A stretch of 64,000 nt of DNA from Membranipora membranacea (Eukaryota > Bryozoa > Gymnolaemata > Cheilostomatida > Membraniporidae): NCBI GenBank assembly GCA_914767715.1, contig OU612069.1, forward strand, positions 6,448,001 through 6,512,000, written 5' to 3'. Positions within the stretch are counted from its first letter, which is position 1. Each line of letters starts with the position of its first letter. A model generated the notes under the pieces. That model worked only from the letters and a program-made list of their open reading frames with translations. It made no database searches and was not told the origin of the DNA. Made by a program: the position numbers and the translations under genes. Shown here piece by piece: positions 1 through 64,000 of this stretch.

Positions 1-908
1 TTCCTGCTTTTTTTGGGAATTTCAAAAAAATGAGTTATGGGATATTTTTAAGAACGCCCACGGATCATAAGCCCACCCATTCTAGTTGGGAATTACAGAA
101 TGGTGCATCATGGGATATTCTTTGACATGCCCAAAGTTTGCGTTATGGGGTATTCTTTAATACGCCCTCTTATTGGTATCCTGTTTTGACGACACATAAT
201 CTGTACGAATCAATTTATAGAGAAGAAAAGAGTACAAAATATCCGGAGAAATCTCCGGCGCTGTAAGGCTATAATTTCTGATATCAGTAGTGAAAACAAC
301 CGAGACGTTCATTATCAGGGTGAGTGTGAACCATAGACGTAGGCGTAAACTTGGACTTGGACTTGGACTTGGACTTGGACTTGGGCTTAGTATGAGATGT
401 TACATGACTGCTGTTTCCATTTGAAGAGAAAAGCATATTGTTGTATCTTCAACTGTAAGATGTGTGTGTGTGTGTGTGCTTTTCACGGGTGTCAATCAGG
501 ACAGCCCAACCTGTAGTAGTCTACACCAAGTTTGGTCCATTTGCGGGCGTGATCAGTTGAAGGAAGTAACTGGAATGCAGGCAATTGGATTAAACATGAT
601 CTAGTAGTAGTCGGACTATCTGGCGGAGCCCTTGCTTTTGCTTTGCTAACTTTTTGTTTTATTCAACATCTAAATTAATGGCATAAATATTCAAAAAGAG
701 AAGAAAAAATGCTTTTTGGATATCGACAATGTCAGCTGACAGTTACTGATTGACTCCTTGCTTCTGTATTTTGTGCTGATTTGATCGTAAAATGAGTTTA
801 TATTACTATTGCCAATTCTTTTAGCTATTCATAGATGCCTTATTGGAGAGCGTCAATTTTTCTTTTTAAATACTGGTTGGACTGAGTGATTGTACTTTTC
901 TATTTTAG
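1..908 (+). other. Upstream intron/flank with simple repeats; no exon called
   Basis: A degenerate sequence of the form ATGGGATATTCTTT..ACGCCC occurs three times, near 36-60, 108-133 and 143-168. A (TTGGAC)n tract lies at 350-388 and a (GT)n tract at 462-478. CCGGAGAAATCTCCGG at 243-258 is an inverted repeat. A GTGAGT at 320 could close a tiny upstream exon (about 291-319), but nothing confirms it. Confidence 0.5.
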
Positions 909-2629
909 ACAAGGGGGATGGAGACCAGTATACGCCACCAGGTCAGAGTACCAGTAGTAGAATCTGCTCTGTGACTCCAAACCCATCTCACTCACTTAGT
1001 AAGTTAGTATCTAAATCTCTGGCACAGCAAGTCATACAAAGTGAAGATGGATCCTCTGGTGACATCAACCAATCATATGTCTACCCTGTAGCCGGCAGCC
1101 GATCAGATGACACCCCTGTAGCAGCAAACATTCCTCAGTATAAAGCCGAGAAAGATGTCAGCACAGCCGAAGCTTCCCAACATTCATCTAATGAAGAGCT
1201 TTCTGTGTCAAGAAAAAGAAACCGTGTACTGCCATTTCCCTCATCTCAATCTGGCAGTGCTGTCTCTATTGATTATGGGGCTGCTGCAGCACAAGCTAAG
1301 CGTTCTGTTGATTATGAGACCGCAGTATCAGGTTTTCCAACACCTGCTCAATCAACCGATGACGACTCAGTAGATGATGGAGTTGCTGTCCTCAGCGGAG
1401 CTCCCTCTATTGACTACGGGGCAGGAGTCAAACCAGCCCTGACCCTCCCTTCGTCTCAGGCAGTTAGCTGTGCGTCTGTTGACTACGGAGCTGCGGAAGA
1501 ACTTGTAGAGAGAGGCACAAAGAAGAAAATGACAGTCGGGGGTACAGCCAGCGATGTTTCTGAGGACCACAGTCGTGTTCCTGCAGATTCTTGTAGAGTG
1601 TTACCTGAGCCCAAAGTTGACTGCACTCCTATTTTGATAGGTCCTAATCTGGAGATTAATATCCCAGTGCCAGAAGCCCCAAAATCTAGAAAGAGAAAGA
1701 AATCAGTGCCCAGACAACAGAAGACACCCCGCCCAAGGAGGCAAGCTGCTGCTAAAGCTCTACAAAGAATAAGTAGTGAGGTGAAGAACTATGAGGCTGT
1801 CAATAAAATGCCAGACAGATCAGACAACTTACCTGATGTTGTGATACAGCATACAACACCTGTACCTAACCTCTCATTTTCAGTAGCTCTAGCAGGTAGC
1901 ACTGGGGGAAGACTGACACATTCCACTCCATGTCCCACGCTGGCTTTTAATGATGGCCTTAAATCATCCAATAAGTCACCTGGGTTCACACCTATTGCTA
2001 AAAAGAAGCGCATATCCAACATCCAACCAAAAAATAAAAAGGTTTCTGAGCACCAGCAAGATCAGAATGAGCCTATACAACCACGTGAAAACACACAGCC
2101 AAGATGCTCATTCAGTCATGATAAAAGTATTGAGAGTGTCATTGGCTCAGTAACTTTACCATGGGAAGGAAGGAAAGTGTTCTCTCGAGTTAACCGCTCA
2201 CGAATCTCTCATAACTCGGCTAGATTAGCTACAAAAGAATCAACTGACCATGTTGTGGTTGATAGTGTGGAGAGCGAACGAATGAAGCCTATGCAGAAGC
2301 CCGTTGACATTGAAGGCACCTCACACTCTGGGCCTTCTCTGACCCTCAACTCTGTAATTAGTCGGCATCAAGAACCTGACGTCACACTGAAAGAAAGCGC
2401 AGCGGTTGGGTCTGCTGCACCTGATAACGAGATGATTCTCGCTGAGACTAAAACAAATTTGGAAGTCAAAATCAAACCATTTACACCCAAACAGTTTCAG
2501 AAAACAGTCAGTATCGAGCTGGATGACAGCCCAAGTATAACCTGGGATCAACAGCTATCAGATAAAATCAATGTTCAGGTTGACCCTGAGCCTGATGTTA
2601 TGGGAAATCCCCTTTTGGAAAACCAAGGC
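909..2629 (+). CDS. Coding exon a of the PP1-motif gene (S[IV]DYGA repeats, basic box)
   Basis: The acceptor is the pyrimidine-rich TTTTCTATTTTAG ending at 908, entering in phase 1. The reading frame is open to an in-frame TAG at 2690-2692, but a GTAAGC donor at 2630 lets the exon end in phase 0 before the stop. It encodes about 573 residues without a recognised folded domain. Between about 1264 and 1495 there are four copies of an S-[IV]-D-Y-[GE]-[AT] motif. Near 1720-1830 a PRPRRQAAAKA stretch followed by NYEAVNKM has a weak look of a shugoshin C-box, not enough to name it. Confidence 0.7.
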
Positions 2630-5600
2630 GTAAGCGTAGCATCAAAAGGAACAACATCAAAAATCATGAATTTCAAGAAGCCTGTTGCTTAGGCCGACAG
2701 TCCCCCAGCGGTTTATATACAAGATCAGGTATGTGATAAGTTTGACGTGAGCTTGTCGCAACAGATTGAAAGCTCCCCACAGGAACCTATTGATAGAAGA
2801 CCCATCGTGAAACAGAACAAGCAAAAGATGAAAAAGAAGATCACAAAGAAAACATTTACTCTAAAGAAAATAGAGAATGATGAAGTTGTTACTAATAATT
2901 CACTAAATTCTAGTCGCATCAGGACAACCAGAAGTGGCCGATGGCGCAAAGTTTTGCCCTTACCAGTCGGTCCTGAGTCATCGATCCTGAGTTCAACAGA
3001 ACCCGATCAAGTAACAACTAAAGTGATACCTGCTGATATTAGTCATAATGTCTCAAAGGGACAAATGCGTAAAAGTGCTTCAGGCAGAGGTCGTTCCATG
3101 TCGGCTGCGAATGAACAAGGTGATGTGGAAGATGAGAAAAGGCGATGCGACAGAGCTTCACTTACAGCTGACATTGAAGTTACAGAAGTGAAGCACAGCC
3201 CTGGAGCTAATCAGAGTGTTCCTGGCATTAATCCCAGATATAAAGATGATGATCTAAATATATCACCAGAAACTAGGCAAATATGTAACACCACATTTAC
3301 CGTTTGTGGACCGACTCATTCTAACAAGTCCTCTATATCTGTATATGAAGCAACGAGTGGTCAAAATAATTCAAGTAGCTCAAACAACAAAACATCCAAC
3401 TCCCCACTTCATGAATCTACTGCAGTGAAGACCTATAATAATGAACTACATGTTAGTGTGGAATCCTCATATACAGAGAGTCCAAGTGTGTCATTCATAA
3501 GTCAGAAGCGCTTGTCACGCAGTTCGTTGAACCTCTCTGGAGGTTCCATACGTCAGCCTTCTCCCTCAGAATCAGATGAGCCTGAGACCCATGTTTCCTT
3601 GGCAGCTAAAGAATCCCTCCTCTCTGAGAATGTACCGGCTATGGATAACACTAACGAGATTATTGATGATATCATGAAGTCTTCTGATATGAACTCCATG
3701 GTTTATGATATGACCACTCTTGTGTCTGAACCTGGACAACCAGATCGGAGTCGATCCTTCCTCACCCCAACCGGAGACCCATCGGATCAGGTAGATCAGG
3801 GAAATGGTCAAGCAGACACGCGACCTCTAACACAATTAGTACCTGTAACCCCTTCCTCACCTTTACTGATTAACATGGCTCAACCTTCAAAAACTAGGAA
3901 AGTGAAACGAGCTGACCCTGTAATGGATGCAAAAAAAAGCATGCAATTAAATGCCAGTTTGGCAGTTACTGGTCATTCTAACAATATTGCCTCAGCACTC
4001 ATCTCAAACAAAGCAAATGACACTGATGTCAAACCTTCTAGTACAGCCCTACATCACAGTTCAGCTCATAGAAATCCATCAGAGAAGCTCTGTGCTGTAT
4101 CAGATATTACACCAATAGACAACGATACTGTGCCAGAAACACAAAATGCTCCTCCTGTCGCTACAGTTATGAGCGATGATGAAACGAAGTTTGAAACTGT
4201 ACCTGAAACTCAACAGTCCACGCCAGAGACTGGCGGAGATGTTGAGGCTGAGGTGTCAAAAACACCATCACAAGTTCAGTGTGACAGCAATCATGTGACA
4301 TACAAAGAAAATGTGAATTCTCAGCCTATTGAGGGTAATACTGACCCATCTCAAATCAGTGAGCGCCCTAAGCGCAGGAGACCTGCTATGAAAACCCGGA
4401 CAAGAACACGATCAGAGCCTGCTAAACCAGCTACTACAACAAGAGCAGAAAGTAAGCGAACGAGGAGCCTATCAGAGCCACAACCCAGAGCACCTGCTGG
4501 TGATGGTGATGAGGAAATCATAAGTGTGTCGACCAAACCTAGAGTTTCATTTGCTGACATAGTTAAGTATGCCATGACGCCGCGCTCTAGAGGTAAAGCT
4601 ATAGTAGCTATGTTTGACACGCCCGAGCCAAGTAGTGCCATCACGCCTATCAAGTCTATACTGAAGTCAACTGGATCAACTCCAAGTAAAGAGTTACATG
4701 CAACCAGCTTTGATTGCTACAATGCTGTGGCCAGAGAGATAACTCCCAAGGCCATGCCAGCCAGTGATGGTTTGGTAAAGGAGACTAGAGATGAAGTATC
4801 ATGCAATTCAGATGACACTACAGTGAAGGCCCATCGTATAGCAGCTGTCACAACAGGGAAGGCCCATAATATAGCAGATGACACCACTACAGTGAAGGCC
4901 CATAATATAGTGGATGACACTACAGTGAATGTCTGTAACCCATGTCCGACTAAACATGAAAACAGCAACAGCAGTCACTTCATGTTCATCCATCCACCTG
5001 TTGAGGTGAGTGATCAGAATGATTTAATCTAATTTTGGTTATGGATTTCTTATGTTTTATTGAATTCTGTGTCTTGTTGTCATCGACGTTTAACTATTTC
5101 CAAACAGAAATGATGATTAATGAGGGACTATCAGAATATGCCCCAATGATAGCTCACAGTTACAGATAAAAAGACACATACAACGAATAATTGCGTAAAG
5201 TAACAAGGTCTGTCATCAATATACTGCTATGGGATTTGGGCCCATTGCTTCATACACTTGCGAGTTGCCCTAACCGTCAGAGCTACACTGCCTTCTGTTC
5301 TATTGTGTTGGAAGTACTGTCTTGAAGCCCTTCTGATTTGCAAGCATTCATCTGAACAATCACGAATTCGACAAGCTGACATGAAATCATTTCAAGTTCT
5401 TTCTCTTTGCTGCAGACAAAACCGAAGACTAAAAACAGGCGCAATAAGAGCAGTGTCCATGATGTCTCCTCAGCCTTTGATGAGTTTGATAATAAGCTGA
5501 GAAACTTTCTACTTGATGAATCTATAAATGAGAATAAGAGAACTACCACACCTACGTCTCACCCTCATACACCCGGTAACTATACCTACATCTCAAAATC

Positions 5601-8600
5601 CCACAACCGGTAGTTATTTGTTTTTATATGTGTCGTATGAAGCGGGCATTGATTTTAGGAGATATCTGCTCACAAACGACAATTAATATTAATGTTTACT
5701 TGCTGCATTGCCTGCTTGGTAAGTTGTATAAGTAAATCGAATATAAAATAAATTGACTAACTGGAGGAATACAAGGTGGCTTGTACATGTTAATATGCCA
5801 AATGTTTAAGAAGGTGAATTCGTGACATGGATAGAGTGTTTCTGTGATTTTATTCATACTGATACCTTGACTCAGCAGAGAATGATGAGATGAGAGGTGG
5901 TAGTGACGGAGGATTGTTCTTCAGTCGACGGAGAATAGAAAGAATCTCCAGATACAGCCTTCTATCAACATGTCACGGCAAGTTCAAGTCTGTCTGTACC
6001 AGACAATCTCTCAATACCAAAACCCCACAACAAAAACCAGCGCGTAAGTTGATAGTTTATTCTTGCAAGGATGAAAAGGAGATGAAATATTAGATGCCCA
6101 ACCTTTTTGGCTTCCTGCTTCAAGATGTTTTCATTTGTACTGTTTTGGGTTATATTTGTCAAGAGAGCGTTCATATAAAATGAGCAAGATTTTCCGATCA
6201 AAGTCCCAAAAATATATGCCCTCAGGATTATCGCTATCTGTTATTGCTTCATGTTGTAAGATGTTATCTTTACCGCACGTTGGGCTCACATTTTGACAGC
6301 AGGGACTTTGAATTAATATCATTGAGATTGTTTCTTGCAATTGGGTTCAACTCTTTCCTAGTCATTTGCTCGGAATATATATTGGAGCTGAGTGATTTGG
6401 AAACAATACCTTTAGCAGCTCTCTTTCATCTAAGCAATGAACAACTGCAGGATCTCGATCCATTTAGCTCCCCACTTAAGATACAACTACATCATGCAGC
6501 CGCTGCTGTATCGTCTAAACTCTTCTTTACAGTGACGCTGAGTTCATCTCTGGGTAAAATAAGATCCAGATCAGCATCAATACCTCCGAGTAAGTCAAAC
6601 TCTAACTCCATCACCACAACACCTCACAAACCTAGAGTGACTGTCTCCAAAACACGGAAATCTAGAGCTGACACTACAACACGAGGAAAGAGTAGTTCTG
6701 CAATAAATGCCAAATCTCTCAAGTATACTGGGCTGGCTCCTTCTGTGTCCGCCAAGTAAGTATCTCAGCTGTGTTAGCTATCAAATTGTCGACATAGAGA
6801 AGAGAAAGGGAAGTGACTTTTTCGGCATGGTTATTCTCAACCTATTCAGCATCATCAAACTAAATTTCTTGTTTAGTTGCTGTTTTTCCTAATGTGTGCA
6901 GATATTTGCTTGAGCCCCTATCAACTAAACAGAATATGAAACTTTTCTTGTATGTTTCGATGTAATAGGCTTTTATCCAATACAGAAATGCCACTACCAT
7001 CACACTGGCATAGTCTGAGCATCCTATTTGCCGGTGAACAAGTCCGCAGGGGCAACTCCAAATACCGACAAAAATATCAGAGTTAATATCTAAGGTCTCC
7101 TTTAAGGTACTCCTTTTTTGTGTGGGTATATCTTAGCGAGATTTCGTTATATGAATTTGGTTGACTATAGAATGCAACTGCCAGCTACTCAGGTAGAGTT
7201 TCAGTACCTAAACCTTTGCCCCTTTGTTTTCTGCATTTCTTGGACAACATTTCACTATTGAAATAAATCAAAGGTAATAAAATAATAGAAAGCACTAATA
7301 AATTATAATACAATAATAAAATAAATATTAATAAGTTATTTTTAAATCAAAGGATGAGACACAGCGCCGGAGGAGATGACCCATACAATATGAGCAGTGA
7401 TAGTTCACTGATAGGGCAGGATACAGACACACTTAGACGTCAGTGTTTCTCTGGTGTAGATAGAGCTCATATACAGAGTGACCTTCAGATGACCTCGTCA
7501 CTACTAGATATTAGTATTATATCGTCTGTAGAGAGCGAGCAATCTTATACTGATACACTCACAGCTCCTACTTATTTATATCATCAGGTATAATATGATC
7601 CTTTAAATCAGGGAGAATTGAAGGGGGAGGAACTTGCACTCCATGGGCCACGCCTCTTTTTATAACATGATCTAACTTTTGTTTTTGAGTTATGCCCCTT
7701 CGATTCTTCCTGTTTAAATGTACCAAATAAGTCCCTCATCATTACAGGAGAGGAAGATTTACCATAGGTCTAGAGGAGTTAGTTTCTTTGCAGGAGAAAA
7801 AAATTCACGCTTGAAAAAGCAGAATCTGTGGTTATCTTGCATTTAGGCGGTTATGTGAACCCCTACCTTAACTCGCGAAGAATTTGTGCTTGCTAACATC
7901 TAGTCAATCCAAGACTAGCTAATATTTACAACTCTAGGGTGGTAGTCTACTATTTGAGATTTACCATAGGTCTGGATTTTGTTCATGCTTACATGTTTTC
8001 AGCAACAGATCCTCCCTTGAATCGGACAACGAGACTTACAATATAAAGTAATAGATTCTAGTCTGCTTTGTGTCCCCTTAAATCATGAAGATGGTAAGAG
8101 TATGGGCGAGATACAGAAGTCATGTTGTCTAATCATAACATAATTGAATTGATTGCCACAGTGGGATTTTCTTGTTTACCTGCCACTAAACTTCTCTCCA
8201 ATGCAGAGAGGTTTGTCCCATCTAGAGTCTTGTGCTGGAAGCCATAATACTCATACAACACCCAGCTTCTCGGATTCCCGGATACGCTGGCTTGTTAGAG
8301 TTTTAAGGCCAAAATCACAATCTGATTGTTCACTCAATGAATGAGCGATATCTGTTACGGTCTTTCTCAGAAATTGCTCCCTCATTGTTGGAACTATATA
8401 CATTCTGAGTGAGCGAATTTAGGAGGGATTTTGTAGAATTGAAAGACCAAGTAAGTGCTACTTTTTTTTATCAATGTAGTAGTGATAATTTGCTTCAGTA
8501 AAGTATCACTCATTCTAATTGAAGGACACTTTGGCTAGAATGATAGGCCTGCCACTACCAAATTATAATTAATTGCCGGTGCCGTTTATTGAATCCCGAC

Positions 8601-11600
8601 CTTGGAGATCGCAGGTCCATGAAATTAACAATTAGCAGACTATTCCTCACACTCAATATCCATGTAGCCGATGAATACTATCACATGTTCTTATCTTTAA
8701 CAAGGATGGAGACATACCGTTAGTATATTATAATAAGGCTGCCCCTTATGACGATGATGATGATGAGAATTGTTCACCCAGGAGCTCAACAGATGTTATA
8801 TCTAAAGGTAACCACAAAACAGTCAGCAAGTCAGCTGTCAAAACCGAGCGGCTGATTTATGCTTCTATGGACCACCCAGAAGTAGACCAACCAGAAGCAG
8901 ACCACCCTGATATAGACCACCCTGATGTAGAACAAAAAGCTCTGATAAAGGCTGTCAGCTCTACTGTCAAAAGTAGGTGAAACATTTAAATCTAAACCGA
9001 TGGGCTGTACTAAATCAAGTTTAATCCATATGCCTGCCTTCAGAGTTGCTCCCTTCTACTGGTCACTCCGGCGTGACCAGTGGAGGGGATGCAACTCCTA
9101 ATGCAGGCAAATAGAACAAACTTGGTCTAGGCTCGTACCCACAACTCAACGTCAGGTTCTGAAAGCTCTAGACAAACCGATATTTGAAAATTATTGCTAT
9201 GGAAGTGTTACTGGTTGTTTAGCAATCGCTTTTTTATTTTTAAATCATTTACATTATTGATTTATGGGGGGGGGGGGCGTCTGACGGGGGCGAAGTCGAT
9301 GGGGCTCAGACTAATGTCTCTTGTCCTTATTTTATATACAGGGGAGGCCAAAGATAATAACTTGACAGCTGATAATGTGACAGCATCCGAAGTTAAAGTG
9401 GAGAAGAAAACTCCTAAAGTAGTGGATCCGAGCGCAGCTAGTAGAGCTAAACAACCTGTTAAATCTAAAGGCATAAGAAAGTCAACAATAAGTGAGTCAT
9501 GACCTGTGTCAATATTTAATGTGTGTGGTTGTGCTTTCACCTTGAGCTATTATCATATTCATATTTCAGCACGATGATGTTAAATTGTTGATCACAGGTT
9601 GAGGTTGTTGAATGAACCGGCAGGGCTGTCTCTGACAGGGGAAGGTAACAGATGGTGCTGTTACTTTGTTGAAACTGGCTAATATTTGGTCGAATTGAGA
9701 GCCTTGTGGTAGGCTGAAAAGCAACCTTAGGACACAGTTGATCCTTCAAGCTGAAAGAAAATTCTTCTCAATCTTCTTCAAACACCTGAGTTGTCCCCCA
9801 ATATAGATTTACAGGTTATAATAAATTGTGACAAATACACTTTTTTTGAGCATATTCCTTGAATAGCCATAGAATATGTGGTATGAGATAAGTCACATTA
9901 AGTATTTGCCACAGTAAATATCTCAACCCTTCGGCGCAACTATTCCTTAAGCCACTCAAGCCCTTATGCTAGATTTCTCCAAGGCATTCGATCGAACGCA
10001 GCCGGAGATCGCAGTAGAAAATATGCTCAAGCTCAACATCAATCCCTGCACAATCAGACTCGTGCAAAGCTTTCTCTCTGACAGGTTCCAGTGCGTAAAG
10101 TATCACTGTCATACGTCGCAGTATCTTCCTAGCCACATCGGCGTCCCACAGGGCACAATCCTCGGACCGATCCTGTGGAATTTATTCATTCACGATCTAA
10201 CGCCTGATGCAGAACACATCAAGTATGCGGATGACACCACAATTTACCATCACCTATCTAAAGCTAGTACTGTCATCACTGAATCTACTGCTCACAAAGC
10301 AACAATATCCCTGTCGCATAATCCACTACAGGAAGCAGCCAACTATTCTGCTAACTGGTGCGACAAAAACCATATGCTTCTAAATGCCTCCAAGTCGAAT
10401 GTTATCACATTCACTCTTCGAAAGACCATAAGCTCTGATCAAATAATCATCAATGATTCTGTAGTCGAAGAACACCAGACCACTAAGCTTCTCGGTGTTA
10501 CATTTGATCAACATTTGCATTTTAGTAAGCACGTGGAGACAATCATTGACAAATGCAGACCAGCTTTCCATGCCATCACTAAACTGCGGAAAGCTGGAGT
10601 GAATAATGACAGTTTGTGTACATTCTAGAAGTCACGCATTGTACCTCTATTGACATATGCCGCACCTGCATGGTACCCAAATATATCTCTGAACGATCAG
10701 GAGAAACTTGAAAAGTATCAGTGGCTCTGTCTACGTATCATGTCGCCTTATATCGATGGCAGCGAAAACAGACAAATAGTTGCTGGCCTTGATGGTATCA
10801 ATGTTGTGCTAGAACGTGATTGCCGTGGCTACGTTAATAGAGTCAAGACTGAGCCATACCACCTGCTCCACAAATACACAAACACTCACCGAGTTTCTGC
10901 ACACAGCGGCAGATATATTCAGGCAAAAACCTGCACAGCCCTACTATCAAAAAACCTTTTCTATAGGTTTTTGTATTTAAAGTGACATACTTTCTTTCTT
11001 TTACCTGACCAGACCATTTTTTATATTTTGCCTGTATGTTATTCATGAAATACGAATAATGTCATCATGATAGATAGATAATTACTTTTAGTTTTCGCTC
11101 CTTTTTCTATTAACATAATCTTATTTGCTCCGGCATTGATCGGTTATTAAAGTGCATACATAACATATAACATAACATTAAAAGTTGTTCTATATGTGTT
11201 TTGTTCAGTTGAAGTGAGTTCAAGGCCATCTAAAAAGCGAGAGCTCAAGGTGAAGGAATCCTCTGTGGAGAAGATAACTCCTAGTGCAAAAACTTGCTGT
11301 CCCTCAGCTACAAGCAAAATGTCGACTGCAACAAGCAAGACTCTTAAAACTAAAGCACCAGGTATTTTTCATGATAAGATAAGAATTTATTGAAACTCCC
11401 GCAGAAACTATTCGGTAGTTTTGAATGAATAAAAGGAAAAAAATTCAAACTTGGGGTTTTTATAAAAAAGGTATTGGGGCAGGGAGGGGTCTTTGAAGAG
11501 ACTAATGCCATAATTGATATCAGATTGTTGCTGGCATGAAACCTGCCAAAAGATTCGTTTCGATTTATTAGCTGTTCATCCGTCATTTTCACAATTTTCT

Positions 11601-12603
11601 AACATGATGTTTCAGATTCAGGTTATCGCTCAGTGAGGAAGCTGTACAACGCTAACTCAGGATACAGACTAGGTAGTGATGATGATCTGAGTCAGACTTC
11701 TACATGTAGTAGTTATCCTAGTCAGGGTACGGGACGCAGGCGTAGAGCCCTCAAATATAACAAGAAATCCAACAAACTCAGGTAATTATACATATCCTAG
11801 TCAAGGTATGGGACGTGGGCGTAGAACCCCCAAATATAACAAGAAATCCAACAAGCTCAGGTAATTATACATATTCTAGTCAAGGTATTGGACTTGGGCG
11901 TAGAGCCCCCAAGTATAACAAGAAATCCAACAAACTTAGGTGATTATACATATTCTAGTCAAGGTATGGGACGTGGGCGTAGAACCCCCAAATATAACAA
12001 GAAATCCAACAAACTTAGGTAATTATACTTGTATTAGGCTGATTCCGCTACATAGTCGTTGAGCTCTCAAATATAACAAGAAATTCAACAAACTCAGGTA
12101 ACTATACTTATTCTAGTTAAAGTACAGGACCCAGGTGTTGAGCCCTCAAATATAACAAGAGGATTAACAGACTCAAGGAATCGGAAGTTCTTACAGCATG
12201 CTGTGCTCTTATAGGCTTGCATCACTACAATGTAAAATAAGGATATATCAATATCTTACAACTCTATAATTTTACAGTGTTGAGCTGTCCATTAAATATT
12301 TTGAATGATGATCCAATGTAGCAGTGGCAAATAAGTCTGATCACGAGAACTTTCGGTACAAATTATCAATGACTCAACACGTCTAATTATCGTCATGTCC
12401 TTAGCATGGGTCAGCATCTTTGATCTGTATGCTGGGTAGTGATATGGGGTTGTCTCCGCACAAAACAAGGGAACCTAACTTCTAGTTATTATCAAATTTG
12501 AAATGTTTTACCTGCAAACTATATATACTCACTTTACAGTAAGAAAAGAACTCTGGCTACACCATCGAAACTGAAGGAGATTATGAATCTGATCAAGTTC
12601 TAA
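909..12603 (+). CDS. Large disordered nuclear-type protein with PP1-docking motifs; tentative RIF1 C-terminal half (5'-incomplete)
   Basis: Eleven exons join with matching phases: 909-2629, 2693-5005, 5416-5575, 5879-6043, 6362-6755, 7353-7587, 8705-8972, 9342-9491, 11209-11361, 11616-11781, 12540-12603 (stop TAA 12601-12603). They give 1,928 residues; the first exon begins in phase 1, so the N-terminus lies upstream of the window or in an exon I could not recognise in 1-908. Seen: long S/T/P-rich and basic stretches, KR-rich clusters near 1690-1760, 4367-4480 and 6570-6700, RVSF at 4541-4552 and SILK 34 residues later at 4655-4666, several VPETQ/SQ motifs, and a short predicted-helical segment at about 6380-6500. 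Known: paired SILK and RVxF motifs bind protein phosphatase 1 and mark the C-terminal region of animal RIF1, a replication-timing and repair factor. Inferred: a chromatin protein recruiting PP1. RIF1 is the best guess, but the tail after the helical segment is longer than I expect and no HEAT repeats are in view. Ki-67/RepoMan-like or shugoshin-like proteins are alternatives. The gene model is more secure than the name. Confidence 0.7.
2630..2692 (+). other. Putative 63-nt phase-0 intron whose 3' splice site contains the only in-frame stop
   Basis: It begins GTAAGC and ends CCTGTTGCTTAG, a fair pyrimidine-rich acceptor. Donor and acceptor are both phase 0, so removal restores one uninterrupted frame from 909 to 5005. 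The TAG that would end translation at 2690-2692 is simply the intron end. The length is divisible by three, so retention adds 20 codons and then a stop. Alternatives are a nonsense mutation, a base-calling error or true termination. Confidence 0.45.
2693..5005 (+). CDS. Coding exon b of the PP1-motif gene (RVSF and SILK motifs)
   Basis: This is the largest exon, about 771 residues, phase 0 at both ends, with a consensus donor GAG|GTGAGT at 5006. It is lysine-rich at its start, then low-complexity and rich in S, T, N and Q. Two VPETQ motifs lie near 4130-4215. A K/R-rich block (about 4367-4470) precedes RVSFAD at 4541-4558 and IKSILKS at 4649-4669. Near 4810-4930 the DNA encodes a short tandem repeat of the type DDTTTVKAHNI, about three and a half units, a coding minisatellite likely to vary in copy number. 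Confidence 0.75.
5416..5575 (+). CDS. Coding exon c of the PP1-motif gene
   Basis: The acceptor TTTGCTGCAG ends at 5415, phase 0 in and phase 1 out (donor GTAACT at 5576). It encodes a basic start (TKPKTKNRRNK) and an acidic/amphipathic stretch (AFDEFDNKLRNFLLDE). No known domain is recognised. Its inclusion rests on splice signals, phase match and composition like its neighbours. Confidence 0.6.
5879..6043 (+). CDS. Coding exon d of the PP1-motif gene
   Basis: The acceptor GACTCAGCAG ends at 5878 and the donor is GTAAGT at 6044. It is phase 1 at both ends, so it could be skipped without a frame change. It encodes about 55 residues, glycine/arginine-rich then lysine-rich. Support is splice consensus and phase only. 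Confidence 0.5.
6362..6755 (+). CDS. Coding exon e of the PP1-motif gene (short helical segment, then S/K/R-rich tail)
   Basis: The acceptor CTCTTTCCTAG ends at 6361 (phase 1) and the donor GTAAGT is at 6756 (phase 2). The first 50 residues are hydrophobic/amphipathic, with LAALFHLSNEQLQDLDPFSS followed by an alanine-rich helix. This is the only part of the protein in view that looks folded. From memory it has the spacing of the extreme C-terminal helical region of vertebrate RIF1 (inference, needs a profile search). The rest is rich in S, T, K and R. Confidence 0.65.
7353..7587 (+). CDS. Coding exon f of the PP1-motif gene
   Basis: The single base G7353 completes a phase-2 codon after the acceptor AAATCAAAG, and the donor CAG|GTATAA follows at 7588. 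It encodes 78 residues, acidic and serine-rich (NMSSDSSLIGQDTDTL, DISIISSVESEQSYTDTL). No domain recognised. Confidence 0.65.
7588..8704 (+). other. Intron of the PP1-motif gene, no element recognised
   Basis: This is 1.1 kb of AT-rich intron sequence. The phrase ATTTACCATAGGTCT occurs twice (about 7757 and 7959), a short local repeat. A 63-codon open frame at 8153-8344 lacks usable splice sites in phase and is not supported as an exon. Confidence 0.55.
8705..8972 (+). CDS. Coding exon g of the PP1-motif gene (D-run and DHPE-type repeats)
   Basis: Phase 0 in after TTAACAAG, phase 1 out at GTAGGT (8973). It encodes about 89 residues. A run of five aspartates (GAC/GAT, about 8747-8761) is followed, at about 8869-8934, by four imperfect units of the form D-[HQ]-P-[ED]-[VAI]. 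An internal GTAACC at 8808 could act as an alternative donor in the same phase. Confidence 0.65.
9342..9491 (+). CDS. Coding exon h of the PP1-motif gene
   Basis: The acceptor TTATTTTATATACAG ends at 9341 and the donor GTGAGT is at 9492. It is phase 1 at both ends and encodes 50 lysine-rich residues. A 12-G run lies 65 bp upstream in the intron (9266-9277). Confidence 0.65.
9492..11208 (+). other. Intron of the PP1-motif gene hosting a LINE fragment
   Basis: This 1.7-kb intron, phase 1 on both sides, contains the 5'-truncated reverse transcriptase fragment at about 9950-11081, in the same orientation as the host gene. The remaining intron sequence is unremarkable. Confidence 0.6.
9950..11081 (+). 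mobile_element. 5'-truncated non-LTR retrotransposon (LINE) fragment, RT domain
   Basis: The reading frame starts abruptly inside a reverse transcriptase at LDFSKAFDR and contains GVPQGTILGPILWNLFIHDL and the catalytic YADD (about 10224-10235), followed by the thumb region and the C-terminal connection (AAPAWYPN). An in-frame TAG at 10626-10628 splits it into 220 and 111+ residues, and the frame ends at 10983. The 3' end runs into GATAGATAGATAA at about 11069-11081, typical of a microsatellite-like LINE tail. It is a dead copy by truncation and nonsense. The clade (CR1/Rex/jockey-like) cannot be fixed by eye. Confidence 0.85.
11209..11361 (+). CDS. Coding exon i of the PP1-motif gene
   Basis: The acceptor TGTGTTTTGTTCAG ends at 11208 and the donor CCAG|GTATTT is at 11362. 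It is phase 1 at both ends, encoding 51 K/S/T-rich residues (SRPSKKRELKVKESSVEKIT). No domain recognised. Confidence 0.65.
11616..11781 (+). CDS. Coding exon j of the PP1-motif gene; source copy of a 79-bp tandem repeat
   Basis: The acceptor GATGTTTCAG ends at 11615 (phase 1) and the donor CTCAG|GTAATT is at 11782 (phase 2). It encodes 55 residues with an SDDDLSQTSTCSS acidic/serine stretch and ends SQGTGRRRRALKYNKKSNKL. Its last roughly 79 bases are the first unit of the array that continues into the downstream intron. Confidence 0.7.
11703..12180 (+). repeat. 79-bp tandem array spanning exon end and intron, with splice-signal-bearing units
   Basis: Six units have the donor position repeating every 79 bases: 11782, 11861, 11940, 12019, 12098 and a decayed one at 12177. 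Unit 1 is the 3' end of exon j. Units 2-4 (11801-11860, 11880-11939, 11959-12018) each have a TCCTAG or TTCTAG acceptor, a 60-nt open segment in the host phase (2 in, 2 out) and a donor (AG|GTAATT or AG|GTGATT). Each would encode the 20-residue type SQGxGxGRRxPKYNKKSNKL. Units 5 and 6 have lost the acceptor or gained stops. Confidence 0.85.
12540..12603 (+). CDS. Last coding exon of the PP1-motif gene
   Basis: The acceptor CTCACTTTACAG ends at 12539; one base completes the phase-2 codon. It encodes SKKRTLATPSKLKEIMNLIKF and then TAA at 12601-12603. The TPSKLKEIMNL tail looks like a short helix. There is no AATAAA in the next few hundred bases; ATTAAA at about 12916 is only a weak candidate polyadenylation signal. 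Confidence 0.65.
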
Positions 12604-13393
12604 AGCCTGACTATCCTACCATCGAGCTACGGCACTGGCTCATTATCAGTGTTAGCAGTTATTATCTTTTTGTTGATGACCCTAATTTACTATACCTTTT
12701 TTTCATACCTTGATGTCTGAGAAAGGGCACACAATCACAAACAAGTTATTTTGATGTATTTTTTCATTGTTTTTTTGTTATTCAAATTGTTCGATGACTT
12801 GTTGACATATTTTTCGGTATTCGTGATTGGTAATTTGTATTCGGATAATAATATTTTTCCCTGTCCAAAAAATGTTAACAACTGTTGTTTCTAGTTATTA
12901 TCAACCTGTTTCAAATTAAAAATTATATTTGATAATACCATACAAATATCCAGGCAGCCTATTAGGTGTACTGTAAACTCTGTGTTGTGCAACAAACAGC
13001 TCAAAAATTAGTTTGAAAGTATGCAGCAATTACCTAGCTGGTCTTAAAAGGCGTCTAGTCATCATAATCATTGATATAGTGGCATATAATCAACACTTGG
13101 TTCTTTTCTTTCAACACACATACTTCATAGCCATCTTATTTTAATGTGGCAACTGTTGGATACAACTTCAACATTGTGCAGTAACTGAGGACAGGGAAAT
13201 TAGGAATTTTCAACCCGAACTCTCTGCTGAGAGTAACTGTACACATAATCATTCACCTAAACCTTATTGAGCTGAAGTGAGGCACTTTTTAATCTTGGGG
13301 TGTCATAAAGCCGTTGAGTTGTGCAATGGCGATGATGTATGTTATCATTGATTGGGAAATCCAGGTTTTGGTGATTATATTTGTCAGTTCCAA
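12604..13393. other. Intergenic flank between two convergent genes
   Basis: AT-rich sequence downstream of the PP1-motif gene. I see no gene, RNA or repeat unit that I can name. Confidence 0.5.
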
Positions 13394-14093
13394 TAGGTAA
13401 CTTCGCGCCCTTGGTATCTATATTAAATAATCATTAATTATAATCATTTTCATGGGGAAATCCAACTGAATAGATTTTATGATTAGGTATACGGTTTTTC
13501 AATGATATTGACATGAAACTTAGAATTATCTCCTCATTGGTAATAGGGAGACAACTTGAATTCAAGTTGGATTCAGTTGGATTTCCCCATGAAAATGATT
13601 ATAATTAATGATTATTTAATATATATACCAAGGTCGCGAATTTACCTATTAGGTAACTTCGCGGCCTTGGTATTCATATTAAATAATCAATAAATAATCA
13701 ATGGAAATCCCGTTTTCATTAGAAAATCCAACTGAATCCAACTTGAATTCAAGTTGTCTCCATATCACCAATGAAGAGATAATTCTAAGTTTCATGACAT
13801 GAAACTTAGAATTATCTCCTCATTGGTGATAGGGAGACAATTTGAATTCAAGTTGGATTTCCCAATGAAAATGGGATTTCCATTGATTATTTATTGATTA
13901 TTTAATATATATACCAAGGTCGCGAATTTACCTAATAGGTAAATTCGCGACCTTGGTATATATATTAAATTGGTGATAGGGAGACAACTTGAATTCAAGT
14001 TGGATTCAGTTGGATTTCCCAATGAAAATGGGATTTCCATTGATTATTTATTGATTATTTAATATAAATACCAAGGCCGCGAATTTACCTAAT
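13394..14093. mobile_element. Nested palindromic foldback / MITE cluster (three units)
   Basis: Three head-to-tail units share the terminal sequence TAGGTAA[AC]TTCGCG..CCTTGGTAT and its reverse complement. Unit 1 (about 13394-13649) has arms of roughly 80 bp. Unit 2 (about 13649-13935) is a near-perfect palindrome with roughly 140-bp arms centred on AGTTTCATGACATGAAACT near 13800. Unit 3 (about 13934-14093) is a shorter internally deleted version. Units abut through ACCTA-TTAGGT-type joins. There is no coding capacity, so these are non-autonomous elements. Confidence 0.85.
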
Positions 14094-16282
14094 GATAAAT
14101 GCAGTTCAATTATAACCATAGAAATATAAAATGGGTTTATGTCTATGATTATAACACTATTGCTTCTGAATAATTGAATGTTGTTACTTCACTATCAAAT
14201 GACTGGTTCGATACTATGGCACCATATAGTGTCTTCTCTAGGATTATTACTAGGCCTATGAGAATAACCAAAGTTCACTGTTTCAGTAAAACACCATCAG
14301 CTTCCAGTGAACAACATAACCACAGGATTCAAAGTGCTACGGAGTACCGTAAATAAACTCTGAACACTCCCTTGTAATGATTCAAGGTTACGAATAAGAT
14401 AAGATGGTAAGAAGTTTATTGAGTTGAATGATATACATTTCTAAACTGATAAAGCAAACCCACCAAAGACTCAAGTACTTAGCATAAAACAATTTATCTG
14501 CAGTATGATGTATCTCCTGTTGTCATGGTGATTCTGACACGGAATGTTCAATTCTTGCATTTTCAATCTACTCTATTGAGAAATCTAGAGAAGACAGAGC
14601 GCCCCTGCCTCCCTTATAGAATTTTGGGCTTGAATCCCTGATCTAAAGTTCAGATTGACTTACCATCGCGCTGATCTCCTGAGATTACAGACTTTCTAGC
14701 TGAAATTAAAACCAGCTGAGCGGTTGCTTCACTCAAAATAACACACTGCACACAATCTGTAACATTAATGTCTATAATAAACTCACTGAACACACTGACA
14801 ATGAGACTACACTATTATCATGTTTATCTCTGATCGTTAGAGACAATATAGAAAGAGTACCTAAGTTGAACCCGCTGATGATGGTACTTCCCTGAACATA
14901 CCTAGTGAATCAAATTGAAAGTAGAAATAAATCCATTTCAATAATCCATACTGTTCTGAAGGGGCACTTAAAACAGGTGCTGGCGAGGGGTGTTGTAAGG
15001 CCAGTGGCAGGTGCTATATTACAGCACTCGATGTCTATATAGCAGTTTTGTGGTTGCCGTAGGGACTGCATGGGTGCTGTAAAGCTTGTCCCACATCCTA
15101 CAACAGTGGCTGTACTGGGCGTACATCGGTGTTGGATTGGAAAAAGTACCTTAAATATATCCTAGCATGCACTATGGACTGCACCAACGAATCCCTCCTG
15201 CAAATTGCTATCACATATGACTGGATGTGATGCTGTATTCCTTTGTCTATTATGATGTCTACAATGCAGTGGCTATTCCCTTTTCATAAAAACCATGTTA
15301 CATGCAAGATGCCTCTGTAATTGTTCCCGATAATAAATCCATAAACACCACAAAAACATACGCAATAATGGTGACACAGGCTGGTGAAAGTATACTCAGA
15401 CTATGAGGGGGGCATGCAGTATAGGGAAGATGAACTAGAAGACAAATTCCTGGCAAACCTATACACTGAAAACAGAGTACCTAAGAGAAACTGCTACAAC
15501 ATGTCAATATGTAAGGTACTTGAATATGATTTTAAAGATAAATAGCCAATGAGGCAACTGCGGCTGTCAAAAACAAAACATTGTTTTGACTGTGATTGGT
15601 AATGAAACTCTGAACTTACTTATAAGCTTGAGCGTCCAAATCAAAGTAAAGGATTCCACATTTGATGCTCTTGTTAAATTACTGGATCTACATTTAGAGC
15701 TGGAGTCAATGCGGTGTTGGAAGCTCTTAGGCTTGACATAAGAAATCAAATGCCTAATGAATCGGGTTCAAATTATATTGTAGCTTTATCAAAACTCAGC
15801 ATGAATGCAGGGTTTGCTAAAGGTAACTCTTCATACATCGTCTTCGTATTAAACTGATTGGCCTGCATGTAAGGGGCGTTGTTGGAGTCTTTTATCATCA
15901 AAACTGTATATCGGTCAAAATTCAATCATTGTAAGTTGTCCGCTTGTTTTGAGTTGAAATGAATTATAGTGGCAATCCAGTGAAGGTTTTAGGTGAGCTT
16001 TCTTTGTTGGGTATCTATTGGGTTGTTGATCGAACTCCCAACCATTATTCTTAACTGACACTGTCCTTCTCTTCTACGGTTTCAAGCCAAAAACTGCATC
16101 AAAGTGAACCTTTGCCTGTCACAGAGAGTATCGTATCTACTGTTGAAGTCACAATAACAATGAGCTTACCAAAGTAAATAATCCGTCATTTTTGCATGTG
16201 GTTTGCCTCACATTGGGTCCTCATCTGCTCTGACTGCTCTGACATTGTTTTTAGTAAAACCTATACTAGTAATATTTAACAA
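14094..16282. other. Intergenic stretch, possibly including the 5' UTR of the following LINE
   Basis: No open frame over about 60 codons makes sense and I recognise no RNA gene. The 5' boundary of the LINE is not visible and could lie anywhere from about 14.9 to 16.3 kb. CTAGTGAATCAAA near 14903 resembles CTAGTGAACCAAA just after the LINE tail at 21291, a possible but unproven target-site duplication. Confidence 0.4.
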
Positions 16283-17524
16283 ATGATAAAACATTTTCAC
16301 CGAGCGCGGAAAAAGAATAGCTATGACTTAGACTCGGATAGTACTTCATCTTCCTCTGAACCTACACTGGTTTTCACAATGAAGCCTAATTCAACTGAGG
16401 AACATGTCAACCAAGTGCCATATTATCTGGACAAGATAAATGCCATTCAGAAGAAGCTGGATAGTACCTTTAACCAAACATCAACTATAGAAGTTAAGGG
16501 CACTACCAAAAACCCGCAGATAGTGATTGTATGTAACACCGCTGCATTCGAGTGGATCAAAACTTCACTAGCAAACTTTCTCAAAACTAAAGATATTGAA
16601 GGTGTGTGTTCTAAGTTGACTGTTGATAAAAGTGGAGCATGTATAAGTGTTTCGAAAAAGCTAAAAAAAGAGGAAAAAAAAGTTTATACTATCAACTTTT
16701 TTAATACGACATCCACTATTTTGGTGAACGGAAATTCAGATATTAACTATTTCATGGCTCACTACGAGGAACTAATGTCTAAGATGCCTCATCGCGTTGT
16801 TGATGCTGCTAACCAGGATTACCAATCAATCTGCCACACAGCTCTGGCTAGTGTAAAAAACTATGAAAGAGATAGCTTCTCAGACGAAAGTAATATGGAT
16901 ACATCAATCAATAGTCCATCTTTCACACATAGCAGAGATGAAGCTACTGAGCCATCGCTCCCAACTCACCCTGTCCCATCAACTTCATCAAATATTGAAA
17001 GTGAGTCATCAAAGGGTTTGCCTTCCCATCCCACCACCCCTTCCCAACAGAGCCCAGTCAAAAACCAGAGCCCAATCAACAATACGGCCAGTCCTATATC
17101 ACCCATCCCCAACACCTTATCTCCTATTATCCAGTCTGACATAGATATCACTCATGCTCGAACCGCTATAACAAATTCCTCTCCCGTCAACCAACAGCTT
17201 AAATCTGCAACCTTTAACAGGAGACAAGCTGAGACAGGAAAACATGACCAACTCACTCCACCAAAGAAATCAAGAGAAAAATCAAGATCAAGATCAAGAT
17301 CTCCTCTCAATAAATCGATCCCTCCACCAATCTCTGACGTAAGTTCTTACCCACCAATTTCTTCACCACCTACCAAAATTCCAGACTGCAGTCTAGATAT
17401 GTGCAAGGCTTTGAACAAGTCACTGCAATCAAGAATTCAAGAACTGGAAGAGGTAGTCAATAACCAGGCCAAGATCATCCAACAAATGCAGGAGAGCACT
17501 ATTACACATTACGTGCTCACCTGA
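16283..17524 (+). CDS. LINE ORF1, 5' part (413 residues)
   Basis: It starts with a basic N-terminus, followed at about residues 45-180 by a folded-looking region (IVIVCNTAAFEWIKTSL; KVYTINFFNTTSTILVNGN). Next come a long P/S-rich linker, an SRSRSRS segment at about 17285-17302, and a coiled coil (ALNKSLQSRIQELEEVVNNQ). The frame ends in TGA at 17522-17524, directly after the coiled coil. The next frame (phase 1) is already open upstream of 17524 and continues the coiled coil, so ORF1 is one protein interrupted by a frameshift near 17495-17515. Confidence 0.8.
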   Translation: MIKHFHRARKKNSYDLDSDSTSSSSEPTLVFTMKPNSTEEHVNQVPYYLDKINAIQKKLDSTFNQTSTIEVKGTTKNPQIVIVCNTAAFEWIKTSLANFLKTKDIEGVCSKLTVDKSGACISVSKKLKKEEKKVYTINFFNTTSTILVNGNSDINYFMAHYEELMSKMPHRVVDAANQDYQSICHTALASVKNYERDSFSDESNMDTSINSPSFTHSRDEATEPSLPTHPVPSTSSNIESESSKGLPSHPTTPSQQSPVKNQSPINNTASPISPIPNTLSPIIQSDIDITHARTAITNSSPVNQQLKSATFNRRQAETGKHDQLTPPKKSREKSRSRSRSPLNKSIPPPISDVSSYPPISSPPTKIPDCSLDMCKALNKSLQSRIQELEEVVNNQAKIIQQMQESTITHYVLT

Positions 17525-17541
17525 GCCATTTCTCAGAAACT

Positions 17542-18408
17542 ATGGAGCAGAAATTTAACCATCAACTGTTCTGTGTAAAACAACAACTGGAATCTTCCAT
17601 CAACCAGAAATTTGGAACGTATGCAGAGGTTGCTGGAAAAACACAAAGTCACGACACTGGTGCACATGTTTCCCCCTTCATACCAACACCACACACTTCC
17701 ACTCAACAAAACCAGGCAAACCCTTTATCCCGACCACTATCCTTCCAATCCCACGGCCGGCCTTCCCCTTCACCACACCATAGTGGATCACCAAACAATA
17801 ATACCCTTCACAGCAGAAAGTCAAAACTCAAATCATCCAGTAAGGACCAACACAGCTCAGACCATCCACAGTCAACGCATAGAGAACCATTTGCACCTGA
17901 AAGAAACATTATCGTCAATATTGAGAAAGACTCAGCTTTCCATTTAAATTACAACCAAGATATTACTCGACAAGAGATCTGCAAACATTATGGTCTAGTG
18001 ATTGTAGAAAAAATAACGCCATATAAGTTTAAGTCAGATCATCCAAAACTGGCCATTCAATTTAGAGATACTGCTGCAGCTATAAAAATTGTAACGGAAT
18101 GGAATTGTCTCCTCTTTGGTGGATCGACTGCAAGGAGACCACAAGACCCCAAGACTCAGAATTTAAACTGTGCCATGATGTACAATGTCCCTAAAGAAGG
18201 CAGTAACAATGATATAGAGCGAGATATCAAAGCAGTTTATCCGGAGGCCACTATTGAGAGACTCTCAAAAGGTGGTAAGACCTTGCGCACTGTGAAGGTA
18301 AAATTCGCATCACAAACTGACATGAAACACGCTATACACAATGGTATACCACTCAAATCTTTATTCATATATTGCCACCTATCAGAAATTTCAACTCCAA
18401 ATGTCTAG
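17542..18408 (+). CDS. LINE ORF1, 3' part (frameshifted, about 288 residues)
   Basis: It continues the coiled coil (MEQKFNHQLFCVKQQLESS), then a low-complexity S/H/P linker, then a roughly 130-residue C-terminal region from RNIIVNIEKD to the stop. That region has the alternating pattern of RNA-binding LINE ORF1 domains (RRM/CTD-like; inferred). Its stop TAG (18406-18408) overlaps the ATG used for ORF2. Confidence 0.75.
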   Translation: MEQKFNHQLFCVKQQLESSINQKFGTYAEVAGKTQSHDTGAHVSPFIPTPHTSTQQNQANPLSRPLSFQSHGRPSPSPHHSGSPNNNTLHSRKSKLKSSSKDQHSSDHPQSTHREPFAPERNIIVNIEKDSAFHLNYNQDITRQEICKHYGLVIVEKITPYKFKSDHPKLAIQFRDTAAAIKIVTEWNCLLFGGSTARRPQDPKTQNLNCAMMYNVPKEGSNNDIERDIKAVYPEATIERLSKGGKTLRTVKVKFASQTDMKHAIHNGIPLKSLFIYCHLSEISTPNV

Positions 18409-21169
18409 TTATTTTACTCAAGGCATGAAAATAGCTCATCTAAATATTAGAGGGCTTACAAGCAAAATTGATGAAGTTAAAAAGATCTTACATGAAAATG
18501 ATCTTGATATTTTTTGTTTATCTGAGACTTTTCTAAATGAGTCTAAATCAAATAGTTTTTTCCATATATTGAACTATAATATTGTAAGACAGGATAGGAA
18601 TACTGGTCAAGGAGGGGGTTTGCTATGCTACATACGTGTTGGTATTTCATTTGAAGAGATCAATGTTGCAAACCATTCAATGCCTGAGTCAATTACTTTG
18701 AAAATCTCCCAAACCCACTCACAATCTTTTTTAACATGCTTCGTTTATCGCCCACCTAGCGCACTTGTTGATTGGAATCATGTCTTCACTCATTACATCG
18801 AGAACATTGTATCAATTTGCAGGGAAGTAATCATTTTGGGTGATTTTAATGTTGACCTCGGTCATAACAGCACATTGGTCAGGTGGTTTAGAAATGTCAT
18901 AAATCCACTTGGACTTACACAACTAATAAAGGATTTTACAAGAATTGCAGAAAATTCTGAATCTATCATTGATCACATATACACTAACCAACCAGCCAAT
19001 GTTCGTTCTAGCTTAGTTCTGAAATACTCTTTAAGTGATCATTTTTTGGTTATGGCAATACGAAAAAAGGGTGTTGTAAAATCAGAGAAAAGAATTAAGA
19101 TAAATTTCAACGATTATAGCAAATTTACCGATGAAAATATACACAAATATTTCAGCAATGTTGACTGGCACCAATCTCTATGTTACAGCAACATCAACCA
19201 TGTCATAGAGAATTTCAATGAAACTTTCTTAAATTTAACATCAAAACTTATAAAACGGAGGACTCGCTATGTCAAATCTGAGGTCCTTCCTATGTGGATT
19301 GATGATGAAGTGCGTGATCATATGAGACTAAGAGATCAGTATAAATCTCAAAATTTATGGGATTTTTATAAAACTGAAAGAAACTTAGTGACTAACATGA
19401 TAAAAAGAAAAAAGAAGAAGTATATGACAAAACTGGTAGAAAATTCCAAAGGCCATAATACCAAATCATTGTGGAATGCGCTAAATATCGGAAACAAAAC
19501 TAAAACCTACATTGACAATGCTGCTGATATTTCTAGCAGTAATTTGAACGAGCATTTTACATCTATCGCTGCGAAGCTATCAAAGGATTTTTCGTTGATT
19601 TCGGATTTTTCTAGTACTTTACCAAATTATCACCACAAAGGTTTGAAACAATTTCCAAAATTCACAACAGTCTCATTGCATAAGCTTCTAAAATCAATAC
19701 CCATAAGCAAAAGCACTGGTCCTGACCAGATTTCAGTTCGGATGTTAAACAAAACATTTCCCTACATAGGTCCAGTGCTCACAGATATTTTCAATAGAAT
19801 TTTAGATGAAGGAGTATTCCCAAAAGTCTGGAAAATTGCTCGCGTAACCCCTATTTTTAAGTCAGGGTCAAAAGATGACCCAGGAAATTATAGACCTATA
19901 TCAGTTTTACCCGTTCTTTCAAAGATATTTGAAAAACATTTAAATATTAATATACAGATATTTTTGAATGAAAACCATCTAATATCTTCATCGCAGTCCG
20001 GTTTTCGCACTGCACATTCATGCAGCGACGCCGTTCACAAAATTATTTCTGACTATTCTTCTGAGAAACTCAAACAAAGGAAGAGTATTTTTCTGTTTAT
20101 TGATTTCTGCAAGGCATTTGATTGTGTTGATCACCAAATATTAAAAAATAAACTACAGAACTTTAATTTTGAGAACAAGGCATTTTTGTTGCTTTCATCA
20201 TTTCTACAGGACAGGTCTCAGTATGTTCATTTTGATGGTGCAGTGTCATCAATACTTGACATCAATATTGGGGTGCCGCAAGGTTCAATACTGGCACCAA
20301 CTTTATTTCAGATTTATATAAATGACCTACTAAATCTACCTCTCTCCTCGAACTCTTATGCATATGCTGATGACACTGTTTTTGTAGCAAGCCATTCTGT
20401 TCCCTCTACATTAGTTCAAATTTGTAATCGAGATTTGGTTTCAATCAACAAGTGGTGCAAAAATAATCACATGACAATAAATTATAAAAAATCACACTTT
20501 TTAAGTTCTTTTGGAGAGGATTCATCATTAAATTTAAAAATTGACAATAACCAAATATTTCAAAGGCATGAAACTGAACTTCTTGGCTTTAAGATATCTG
20601 ACTCATTTTCATTGAATGGCCATTGTGAGACTGTTTTGGATAAGGTGTCAAAAAATACTAACTTACTTAAGCTATGCAGACCCTACTTGACCACGCATTC
20701 TGCTAAACAATTTTATTTTCAATTTATTCACTGTTATCTCATTTATGGTATCCATATATATTACAACTTATGTGCATCAAATATCACAAACCCTATTTTC
20801 ACTCAGCAAAAAAGAGCCTTGAGAATTGTGGCCAATGTTCAACATATACCTTTTTATTTGTCACCTACTAATGACCTATGTACATCACTTAAAATTTTAC
20901 CCCTTCCAATACTGAGCAATTATTTTACTTGCATTACTGGATTTAAGGCTCTGAATAATTTATCACCTCCATACATCTCTGATTTTTTTGTTACCACACC
21001 ACACCGATTTCCAAGAAGAGATACACACTTACTTAAACCTCCATTAGACAACTTAAACCACAAAATAGCAACAAACTTTAATATTTTACCCTCTTCATTG
21101 AGAAGCACTCTTACTTTGAATATGTTTAAGAAAAGGCTAATGCAACATTTTTTCAGTTTATTGGCATAG
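18401..21169 (+). CDS. LINE ORF2: AP endonuclease - reverse transcriptase
   Basis: The ATG at 18401 overlaps the ORF1 stop by 8 nt; the frame is also open further upstream, but this start matches the domain edge. The AP endonuclease covers about residues 9-220: MKIAHLNIRGL, LSETFL, GDFNVDL and SDHFLV carry the usual catalytic Asn, Glu, Asp and His. The RT covers about residues 430-690: STGPDQISVRML, NYRPISVLPVLSKIFEK, SGFR, FIDFCKAFDCVDH, GVPQGSILAPTLF and YADDTVF (about 20362). The C-terminal region has the LPSSLR...FKKRL ending common in CR1-group LINEs. There are no internal stops, so the enzyme looks intact. Confidence 0.93.
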   Translation: MSSYFTQGMKIAHLNIRGLTSKIDEVKKILHENDLDIFCLSETFLNESKSNSFFHILNYNIVRQDRNTGQGGGLLCYIRVGISFEEINVANHSMPESITLKISQTHSQSFLTCFVYRPPSALVDWNHVFTHYIENIVSICREVIILGDFNVDLGHNSTLVRWFRNVINPLGLTQLIKDFTRIAENSESIIDHIYTNQPANVRSSLVLKYSLSDHFLVMAIRKKGVVKSEKRIKINFNDYSKFTDENIHKYFSNVDWHQSLCYSNINHVIENFNETFLNLTSKLIKRRTRYVKSEVLPMWIDDEVRDHMRLRDQYKSQNLWDFYKTERNLVTNMIKRKKKKYMTKLVENSKGHNTKSLWNALNIGNKTKTYIDNAADISSSNLNEHFTSIAAKLSKDFSLISDFSSTLPNYHHKGLKQFPKFTTVSLHKLLKSIPISKSTGPDQISVRMLNKTFPYIGPVLTDIFNRILDEGVFPKVWKIARVTPIFKSGSKDDPGNYRPISVLPVLSKIFEKHLNINIQIFLNENHLISSSQSGFRTAHSCSDAVHKIISDYSSEKLKQRKSIFLFIDFCKAFDCVDHQILKNKLQNFNFENKAFLLLSSFLQDRSQYVHFDGAVSSILDINIGVPQGSILAPTLFQIYINDLLNLPLSSNSYAYADDTVFVASHSVPSTLVQICNRDLVSINKWCKNNHMTINYKKSHFLSSFGEDSSLNLKIDNNQIFQRHETELLGFKISDSFSLNGHCETVLDKVSKNTNLLKLCRPYLTTHSAKQFYFQFIHCYLIYGIHIYYNLCASNITNPIFTQQKRALRIVANVQHIPFYLSPTNDLCTSLKILPLPILSNYFTCITGFKALNNLSPPYISDFFVTTPHRFPRRDTHLLKPPLDNLNHKIATNFNILPSSLRSTLTLNMFKKRLMQHFFSLLA

Positions 21170-21290
21170 TCTTATATTTTTTGTTGAATCTTTGTTTGTA
21201 TCATTTTTCTTTTTTGCCATTTATGTCACATCATGAAAAACATTTGAAATAATGAATTGTTGCTGACAATAAAAGTATATATATATATAT

Positions 21291-22647
21291 CTAGTGAACC
21301 AAACTTTAGCTAAAAAGAAATGCATTAAAGATGATTTTGCCTCTGGTGCGCAATATCCCAGAATATCGAAATTGCCCCTCATGGGTGCTTCAGAGGTGTC
21401 TTTTAAACATTATTCAGTTATTCGTCCAAACAAATCCTCCTCGAAGACGATTATCCCTTATAACAAAATAGCACAACGCCATGACATGACGTCATGCCAC
21501 CGTGTTCTGCTCAAGTTATCCTCTAACTCTTACTTGAAACTACAGTGCAGTTCACTTAATTCAAATCTCTGGAGACCACAAAAAATTGTTCTAATTGAAC
21601 AGAGTTAGAAATAAGTGACATGAGAATGCATTGAGTTGAGATCTGACTATAGGGACCAATTTTCCTTGTCTGAATTAACAGGAGTTTTGAATTACAAAGT
21701 TTGAATTAACCAGCTTACACTGTACTTTGTTCTTTTCTGACTCCTTGATAGGTTTACAAAATTGATCATGACAGTCTATCAAAGCCCTACCCTGACCACT
21801 GAATGTGTTGCAGGTAATATCCAAACTAAAGAATAATACTACAGAGACAAATTAACCCTGCCACCATTTATTTTGCATAATCTAGCTAGAGAAAAAGAAG
21901 AAGAATTAGAAATTGGAAAACATCATGTTTTAAAAAAAATCTAACTATTGTATATGGTTAATAAAAAATGTTAAAATACTAAGTTTGAATACATATCTGA
22001 CTTCTGTCAATTAAACAAAGCATTCAAAACAACTAGAGAAAGGAAACCATCATAGAACTCTCCTTATCAAGTTAATGATAATAGTAATGTGTAGTAAGTA
22101 AAACCATAGCCGTTTGTAAAATGTCATGACAAAGTTGTCATAGGGATGTCAGTCAATCCTTGAGCATCCTATTCAAAATAAGACGTAAGTTTGTGATATT
22201 ATGTGTTACCTGCGGATGTATAAATATAAATCAAGACAATAACTCAAAGTATCCAATATCTGATAGGGAAATAATCTAACCTTGTAAAATAACCTTAATC
22301 AAACTGAAGCATGATACACATGGGATTGCAGTGTAATATAGGAATGAAGCTCTACTGTCTACCCCAAGCATTATGTTAGTAATAAGGTTCAGTGTGAATA
22401 GAAAATGCAAAGAGCAAAAAAATACGTTTAGACATTTTCTATATTAGTCATGTCTATATTAGTATTAGTCTCTGAAGTGATAGCAGCAGATTACTATATA
22501 AATGGTAGAAAATATGTATGGGTGCCTTTTACGGTATAATGTTAGCTCATTGTAAGAATGTGATTGAATATGATGATGGTGCGCTATTACATTCACCAAG
22601 TACCCTTGTCTTGTTGTATGAGTGGAACCACTGTGAGAGGATGGTAG
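21291..22647. other. Intergenic, 3' flank of the caspase gene
   Basis: AT-rich sequence with no gene found. A GAATTAAC-type motif recurs between about 21590 and 21710. TTTATT at about 21866 would read AATAAA on the minus strand, a possible polyadenylation signal about 780 bp beyond the stop of the caspase gene. Confidence 0.4.
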
Positions 22648-22730
22648 TTATGTATGTGTGACAGTCCACTTATAATATTCATCAGACTGGACTACACGCT
22701 CCCCTCGTTTTATCATTATGACTTCTTTCT
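22648..22730 (-). CDS. Last coding exon of the ROCO-caspase gene
   Basis: It follows a strong acceptor (TTTTTTTCTAATTGTAG), enters in phase 1, and encodes EKEVIMIKRGERVVQSDEYY and six more residues before TAA (22648-22650 on the plus strand). It gives the protein a basic/aromatic C-terminal tail absent from ordinary caspases. Confidence 0.75.
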
Positions 22731-25700
22731 CTACAATTAGAAAAAAATCTGATGACAACAGATAGAGATTATTAAATTAGCAGATCACTTCTACTGACAG
22801 CATTCAGGATTATTTTGGATATAATTATATACATTATGAAGTTATCGTCAGATGCCCTGCTCATCCATAATAATATCTTTCACTTGCCTCATTTATAGTA
22901 CATGAGTCATAAATACAGTATCATATAAGCATCCAAATAAGAGGAGTGCGCTTACCTAGAAGTGGTTCAATCCTAGTAACCACCTGGTTTGGCACATTCG
23001 CAAACATCTCAGGTGAGCTCTGAATTTGGACTCCAGGTAGCAGATACAGTTTTCTCAGATTAGTGAATGTGCAGACAGTTTTAGGCATCTGAGAGACATA
23101 AGAGGCAGCAGTGGGAGCTGCAGCAGCACCTCTGTTCAGGTTCTGATCTGTTCTCTCCACTCCATATCTTGTCACTGATTCTCTTACCTGCAATTTTGAT
23201 GGTTGAAAATGGTAATGCATCATCTGTAAGAGTTTGAGTGACTTCATGATCGGTTAAATGATTTCAGAGAGTGTAAGGTTGAGTTATATTTGTGAAAAAT
23301 TAGAGGTGAGAATGACTCCGATCAAGAGATTTACTTCAATTGATGCATCAGTAGTTTAGAGTAATTTGGGTTAGTCAGTTGAATTTAAAGGCACCGTTTG
23401 TTTTCATGAAGAAATATCTTAATATGACAGGGAAGTTATGCAAAACTTACTATCTCAGCCAGAGATACAACATCATGCCTATGTCCCAGGGTGTAGAAGG
23501 TCGCCACCAAAGCTCTGATGAAGGGTGATCCAAAGGCAGGGTTCCTTGGTGCAGCAAAAGCTACAATAAAAATACATACATACATAACAAATCCATTGAC
23601 CCATTAATAAGTAAGGGGGCTGTAGTTCTGTAAATTTATAGTGGAAAAATTCTGGACAAACTTTAAATGGTATGAGGAACAGTCCCCTCTAGTGCGATGG
23701 AATCATGACTTAAGTACTGTACAACCCCAAATAATTGCCAGTTCTAGACTTATATTGCTGAACTTTTCTGCTGATGAATACTCACAATCAAAGCTGGACT
23801 GCATAATGATCATATCTGATACAGATATGTCTTGTATATCATTGTCCACTTCAAAGTCATTAGAACTCGGCATTGTCACAACCTGAGTGCTGCTATCAGT
23901 TTGGGGAGCTCTAACAGCTGCTGCTCCAGTATTGAGGTCGTCTCTCAACATTTCCCGATTACCTTTTTGAAAACAGCGGATGTGATCATGAACTGCAAGA
24001 CTTAGTAGATATGCTATAACCCTGTACTGTATTGTATCACTTTCTTGATTTTATAAGCTAACTGCCTTGTTGTTTATGTCCTTTCAGTTTCAACTTCAGA
24101 CATAATGTTATAAGCTGCATTCTACTTAAAAACAAAATCTGGTGCTGCTGCCTGGTATTATTTCTAATTCAAGTTTAACAATACTTACTGCCAGCACATG
24201 CTTGTATGATCACAATCTTTGGTCGGCCTCTCATCACAGAGAAGTTCTTAGGAGACAGTAGATTGTAAATATCCGTTAGTCTGATGAAGACTCTGTCAGA
24301 GCCAATAATACAGCCCTCGTCTCCATGACTGGTTAGAACGAGTACAAACGCCCCCATATGCTTGTGCACTGATTGGCCGACTGGATCTGTTAACTGTGTC
24401 TCGCAGTGGATGGCTTCGATGATTTCCTAGTAAAAGAAAACTAACATAAGCACTCCATAAAAGGTTTAGGTTCTCAAATTATTGGATGAGACCGTTTACT
24501 GCATTAATGTCATAGAGCGGTTACCCTGGAGCGTGGTCAGAAATTGTCAAGGAGGGATGATTCTAAAGCCTGGTCATTCGTAGCAATCAATCGTACATGT
24601 AAACAATTCACAGATTGTAAATGTTTAGCTTACCCTTGCAGTGTAGGTTTTATGTTCACCTACAGTAACAAACCCTAGTTTATCAAGCATACACTTGAGA
24701 TTCGAATAGTCATGTTCAGAACCTCTCCTGGTTTGGTTGTAGTCGTTAGAGACAATCAGAGCACGTCCTCGACATTCTGTCATCTTGTAAACAGTCTAAA
24801 TATAATCAGAAAATAAAGCATTGATGATCTTTGAACTATTTTGTTGCCTCGTAAGCTTTAAGATCTGAAAATTGTACCAAAGAACTTCCGAAACACAGCT
24901 GTAATTATTCACTTCATAGACACAGCCTTCTAAGTTTGTGTGAAGACATGAAAATATCGATCAAAATCATAACAAAGTAGCAGCTTTATAAACCTGGCTT
25001 TCAGGGATTAAACTCTGATCTGCTTGTTGTGGTTCCATATCTATCTGGGGTTGCCTTCTTTTCATGATCTCCACTACATCCTGAACTTCGGACATCTGGA
25101 TCTCTGGTATGCTCTGGCCAGGATCATCTGCTGTGAGAACAGGAGGAGGGTCAGGTTTCACATAGTGCTTATTAGAATTTGAATTTTCTCTGCCTGTTTT
25201 CTTTTTACCGTAGAAACCAAGTTTCGTATGATTAATTCAGTAAAAGAGAGCTGTTGACTGACCTGATCCCGCAGTTGTCTCCTCCCTTCTTATGTAGTCA
25301 TCAAGAATTCTGACTCCCTCCTCACTGATCTTAAGACCTGTTTGAAACAACAGCAAAAATGGCAAGGTTAGCACCCCTATTGAAACAATCACTTGGTTAA
25401 CATGCAATCCCGAAAATTAATGCTACAAATGGTAACAAATGAATTAATCGGATCTGCTGAGGCAGATAATGATATTTTTCCATGAACTTACATGGATATC
25501 TGAGAGGTAGCGGGACACGCCTCCTCCCATCGTTGGTGTCACATGGACAAGTCTCCTCTCCAGTGTAGGTGGTATGACGGGGCTCTGGCAGTTTGTATCT
25601 GACACGCCTGTTGAACCACTCAGGATTGACAAATGTTGCTGGTGATGACTGTTTGGTCAGTAGGCAATGAGAGCAGTAGAAGACATGGTCATATCGAACT

Positions 25701-28700
25701 CCTTTCCACACAGAATCCAATTCAGATGTAAGCCGCTTCATTGTTTCTAGTTGGGTCTTCCAAGCATCGCTGATAAGCCTGGCCGGTGTTTGCGTGATGA
25801 GTGTCACTTGTTTTTCTTTCTCATTATGCAATAGATACCGCAAGACTCCGTCCATCTCTTGCACACTCGCTCCATTTATACCAGCTTCAGGTGTGTTGAA
25901 TGGATTGACGCATATGTCTAGAAATCTTGCAGTGATTACATGATATACATATTGCGGAACGTTGAGGCCGTTCAGATACAGATCGACTCTCAGCTGAAGG
26001 TGATTTGTGCCTTCTGTTGGGTTTGGTATGTTCTTAGTGCTGAAGTAGGGAACGATGAACTTCTCACTGCCATCACTTTCTATAGGTCCACAGATCAGGT
26101 GAAATGTTTTCAGCAGCGTGATACCAACATCAACAGGTAGTTCCGATTCATTGCTGAGCAGATTGTGAAGTAATGCAGCTCTTATGATTCCTGTGGCTTT
26201 GAAATCATTGACCATGCTGACATACTCTCTTCTGTCCACAGGTCTTTCCTTATATCTGTAGGGTCTAAATTTGGTTATGCGATATTCCCATGCTTGAGCA
26301 TCTGCATGATCGTAAAGTGTCCTTATGACATCAGCAAGAACTGAAGGGCGATGGAATAAATAGTCACTCAGCTTCTCAACGTCCTGAAACCACATTATTC
26401 TTCCTGCTTCTTTGACATACTGCAAAGCATGCTCACTGTTCTTACTGAAACGTTGTATGAATTCAGTAACAGAAACATAAGGCTTTTGCTCTTCAGCAGT
26501 AAGCTTATTCAGCACTTCATACCAACTACCGGGTATATCAGTGATCAGCTTAGCCCCTGCTTCCTTCAGTGCGCTCTTTAGTGATTTGATATCCATCTTG
26601 CTCGATGAAGCCGAGAGCTCTAGTATTGTTGTGATCAGGGGCTGTGCTGTGTCGATGAAACATGTCATAGAGAAAAATGAGCTGTCAGGCATAGCAACAC
26701 CCTCTTCTGATTGAATTACATCTACACGCAGCTTCTCTGTTGCTGATAAAAGCTGGTTCTTCCTCAGTGTGAGGGTCTCGTTGCTAAGCAAATCACCATG
26801 AGTCAGTACGAGCACTGGTCTTCCTAGGTTTGGTTGTGATGTATATAGGTGCGCTATCCACTGGAAGCATACATCCTGAGCTGCAGCCTCTACTCCATGC
26901 GCAGGTACTAAACTGTCAAACTCTGCTATATCTACCACTAGAAGTGGTACAGATTGTACTTTGGCGTTCACTTGGTAGGCAAGGTGATACACCTCATGCC
27001 CTCCCAAATCAGTGAATACCAACTTCAATTTCTCATCAATGTCAGCCTCGCATACATTGAAGACACGTGTTGCCTCATCAAGCTTGATGTCGATATCGGA
27101 ACGGGTTGTCAGCACACGCTGATCCTTCTGTACGCTCCTCACAATGCTTGTTTTTCCTGCTTTAGTCTTGCCTATGACTGTTACCGGAATGAGTCTGAAA
27201 ATGTTATCTTTTTCAGCATGAAGATCATGCAGATACTTCCTTACAGCTTCTATACCCTGTATGCAGACAGCATAGGGAGGAGATACTAGTGCTTCGCAGT
27301 CGTCACATTTGAAGGACTTTAGCGTGCTGATATTGAAGATACTTTCAGGTATAGAGGGGAGTGACCCGTTTCTTCTAATATCAAGTTCTTCCAGTTTGGT
27401 GAGTTGCCCCAGGCTGTTTAAAAGATAAAAATATATTTACTTTCAATCATAATGAGCGTTGCCGACATGGGGATGAACTTTTAGTCATGACTAGACAAGT
27501 GCAAGGTACAGTGAGTGGTACGGTGGGTTGGCCAAGGTTGCACAAGAAGATACAAATGTGTTGAAATTTGGGGAAAATGGCGCAGTCATTGCAGCCTCGC
27601 CCTCAAGGCACACACTATTTCGCCGCCACGGTGTGGTGAGTGACTAACCCTTATGATTTTAACCAACATTTTTAAAGCCAACTAATGACTTACTACTAAA
27701 TTGTGAGTTTGTTACTTGCAACAGGGCCAAATGATATCCAGCATCACAACACCCGCTATCCCAGCAAATTAAAAAAAAAGTTTACTTTTATTTATTTTTC
27801 AATGTAATGCAATGTAATGTAGAATAATAAGTCATTCTTTCGTTTGTTATTTATCACTTCTGTTGTGACAGCTCATCCCCACCCTATTGATTTGATCAAA
27901 ATTGTAGCGCTGATTGTTTTTCATCCTTTTGCTAATATGCTAATCAATTTCAACCTAAGACCACCTCCAGTATGCAGTAAATTTATTACTTTGTGAGGCC
28001 TTACGTTGCATTCTAGGCTTTGGGGGTCGGGGTTACTCCCTGAACCCTGAATCGGGGGTGTGGATGGGGGGGGGGGGGGGGGGTTACAGCGCTTCTCCCA
28101 AAGCTGAGATTAATTGATATTACTGTGCTGCACAGGATAGTCTACGATGGTGGCAGGTTCACATTCAAAAGCTAGAAGTCACTCCTGTTTAGGGAGCCCT
28201 GATCTGAGCAACCCTGATTGTCACAATAAACAACATGGAAAATGAATTATGGTGATCTACTGACAATATTAGTAAAATTCAAAGATCCTTGAACTGAGGA
28301 AATTTTAAATTTGATAGGCCACATAATCATGATAACAGCGTTATTTCGCTCTTTTTTTCAGTGACAAAGTTCTCTTATTCACTTGTAATCGGCTACATTT
28401 AGTTATTTTTACAGGATAATACACACTTGGCATCGTAACTTTCAACATAATCTTACTTGATAGAGTTGAAAGTCTCAGATTCTCACTATCAAAAAACTTG
28501 TCTTATTGACTTACTGTACAAATTATTTTTATTTTTAATTGGTACACAGTTGATTTATTATTACATGAGGTGATGAGGACTAACTAATTTGCTAAATATA
28601 GTCTCATCAAACTGCATTTTTGTTCTGGTCGATTTTCTTGCTAATTGCCAAAAAGAGATATAATTAATCAAATTAATATTATGCCTTATTGATAACTTCC

Positions 28701-31700
28701 CTCATACTAGGAAAGGTTGCTCCAACATAATAAAATGATAATAATAATAATGAAAATTTCGCTAGTTATAATAATGATAATATGTTTGTATTATGCACAT
28801 GTATTATTGGATTAATAAGTATTGCCCCTCATGTGAATGGAAGGAGACAACTCAATAGAGCGATCAAGATTGATACAATATCTGATAGTTATTTTGTATC
28901 AAGTTTGCCCTGTAAACTTAACAAATTTAGAAAAGGTTACAGTCCAGTAGACCTAGGATAGGTAAGATGTACTCCATCCCATAGAAAGCTAAGTAAAGTA
29001 GATATTTCATGTCAGCTTGGAAAAGCTCCTTTGGGGTATGTACTGAAATGCCGATAAACTGAAAACCCAACATTAGGAGCATAGGGCACCATTGAAAAGT
29101 GCTGCTTTGCACCCTCAAGGATTATTACTTTCCCTAGATTTTTTATAGATCAGTTTTTGAGAATTGGCACCGGTATTGTGATATTTCAGACAGTTTAAAT
29201 GACACATAATATTATATCGAACCTAATTTCAATTCGGTAAATTGCAATTGAAATCTGTACGCAGCATTAATTTGAAGAGTTTTAAGATATAACATCCTTT
29301 GCTGGTGTCTTACTGAACATTGTTCCAGTTATGCATCTTCCAAAATACTATTTCCAAGGTGGTATAGAAACATTGCGGCAGCAGAAACCATATCCCATTA
29401 CACTCATGCTATTTGTTGAGAGGACAATCCAATGCTCTAATATTAATGGAATGAAAAGTATCACCATTATGATGAGAAAAAGCACTGAACGTTGTGACAG
29501 TTTTATGAAAAAACATTACCACAATGCATCTCATTTTGAACATTATCAGTGGCTATGAGGTGGTTGTCACAGCATTATAAAACAAACTTCATGAGATGAT
29601 CATAAAATAATGCTGTAGTGATGGAAGAACTGTGATGCTATAACATTGTTAAAATTGAATACTTTTTGATAGCATGATCATAACATCATGAAAGTGCTAA
29701 TTATAAGCTGTATTCTCACATTTAACAGTGATGTATCATCATGTCAAAAATAATTTTTGACTAATACTAAGAAGCAAAGATTCTGCTATAACTGAATCTG
29801 AACATTGTGATTACCATTCTATATCCTATTAGACAATAACCCAATCCTATCATTTACACACCATGTAATACTTGAAAAATTTGTATGCGATACGATGTTA
29901 CAATGTTCACCGTTTGCTGGGTTTTTGACATTCATTTTTTAACAAGAAGTCAAACAGTTTTTAGGTTATGGAATATAGGGATCACAAAAATTCTCAGGGA
30001 TCAATATATTATTAGCATTTATAAACTTGGATTGTCAGCATTGTGATAGGTAAACTATAAAAAAATCCTTTTCTTTTATATCTACTGGTAGGTACATATA
30101 ACAATTGTCTTAAACAAACTGCTCACATGGATTTGTAAATAAAAGGCAATATCTCCTTGTCTAGCATACTCAGCAAGTCATCATGGAAAAGGTAATAAAA
30201 CTGCCAACACAGGTCTCCAAAATTTAAATTCACACTTCCGCTTTTAAATTTTACTAATCGCAGTCACGTAGATATGTTGGTGGTTGGTTGTTTGACTGAT
30301 CTAAATACAACAGCTTTATTTTCAGTTTTAAGGCTTTGTATATTTGGTATTTATTGCAGGTCATTGCCATCATCTTAAGGGCAAATCCTCCACCTGTACC
30401 ATTTAAATATTTACAGACATATCCAACTGTCAACAAATAGTCCATTGAATTAATGAAAGTGAAAGATTTGAAAGAGTTCCAAAAAAGTCGCCACCTCCAT
30501 AAATGGGGTGCAATCATAGACTTGATTATAAACCTAGACATGACACTATATGGATAGTGAGGCACTAAGGGACTTAATTGTGGGCAACAAACGTCATTGG
30601 AAGGTGTAGAAGCAATAATGCTATCATTGATTTTCCGTCCACAATCCAGGTTTTTTAATCATAACTAGATCAATTTCGATCGGATTTTGAGTTTGAAAAT
30701 TACAATAGATTTAGCAGCTTATCTCATTTACGGCAAAACAGATTTGGAAGTCAGTGACCTGTTACCCCACAAACTTGATATACATATAGAAAGTCTTTTG
30801 TTCTGCTACACAAAATCCACAAGAAATTTAGAAGAATAGAAACAAAAGACAGTGGAAGTGGATATTCTAGTTTGTATCAACTGTTGTGTCATTTGATTGA
30901 AAGCCCAGCAATTTTGAATTCGGCACCCTATACTAGAATTAAATGTAAATGCTAATTTCATGTATTTAATTTGGCCCTCAAATCGATTCCACACCAAAAT
31001 ATGGAAACATAGTGATTTTGAAAAATAATTTCAATGGGCAAAAATTGTTGCTAAACTGAACTAATACTAAGCAAAAGTAATGGATAAAAATTCATGCAGC
31101 AGCAGGGGATTTTTGTCAATTGAAACTATAATACCATCCGAAAATTAACAAGTGTTATTATTAATACACACAATTAAATTTTATTTTGATTCTGTAAGGT
31201 TTTGGTAGCTTTGGTCTTAGCCTTGTATGATAGGTATAAAGTTTCCTTAGCAAAACTTTTCAAATTGTTGATAATCCAGAGCAGCAGCATTTCACTCAGG
31301 ATAGCAGCATAAGAGCTGCAACAATTTAGTATCCAACAGTTTCCTCTACTCTTTTTTCTCTATGATACTTTTGAATTTCTAGCCACAAGCTGGTATTGTT
31401 GGTATGTCGGGTAGATTCAGTAGGCTAGTGAATTCGCCATAAGGGCTAGGGGACTTTGACCCTACCAATTTTCAGCGTGTCAATTTTGAAAAACCTCTTG
31501 TTTTTAATTACCAGGTGCCCAGAGGGCCTCATTGTGAGATTATTTGGATGTATGAATGGATTACGCTAGTTTACTTGGTGCAATAGCCAATTACCATGAT
31601 TTTCCCCATTGACTGCCCTTAAAAGACGATATCATCATGTATTCCTGTGATGTAGAAAATATGTCTTTTATATGTTCCTGCCTACAATCTGAGCGAATAA

Positions 31701-34700
31701 CTATAGCCAACGTCGCTCGGCACTGATTTTCTTCATCCTTGATTTGGGTACACCAATCTACACGTATTTACAATTAAGACCAATAAAACAATGGTTTTTT
31801 ATAAAATATTCAGGCAATCAAATTTGAGTCCATAATTGCAAGCAATTTGATATGGTCTTCTACTATTTAGCTAAGCTGCAGGAGTGAACTCTCACTGCAG
31901 GAGCCATCGAATGTTCTCAGAGTTGACAATAACAGGATAATCTCATTTATTGAACCCACCATACACAGACCATTTATAAGAGATTTTATAAAGGAACATT
32001 ACACAGGACACTTTTATGTGTAAATACCTAGAGATAATAATCGGCCTTCCCTCTATTCTTTCTTGGGGGATGAGGCATCAGCTCCATTGTAATTGAAATG
32101 TAAATGAAATTATTCTAAGGAGACAGGAGACACCTATACTTGTTTATGTGAACAAACTCATAGTAGTTCTCACAAGATGATGTCTCAATAACAAACCCAG
32201 GTGAAATCACCAAGCAGGGTTTATGGATATGGTTAATCTATCACATTGGGCCTATTTTAAAACTGGCAATACACGGTATACAAAACACGTAAAAAATTTG
32301 TAGTTAAGTGTTAATAGCTGAGAAGAAATGTGTTTCCCTGATCTGACAAAACACTAGAGTCTAGAAGTTTTGAAATATTACAACATAATGCAGTGCAATT
32401 GCTGTGTGTGCCCCTGTGCGATGTAAGAAGGTTGAGATACATTGCTTGGATGCTGCTTGAATTTGCTAATCTGTGACAGGGATTTGCGAGATCTAGTTTC
32501 TATTATCAGTGCTTATAGTGTTGGTTGATGTGTTAATTTACTGTAAGGTTATGATCTGGGCAAAATACTGAAAGTTGGTGGCTTGAAGTTAGAAGAGGCA
32601 AGCTTGACAAGTTATCTTATAGGTATTAAAAAAATTAAGGGTGTACTGTGGTCACATTAACCCCCCTCATGTGTACTGAAATGACTTAGGTAAAATAATG
32701 AATAAATCTGCCGGTCCCTGAGACTGTCAGAGATGCCAAATCTCGACTGGAGATTAGTGAGATTGTGGGTGCTGTGACAACTGCACGTCATGGCATCGTC
32801 TGGGAAGCAAACCGGTGGTTCTCAAAGGAAAGCCCAAAGGTTAGACGGGAGATGGTAGTTGATGAGGTGCGCAAGATGGAAGAGGAGCGCCGCCAGACAC
32901 AAGCTGTAGGCCAAGCCCAACAAGGCAGGTGGACTTGTTGGGAGTCTATTGAGCAGCGTCAGCTCAAATGGACAGAAATGTGGTCGATGGAGCCACAAAG
33001 GATCAGCTTTCTGGTTGGTGCAGCTTATGATCAACTACCGACCCCGGCGAACCTGGAACGCTGGAATTTGACCGAGAACTCGAAGTGCGCCGAGTGCTCG
33101 GCCAAGGGCACACTTCGACATATTCTGTCGAATTGCCCACAGAGCCTCGGAAGATACACATATAGGCATAATCAAATCCTGAAATTGTTGTGTAAATATG
33201 TCACGGAGAAGTGTGAATATGCTAATGCTGGTGGTGAAGCGCGTGAAAAGATTTTGCGCAAAAAGGGATTGATGAACAACGGAGAATGGCAGGTGAGATG
33301 CGACCTCACAGAGCAGCTCAGCATGCCACAGCATATTGTGATCACGAACCGAAGACCAGACTTATTTTTCTGGTCTGACAAAGAAAAAGCACTAATACTG
33401 ATGGAATTGACGGTGCCTTGGGAAGATAATCTCTCAAACGCGCATGAGAGAAAACTGACAAGATACAAAGATCTAGTGACACAATGCCAAGAGGTTGGAT
33501 TTGCGAATTATTTGCAGTGGAAGTTGGCTGCCGTGGATTCATAGCTAGATCAGCTACCAAATTTCTGACTAGAGTTGGGCTGTCGGGCAGAGAACTCAAA
33601 CAAGCCACAAAGAGCATAGTACATGAGGCAGAAAGCGCATCCGCATGGATTTGGCAACAGCACTGTGTGAAGACAAAAGCTAAGTAATCCTATTGCTTGT
33701 AAGCTGGGGTTTAACACACTCACTTTGTTTTGTGGAGTTGGCCAGCATTTAATTCCTTGGTTTATAATTCTTGTAAGGATTAGATTGAGGGGATTAAGTG
33801 ATGATTAGCAAACTGAGCGGGGGTAGAAGGCTAAGAGGGATTATGCCTTTATTACTCCAATGAAAGTAGTGTAATCTCGGCAGGGTGAAAAACCAAAGTG
33901 AGTCTGTGTTAGATCTAAGGCATTACAAACATAGGCAGGCAGAGCGATACAGGAGATCACAGTCAGCCCACTGGCTGTAGCGCATACAAGTCATCTCTCT
34001 GACTTGTGTATGAGTTGTACTATGCTCAATGTGATGAATTTGAGTTGTGAACTATGGCACGAGGGGCGGGTGCCTTAACGATTAGCAATGTTGCGCCGAT
34101 GAGTTGAAGGAAAGCAAACCTCTCTGCACTGGTTTGGCTTAGAGTATAAGCATGAGAGTGATGGGGCGAACATTGTTACACTGAAACAATGACGAGTTGG
34201 CAGCCTCCCTGGTTGCGCAACAGCGTAAACACACCAATTATGTCAAACCACCGAAACTGACAAAATGCACTGAGGGATCGATGAGATTGATTGAGAGGCT
34301 CATCAACACACAGGGGTGGCTTCATGCTGCTGGGGCCGGCCATGAGGAGGTTGTACTATAGAAGGCCTCGAAACAGCGTTTGACTCATGGTTTCTAGCTG
34401 AAGACCTGTGTGTTGTGCAGCGGTACGCGCACCACTGTATGTTGTATCTATCATGAATTAATCTGCCGGTCCCTGATTGGAAACCCAATATTTCTCTGTC
34501 ATGTGGAGGTTTCTAAATCTACTGGTTCTTCTATCAAACCTAGGTACTTTTCATATTCTGCTTTCACAATTAAATATGGGTTCAATTTTCATATTAGGAA
34601 CAATAATCTAATTCAGCATTCGATACTCATAATCTGATATTACTCTAAGTGATGTCATGTTAGAAGAAAATACTACAGGTTCACATCAAATCTTCATTGT

Positions 34701-37700
34701 CATATTAATATTGTATCATTGTATTGTGCTGAGTGTGAGGCCTCCATACGATTCAATGCTTTTCATTGGTTCAACTTTTGGTAAACAATAGAATCCTTTA
34801 AATGATGTGCCTCATTCTTTCCAATAGAGGATAAATGTAGCGTGTCAGCTTGCATCCAAAGTTTATATGAGAAAATTGAGAATAAATTTTAAGAAATGCT
34901 GCATAAAATGAAGGGAAAATACGATAGAGTGACCCTATATGATTCATCTATTGGCAACGTCAAAACAAGGTCACACAAAAAATTTGACGCTTCTAGCATT
35001 TGTAGAAAAGCATTTCAATTGAGTCATCTGGTTAATAAAAGTTAATTTTTTGCCAAAATTCCATCATGTTTTATGAAATTCGTGATTTTTTGCATTGATT
35101 TCGTGGATTAAATAGTAATTAAACCACCAAGCCTGGACAATAACCTCCAATCATTTTGTGATGATTTCTGCATCAAATTTAAAAAAATGTAGGAGGAGAT
35201 AAAGAGGAAACCATATAAGTCACAGAGAAGCAGAAATATCATCGTGTTGATAACAAGACGCTGATGTTTGTAAAGCAATTTGAAACTCGAAATACGATCA
35301 AAACTGATTGAGTTATGAACATAAAACCTAAATTGTTGACAGTAAATGATAATATCATTGCTTACTACACCCTCCAATGATGTTGCGTTATCCACAATTG
35401 AGTGCCTCACTTCATCTATATGTAGTGTCATGTCTAGGTTTATAATTAAGTCTATGGGTGCAATTGATTATGTTACAAAAATTAATAAAAATTTGTTATC
35501 ATATTTCAATTAAGGTGCAATAATCTAGCATTCACCCTAAAATATTCAGCCTATATCTTGCTCATAAAATTGGTCACAGCGTTAGAGTGTCACAATACAC
35601 AAATTAGTAATATTTACTTCTAAACTTATCCGTGATAATTTATAATCATTAAGTTGAGGGACTAAAAATCATACTGCTAGATATTTTGTTATCACTCGCA
35701 CATACAGATCTTCTGCAAATAAGTGTAGGTATCTTTACCAGTTGGGGATGATCTAATGACACCATTTGCCGAACAATCAAGTAGGCCTATTGAAATTTTA
35801 AATTTCGGAATATTTTTCCATAAAGTAATTGTTATTATTATAATAACCTAACTATGGATTTAATTACTTCTTTTTATGAGAATAATACGGAATCTTCAAG
35901 TGGGAGATGTGGGATGGAAGTTAACAAAAGTATTTTGATATAGAAACGCATATTATTGTGATATGGTTATTAGATTATTTTGAGTAATAGGAAGGCTTTC
36001 GGTTAGAAGATGTGTCTTTGCCCATTTAAGCCTGCATTACAGGACTTAAATCCATTTTTACAGCACAAGTTGAGCAATTGAATTTGTAAGAAATTAGATT
36101 CCTAATTTAGCGATATGTTTGTTGGTGTATACTTGTGAAACAGATAGTGGTGTGAACTTGATCAGTGCGGCCAAAAAATGAATTTACAGTAGTATTCATC
36201 GTATATATGTAGCAAATTGGTACATATTGAATTTAATTATTTTCAATAACTTGGACTATGAGCCTGTCTGCCAACATGTCTGACAAACAACAAAATTGAT
36301 AAGGTGATAACAACAGTAATCGTTTTGTCTTTTTGTCCTGTGACAGTAATTATTTTATCTTTTTGTTTTTGTAAATACTTAAAGAGAAATTAAGAAAGTG
36401 TAGCGGGACGTCTGGCAGTTCAATGATTCTATGAAATATCAAGCTGTGTTGATACCTTTAGTCGGTGTTGATTTTTAATTTTAAGCACTCACCACCAGTT
36501 AAGTGGCTGACAGGATACCCAGCCGTCAGCCTGTGTCCATGCGGACACAGTTGGGGGGACAACCTGTGCTGGTATAGACGGAAGGGCAACTTGTTTTAAT
36601 GGACAGACAAATTTTGCTGAACAGGCATGGGCGGATAGTCAAAACGGAATGCCCAACTTCTTCAGCTTGACCCGAAGCCTTTACCGACTGGCCCCTAGTG
36701 AAATTACATTGTTGCTAGCATGGTGCGAAGTTGCCATAATGCTGAAAACAGCTTAAATTAAGAGATTGTATGTGTATTATCCACAAGAAGAGATGTTAGA
36801 GCCCGTGTAAAATTTACACAAATTTGGAGCAGTGCAGTGCTCTAAACAGCAAGATTGCTCTTGTATGATGACTGTAATGACTAAATACTTTAAAATACCA
36901 CCTGTATTACTGACCCTTAAGGTATAGTAACGCCTAAAAAAAAGTTGTCCAAATTAGTTGATTTTGGCATATATGGAAGACCATCTAGGTAGGAGTATAT
37001 TTCTATGAGAACCGAGGACGTAACGTCTTTTGACGTCACGTCATGACTGCACGAACACCACGTATTTTGCTGGAAAGAGAACTTTCAGGCAGCTGTAGCA
37101 TAGAGATGGAATTGGTATTCTTCTTGATTTTTGTAAAAACGATTTATAAAGAAGGTGAGGTTGAATTATTTATCATCATATTCCTTCAATTTGGCTCCTG
37201 AGTGCTTTTTTTGTGCACAATGAAGTAACGCATAATTATGTGCCAGACATGAGGTTTCTTTTTGGTGTCCTCACAGCTGAATTCTAATCTGACAACATAA
37301 AAAACCCTAGTTAACAATTCTAGAGACTACAAAATGTATATATATGGAAAAAATATTCTCCTGCATAGACTTTGGGAGTGGATACCACTGTGTAAAGGAA
37401 AGTAATATTTGCTCATTAGCTCAACTGTGCATTTAGTTATTTATCTAACACAATTTGAGCACCTGACATGATTTATTGTATCTGTTGCATGCATTGACTC
37501 CTCATGACAATGCGTGAGCATTGTGTAATTGATAAACGATCATTAACGCTCTACAAGCTCTCATTTCTATCAGTAGGGGATGTTTGATTATTTTCTCAAT
37601 GACAAAACATGGTATGATATGGAGTTATTTTTCTGAAGATATAGAAGGCCTCAGCCTTGATTGATTGCCGGTTATTTTAGTAAACCAACTGATAACAGCG

Positions 37701-40700
37701 GCGTGATGTTGCTCTTCAACTTAGCTACCATAGCAACCATAGCACCTCTCAAAGTTGACCTACTGAACACAGGAAGCAAATCTGCTCTCTGGGAGTGACT
37801 CACCTCACTTATCCCCTTTGAATTCCATATTCATATTTCTTGGAAGGTGTGAGTTATGATTTCAACTTTGTTTTATGATGGTTTTTGACGAGTTTGGACA
37901 TGTTTATCCAAATCTGTGGCCAATAATACGACATAATCTCCACTTCGGTAATCTGATAATATTTTTTTATGAATGAAACAGAGATGGTTCCGGTTGACCT
38001 AATTTGATGACCAATAATTTGGGAATCAGCAGGATATTTCAACATCAGCTGTAAAAAAGACAGAGTGAATTGTCTTCCTCCTGACATTGAAAAGACAACT
38101 TTGTGCATATTTAGCCTGTTCTGTCATATTCAAATATCCTATTGTTTCATGATCAATGCTGTCATTATCCTCTTATTGTCATGCCCAAAGCAGTTGTTTG
38201 TGTTATCAGACTGCTATTACACCACCATTTCCAGCTGATAGCTGATTTCACACACTGCTGGTATAGCTCGTTGCGTCATGCGCAAAGTGTGAATAATTTC
38301 ATTCATAAATAATTTTCTCGCGCTCTGTTTCATAGTATTCGTAGTAATTGTAGTAAATACTGTAATTAGCAATAAAAAATAAACTGATGAAGATATTGCA
38401 AAAAACTTTTTTGTATAAGCAATAGTTTCAAATTACCTATCCGACCATAAAGGTATTATGAAAATTCACCGACACCGTTACTGTACCTTAATTGAGCAGA
38501 CCTAAATAGACCTAGATGAGCATGCATGCAATGACTGGTTCACGTTATAGCTTGAATTCAAAAAAACAATCATAGCAAGCAAGCATTATCACATTTACTA
38601 CACGGCAATTAGACGTACTTCTTGTGTTACACTTGTTTAGACAAAGAGGGGAATAAGTGACAATAACAGCAGGTAATCCCATTATTATGTCATAAGACGG
38701 ATCACTGTAAACATCCCTCAATCTCTAGCCCATATTTGTTGATACTCACTTTCTTTTGCCATCATTGATCTAAGCCAAGATCCTGCCAATGCGACGCCCA
38801 TCGAATTAAGTCACGATATATCGAAACAGTCATTCAGAAACCAATCTGATCAAACACCTGTTTTCTCTTGACATACTCATTTGAGAACAAACTACTGTTA
38901 GCCTGTCTAGCATTCCTGTTTAAGGAGAGCGAGTTGTGAAACTGCATGAAAATGACAAAAAGAGGAGGCAATCTTACTTGGAAAATATCCAGTCATGTCT
39001 TTTCTCTTTACAAGAGAGCTCCAATTCAGAATCGATTAATCAAACTTAATGTAGACGATCAATTGAATTGTGTGCATGATAAATATTTGTAGAGTTTCCA
39101 AAAAAATATGTATACGCAAAATCAAAATCAGAGTTCCAAACATAATGTTTTCTTCAAAAGACAGTTAGTCAAGTTTATCACTGTTGTCAGGGGAACATCA
39201 CGGCCACTGGGATTTTATAAAAAAAATTGAAAAGGAATAAATCTATTACAGAATAGGTGCTCAATTAGTCTGTGTCCCAATCTCTTACAACTCAGATGTT
39301 TCGGTCCAGCGACCAGCAATGCATAATAAGTAACACCAAACAATACTTAATAACTCTGTCAAGCTATGTAGGCCTATTAAGATACAATAAAGGTCATTTA
39401 AAATATGTGTGGTAGCCAGTCATTACGAAGTGCAGTTAAGTGAAGAAGTTATGTTTGTCATCTAACATGTGAGCTCTTTGTTGTTTGATCTCAAACTAAT
39501 GCTGTATGCAGAACATGCTTGGCACTGAGACTTTTACTCTGAATAGTATAAGAAAATATGACTGTGTATACAGAAGCTTACTGTATTAGCCGAGTGATTA
39601 CTGAAAATAAGCGAAGGCTCTAAAAAATTATTGATCCTACTAATCTGTTACTTTCCATTGTACAGAGGCAGCTAGAGCTTGATAGTTGTATCATCACGAA
39701 ATGCAGCGGTGTTTCTTAGATCAATTAATCATTGCTATACAGGCAGCTGAATAGAGTGCAATATTGTGGATTTAAGGTTGATTGTATGATGAGATAGATC
39801 TTGAAGAAAAACTTCCTGAGAAACTTATCCCCCTTGTTTTACAAAACTGTGCCCATTTTTTACGTCAACAGGTTTTTTCAATTTATCCTAATTAATAAAT
39901 GTTTTATTGGGCTTCGTGAAATATTAAGCGAATGAAAGCAGAATTAACATGGAATCACTGGTTGCCAAGAAATTCACATGTGAAGTTTGTTCATGCGAAA
40001 GTTTACAAGATCACTTTGCAGTGAAACTAAGCCAACAAATAACTAAGTACTAAATTGTGAGTTCATTAATTGCAACAGGTCCAACTGATATAAGTGTCAC
40101 TACAGCTGCTATCCCTACATAATCAATAAAAATTTAACTTTACTTGAATTTTCTCAGGCATGACCTCATCTTGGCCGATAATGAAAAGTGATAAGTTGTG
40201 CTTTTTTTTCAGTTATCGTTATGTTGTGACAGCTCATGTTTGCCTCATTAATTGTTGATTGTTTTATTCGTTTAATAATTTTCTAATGAAGTTTTACCTA
40301 AAGCACACCTCCAAGACAAAGTAAGTATATTAATTTGTATGGCCCCGTTGGAGGGGAGGGGGGGGGTTACAGCGCCTCTGTCAAACCAAAAAAGCTTTAT
40401 CTGTTTAACGCAAGAGTTTGTTTGGTGTTCCAATGCGCTGCACAGGATAGTCAATGATGCCAGGTTCACATCTGAAAGCTGAAGATCCCTCCTGATTAGG
40501 AAACCCTAACCTGAGCAACCCTGATTATCACAATAAACAACATTTTAAATGATTTAAATTTAGATATGTTTATAATCTTAGCAATCTTAGAAGTTGTGCC
40601 CATCTCATATTTTCTTAAAAATTAGCAATTGATAGATCATAATGGAGTCATTTGCACAATGATCATGTTATTGATGTTCCTAAACTGATTTGGTAGATCA

Positions 40701-43700
40701 AGCAATATTTATCAAGCTGGTCTACATTGCCAAAAAGAGCAGCACCAACCTTTCTTGCACTAATTAACAACAGTCCAAGGCTGTGAATATCATCCAAAAA
40801 CTCTATTGATGTGATCACTGCTGGCCTGATTCATACCTGGGGTGTATTGCTATGTAGGCGAATTGAGATTTTCAATCCAAGAATATTTCTTGCCAAAGTA
40901 ATTGCTATTATTATAATTACCAAATTGTATATTCACTTAGGTTTTTTATAAATACAGGATTTTCGAGTGGGAGATGTGGAGTGAAAGTCATCACAAATAT
41001 TTTCCTGAATTTATATCAAAAAATATATTATAAAATTACGATTATTAAAGTACTGCACAGCTATCGGTGAGAAACTGTGTCGTGTGCTTATTTGAGCCTT
41101 CATGACAAGAATAAGTACCATTTTTAACAGCATGGTAAGAGCGTTTGAATTTGTAAGAACAGAATTCCTAATTTGGCAATACGTGGGCGCAGACTTGTGA
41201 TACAGATAGTTGTGCTATGATCTGTGCTGCCCAAAATTACTCATTATTATTATGATTTATTATGATATTCATTGTTTATTTGAGCCTATTGTTACGTATT
41301 AAATGAGATCATTTTCAGTTACATAGACTATGACCAGCCTGCCAGCATGTCCGACAATCAACAAAACTAATCAGGTGGAAACGACTGTGACAGTAATTAA
41401 TTTCCCTTTTTGCTTGCGGTATATACTTTTGAGAAATAAACTGCTTTAGCTCATCATATAGCCTCATATCTGACTGTGCATCGATACAATGGTAAATCGT
41501 TGATTTTTATTTTTAAACACCCACCAGAGGTGTGGGGCTGATGGGATTTCAAACTGTCCACCTGTGTCAATGTGTCCTTTGCCCATCTGTCGGACACATT
41601 TGACGGGACAACCTGTACTGAAAAGGCATAAGCAGATGGAAAATTTGTTTTAATGGACAGACAGTTTTAGCTGGACGGATAGACCAAATTTAATGGCTAA
41701 TTTTTTATCGGCTCAATGACCTCCTCCCACTTGCTCTAAATGAAATTACATTGGCGGCAAAGCGTTTTTGGACTGATCAATTTAACAAGCCACCTGGGAA
41801 AGAGGTACGTGTTGGGTATACCATGAATTGGTTACATTTTTTATAGAAACAGAGGGGCAACAAAAAATAACATAGTATACCACCTGTATTATTGAACCTT
41901 ATCGGAACAAACCTAAATAGACCTAGATGAACATGCATGCGATGGCTGGTTCATGCCGCAAAGTTAAAATTAAAAAAACGCTCAATTCATCCTAATATCG
42001 CACCTATATGTACTTCTTGTGACATGCCTCTGCAGACAATAATAGGGGAATGAGTGACAAAACAGCAGACTGATCAGTTTAAACATTCTTCCATCTCTAG
42101 CCCACATTTAGTGAAACTCACTTCTTTTTGCAATCATTGATTTAAGTATCATTTATTGCCAATGCAGCGTCTATCGAACCAAGTCACAATTTATTGAAGC
42201 AGTTATTTAGAAACAAGTCTTTGATTTGGTCAAACACTTATTTTCTCTTGACATACTCGTGAACAAACTACTGCAGCCTGTCTGGCATTCCTGTTTCAGG
42301 AGAGCGAGTATTGACACTGCATAAAAATGACAAAAAGAGAAGGCAATGTTAAATTTACAATGTCCAGTTATGTCTTTTCTCTTTACATGAAGCTCCAATT
42401 CAGTGTCCATCAAATTGTGTGCACGATAAATATTGCTAATATTGTTAAATTGTTGATAACGAATCGTAATATAATTGCATATGTATGTGCTTTCATTTTT
42501 CTTGGGCCTAATTAAATCGATGATGCACCAACCAAATTATTTGCACTTAAAACCGGATTTCCCAATTTTAAGTTGGTGTAATGAGGTCAGACCTATGTTG
42601 TCCTGACCTCTTTTAGCTTCGCAATAGAGAATCGCATCTCGCTTACTCAAAGGTACTACTGTTGCAAGCATCTGACTCACATGTTTTTATCAGATATTAA
42701 TAGGTATTTCTAGTGATGCAAGTTACGTTACTCAGATGTGAATCTCGATCTATAATTGCTGACTAAAAATATAAGCTTCTTTTACAAATATAAATGCTGA
42801 AAAAACTGACATTGCTAGTGATGCTAGGTGTGCGATTCAGTTTAACAATTCACAGTGACATTTCACTCCATCCATAAAAATTTTTTGGAACATTCACTAG
42901 ATTTGGCTTCTGCCTGGTATAATTGGTATAAATTGATACTCAACGCATCAAAGACAGATGCTATGACAGTGTCTAATTTTGATTTTGATTTTCTCAGACT
43001 AATTTCTCAGAGCATGTCCTTCATGCACTTCAAACAAATGTAAATATTTAGGAGAAATTTTAGGTAAAAATATAAATTTAAAATCCCATGTCATTGAGAC
43101 AAAACCCATTCATAGCAAACTTTAAGAGAAATCATGTTACTCAAAGGTAGCAAACTAATTGTTTACTGACTTATGACTCACATCACTGACTTCTCTCCTC
43201 TACTGGACTGTCCTACTTCATTGTATATTAGCCATCCTACTCCGTTTGTATTTTGCATTTGTTACCATGTTTTGGAGAGTACCCAGCCCCCTTTACCGTG
43301 CTTGGCTCCCGGCGCCTTGTTGTGGTTGATTTTAGCGCATGGGCAAGGACTTGCTACCCTGATCTGGTCTCGGATGCCTTGTGACCTGGTGTCTGATAAT
43401 CCACTGGAAACCCCTACAGTGTTGTCCCAGATTACTAACAAAAGTTGTCTTTCAATTTTTCCTTATCCTCCCCCTTACATGTTAACAACCCACTGCTGAA
43501 AACCCTGTGATTGTGACAGTGACGCCAAAACCCCCCTTGAATTGATCCCTTGCGACTCGTGGCTGTGAAGCTATACATAATACCTAACTGTAGCATCTCT
43601 GATAACTGATATACTGTTATTTACATCCAGATAATCAAGTCTCACTCTGTTATCACTACACAGCATATCGCCCTTGAAAGGAGACAACTACTCCGACTGC

Positions 43701-43915
43701 GATCAACCTATCGGAAGAATCGGAAGAATTGTCCAAACGGTCTGATATACTACCGTTGTGAGCATCTGACTCACCTGTCTGGAAGGCTGGTCAAGCCACA
43801 GCTGCGAGCCTTCATAGTCTTCAATGATTGAATTTGCCCCAATCCTGCAGGTAATTTCTGTAGGCCCTCATTCCAACTAACGTTTAACAACTCCAGTCCT
43901 GGCAGTGTGCAGATG
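22648..43915 (-). CDS. LRR - Roc GTPase - COR - caspase fusion protein (ROCO-caspase), 5'-incomplete
   Basis: Ten minus-strand exons join in phase to 1,112 residues plus stop: 43915-43775, 27413-25492, 25337-25263, 25193-24994, 24795-24634, 24426-24189, 23962-23786, 23560-23451, 23187-22956, 22730-22648. Numbering from the first full codon in view: LRRs at 1-90; Roc GTPase at about 120-330 with P-loop GKTKAGKT (128-135), DLGGHE switch (182-187) and THGD (251-254); COR at about 340-690; linker at 690-779; caspase at about 780-1062; 50-residue tail. The caspase carries RRGSEHD, SHG (His867), QACAG (Cys910), a p10 subunit with PRNPAFGSPFI, and ends MPKTVCTFTNLRKLYLLPG. Known: ROCO proteins use Roc-COR as a dimerising GTPase switch, and caspases are Asp-specific cysteine proteases activated by proximity. 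Inferred: an LRR-sensed, GTPase-controlled initiator caspase. The N-terminus is outside the window or not recognised. The join of LRR and Roc exons across 16.4 kb is the least direct step, but both phase and LRR register fit. Confidence 0.88.
22956..23187 (-). CDS. Caspase p10 C-terminal exon
   Basis: 232 bp, phase 0 in and phase 1 out. It encodes a variable loop rich in A and P, then QMPKTVCTFTNLRKLYLLPG, the typical last strand of p10, followed by a tail beyond the canonical caspase end. The donor is TAG|GTAAGC. Confidence 0.9.
23451..23560 (-). CDS. Caspase p10 exon with S1-pocket arginine
   Basis: 110 bp, phase 1 in and phase 0 out. It encodes AAPRNPAFGSPFIRALVATF; the arginine before N aligns with the S1 arginine of the canonical SWR-N segment, although the preceding Trp is replaced by Pro. 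Acceptor TTTTTATTGTAG, donor GTAAGT. Confidence 0.9.
23786..23962 (-). CDS. Caspase inter-subunit linker and start of p10
   Basis: 177 bp, phase 1 in and out. The roughly 40-residue linker includes DFEVDND, which offers Asp residues suitable for (auto)cleavage between p20 and p10. The exon ends in SDMIIMQSSFD, matching the first p10 strand. The donor is GTGAGT. Confidence 0.88.
24189..24426 (-). CDS. Caspase p20 exon 2 with catalytic dyad
   Basis: 238 bp, phase 0 in and phase 1 out. It encodes FVLVLTSHGDEGCIIGSD with the catalytic histidine (SHG) and ends GRPKIVIIQACAG with the catalytic cysteine. QACAG instead of the usual QACRG is a tolerated variation at the fourth position. The donor is GTAAGT. 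Confidence 0.95.
24634..24795 (-). CDS. Caspase p20 exon 1
   Basis: 162 bp, phase 0 at both ends. It encodes ECRGRALIVSNDYNQTRRGS followed by EHDYSNLKCMLDKLGF, the classic opening of a caspase large subunit including the arginine of the R-x-G-S segment that lines the S1 pocket. The donor is AGG|GTAAGC. Confidence 0.92.
24994..25193 (-). CDS. Linker exon 2 between COR and caspase
   Basis: 200 bp, phase 1 in and phase 0 out, encoding about 66 acidic, P/Q-rich residues (PDPPPVLTADDPGQSIPE; VQDVVEIMKRRQPQIDMEPQ). I see no CARD, DED or death domain in it. The acceptor has a purine-rich tract and the donor is CAG|GTTTAT, both weaker than elsewhere, so the exact borders are less certain. Confidence 0.6.
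25263..25337 (-). CDS. Linker exon 1 between COR and caspase
   Basis: 75 bp, phase 1 in and out, acceptor TTGTTTCAAACAG and donor CAG|GTCAGT. It encodes KISEEGVRILDDYIRREETT, a charged probable helix that may close the COR domain. It can be skipped without a frameshift. Confidence 0.7.
25492..27413 (-). CDS. LRR-Roc-COR exon of the ROCO-caspase gene
   Basis: A single 1,922-bp exon between acceptor TTTTAAACAG and donor CAT|GTAAGT, phase 2 in and phase 1 out. It opens with the last LRR (LGQLTKLEELDIRRNGSLP, then a capping segment with FKCDDCEALVSPP). Next is Roc: VTVIGKTKAGKTSIVRS P-loop, FTDLGGHEVYH as the G3 element and LVLTHGD as G4. COR follows, from about SWYEVLNKL through FLVP-like strands, with a cysteine pair (YCSHC) and CPCD near the end. 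The minus-strand open frame runs on to 25397 past the donor, but the domain logic and phase fit the donor. Confidence 0.93.
32722..34452 (+). mobile_element. 5'-truncated R2/NeSL-type (restriction-like endonuclease) non-LTR retrotransposon fragment
   Basis: The insert is flanked by 24-bp direct repeats (32698-32721 and 34453-34476, one mismatch). The homologous site in copy 5 (about 60491-60513) is empty. It starts in mid-frame and encodes only the C-terminal end of an R2-like protein: a CX2CX7HX4C zinc knuckle (CAECSAKGTLRHILSNC), then RRPDLFFWSDKEK and LMELTVPWED of the restriction-like endonuclease. A frameshift near 33500-33520 moves the last part (VEVGCRGFIARSATKFL to TKAK, stop at 33685-33687) into the next frame. 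A 3' UTR of about 765 bp follows without a poly(A) tail. It is a dead copy. Confidence 0.85.
32765..33687 (+). pseudogene. Zinc knuckle + restriction-like endonuclease remnant of the R2/NeSL-type element
   Basis: Two overlapping frames: 32765-33544 (259 residues, ending in a premature TAG) and 33484-33687 (67 residues). Joined by domain logic, they form the end of the retrotransposon protein. No RT remains. Confidence 0.85.
39791..42530 (+). repeat. Long repeat unit, copy 2
   Basis: 39800-42420 is nearly identical to 47360-49990, with only scattered differences, which makes this the most recent duplication in the window. It carries the poly-G tract (9 G at 40358-40366), the CGGACACATTTGACGGGACA block (about 41603) and the CATGCATGCGATG anchor (about 41931). 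Confidence 0.85.
42531..43162 (+). mobile_element. Decayed LINE fragment (RT palm remnant)
   Basis: Around 42900-42975 the plus strand encodes ASAWYNWYKLILNASKTDAM, the helix after the YADD motif in LINE RTs. At 43040-43100 it encodes KYLGEILGKNINLKSHV, the next conserved RT segment. Frames are broken between them. Sister remnants lie at about 44265, 44810, 55420 and 56430. Confidence 0.6.
43163..43738 (+). other. GC-richer 0.58-kb insert beside the LRR exon, origin unknown
   Basis: The related copy at about 56690-56720 runs directly from the left to the right flank without this block, so it is an insertion here or a deletion there. It contains a 108-codon open frame (43173-43499) with no recognisable domain. 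Confidence 0.45.
43775..43915 (-). CDS. LRR exon (47 codons, phase 2-2) of the ROCO-caspase gene
   Basis: On the minus strand it follows TTTCTCCTCCACAG and ends AG|GTGAGTCAG. It encodes two leucine-rich repeats: LPGLELLNVSWNEGLQKLP and IQSLKTMKARSCGLTSLPD. The exon is 141 bp with the same phase on both sides, so it can be duplicated or lost without frameshift. Its end joins the next exon to read LTSLPDSLGQLTKLEELDI, a perfect LRR register. Confidence 0.85.
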
Positions 43916-46900
43916 CTGTGGAGGAGAAATAACGTAATGTTAAAATACCATGCGACACCGCTTGTCAGTTCATGGAGCAAACACAATTCAGCAAGACATT
44001 TGATTTATGAGAGAAAGTTTTAGATTGATCAATTACCTAGGAAGAATTGTACCTATCAGAATTTGATTTTGCTGTCTGAATAGATTTGGGTTTCCTTTTA
44101 ATGCAAATATCGGAAGAGATAATAGACAATAATAGACATAAATCAATTGAATTGCAATCTGATGTTTCAGATATGAATAAGTATATATAGTGATGCTTGT
44201 TATGCGATTCAATTTATCAGTTGATAGTGACATCTCACTCCATCCATAAAAAATTATGGAACATTGACAAGCCTTTGCTTCTGACTGGTATAATTGTAAT
44301 AAATTGTTACTCAATGTATCAAAGACAGATGTTATGACCTCGTCATATTTCGATATTGATTTGATTTTCTCAAACTTATTTTTCAGGGCATGTCCTTCAA
44401 GCAGTCTGAGAAACTAAAATATATTATATGCATTCATTTTCCTTCCGCCTTATTGAATCGATGATGCACTACCTGAAATATTTGCATCTAAAACGGAGTT
44501 CCCAATTCTAAGGTTTCCTCAAAGGAAAGTTGGTGTAATGGGGTCAGACCAATGTTGTCCTGACCTTTTTTGGCGTTGCTATAAGGAAGTGCATCTCCCT
44601 TACTCAAAAGTATTACTGTTGCAAGCATCTGACTCACATGTTCGTTTCAGATATTAATAGGTATCTCTAGTTATGCAAGTTACATGACTCGGATGTGAAA
44701 CTCAATCTATGATTGCTGACTAAAAATATAAGTTTATTTTGCAAATATAAATGCTGAAAAAACTCACATTGCTAGTAACCATAAATCAATTGAATTGCAA
44801 TCTGACTTGCTTCTGACTGGTATAATTGTTATAAATTGATACTCAATGCATCAAAGACAGATGTTATGACAGTGTCTTATTTTGATTTTGATTTTATAAA
44901 ACTTATTTTTCAAGGCATATCCTTCAAGCAGTCTGACAAACTAAAACATAAAGCAATTTGAGAAAAATGAGATAAATGTATGAACTTTAAATCCAATGTC
45001 AATAAGATTGAACGAAACGTAACCCAATCAGAGCAAACTTTGAGAGAAAGCGTAAGTTTTTGAATGGAACGTTAGCTGCAGTCGTGTAGGCAGGTTAAAT
45101 AAAACCAAAGATTAAATATTCCACTCAATTTCCTTATTGCTCTAATGAATATATTTAAAGTAGTCCTAAGACTCAATAACAGATGCTTAAACATCATAAA
45201 TCTAAATTGACATACACCTGACACAAGACAAAGGCATATCAACTCCACCATCAAGTGGTACCATTATTTATACCTCTCAACAATTTTAAAATGTATATAA
45301 GTGATGATGAAATAATATTTGAATTAAGGTTGTATCCCTAACCATGTGGATTCATAATTCTTAGGTGGACATGTGGCCGTTAGTTGAGATTACTGTAATG
45401 TAGTAAGTGTGGAAACCTAATTCAGCCAGTTGAAGCCGAGAATTTGGCTTTTATTCAAATTGTGTAGCTTGCTGTATGGTCATAACCTTTGTGTGTGGTG
45501 CTACCATGGTTATGATAATTGTGTATACATTTTTCGTTTCTTATTAGGATATATTTTCTTATTTACATGCTCTGAAGCTAGCTGCGTACTAAATCTGTTT
45601 CTCGGATTGTACCTAACTTTGAGAAGCTTAGGTGATGACTGTGAGATATAGAGTTGTTTCTTCTAAAATCTTTCATTCAGGTAAGTTTTAGCAGAGCAAG
45701 TGTCGTTTATTACGTTCTCTCAAACAAAGTTTTACTTGTTTTACTCTTTCACTTGAGCTTTTCAGCAGGAAATCTGAGAGTAGCCACGTTTTTGCGTCTT
45801 GACTATCTTTCACAGAACAAGAAGTTCCTAATGCATAATCACAATCAATAAATTGGCTTGCGCCATAAACAGAAGTCAAATTTAACCCTGTTGTCAGGGG
45901 AACACCCGGCCAATGAAATTTAATAAAACATTGAAAAGCAATAAATCTATTACAGAATAGGTGCTCATTTAGTCCATGTCCCAATCTCTTACAACTCAAA
46001 TGTTCCAGTCCAGTGACCAACAATGCATTATAAGTGACCCCAAACAACACTTAATAACACTGTCAAGGTATGTAGGCCTATTACAATACAATACAATTCA
46101 TTTAATATATGTGTGGTACCCAGTCATTATGAAGTGTTGTGAGGTGAAAAAGTTATGTTTGTCATCTAATATGTCATCTCTTTTTGTTTTATCTCCACCA
46201 AATTTTGCATGCTGTACATGCTTGGCACTGAAAATTTTACTCTGAATAATATAAAAAAATATGACCGTGTATACAGAAGCTTACTGTATTAGTCCGTGTC
46301 CCAATCTCTCACAACTCAAATTTTCCTGTCCAGTGACCAGCAATGCATTATAAGTGACCCCAAACAACACTTAGTAACACTGTCAAGGTACGTAGGCCTA
46401 TTACGATAAAATACAATTCATTTAATATATATGTGGTACCCATGTATTAGGAAGTTTAATCTGAATCTAAATCTTGAATCTAAAAGATTTGTCTCATCTT
46501 TTCTCAAATCAGCCAATCAGATTTGTGCTAGCCTCATCCGTCAATTCAGTTTGTGTAAGACTGGCGAACTGTCAAAATCAGCCAGCACGGTATTTTAATG
46601 TCGCTCTATAATATCCTGACTAAGTGTATCTGTATTTAACCATATTCTACATGGTAATTGTATTCAATCAACCATCACAATGAATACTCTGAACAGTCTA
46701 TAATGGACATCGAACACTGAACACTAAAGCTAGACACCTCTCGATATGGTGGTGAGTTTCATTGTACTCATTTTTCTTATCGTTTTTGGCACTATAAATG
46801 TTTTAAAGTTTGGGAACTAAATTAGATATTAACAATATTGTGTTTAACTCGCTGTGGCAATTCAGCAGTAATGGCAGACGTTATCCATCGTACGCCTAAC

Positions 46901-47280
46901 TACAACATGTTGCCTGAGTAAAATCGATCTAGAAATACCACACTACACTTCAATCCGATCACTTCATCTCCAAGTGTATATCATCAGTAATCATATCGAT
47001 ATGATTATTCAATCACTCATAATGCGGCATGGCAGTCAATACAAGAACACCATCTCTTACGACGATCTATTGTTGCCAATAATCACCATTGTCCTATCCG
47101 AGCACAACCCAGTCATTACGAAGTGCTGTGAAGTGAAAAAGTTATGTTTGTCATCTAACATGTCAGCTCTTTGTTGTTTGATCTCAACCAAATTTTGTAT
47201 GCTGTACATGCTTGGCACTGAGAATTTCACTCTGAATAATATAAAAAAATATTACTGTGTATACAGAAACTTTCTTAGAA
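43916..47280. repeat. Mosaic of LINE remnants and repeat fragments upstream of the LRR exon
   Basis: 44090-45860 matches 55230-56230 with internal gaps and includes two RT-palm remnants (about 44265 and 44810). 45890-46440 contains two near-identical tandem segments beginning near TAGTCC[AG]TGTCCCAATCTC (about 45970 and 46290), which also match 39270-39540 and 63915-64000. No exon of the minus-strand gene was recognised here. Confidence 0.6.
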
Positions 47281-50200
47281 CAATTAATCATTGCTATACA
47301 GGCAGCTGAATAGAGTGCAATATTGTGGATTTAAGGTTGATTGTATGATGAGATAGATCTTGAAGAAAAACTTCCTGAGAAACTTATCCCCCTTGTTTTA
47401 CAAAACTGTGCCCATTTTTTACGTCAACAGGTTTTTTCAATTTATCCTAATTAATAAATGTTTTATTGGGCTTCGTGAAATATTAAGCGAATGAAAGCAG
47501 AATTAACATGGAATCACTGGTTGCCAAGAAATTCACATGTGAAGTTTGTTCATGCGAAAGTTTACAAGATCACTTTGCAGTGAAACTAAGCCAACGAATA
47601 ACTAAGTACTAAATTGTGAGTTCATTAATTGCAACAGGTCCAACTGATATAAGTGTCACTACAGCTGCTATCCCTACATAATCAATAAAAATTTAACTTT
47701 ACTTGAATTTTCTCAGGCATGACCTCATCTTGGCCGATAATGTAAAGTGATAAGTTGTGCTTTTTTTTCAGTTATCGTTATGTTGTGACAGCTCATGTTT
47801 GCCTCATTAATTGTTGATTGTTTTATTCGTTTAATAATTTTCTAATGAAGTTTTACCTAAAGCACACCTCCAAGACAAAGTAAGTTTATTAATTTGTATG
47901 GCCCCGTTGGAGGGGAGGGGGGGGGGGGGGCTTACAGCGCCTCTGTCAAACCAAAAAAGCTTTATCTGTTTAACGCAAGAGTTTGTTTGGTGTTCCAATG
48001 CGCTGCACAGGATAGTCAATGATGCCAGGATCACATCTGAAAGCTAAAGATCCCTCCTGATTAGGAAACCCTAACCTGAGCAACCCTGATTATCACAATA
48101 AACAACATTTTAAATGATTTAAATTTAGATATGTTTATAATCTTAGCAATCTTAGAAGTTGTGCAAATCTCATATTTTCTTAAAAATTAGCAATTGGTAG
48201 ATCATAATGGAGTCATTTGCACAATGATCATGTTATTGATGTTCCTAAACTGATTTGGCAGATCGAGCAATATTTAACAAGCTGGTCTACATTGCCAAAA
48301 AGAGCAGCACCAACCTTTCTTGAACTAATTAACAACAGTCCAAGGCTGTGAATATCATCCAAAAACTCTATTGATGTGATCACTGCTGGCCTGATTCATA
48401 CCTGGGGTGTATTGCTATGTAGGCGAATTGAGATTTTCAATCCAAGAATATTTCTTGCCAAAGTAATTGCTATTATTATAATTACCAAATTGTATATTCA
48501 CTTAGGTTTTTTATAAATACAGGATTTTCGAGTGGGAGATGTGGAGTGAAAGTCATCACAAATATTTTCCTGAATTTATATCAAAAAATATATTAGTATG
48601 ATAAAATTACGATTATTAAAGTACTGCACAGCTATCGGTGAGAAACTGTGTCGTGTGCTTATTTGAGCCTTCATGACAAGAATAAGTACCATTTTTAACA
48701 GCATGGTAAGAGCGTTTGAATTTGTAAGAACAGAATTCCTAATTTGGCAATACGTGGGCGTAGACTTGTGATACAGATAGTTGTGCTATGATCTGTGCTG
48801 CCCAAAATTACTCATTATTATTATGATTTATTATGATATTCATTGTTTATTTGAGCCTATTGTTACATATTAAATGAGATCATTTTCAGTTACATAGACT
48901 ATGACCAGCCTGCCAGCATGTCCGACAATCAACAAAACTAATCAGGTGGTAACGACTGTGATAATAATTAATTTCCCTTTTTGCTTGCGGTATATACTTT
49001 TGAGAAATAAACTGCTTTAGCTCATCATATAGCCTCATATCTGACTGTGCATCGATACAATGGTAAATCGTTGATTTTTATTTTTAAACACCCACCAGAG
49101 GTGTGAGGCTGATGGGATTTCAAACTGTCCACCTGTGTCAATGTGTCCTTTGCCCATCTGTCGGACACATTTGACGGGACAACCTGTACTGAAAAGGCAT
49201 AAGCAGATGGAAAATTTGTTTTAATGGACAGACTGTTTTAGCTGGACGGATAGACCAAATTTAATGGCTAATTTTTTATCGGGTCAATGACCTCCTCCCA
49301 CTTGCTCTAAAAGAAATTACATTGGCGGCAAAGCTTTTTTGGACTGATCAATTTAACAACCCACCTGGGAAAGAGGTTCGTGTTGGGTATACCATGGATT
49401 TGCTACATTTTTTATAGAAACAGAGGGGCAACAAAAAATAACATAGTATACCACCTGTATTGCTGAACCTTATCAGAACAGACCTAAATAGACCTAGATG
49501 AACATGCATGCAATGGCTGGTTTATGCCACAAAGTAAATATTAAAAAAACCGCTCAATTCATCCTTATATTAACCAATATGGCACTTATAATATGTACTT
49601 CTTGTGACACGCCTATTAAGACAATAATAGGGAATGAGTGACAAAACAGCAGACTGATCAGTTTAAACATTCCTCTATCTCCAACACACATTTTGTGAGG
49701 CTCAAATCTTTTTGCAATCATTGATTTAAGTTCCATTTATTGAAGCAGTCTTTTAGAAACCAGTCTTTGATTTGGTTAAACACTTATTTTCTCTTGACAT
49801 ACTATACTCATATGAGAACAAACTACAGCTGCCTGTCTAGCAATCATGTATAAGGAGAACAAGTTGTGATACTGTTGAGATATTTGAATACTAGATGCAT
49901 AAAAATGACAAAAAGAGAAGGTAATATTAATCTTAAAATGTCCAGTTATGTCTTTTCTCTTTTACATGAAAGCTCCAATTCAGTGTCAATCAATGAAAGT
50001 TAATAGATAGCCAACTTTGAATTGTGTTCATGATAAATATTGCTAAACCATGTGAACTGCCCAAATATCATCAGCAGATCACCTGTTACACAAGAAAGGA
50101 GAATACTCTTGATAAATGTTATGTAAAGCTGAAAAACGCTTATAAAAACTATAAAATAAATAGACTAGGTAGTTCAGATCATAACCCTATCCTGCTCATT

Positions 50201-51480
50201 CCTAAATATAAGCCTATTAGTAAACAGATATCTGAGAAAGTCAAGGTGCCAGTCAGAGTATGGAATGAGGAGAACACCGAAAAGCTGCTTTGTGAAATCA
50301 AAACGACTGACTGGAAAGTGTTGACAAGCCAAGTCAGTAATGTGTCTGAAAGTGCTGAAATTATCACAGACTACCTAGCCTTCTGCCTAGACGATTGTAT
50401 ACCAACGGTCAACAGGGTCATTTCTAATGACAAATCTTGGGTGAATTGTAAGATCAGGTTTCTCTACAATGCTCGGTCTGCTGCACTCAAAGATCGAGAT
50501 TTATACAAACTCCAATCCCTCAAAGCTATGATCCAGAGAGAAATAAGAGCTGCAAAAATATCTCACGCTAAGCACGTAGCCGAAGAATTTAAAACTAGCA
50601 ATACAAGATCATGACGAAATTATCAATGCTTTTTATCTACGCTTTGAGAATGTACTTCCACCTCCAGTATAACCACCAGCGGAAAGTGACGGGTTTCCTG
50701 AGATACGCGTGGATGAGGTCATCAAATGTCTACGTCAAACAAACCCAAAGAAAAGTCCGGGCCAGATGGTACTCCTGGCAGGGTGCTGAAGATGGTGGCA
50801 TATTCTCTGAGTCAACCTCTCTGATCAATTCAACGGCTGCATCAAGCTGGGTGAGTTTCCACTAACATGGAAAACCGCTATAATAAAACCAATTCCTAAA
50901 TCAATCACTGCCAACGTAGCCAAAAATTATCGACCAGTGGCCCTTATGTCTATCGTGGCTAAAAACATTTGAGAGGGTCACCAAACCTATGATATCTGGC
51001 TGTATGACGGACGGGTCCAAGTTAGCCTACAGAGAGCGCAGGTCTACAGAGGATGCACTAGCGATGTTACTGGATATAGTTACTAACCATCTTGACTCCA
51101 ACTCCAAAAACTTTCGCAACAACTTGGCAGAGACAGAAAAAATAATCCTAATATTGTTAAATTGTTAATATCGAATCGTAATATAATTGCATATGTATGT
51201 GCGTTCATTTTCCTTGCGCCTAATTAAATAGATGATGCACCAACTAAATTATTTGCACTTAAAACCGGAGTTCCCAATTTTAAGTTTTCCTCAAAGGAAA
51301 GTTATTGTAATGGGGTCGGACCAATGTTTTCCTGATCCCTCTTTTCGCGCCCCTGTAGAGAAGCGTGTCTCGCTAACTAAAAGGTACTACTGTTGCAAGC
51401 ATCTGACACAGATGTTTGTTTCAGATATTCATAGGTAACTCTAGTGATGCAAGGTACGTGATTCAGATGTGAAACTCAAT
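47281..51480 (+). repeat. Long repeat unit, copy 3 (interrupted by a LINE fragment)
   Basis: Near-identical to copy 2 up to about 49990, then interrupted by a LINE piece (about 50045-51145). It resumes with TAATATTGTTAAATTGTTAA, which matches copy 2 at about 42437. The poly-G tract here is 14 G (47917-47930). Confidence 0.85.
50045..51145 (+). mobile_element. Truncated LINE fragment (end of endonuclease to early RT) inside repeat copy 3
   Basis: The open frame up to 50614 encodes an endonuclease end (CYTRKENTLDKCYVKLKNAY and LGSSDHNPILLIPKYK) and the basic region before RT (RVWNEENTEKL; DRDLYKLQSLKAMIQ). Frame breaks follow, then RT pieces IIKPIPKS, NYRPVALMSIVAK and ERRSTEDALAMLLDIV up to about 51110. 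It is truncated at both ends, and copy 2 shows the uninterrupted site. Its sequence type differs from the 16-21 kb LINE. Confidence 0.8.
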
Positions 51481-52794
51481 CTATAATTGCTGATATATTA
51501 ATTAGATATATTGATTATATTAAACTGTGGCTAAGGTTTCATTCAAAAACTTGCGCCAACACCAACACTAATATTTTATGCTCAGACGCACCAACATCAA
51601 AATAACATAATGATGAAGAGCGCAGGTGCGCAGCAAATCACTTCATACTAAACGCCAACAAAACTTTTACGCTTGTTTTTAAAGATCACAATGAAATAGC
51701 ATGATGAACCTCTTATGCACATTTTTTTACCCGCACATTATATGTGGCCTGGAATTTTGGGAATACGCATCACTCAAGTTCATTGACATAAAACAATTGT
51801 GTATTAGTACTGGCCTGTGGCTTCTTTTTTGGTGCCTTGGCAACTTTGCTTAAGTTGATGTGGTATATTATTAGCACTTGTGACCTAGGATTGGCATAAT
51901 CTTTGCGTTAGGCCAATGTTAAAGAGAAATTTGAGCAATGTTTATTGACATTCTATAATATATATTATATACCTGTACACATGGTACATTAATAAGATCT
52001 GCTTTAGTCTACGTAATTTTGTTACATTATTTTGACTTGGTGTGAGATTTAAAAGCATTTTTGTTGGTGTTGATGAATGGCTGAATTGACTCAGCAATAC
52101 CTGCCGGTCAGTCAAAACACCACTACAATAATAGTTTAAGCGCTCAAATGGTGGCGAGATGCTGGTAGAGGCATTTCAACATCAACCACTTTCTTTTCTC
52201 CGTTAAAGTACTTACCCCTAGCATGTGGAAGTAATGGCACCAAATTAAAGAGAACAACTCCAAACATTTCATAAAATTGAGATGAAGCTAGATAGAAAGA
52301 TTGGTTCTGAGCAAGCTAATGGACAGTTATGTATAGGTAATCAAGACATATTGTTTCATATCCAATATACAAATATGCTGACAAGTTCCCAGGATTGCTC
52401 GATTTTGACTTGGCATGTCAATATATTCTTCCTTCAAAATTTTGGTATGGTTTCAGTTTCAGTTTATTTTACATTCAGTATCATTGTATGATAAAAACGA
52501 ATGTTAACAGTGTAAAGAATAAAAAAATTCTACTAGGTAAACAAGATTTGACACGTTTTTGTGTACAGCCTAAAAAAGTATTATGGTTTACTACAGCGTA
52601 CTGTTTTGTGGCAGGTGTTGTCTAGCCATCAATTTATTAGTTGTCCCACCACGAAAAGGTGGCCATTACTCCCACATTATTGGGGTAAATACTTAAAGGG
52701 AGAGAAGAAAGTGGTTGGTAATGAAATGTCTCTACCAGCATCTTGGCGCTGTTTGAGGGCTTAAACTACTACAATAATAAATATTATAGGTGTC
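51481..52794. other. Unassigned AT-rich stretch between repeat copies
   Basis: Contains several overlapping short frames (52282-52764) with no recognisable domain, and no matching copy elsewhere in the window that I could see. Confidence 0.4.
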
Positions 52795-54140
52795 AATGTA
52801 TCAGATGGTTGAGTCCCGAATGGTTTTGGCAGATCCAGCAAAATGCTTCAAGCTGGCCTACATTGCCATACAGAGCAGCACCAACCTCTAATTGACAACG
52901 GTCGAAGGCTGTGAATATCATCCGAAAACTCTATTGATTTGATGCCTGCTGGCCTGATTCATACCTAGGGTGTATTGCTATGGAGGCCTATTGAGATTTT
53001 CAATCCAACAATGTTTCTTGCTAAAATTATTGTTATTATTATAATTATCAAATTATGGACTTACTTAGTTGTTTCTATAGACACAGATTTTTCAAGTGGA
53101 GATGTAGAGTGGAAGTCAACACAAATATTTTCCTGAATTGATATTGAAAAAAATAGTATTGTGCTATGGGTATTAAAGTACTGTACAACTATCGGTCAGA
53201 AGATGCGTTGTTTGCTTAATTAAGCACGCATTGCAAGAATAAGTATCATGTTTTAACAGCATGATGAGAGCGTTGGAATTTTTAAGAACACAATTTCTAA
53301 TTTAGCAATCAGTGGGTATTGACTTGTGATACAGATAGTGGTGGAACCATGATCTGTGCTGCCAAAAATTACATTTATGTTTACTATTATTATTCATTGT
53401 GGTATTCATTGTTTATATGAGTCAATTATTAGATATTAAATGCAATCATTTTCAGTTACATAGACTATGAGCCTGCCTGCCAGCATGTCCGACAATCAAC
53501 CAAACTAATCTGTGTCAAAACTATGTCAATAATTCATTTTCCTTTTTGTTTATGATATATACTTTTTGAGAGATAAACTGCTCATAAAATCGAGAAAGTG
53601 TAACCTTATATCTGAACAGTGCATTATGCAATGAGAAACTGAGCTGTCTTGAAACCGTCAGCAGGTATTGATTTTTATTCCACTCATTCACTGTGAAAAT
53701 TTGTTGGACCTAGTTGGCGGGACTGGTACTGGACGGGTGTGGGCTGATGGTCAATTGGTGAACGGACAGTTTTTGCTGGCCGGATAGAAAAAATGGAGTT
53801 GCCAATTTTTGCAACTCAATCAACCTCTTCCGACTGGCTCTAGATAACATTACATCGGCGGTAAAGTGTTTTCGGACTTAACAAGCCACCTGGGAAAGAG
53901 GTATGGGTTGGGTAGTGCCCCTATACAATGAACTGGTTACATGTTTTATAGACACAGAGGGGCAACAAAAGTGCACATAGTATACCACCTGTATTATTGA
54001 ACCTTTTCAGAACAGACCTAAATAGTCCTAGATGAACATGCATGCAATGGCTGGTTCATGTAACAAACTTAAAACAAAAAACCGATCATTGCATCCTCAC
54101 ATTTACTACACGGTGCACGTTGTGATAGCGTGTTGCATAA
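52795..54140 (+). repeat. Long repeat unit, copy 4 (short, more diverged)
   Basis: It shares with copies 2/3 the order TTTTGGCAGATCCAGCAA, CATACCTAGGGTGTATTGC, CCTGCCAGCATGTCCGACAA and GATGAACATGCATGCAATGG (about 54030). It is more diverged and lacks the poly-G part. Confidence 0.75.
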
Positions 54141-55229
54141 AAATTTATTTAGTATTCTGTTAACATTTGGCTAACATTGTGTAAAAAATGATAGGCTTGG
54201 GTTATTGTCTAAAAGGTTACGGAATGATAGTCAGAATGTTCAGATTCTGTTATAACAGAATCTTTAGATCTGAGTAATTGTCAAATTTTATTTTTAACGT
54301 GATGATAACTTCATTATGTAATGACAAGAAAACAGCTCATAATTAGCGCTTGAATGATGTCATGATAATGCTATAAAATAGCATTTCATTCTATTTCCAG
54401 TACTAAACTTTCTTATCTTTTTCCCTTATTTTCATAAGTTTTTGCATCATTTTAATTGAATGCCCCATTCATCATCAGTTATTACAATACATTTTGTTCT
54501 TATTAAGTAGTTATTAATAAAATGCAGAATTATTACACGATGATTCGTAAATTTATCTTTCAAAATTTCATGATCTTATAAAGTTGCACGCTACTTGTCA
54601 TTGATACAGAGTTATAAGATATAATTTTGATTTAAGTCTTCACAATTAAAAAATATGTATGTAATAAAATGGCAATGTTGCCAAAATGCTAACAAAATTC
54701 ATAACATTTTTATAACACGACAATCGCTGTCACCTGGCGTTTATGTAACGTTATAAAATAATGCTCTCATGATGTCGGGAAACAACTGTTTGAGTATGCC
54801 CTGACCAGTATGAAAGATAATGACTGTTGTTGAATATAGAAATTTGTTCAAAGTGACACTTAATTATCCTGCCTTCTTTTGTAACCAAGAGTACAGCTTT
54901 CTGTTATTTCTAGCTATTTGTGACTTATCTTTTTGTGTACAATTTTCCTTGGTCGAATCAGTGTTGGCTCAGATGGCGATCTGAGCCAACACATATTATT
55001 TTTGTGGATGCGGATTATCAAACCCATATTGGATCAATAACTTGTTACTGTATTAGGCATGCCATCACAATTATAATCAGTTGATATAACCAGTTGATAT
55101 ACAGTTGATCACGTATACACAATGGTCACATAATAAATGTACACGCTCCAACAACAAATCAAACAGCTTTATTTATAAACAACCAACAAAACACAAAATA
55201 AACACCTATCAGATTTAGATTTTGCTATC
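54141..55229. other. AT-rich stretch with an inverted piece of repeat copy 1
   Basis: 54330-54380 (ACAGCTCATAATTAGCGCTT and following) is an inverted match to about 29650-29730 of copy 1. The rest is AT-rich and unassigned. No gene found. Confidence 0.45.
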
Positions 55230-56720
55230 TGAATATATTTGAGTTTCCTTTTAATGCAAGTATCGGAGGAGATAATAGTAACCATAAATCAATTGAATTG
55301 CAATCTGACGTTTCAGATATGAATAAGTATTAATGGTGTTGCAAGTTATGCAATTCAATTTATCAATTGATAGTGACATTTCACTCCATCCATTAAAGAT
55401 ATGGAACATTGACTAGCCTTTGCTTCTGACTGGTATAATTGTTACTCAATGCATCAAAGACGGATGTTATGACCTTGTCCTATTTCGATATTGATTTTAT
55501 TTTCTCAAACTTATCTTTCAGGGCATGTCCTTCAAGCAGACTGACAAACTAAAACATAAAGCAATTTGAGAAAAATGAGATAAATGTATGTAAATTAAAT
55601 CCAATGTCAATGAGATTGAACAAAACCTAACCCAATTGGAACAAACTTTGAGAGAAATCGTAAGTGTTTGATAGAACGTTAGCTGCAGTCGTGTAGGCAG
55701 GGTATATAAAACCAAAGATTGAATATTCCACTCCATTTCTTCATTGCTCTAATGAATATATTTAAAGTAGTCCTAAGAGTCGATAACAGATGCTTAAACA
55801 TCATAAATCTAAATTGACATAAACCTGAGACAAGACAAAGGCATATCAATTCCAATTTCAAGTGGTACCATTACTTATACCTCAACAGTTTTAAAATGCA
55901 TATAAGTGATGATGGAATAATTGTTTGAATTAAGGTTGTATCCCTAACCATGTGGATTTATAATTTTTAGGTGGACCTGTGGCCGTTTTTTGAGATTATT
56001 GTAATGTTGTAAGTCCGGAAACCCAATTCAGCCAATTGAAGGCGATAATTTGGCTTATATTCAAATTGTGTAGCTTTCTGGATGGTCATAACCTTTGTGT
56101 GTGATGCTACCATGGTTATGATAATTGTCTATACATTTTTCGTTTCTTTCATTCGAGCTTTTGAGCAGGAAATCTGAGAGTAGCCACATCTTTGCGTCTT
56201 GATATTGAATATCTTTCACAGAACAAGAAGTTTCTAGTGATGCAAGTTAGGTGATTTAGATGTGAAACTCAATCTATGATTGCTGACTAAATAATATGTA
56301 TACTTATATAGAATATGTAAATATAAATGCTTAATTAAACTTGTTTTCTACAGACGCATGTTATGCGATTCAATTCAATAATCCATAGTGACATTTAACT
56401 CAATCCATAAGAAGTGTGGAATATTCACTAGCCTTTGCTTCTGACTGGTATAATTGTGATGCATTGATACTCGATGCATCAATGACAGATGTTCTGACAG
56501 TCTCCTATATTGATTTTGAGTTGATTTTCTCTAACTAATTTTTCAAGGCATGTTGTCCTCAAATTCTTTGAAAAATTTATATATTTAGGAGTAATTTTAG
56601 ATAGAAGTATGAGTTTTAAATCCCATGTCAATGAGATTAAACAAAACCTAACCCAGTCATAGCAAACTGAAAGAGAAATCACCATACTCAGAGGGAACAA
56701 ACTAATCGTCTGATATACTG
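55230..56720 (+). mobile_element. Decayed LINE remnants (second set)
   Basis: Matches 44090-45860 and 42840-43150. RT-palm remnants of the type SDWYNCxxLxLxAS lie at about 55420 (with an internal deletion) and 56430, followed at 56575-56640 by the YLGV-type segment (YLGVILDRSMSFKSHVNEIK). All frames are broken. Confidence 0.6.
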
Positions 56721-56724
56721 CTGT

Positions 56725-56798
56725 TGCAATCATCTGACTCACCTGTCAGAAAGGCTGGTCAAGCCACAGTCCCAAGCCTTTATAATCTTCAATGATTG
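56725..56798 (-). pseudogene. Truncated duplicate of the LRR exon
   Basis: The minus strand reads QIQSLKIIKAWDCGLTSLSD and then AG|GTGAGTCAG, matching the last 20 codons of the LRR exon at 43775-43835 including its donor. Upstream (at about 56798) it breaks into sequence belonging to repeat copy 5 (GCAGCAGGTTCACATTT). The remaining frame is open, but it has no acceptor, so it is an exon relic. Confidence 0.8.
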
Positions 56799-56814
56799 AA
56801 TTTGGTTGCAGCAG

Positions 56815-59800
56815 GTTCACATTTAGCCCTAATCTGAGAAAACCTGATTGTCAAAATGATCAACATTGAAAATGAATTATGGTGATCTATTAATAATATT
56901 AGTAAAATTAGTAATTGAAAGATCATTGAACTGAGGAAATTGTAAGTTTGATAGGCCACATAATCATGAAAACATCGTCATTTCGCTCAATTTTCCAGTA
57001 ACAAAGTTCTATTATTCAATGGTAATCAGCTATATTAAGTTATTTTTACAGGATAATACACCCTTGGCATCGTAAGTTTTAACATGATTTTACTTGATAG
57101 AGTTGAAAGTCTCAGATTATCACTATCAAAAAACTTGTCTTATTGACTTACTGTACAAATTTTATTTTTATATTAAATTGGTACAGAGTTGATTTATTAT
57201 TACATGAGGTGATGAGGATTATTTAATTTGCTAAATATAGTCTCATCATACTGCATTTTTGTTCTGGTTGATTTTCTTGCTAATTGCCAAAAATAGATAT
57301 ATTTAATGAAATTAATATTATGCCTTATTGATAACTTCCCTCATACTAGGAAAGGTTGCTCAAACATAATAAAATGATAATAATAACAATAATGAACATT
57401 TAAATGATAATAATAATGATATATGTTTGTATTATAAACGTGTATCTTATTGGAGTAATAAGTATTGCCCTCATGTTAATGGAAGAAGACAACTCAATAG
57501 AGCCATCAAGTTGTAAGGTCATTGATACAATATCAGATAGTTATTTTGTATCAAGTTTGCCCTGTATACTTAACAGAGTTTGAAAAGGTTACAGTCCACT
57601 AGATCTAGGATAGGCATGATGTATTCCATCCCATAGAAAGCTAAGTAAAGTAGATATTTCATGTCAGCTTGGAAAAGCTCCATTGGGGTATGTACTGAAA
57701 TGCCGATAAACTGCAAACCCAATATTAGGAGCATAGAGCACCATTGGAAAGTGCTGCTTTGCACCCTCAAGGATTATTACCTTCGCTATATTATTTATAG
57801 ATCAGTTTTTGAGAATTGGCACCGGTTTTTTAATATTTCAGATAGTTTAAATGACACACAATATTATATCATGCCTAATTTAAATTCGGTAAATTGCAAT
57901 TCAAATCTGTATGCAGCATTACTTTGAAGAGTATTAAGAAATCATATCATTTGCTGGTGTCTTGCTGAACATTGTTCCGGTATGTTGTTAAATATCTTCC
58001 AAAATACTATTCCTGAGGTGGTATCGAAACATTGCGGCAGCAGAAATCATATCCCGTTACACTCATGCTATTGGTTGAGAGGACAATCCAACGCTCTCAT
58101 ATTATTGGAATGAGAACTGACACCATTTTGATGAGAGAAAGTTCTGAACGTTGTGACAGTCTTATGAAAAAACATTACCACAATGCATCTCATTTTAAAC
58201 ATCATCGGTGGCTATGAGGTGGTTTTCCCAGCATTATAAAACAAACTTCATGAGATGATCATAAAATAATGCTGTTGTGATAGAAGAACTGTGATGCTAT
58301 AACACTGTTAAAATTGAATACATTTTGATAGCATGATCATAACATCATTAAAGTTCTAATTATAAGCTGTTTTCTCGCAATTAACAGTGATGTATCATGT
58401 CAAAAATAATGTTTGACTAATACTTAGAACCAAAGATTCTGCCATAACTGACTCCGAACATTGTGAATACCATTCTGTATCCTATTAGACCATAACCCAA
58501 TCCCATCATTTACACACCATGTAATACTTGATAAATTTGTATGCAAAACGTTGTTACATTGTTCACCGTTTGCTGGGTTTTTGACCTTCATTTGTAACAA
58601 GAAGTCAAACAGTTTTTAGGTTATGGAATATAGGGATCACAAAAATTCCAAGGGATCAATATTTTATTAGCATTTATAAACTTGGATTGTCAGCTTTGTG
58701 ATAGGTAAACTATAAAGAATAATCCCTTTTCTTTTATATCTACTGGTAGGAACATACAACAATTATATTCAACAAACTGCTCACATGGATTTGTAAATAA
58801 AAGGCAATATCTCCTTGTCTAGCATACTCTGCAAGTCCTCATCGAAAAAGAAATAAAACTGCCGACACAGGTCTCCAAAATTTTAATTTACACTTTTGCT
58901 TTTACATTGTACTAATCACAGTCACGTAGATATGTTGATATTTGGTTGTTTGACTGATCTAAATACAACAGCTTTATTTTCAGTTTTAACGCTTTGTATA
59001 TTTGGTATTTATTGCAGGTCATTGCCATCATCTTAAGGGCAAATCTTCCACCTTTACCATTTAAATATTTACAAACATATTCAACTGTCAACAAATAGTC
59101 CATTTAAATAGTGAAAGTGAAATAATATTTGAAAGAGTTCAACAAAGTTGCCACCTCTATAAATGGGGTGCAATCATAGACTTGATTATAAACCTAGACA
59201 TGACACAATATGGATATTGAGGCACAGAGGGACTTAATTGTGGGCAAAGTAACGTCATTGGAAGGTGTAGAAGCAATGATGTGATCATTGATTTTCTGTC
59301 CACAATCCAGGTTTATTGTTCATAACTCGATCAATTTGATCGGATTTTGAGTTTGAAAATTACAATAGATTTAGCAGCTTATCTCATCTACGGCTAAACA
59401 AATTTTGAACTCAGTGATTTCTATGGATTTTGTAGTTCAATAGCTGTAGGAATCATCATCTGCTTATTTGTATAAATATTTAAACCAGAGTTGTTACCCC
59501 GCAAATTTGATATACGTATAGAAAGTATTTTGTTCTGCTAAACAAAATCCACAAGAAATTTAGCAGAATAGAAACAAACGACATTGGATATTCTAGTTTG
59601 TATCAACTGATGTGTCTTTGATTGAAAGGCCAGCAGTTTTGAATTCGACACCCTATACTAGAATTAAATGTAAATGCTAATTTCATGTATCCAATTTGGC
59701 CCTCAAATCTATTCCACACCGAGATATGGAAAGATAGTGATTTTGAAATAAAAGTGCAATGGGCAAAAAATTTTGCTAAACTGAACTAATACTAAGCAAA

Positions 59801-62800
59801 AGTAATGGCTAAAATTTCATGCAGCAGCAGTGAATTTTTGTCAATTGTAATTTTAATAACATCCGAAAATTAACAATTAATTTTTATTTTTATTCTGCAA
59901 GGGAAATTATTCTAAGAAGACAGGAGACACCTATACTTGTTTAGGGAACTAACTCAGAGTAGTTCTCACAAGATGATGTCTCAATAACAATAACAAGCCC
60001 AGGTGAGATCAACAATCGGGGTTTATGGTTATGGTTAATCTATCACATTGGGCCTATTTTAAAACTGGCAGTACACAGTATACAAAACGAGTAAGAAAAG
60101 TGTAATTAAGTGTTAACAGCTGAGAAGAAATGTGTTTCCCTGATCTGACAAAACACTAGAGTTTAGAAGTTATAAAATATTCCAACATAACGCAGTGGAA
60201 TTGCTGTGTGTGCCCCTGCGCGATGTTTGATGGTTGAGATACAATGCTTGGATGCTGCTTGAATTTGCTACTTTGTGACAGGGATTTGCGAGATCTAGTT
60301 TCTATTATCAGTGCTGATAGTGTTGCTTGATGCGTAAATTTGCTGTAAGGTTATGATCTGGGCAAGATATTGAAACTTGGTGGCCTGAATTTAGAAGAGG
60401 CAAGCTCAGAAGACTTGACAACTTACCTCATAGGTATTGAAAAAATTAAGAGCGTACTGTGATCAAATTAACCCCCACTTAGGTAAAATAATGAATAAAT
60501 CTGCCAGACCATGTTTTAGAATCCCAATATTTCTCTGCCATGTGGAGGTTTTTAAAATCACTGGTTCTTCTACCATACCTAGATACTCTTTATATTCTGC
60601 TTTCACAATTAAATATGGGTTTCATTTTCATATTACGAACAAAAATCTAAGTCGGCACTCGATACTCATAATCTGATATTATTAATATTGCATCATTGTA
60701 TTGTGCTGATTGTGAGGCCTCTATACAATTCAATCCCTCTCATTGTTTTAACTTTTCATAAACAAAAGGATCCTTTATATGCTAAGCCTGATTCTTTTCA
60801 ATAGAGGATAAATGTAGCATGTCAGCTTGCATCCAAAGTTTATATGAGAAATGCTGCATTAAATGAACGGAAAATACGATAGAGTGATACTAAATAATTC
60901 ATCCATCGGCAACGTCACAACTAGGTCACAAAACAAATTTAACGCTTCTAGCATTTGTAGAAGTGCACTTTAATCGCATCATCTGGTTAATAAAAGATAA
61001 TTTTTTGCCAACATTTCATCATGCTTTATGAAATTCATGATTTTTTGCATTAATTTGTGGATCAAATAGCAATTAAACCACCAAGCCTGGACATTAACTT
61101 TCAAACATTTTGTGATGGTCTATGCAACAAATTTTAAAAATGTAGGGGGAGATAAAGAGGAAACCATATAAGTCACTGAGAAGCAGAAATAACATCAAGT
61201 TGATAACAAGATGCTGCTATTTGTAAAGCAATTTTGAAACTCGAAATCCGATCGAAATTGATTGAGTTATGAACATAAAACCTGAATTGTTAACAGTAAA
61301 CCAATGATAATATCATTGCTTACTACACCTTCCAATGACGTTGAGTCGCCCACAATTGAGTGCCTTACTTCAGCTATATGTAGTGTCCTGTCTAGGTTTA
61401 TAATTAAGTCTATGGGTGCAATTGATTATGTTACAAAAATTAATAGAAATTTGTTATCATATTTAAATTAAGGCGCAATAGTCTAGTATTTACCCTGAAA
61501 TATACAGCCTATATACTGCTTATAAAGTTGGTCACAGCTTTAGAGTGTCACAATACACAAATTAGTAATATTTACTTCTAAACTTATCCGTGATAATTTA
61601 TAATCATTTAGTTGAGGGACAAAAAATAATTCTGCTAGATATTTTGTTATCACTCGCACATACAAATCGTCTGCAAATAAGTGTAGGTATACTTTTAATC
61701 TTTACCAGTAGGGGATGATCTAATGAAGTCATTTTCCGAACAATCAAGTAGGCCTATTGATATTTTCAATCTTGGAATATTTTTCCATAAGGTAATTGTT
61801 GTTATTATAATTACCTAACTACGGATTTTATTACCTCTTTTTATAAAATTAATACGGAATCTTCAAGTTGGGAGATGTGGGATGGAAGTCCACAAAAGTA
61901 TTTTGATATAGAAAAACAAATTATTGTGATATGGTTATTAAACTTTCAGTTAGAAGATGTGTCTTTGCCCATTTAAGCCTGCATTACAAGACTAAAATCC
62001 AATTTCTGCAGCACAATTGGAGAATTGAATTTGTAAGAAGTTCATTCCTAATTAAGCAATATGTTGGTGTAGACTTGTGAAACAGATAGGTGTGTGAACC
62101 TGATCTGTGCCGCCAAAAAAAATGAATTTCCAATGGTATTCATCGTATATATGTTGCAAATCGGTACATATTGAACTTAATTATTTTCAACAACTTGGAC
62201 TATGAGCATGTCTGCCAACATGTCTGACAAACAACAAAACCGTGGTAACAACAGTAATTATTTTGTCTTTTTGTCCTGTGACAGTAATTATTTTCTATTT
62301 TTGTTTTTGTAAATACTTTTTAGAGAGAAATTGCTGTAGTTTATATAATTAAGAAGGTGTAGCGGAACATCTGGCAGTTCAATGATTCAATAAAAAATCA
62401 AGCTGTGTTGATACCTTGAGTCGGTGTTGATTTTTATTTTTAAGCACTCACCACCAGGTAAGTGGCTGACAGGATACCCGACCGTCAGCCTCTGTCCATG
62501 CGGACACAGTTGTGGGGGACAACCTGTACTGGTACAGACGGAAGGGAAACTTGTTTTAATGAACAGACCAATTTTGCTGAACAGGCGGATAGTCAAAACG
62601 GAATGCCCAACTGCTTCAGCTTGATCTGAAGCCTTTACCGACTGGCCCCTAGTGCAATTACATTATTGCTCGCATGGTGCCTAGTTGACATTATGCTGAG
62701 AACAGCTTGAATTAAGAGATTGTATGTCCCCGTCAAAAGTCTTCATCCACAAGAAGAGATGTTAGTGCCCGTGTAAAATTTACACAAATTTCGAGCAGTC

Positions 62801-64000
62801 CAGTGCTCTAAATAGCAAGATTGCTCTTGTATGATGACTGTAACGACTAAATACTTTAAAACACCACCTGTATTACTGACCCTTATATGAACAGTCCTAA
62901 ATAGACCTAGATGAGCATGCATGCAATGACTGGTTCATGTTCTAGCTTGAATTTCAAAAACCAAGCATAGCAAGCAAGCATTTGCACATTTACTACACGG
63001 CACTTAGACGTACTTCTTGTGTTACACTTGTTTAGACAAAGAGGGGAATAAGTGACAATAAAAGCAGGTAATCCCATTATTATGTCATAAGACTGATCGG
63101 TGTAAACATCCCTCAATCTCTAGCCCACATTTGGTGATGCTCACTTCCTTTTGCCATTATTGATCTAAGCCAAGATCTTGCCAATTTGACGCTCATCGAA
63201 TTAAGTCACAATATATCGAAACAGTCTTTGTGTATACAGAAGCTTACTGTATTAGCCGAAAGAATACTGAAAAAAAGCGAAGGCTCTCAAAAATTATTGA
63301 TCCTACTAATCTGTGACTTTCCCTTGTACAGAGACAGCTAGAGCTTGATAGTTACATCATCCCAAAATGCTGCGGTGTTTCTTAGATCAATAAATCATTG
63401 ATATACAGGCAACTGAATAGAGTGTTATATTGTGGATTTAAGGTTGGTTGTATGATGAGATCGAAACAGTCTTTTAGAAACCAGTCTGCTCAAACACCTG
63501 TTTTCGCTTGACATACTCATTCGAGAACAAACTACTGCAGCCTTTTTAGCATTCCCGTTTAAGGAGAGCAAGGTGTGAAACTGCATAAAAATGACATAAA
63601 GAGGAAGCAATCGTATTTGAAAAATAGCCAGTCTTGTCTTTTCTCTTTACATGAGAGCTCCAATTCAGAATCGATCATTCAAACTTAATGTAGATGATCA
63701 ATTGAAATGTGTGCATGATAAATATTTGTAGAGTTTCCAAAAAATTATATATGCAAAAGGAAGTTATTAAATATTAAATCAAAATCGAGTTCCCAATTTT
63801 AGGTTTTTTTCAAAAGACAGTTAATCATATTTATCCCTGTTGTCAGGGAACACCACGGCCACTGGGATTTAATAAAAAATTGAAAAGCAATAAATCAAAT
63901 ACAGCATAGGTGCTCAATTAGTCTGTTTCCCAATCTTTTACAACTCAGATATTTCTGTCCAGTGACCACCAATGCATTATAAGTAACACCAAACAATACT
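56815..64000 (+). repeat. Long repeat unit, copy 5 (runs off the window)
   Basis: Collinear with copy 1 (28190-39400) but lacking the 31200-32105 block and the R2-type insertion. It also carries about 80 extra bp at about 59415-59495 and a displaced block at 63225-63462 that corresponds to 39555-39790. Anchors: CCGGTTTTTTAATATTTCAG (about 57824), CGGACACAGTTGTGGG (about 62501), CATGCATGCAATGACTGG (about 62916). Confidence 0.82.

Follow-up and report, generated by a model that had tools for sequence, protein, structure and literature searches.

The locus studied here raises the question of whether one animal gene can encode LRRs, a Roc GTPase, a COR region and a caspase in a single chain and, if so, how such a protein might work. 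It lies on the minus strand, at 43915-22648 of the window, i.e., of the whole stretch of DNA analysed (64,000 nucleotides, C5:6448001-6512000, from chromosome 5 in the Membranipora membranacea genome of 339,339,785 bases). An earlier note on this DNA had described ten phase-matched exons, and all ten could be rebuilt: all introns have GT-AG borders, the exons join in matching phase, and together they give 1124 aa of open frame with a TAA stop at 22648. Along the predicted protein, the order is LRRs, Roc GTPase, COR-like region and caspase (Table 1). The true N-terminus is beyond the model, farther upstream, and was not located. Exon 1, which sits 16 kb from exon 2, was assigned by its phase, its LRR register and a 74% identical exon in paralog L012, where it precedes exon 2 by some 5 kb. 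Concerning exon 4, a Pfam scan of this linker/prodomain gave nothing apart from C14, and a 42-aa piece in L017 was 43% identical to it. The SQMPKTVCTFTNLRKLYL stretch of exon 9 resembles the caspase C-terminus. A chance open frame was ruled out by the Pfam matches together with the paralogs of the same chromosome, 12 of 12 of which have exons 2-9 open and gap-free.

Table 1. Exons of the predicted LRR-Roc-COR-caspase gene and a related remnant, in window coordinates.
Feature	Position	Strand	Evidence
Exon 1 of the model (gene starts earlier): LRRs	43775..43915	-	AG/GT borders, phase fits exon 2
Exon 2: last LRRs, predicted Roc GTPase (~aa 121-330), COR-like region (~aa 331-687)	25492..27413	-	Pfam Roc, sub-threshold COR-A, Roco structure matches over Roc
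Exon 3: linker with SEEGVRILDDYI motif	25263..25337	-	Homologous linker exon or motif in L017, L021, L024, L027
Exon 4: linker/prodomain, without known domain	24994..25193	-	Gap-free in 12/12 array paralogs
Exon 5: predicted caspase p20 start, first putative S1 arginine (TRRGSEHD)	24634..24795	-	
Exon 6: predicted caspase p20, catalytic His (SHG) and Cys (QACAG)	24189..24426	-	
Exon 7: Asp-rich stretch, p20/p10 boundary	23786..23962	-	
Exon 8: predicted caspase p10, second putative S1 arginine (APRNPAFGS)	23451..23560	-	
Exon 9: predicted caspase p10 end	22956..23223	-	SQMPKTVCTFTNLRKLYL present
Exon 10: C-terminal tail and stop codon	22648..22730	-	
Upstream, probably the decayed copy of an LRR exon	56751..56804	-	tblastn against L012 exon 1: 78% over 18 aa, E 7.8e-6

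Outside the gene, the plus strand of the window contains, at 890-5032, two long adjoining frames of 600 and 779 aa that share a phase, have one stop between them and are rich in Ser, Lys and Pro, and, at 16280-21169, what by eye is a non-LTR retrotransposon, in which other frames precede one of 947 aa (18326-21169) that looks like an endonuclease/reverse transcriptase. Similar retrotransposon pieces were seen by eye at 9951-10985, 32702-33544 and 50021-50614.

The domain content of the predicted protein was analyzed with Pfam profiles. Peptidase_C14 matched aa 788-1009 with an E value of 1.6e-25 (90.6 bits, cut-off 21.4), and the closest solved relative of the caspase part was CED-3 (E 1.7e-14). 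Roc was only just above its cut-off (27.2 bits versus 27), COR-A stayed under it (24-26 bits versus 35.3), and every LRR model fell under its own. Of the profiles that the earlier note had proposed, those for caspase and Roc gave matches above threshold and that for COR did not (24 bits in that comparison). The motifs named in that note were all present: the P-loop GKTKAGKTS, the G3 motif DLGGHE and THGD in the Roc part, and SHG and QACAG in the caspase part, where the catalytic Cys is C910; two arginine positions are taken here as the S1 arginines. The Pfam scan of the model showed no kinase, ankyrin or death domain, the caspase being the only match C-terminal of COR, and neither NACHT nor NB-ARC. 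The profile of the exon 2 family matched the Roco structures 3dpu, 6hlu, 8r4b and 4wnr over the Roc part, and LRRK1 more weakly. A COR-only profile gave no Roco match among solved structures, and single-sequence structure prediction of exon 2 gave no usable fold (pLDDT 34.7). By its Roc domain with G1, G3 and G4 motifs, the predicted protein would be of the ROCO type, and by its p20/p10 with the His-Cys dyad and putative S1 arginines, it can be assigned to the caspases (Peptidase C14A). Its C-terminal layout differs from those of the LRRK, MFHAS1 and DAPK subfamilies and would place it outside them. It also stands outside the NLR class proper, which has a NACHT/NB-ARC ATPase, though an NLR-like way of working is possible.

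The gene belongs to a family. A search of the genome for the caspase family gave 145 matches among the 140 of 515 candidates scored, forming 140 clusters, which is a lower bound; with the window and later stretches included, 30 of these clusters were covered by the analysis and 110 left out. Twenty-eight loci were chosen at caspase matches, namely 20 (12 of them in the array of the window itself) plus eight picked for long frames, and in 26 of the 28 the caspase was preceded, on its own strand, by Roc and/or COR (only COR, in the case of L022, within the stretch analysed). Two loci, L025 and L026, have a caspase and no Roc in the stretch analysed, L025 reading IDC instead of QAC at the catalytic Cys. 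The search was also run from the Roc-COR side, scoring 69 of 325 loose candidates. A listed caspase match was found no more than 8 kb downstream in 25 of the 69. For the other 44, the downstream side was inspected in 11, all of which (11/11) showed caspase-type exons, and 33 were left out. Taking these 11 together with L040, which is among the linked 25, 12 of 12 downstream stretches encode a caspase, with QACQ at the active site in ten, the window type in L035, and one p20 exon only in L033. The Pfam C14 cut-off was passed in 11 of the 12, either by a joined exon pair or by a single exon; in L033, with one exon in view, the score was 20.2 versus the cut-off of 21.4. The p20 exons of L031, L038 and L040 gave no Pfam match when taken alone, and their p10 exons did match.

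The number of Roc-COR-caspase genes is thus at least 49 (25 + 11 + 13, the latter being analysed loci outside the list of 69). Family totals are lower bounds; the family consists of dozens of genes, and hundreds are possible. In the chromosome-5 array, 12 of 12 paralogs showed exons 2-9 open and gap-free with GT-AG borders, save for one acceptor; in three of the 12, exon 10 was truncated or beyond the stretch. The exception is exon 2 of L006 (C5:5292400-5302300), whose acceptor is CG, not AG, and this copy is possibly non-functional or uses another acceptor. A further member, L041:642-7901 (C11:3042800-3050700), has one frame, at least 2420 aa long, in which 77 counted near-identical LRRs are joined to Roc-COR, and a QACQ caspase (L040) is found downstream of it. 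A scan of viral contigs for family relatives gave nine pattern matches, none of them a relative.

Pfam Roc matched at E<0.01 in 15 of 15 representative paralogs (alignment A1), and COR-A in 9 of 15. The P-loop, G3 and G4 were kept in 26/26 Roc-linked rows covering them, the catalytic His and Cys in 27/27, the first putative S1 arginine in 24/24 covering rows and the second in 20/21 rows with any cover, the miss being L019, covered only before the Arg. SHG varied to THG in L013 and to GHG in L016, and the surroundings of the catalytic Cys to QSCSG in L018 and QTCSG in L028. Near the COR-like end, a CxHC motif (C580, H582 and C583 of exon 2; window 25664-25675, minus strand) was invariant in 15 of 15 paralogs and is perhaps a metal site. 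The caspase could be thought of as a pseudo-enzyme or scaffold, with other partners doing the signalling: QACAG, QACSG and QACQ differ from the usual QACRG, and regulators that resemble caspases but are inactive, cFLIP among them, are described in a passage of PMC8195603. However, the full retention of the His-Cys pair and of the first S1 arginine in the counts above, and a p20 dN/dS of 0.33, make this improbable, and the complete caspase described in the earlier note is the reading preferred here.

It should be considered next whether the ROCO and the caspase parts belong to one gene or to two. In 21 of 27 loci, a splice donor is visible where the COR exon ends; in the six others (L013, L014, L018, L019, L020 and L028), the COR match breaks off short of the end of the exon, so that no donor is seen. 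An AG was present at the caspase match, or within about 15 nt before it, in 27 of 27 loci, which by itself is weak evidence because AG is common. L021 and L027 have an exon of 185 nt, homologous to exon 3 of the window, between the COR and the caspase exons. Like exon 3, it completes the T|GT codon, its length is what is needed to pass from phase 1 at the COR end to phase 0 at the caspase, and its linker motif reads STITKEGVQTLDEY in L021 versus LKISEEGVRILDDY in exon 3 of the window. Joining the COR and caspase exons of L021 directly leads to stops, while the join through the 185-nt exon gives one open frame. L017 and L024 also carry the linker motif, and a pattern search of the remaining divergent loci found no other instance. 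In the 13 chromosome-5 genes, the linker is gap-free with a dN/dS of 0.35. Among the other loci, L027 has as little as 495 bp from COR to caspase. The Roc-COR distances correlated with those of the p20 caspase (Mantel r 0.90 for 15 representatives, with 0/10000 permutations, and 0.98 for 26 rows).

Such an agreement is expected of a joined unit, yet also of two neighbouring genes, one LRR-ROCO and one caspase, that were copied jointly, since a pair in fixed order would likewise yield co-linear copies and agreeing trees; the Roc-less caspases L025 and L026 also speak for separate genes. What speaks against the pair are the COR-exon donors and the homologous linker exon that restores the frame broken by a direct join, to which the AG near every caspase start, the constraint on the linker and the short gap of L027 can be added. 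The splice borders and the linker exon make a single gene far likelier, and we consider two genes very improbable. So, the LRR-Roc-COR-caspase fusion proposed in the earlier note, found in the same order in divergent paralogs, is a well-supported predicted architecture and very probably a single fused gene, from which one transcript would run through the ten exons.

The LRR part behaves differently from the rest of the gene. In the 13 chromosome-5 genes, it showed a dN of 0.083, a dS of 0.028 and a dN/dS of 2.93, well above the dN/dS of Roc (0.34), COR (0.47), the linker (0.35), p20 (0.33) and exon 8 (0.28); looser parts were exon 7 (0.73), exon 9 (0.82) and the stretch before Roc (0.81), and the COR end had no synonymous difference. 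When the codons of these LRRs were bootstrapped, pN failed to exceed pS in 0.64% of draws. Counted as minimal changes, nonsynonymous to synonymous ratios were 32:4 in the LRRs versus 56:35 in Roc-COR (p 0.0026), and in a second array of 11 genes, on chromosome 3, 38:8 versus 21:25 (p 0.0004). In both arrays, ten of the ten x positions of two xxLxLxx strands were variable, versus 6/39 other LRR positions on chromosome 5 (p 1e-6) and 10/42 on chromosome 3 (p 1e-5), with the predicted exposed positions being set by the standard LRR motif after the alignment had been viewed. In LRR proteins, the x positions of such strands generally face the ligand. In the 77-LRR member, entropy peaked at the same kind of LRR positions.

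The LRR variation could also come from weakened constraint or from exchange between gene copies, and not from selection of new binding properties. An LRR exon has been duplicated and then decayed (the remnant at 56751..56804), gene conversion may homogenise the rest of the gene, and in the chromosome-3 array the pooled LRR dN/dS was 0.97, not above 1, with a raised dS (0.126 versus 0.068 in Roc). Nevertheless, the changes fall on the ten exposed positions while the leucines stay, and on chromosome 5 the LRR dS of 0.028 equals the Roc dS of 0.027, so homogenisation does not explain the LRR excess there. We regard this explanation as rather unlikely, and a diversifying LRR face is assumed in what follows.

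Concerning function, the family probably consists of immune or allorecognition receptors. Our main reading, to which we give a probability of roughly 0.6, is that LRR-Roc-COR-caspase would be a one-component, NLR-like unit of sensor, switch and effector in which Roc-COR controls caspase proximity; for that control taken separately, the odds seem slightly better than even. The LRRs would bind a variable ligand, either microbial or self/non-self, and this would shift the nucleotide state of the Roc GTPase. The oligomeric state of Roc-COR would then change, COR-COR contact bringing the caspase domains together. Caspases are activated by proximity. Those of the family would cut targets after Asp, with cell death or inflammation as the outcome, and the whole might work as an NLR inflammasome without adaptors, in the form of a multi-gene family with diversifying LRR faces. 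The class of ligand, GTP binding, protease activity and the coupling among them are all predictions read from sequence, and the adaptor-free death protease suggested by the earlier note is to be taken in the same sense. Its wording of a GTP-driven dimerisation was too simple: according to parts of PMC6337361, Roc-COR sets the monomer-dimer state of the bacterial Roco protein CtRoco, which is mainly a monomer with GTP and a dimer without nucleotide. Since it is the monomer that GTP favours in this bacterial Roco, the actual coupling may go in the reverse direction.

A narrower alternative is that these are allorecognition receptors deciding colony fusion or rejection, with the caspase killing cells at incompatible contacts. 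M. membranacea is colonial, as indicated in a portion of PMC10290214, and a diversifying face encoded in tandem arrays would be suited to telling self from non-self. The present data fit pathogen sensing equally, however, the N-termini are missing from the gene models, and the titles and abstract openings of the few papers found on bryozoan allorecognition revealed no such receptor. It seems reasonable to consider this narrower role unlikely, and to keep the broader one of an immune or allorecognition receptor.

The relation to NLRs was approached by searching the genome for NACHT. One partial match of 37 bits was found, at C10:1025365-1025529 (27/27 candidates scored), with a single Pfam model and introns ignored, a procedure that divergent NACHTs could escape and whose control was positive in 11 of 14 bacteria and archaea. 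In passages of PMC11508797, NLRs are listed as absent from Ectoprocta (bryozoans), and elsewhere Ectoprocta are counted with both NLR and caspase-1. We infer that the ROCO system may have taken over from NLRs in bryozoans. A bolder version, which we hold tentatively and at somewhat less than even odds, is that nearly all NLRs disappeared in bryozoans and that the inflammasome was built anew there from a superfamily of LRR-ROCO-caspase genes, perhaps several hundred in number, each leading from recognition to protease within one protein, with a GTPase replacing the STAND ATPase and a diversifying LRR face.

If this interpretation is true, there would be an animal immune-receptor class, in dozens of copies, with a caspase carried directly by a GTPase switch of the LRRK2 type, in a phylum on which the literature searched holds hardly any immune-receptor work. 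How Roc-COR signals to an effector is an open question for the Parkinson kinase LRRK2 too; because a protease output is easy to measure, the family would offer a clean test of Roc-COR signalling to an attached effector. With NACHT so scarce in this genome, the family would also amount to an experiment of nature in replacing the inflammasome.

According to the earlier note, no animal ROCO protein ending in a catalytic caspase is known to have been described. The names tried for the fusion were absent from the open literature searched, the nearest being the LRRs-caspase hybrids of amphioxus, and the architecture may already be catalogued elsewhere. The gene is not a singular one, being one of dozens, perhaps hundreds.

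Compared to known systems, the predicted protein shares with NLR inflammasomes (NACHT-LRR plus caspase-1), which act in innate immunity, an LRR sensor, an NTP switch and a caspase output, and differs from them in having Roc in place of NACHT, the caspase in the same chain and no CARD/PYD adaptor. With ROCO proteins (LRRK1/2, MFHAS1, DAPK1, CtRoco), it shares the LRR-Roc-COR order, and the Roc profile of its family matches the structures of CtRoco, MbRoco2 and LRRK1; unlike them, with a kinase or nothing at the C-terminal side, it ends in a caspase, and its COR is divergent. The amphioxus hybrids (PMC2575513) likewise join LRRs directly to a caspase with QACxG, and their main-text description, which is without the words GTPase, GTP or ROCO, would set them apart. 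The Aplysia ROCO-TIR proteins, as they appear in sections of PMC9334734, combine ROCO with an innate-immunity domain in a lophotrochozoan, with TIR where the protein studied here has a caspase. The brown-algal LRR-ROCO family (PMC11378527) is similar as an LRR-ROCO family of proposed immune receptors, with LRR exon shuffling in the algal genes, and the word caspase is absent from the main text of that report. So, it can be said that the general type of receptor, LRR-NTPase-effector, is known, and that what would be new is the pair of switch and effector, Roc-COR and caspase.
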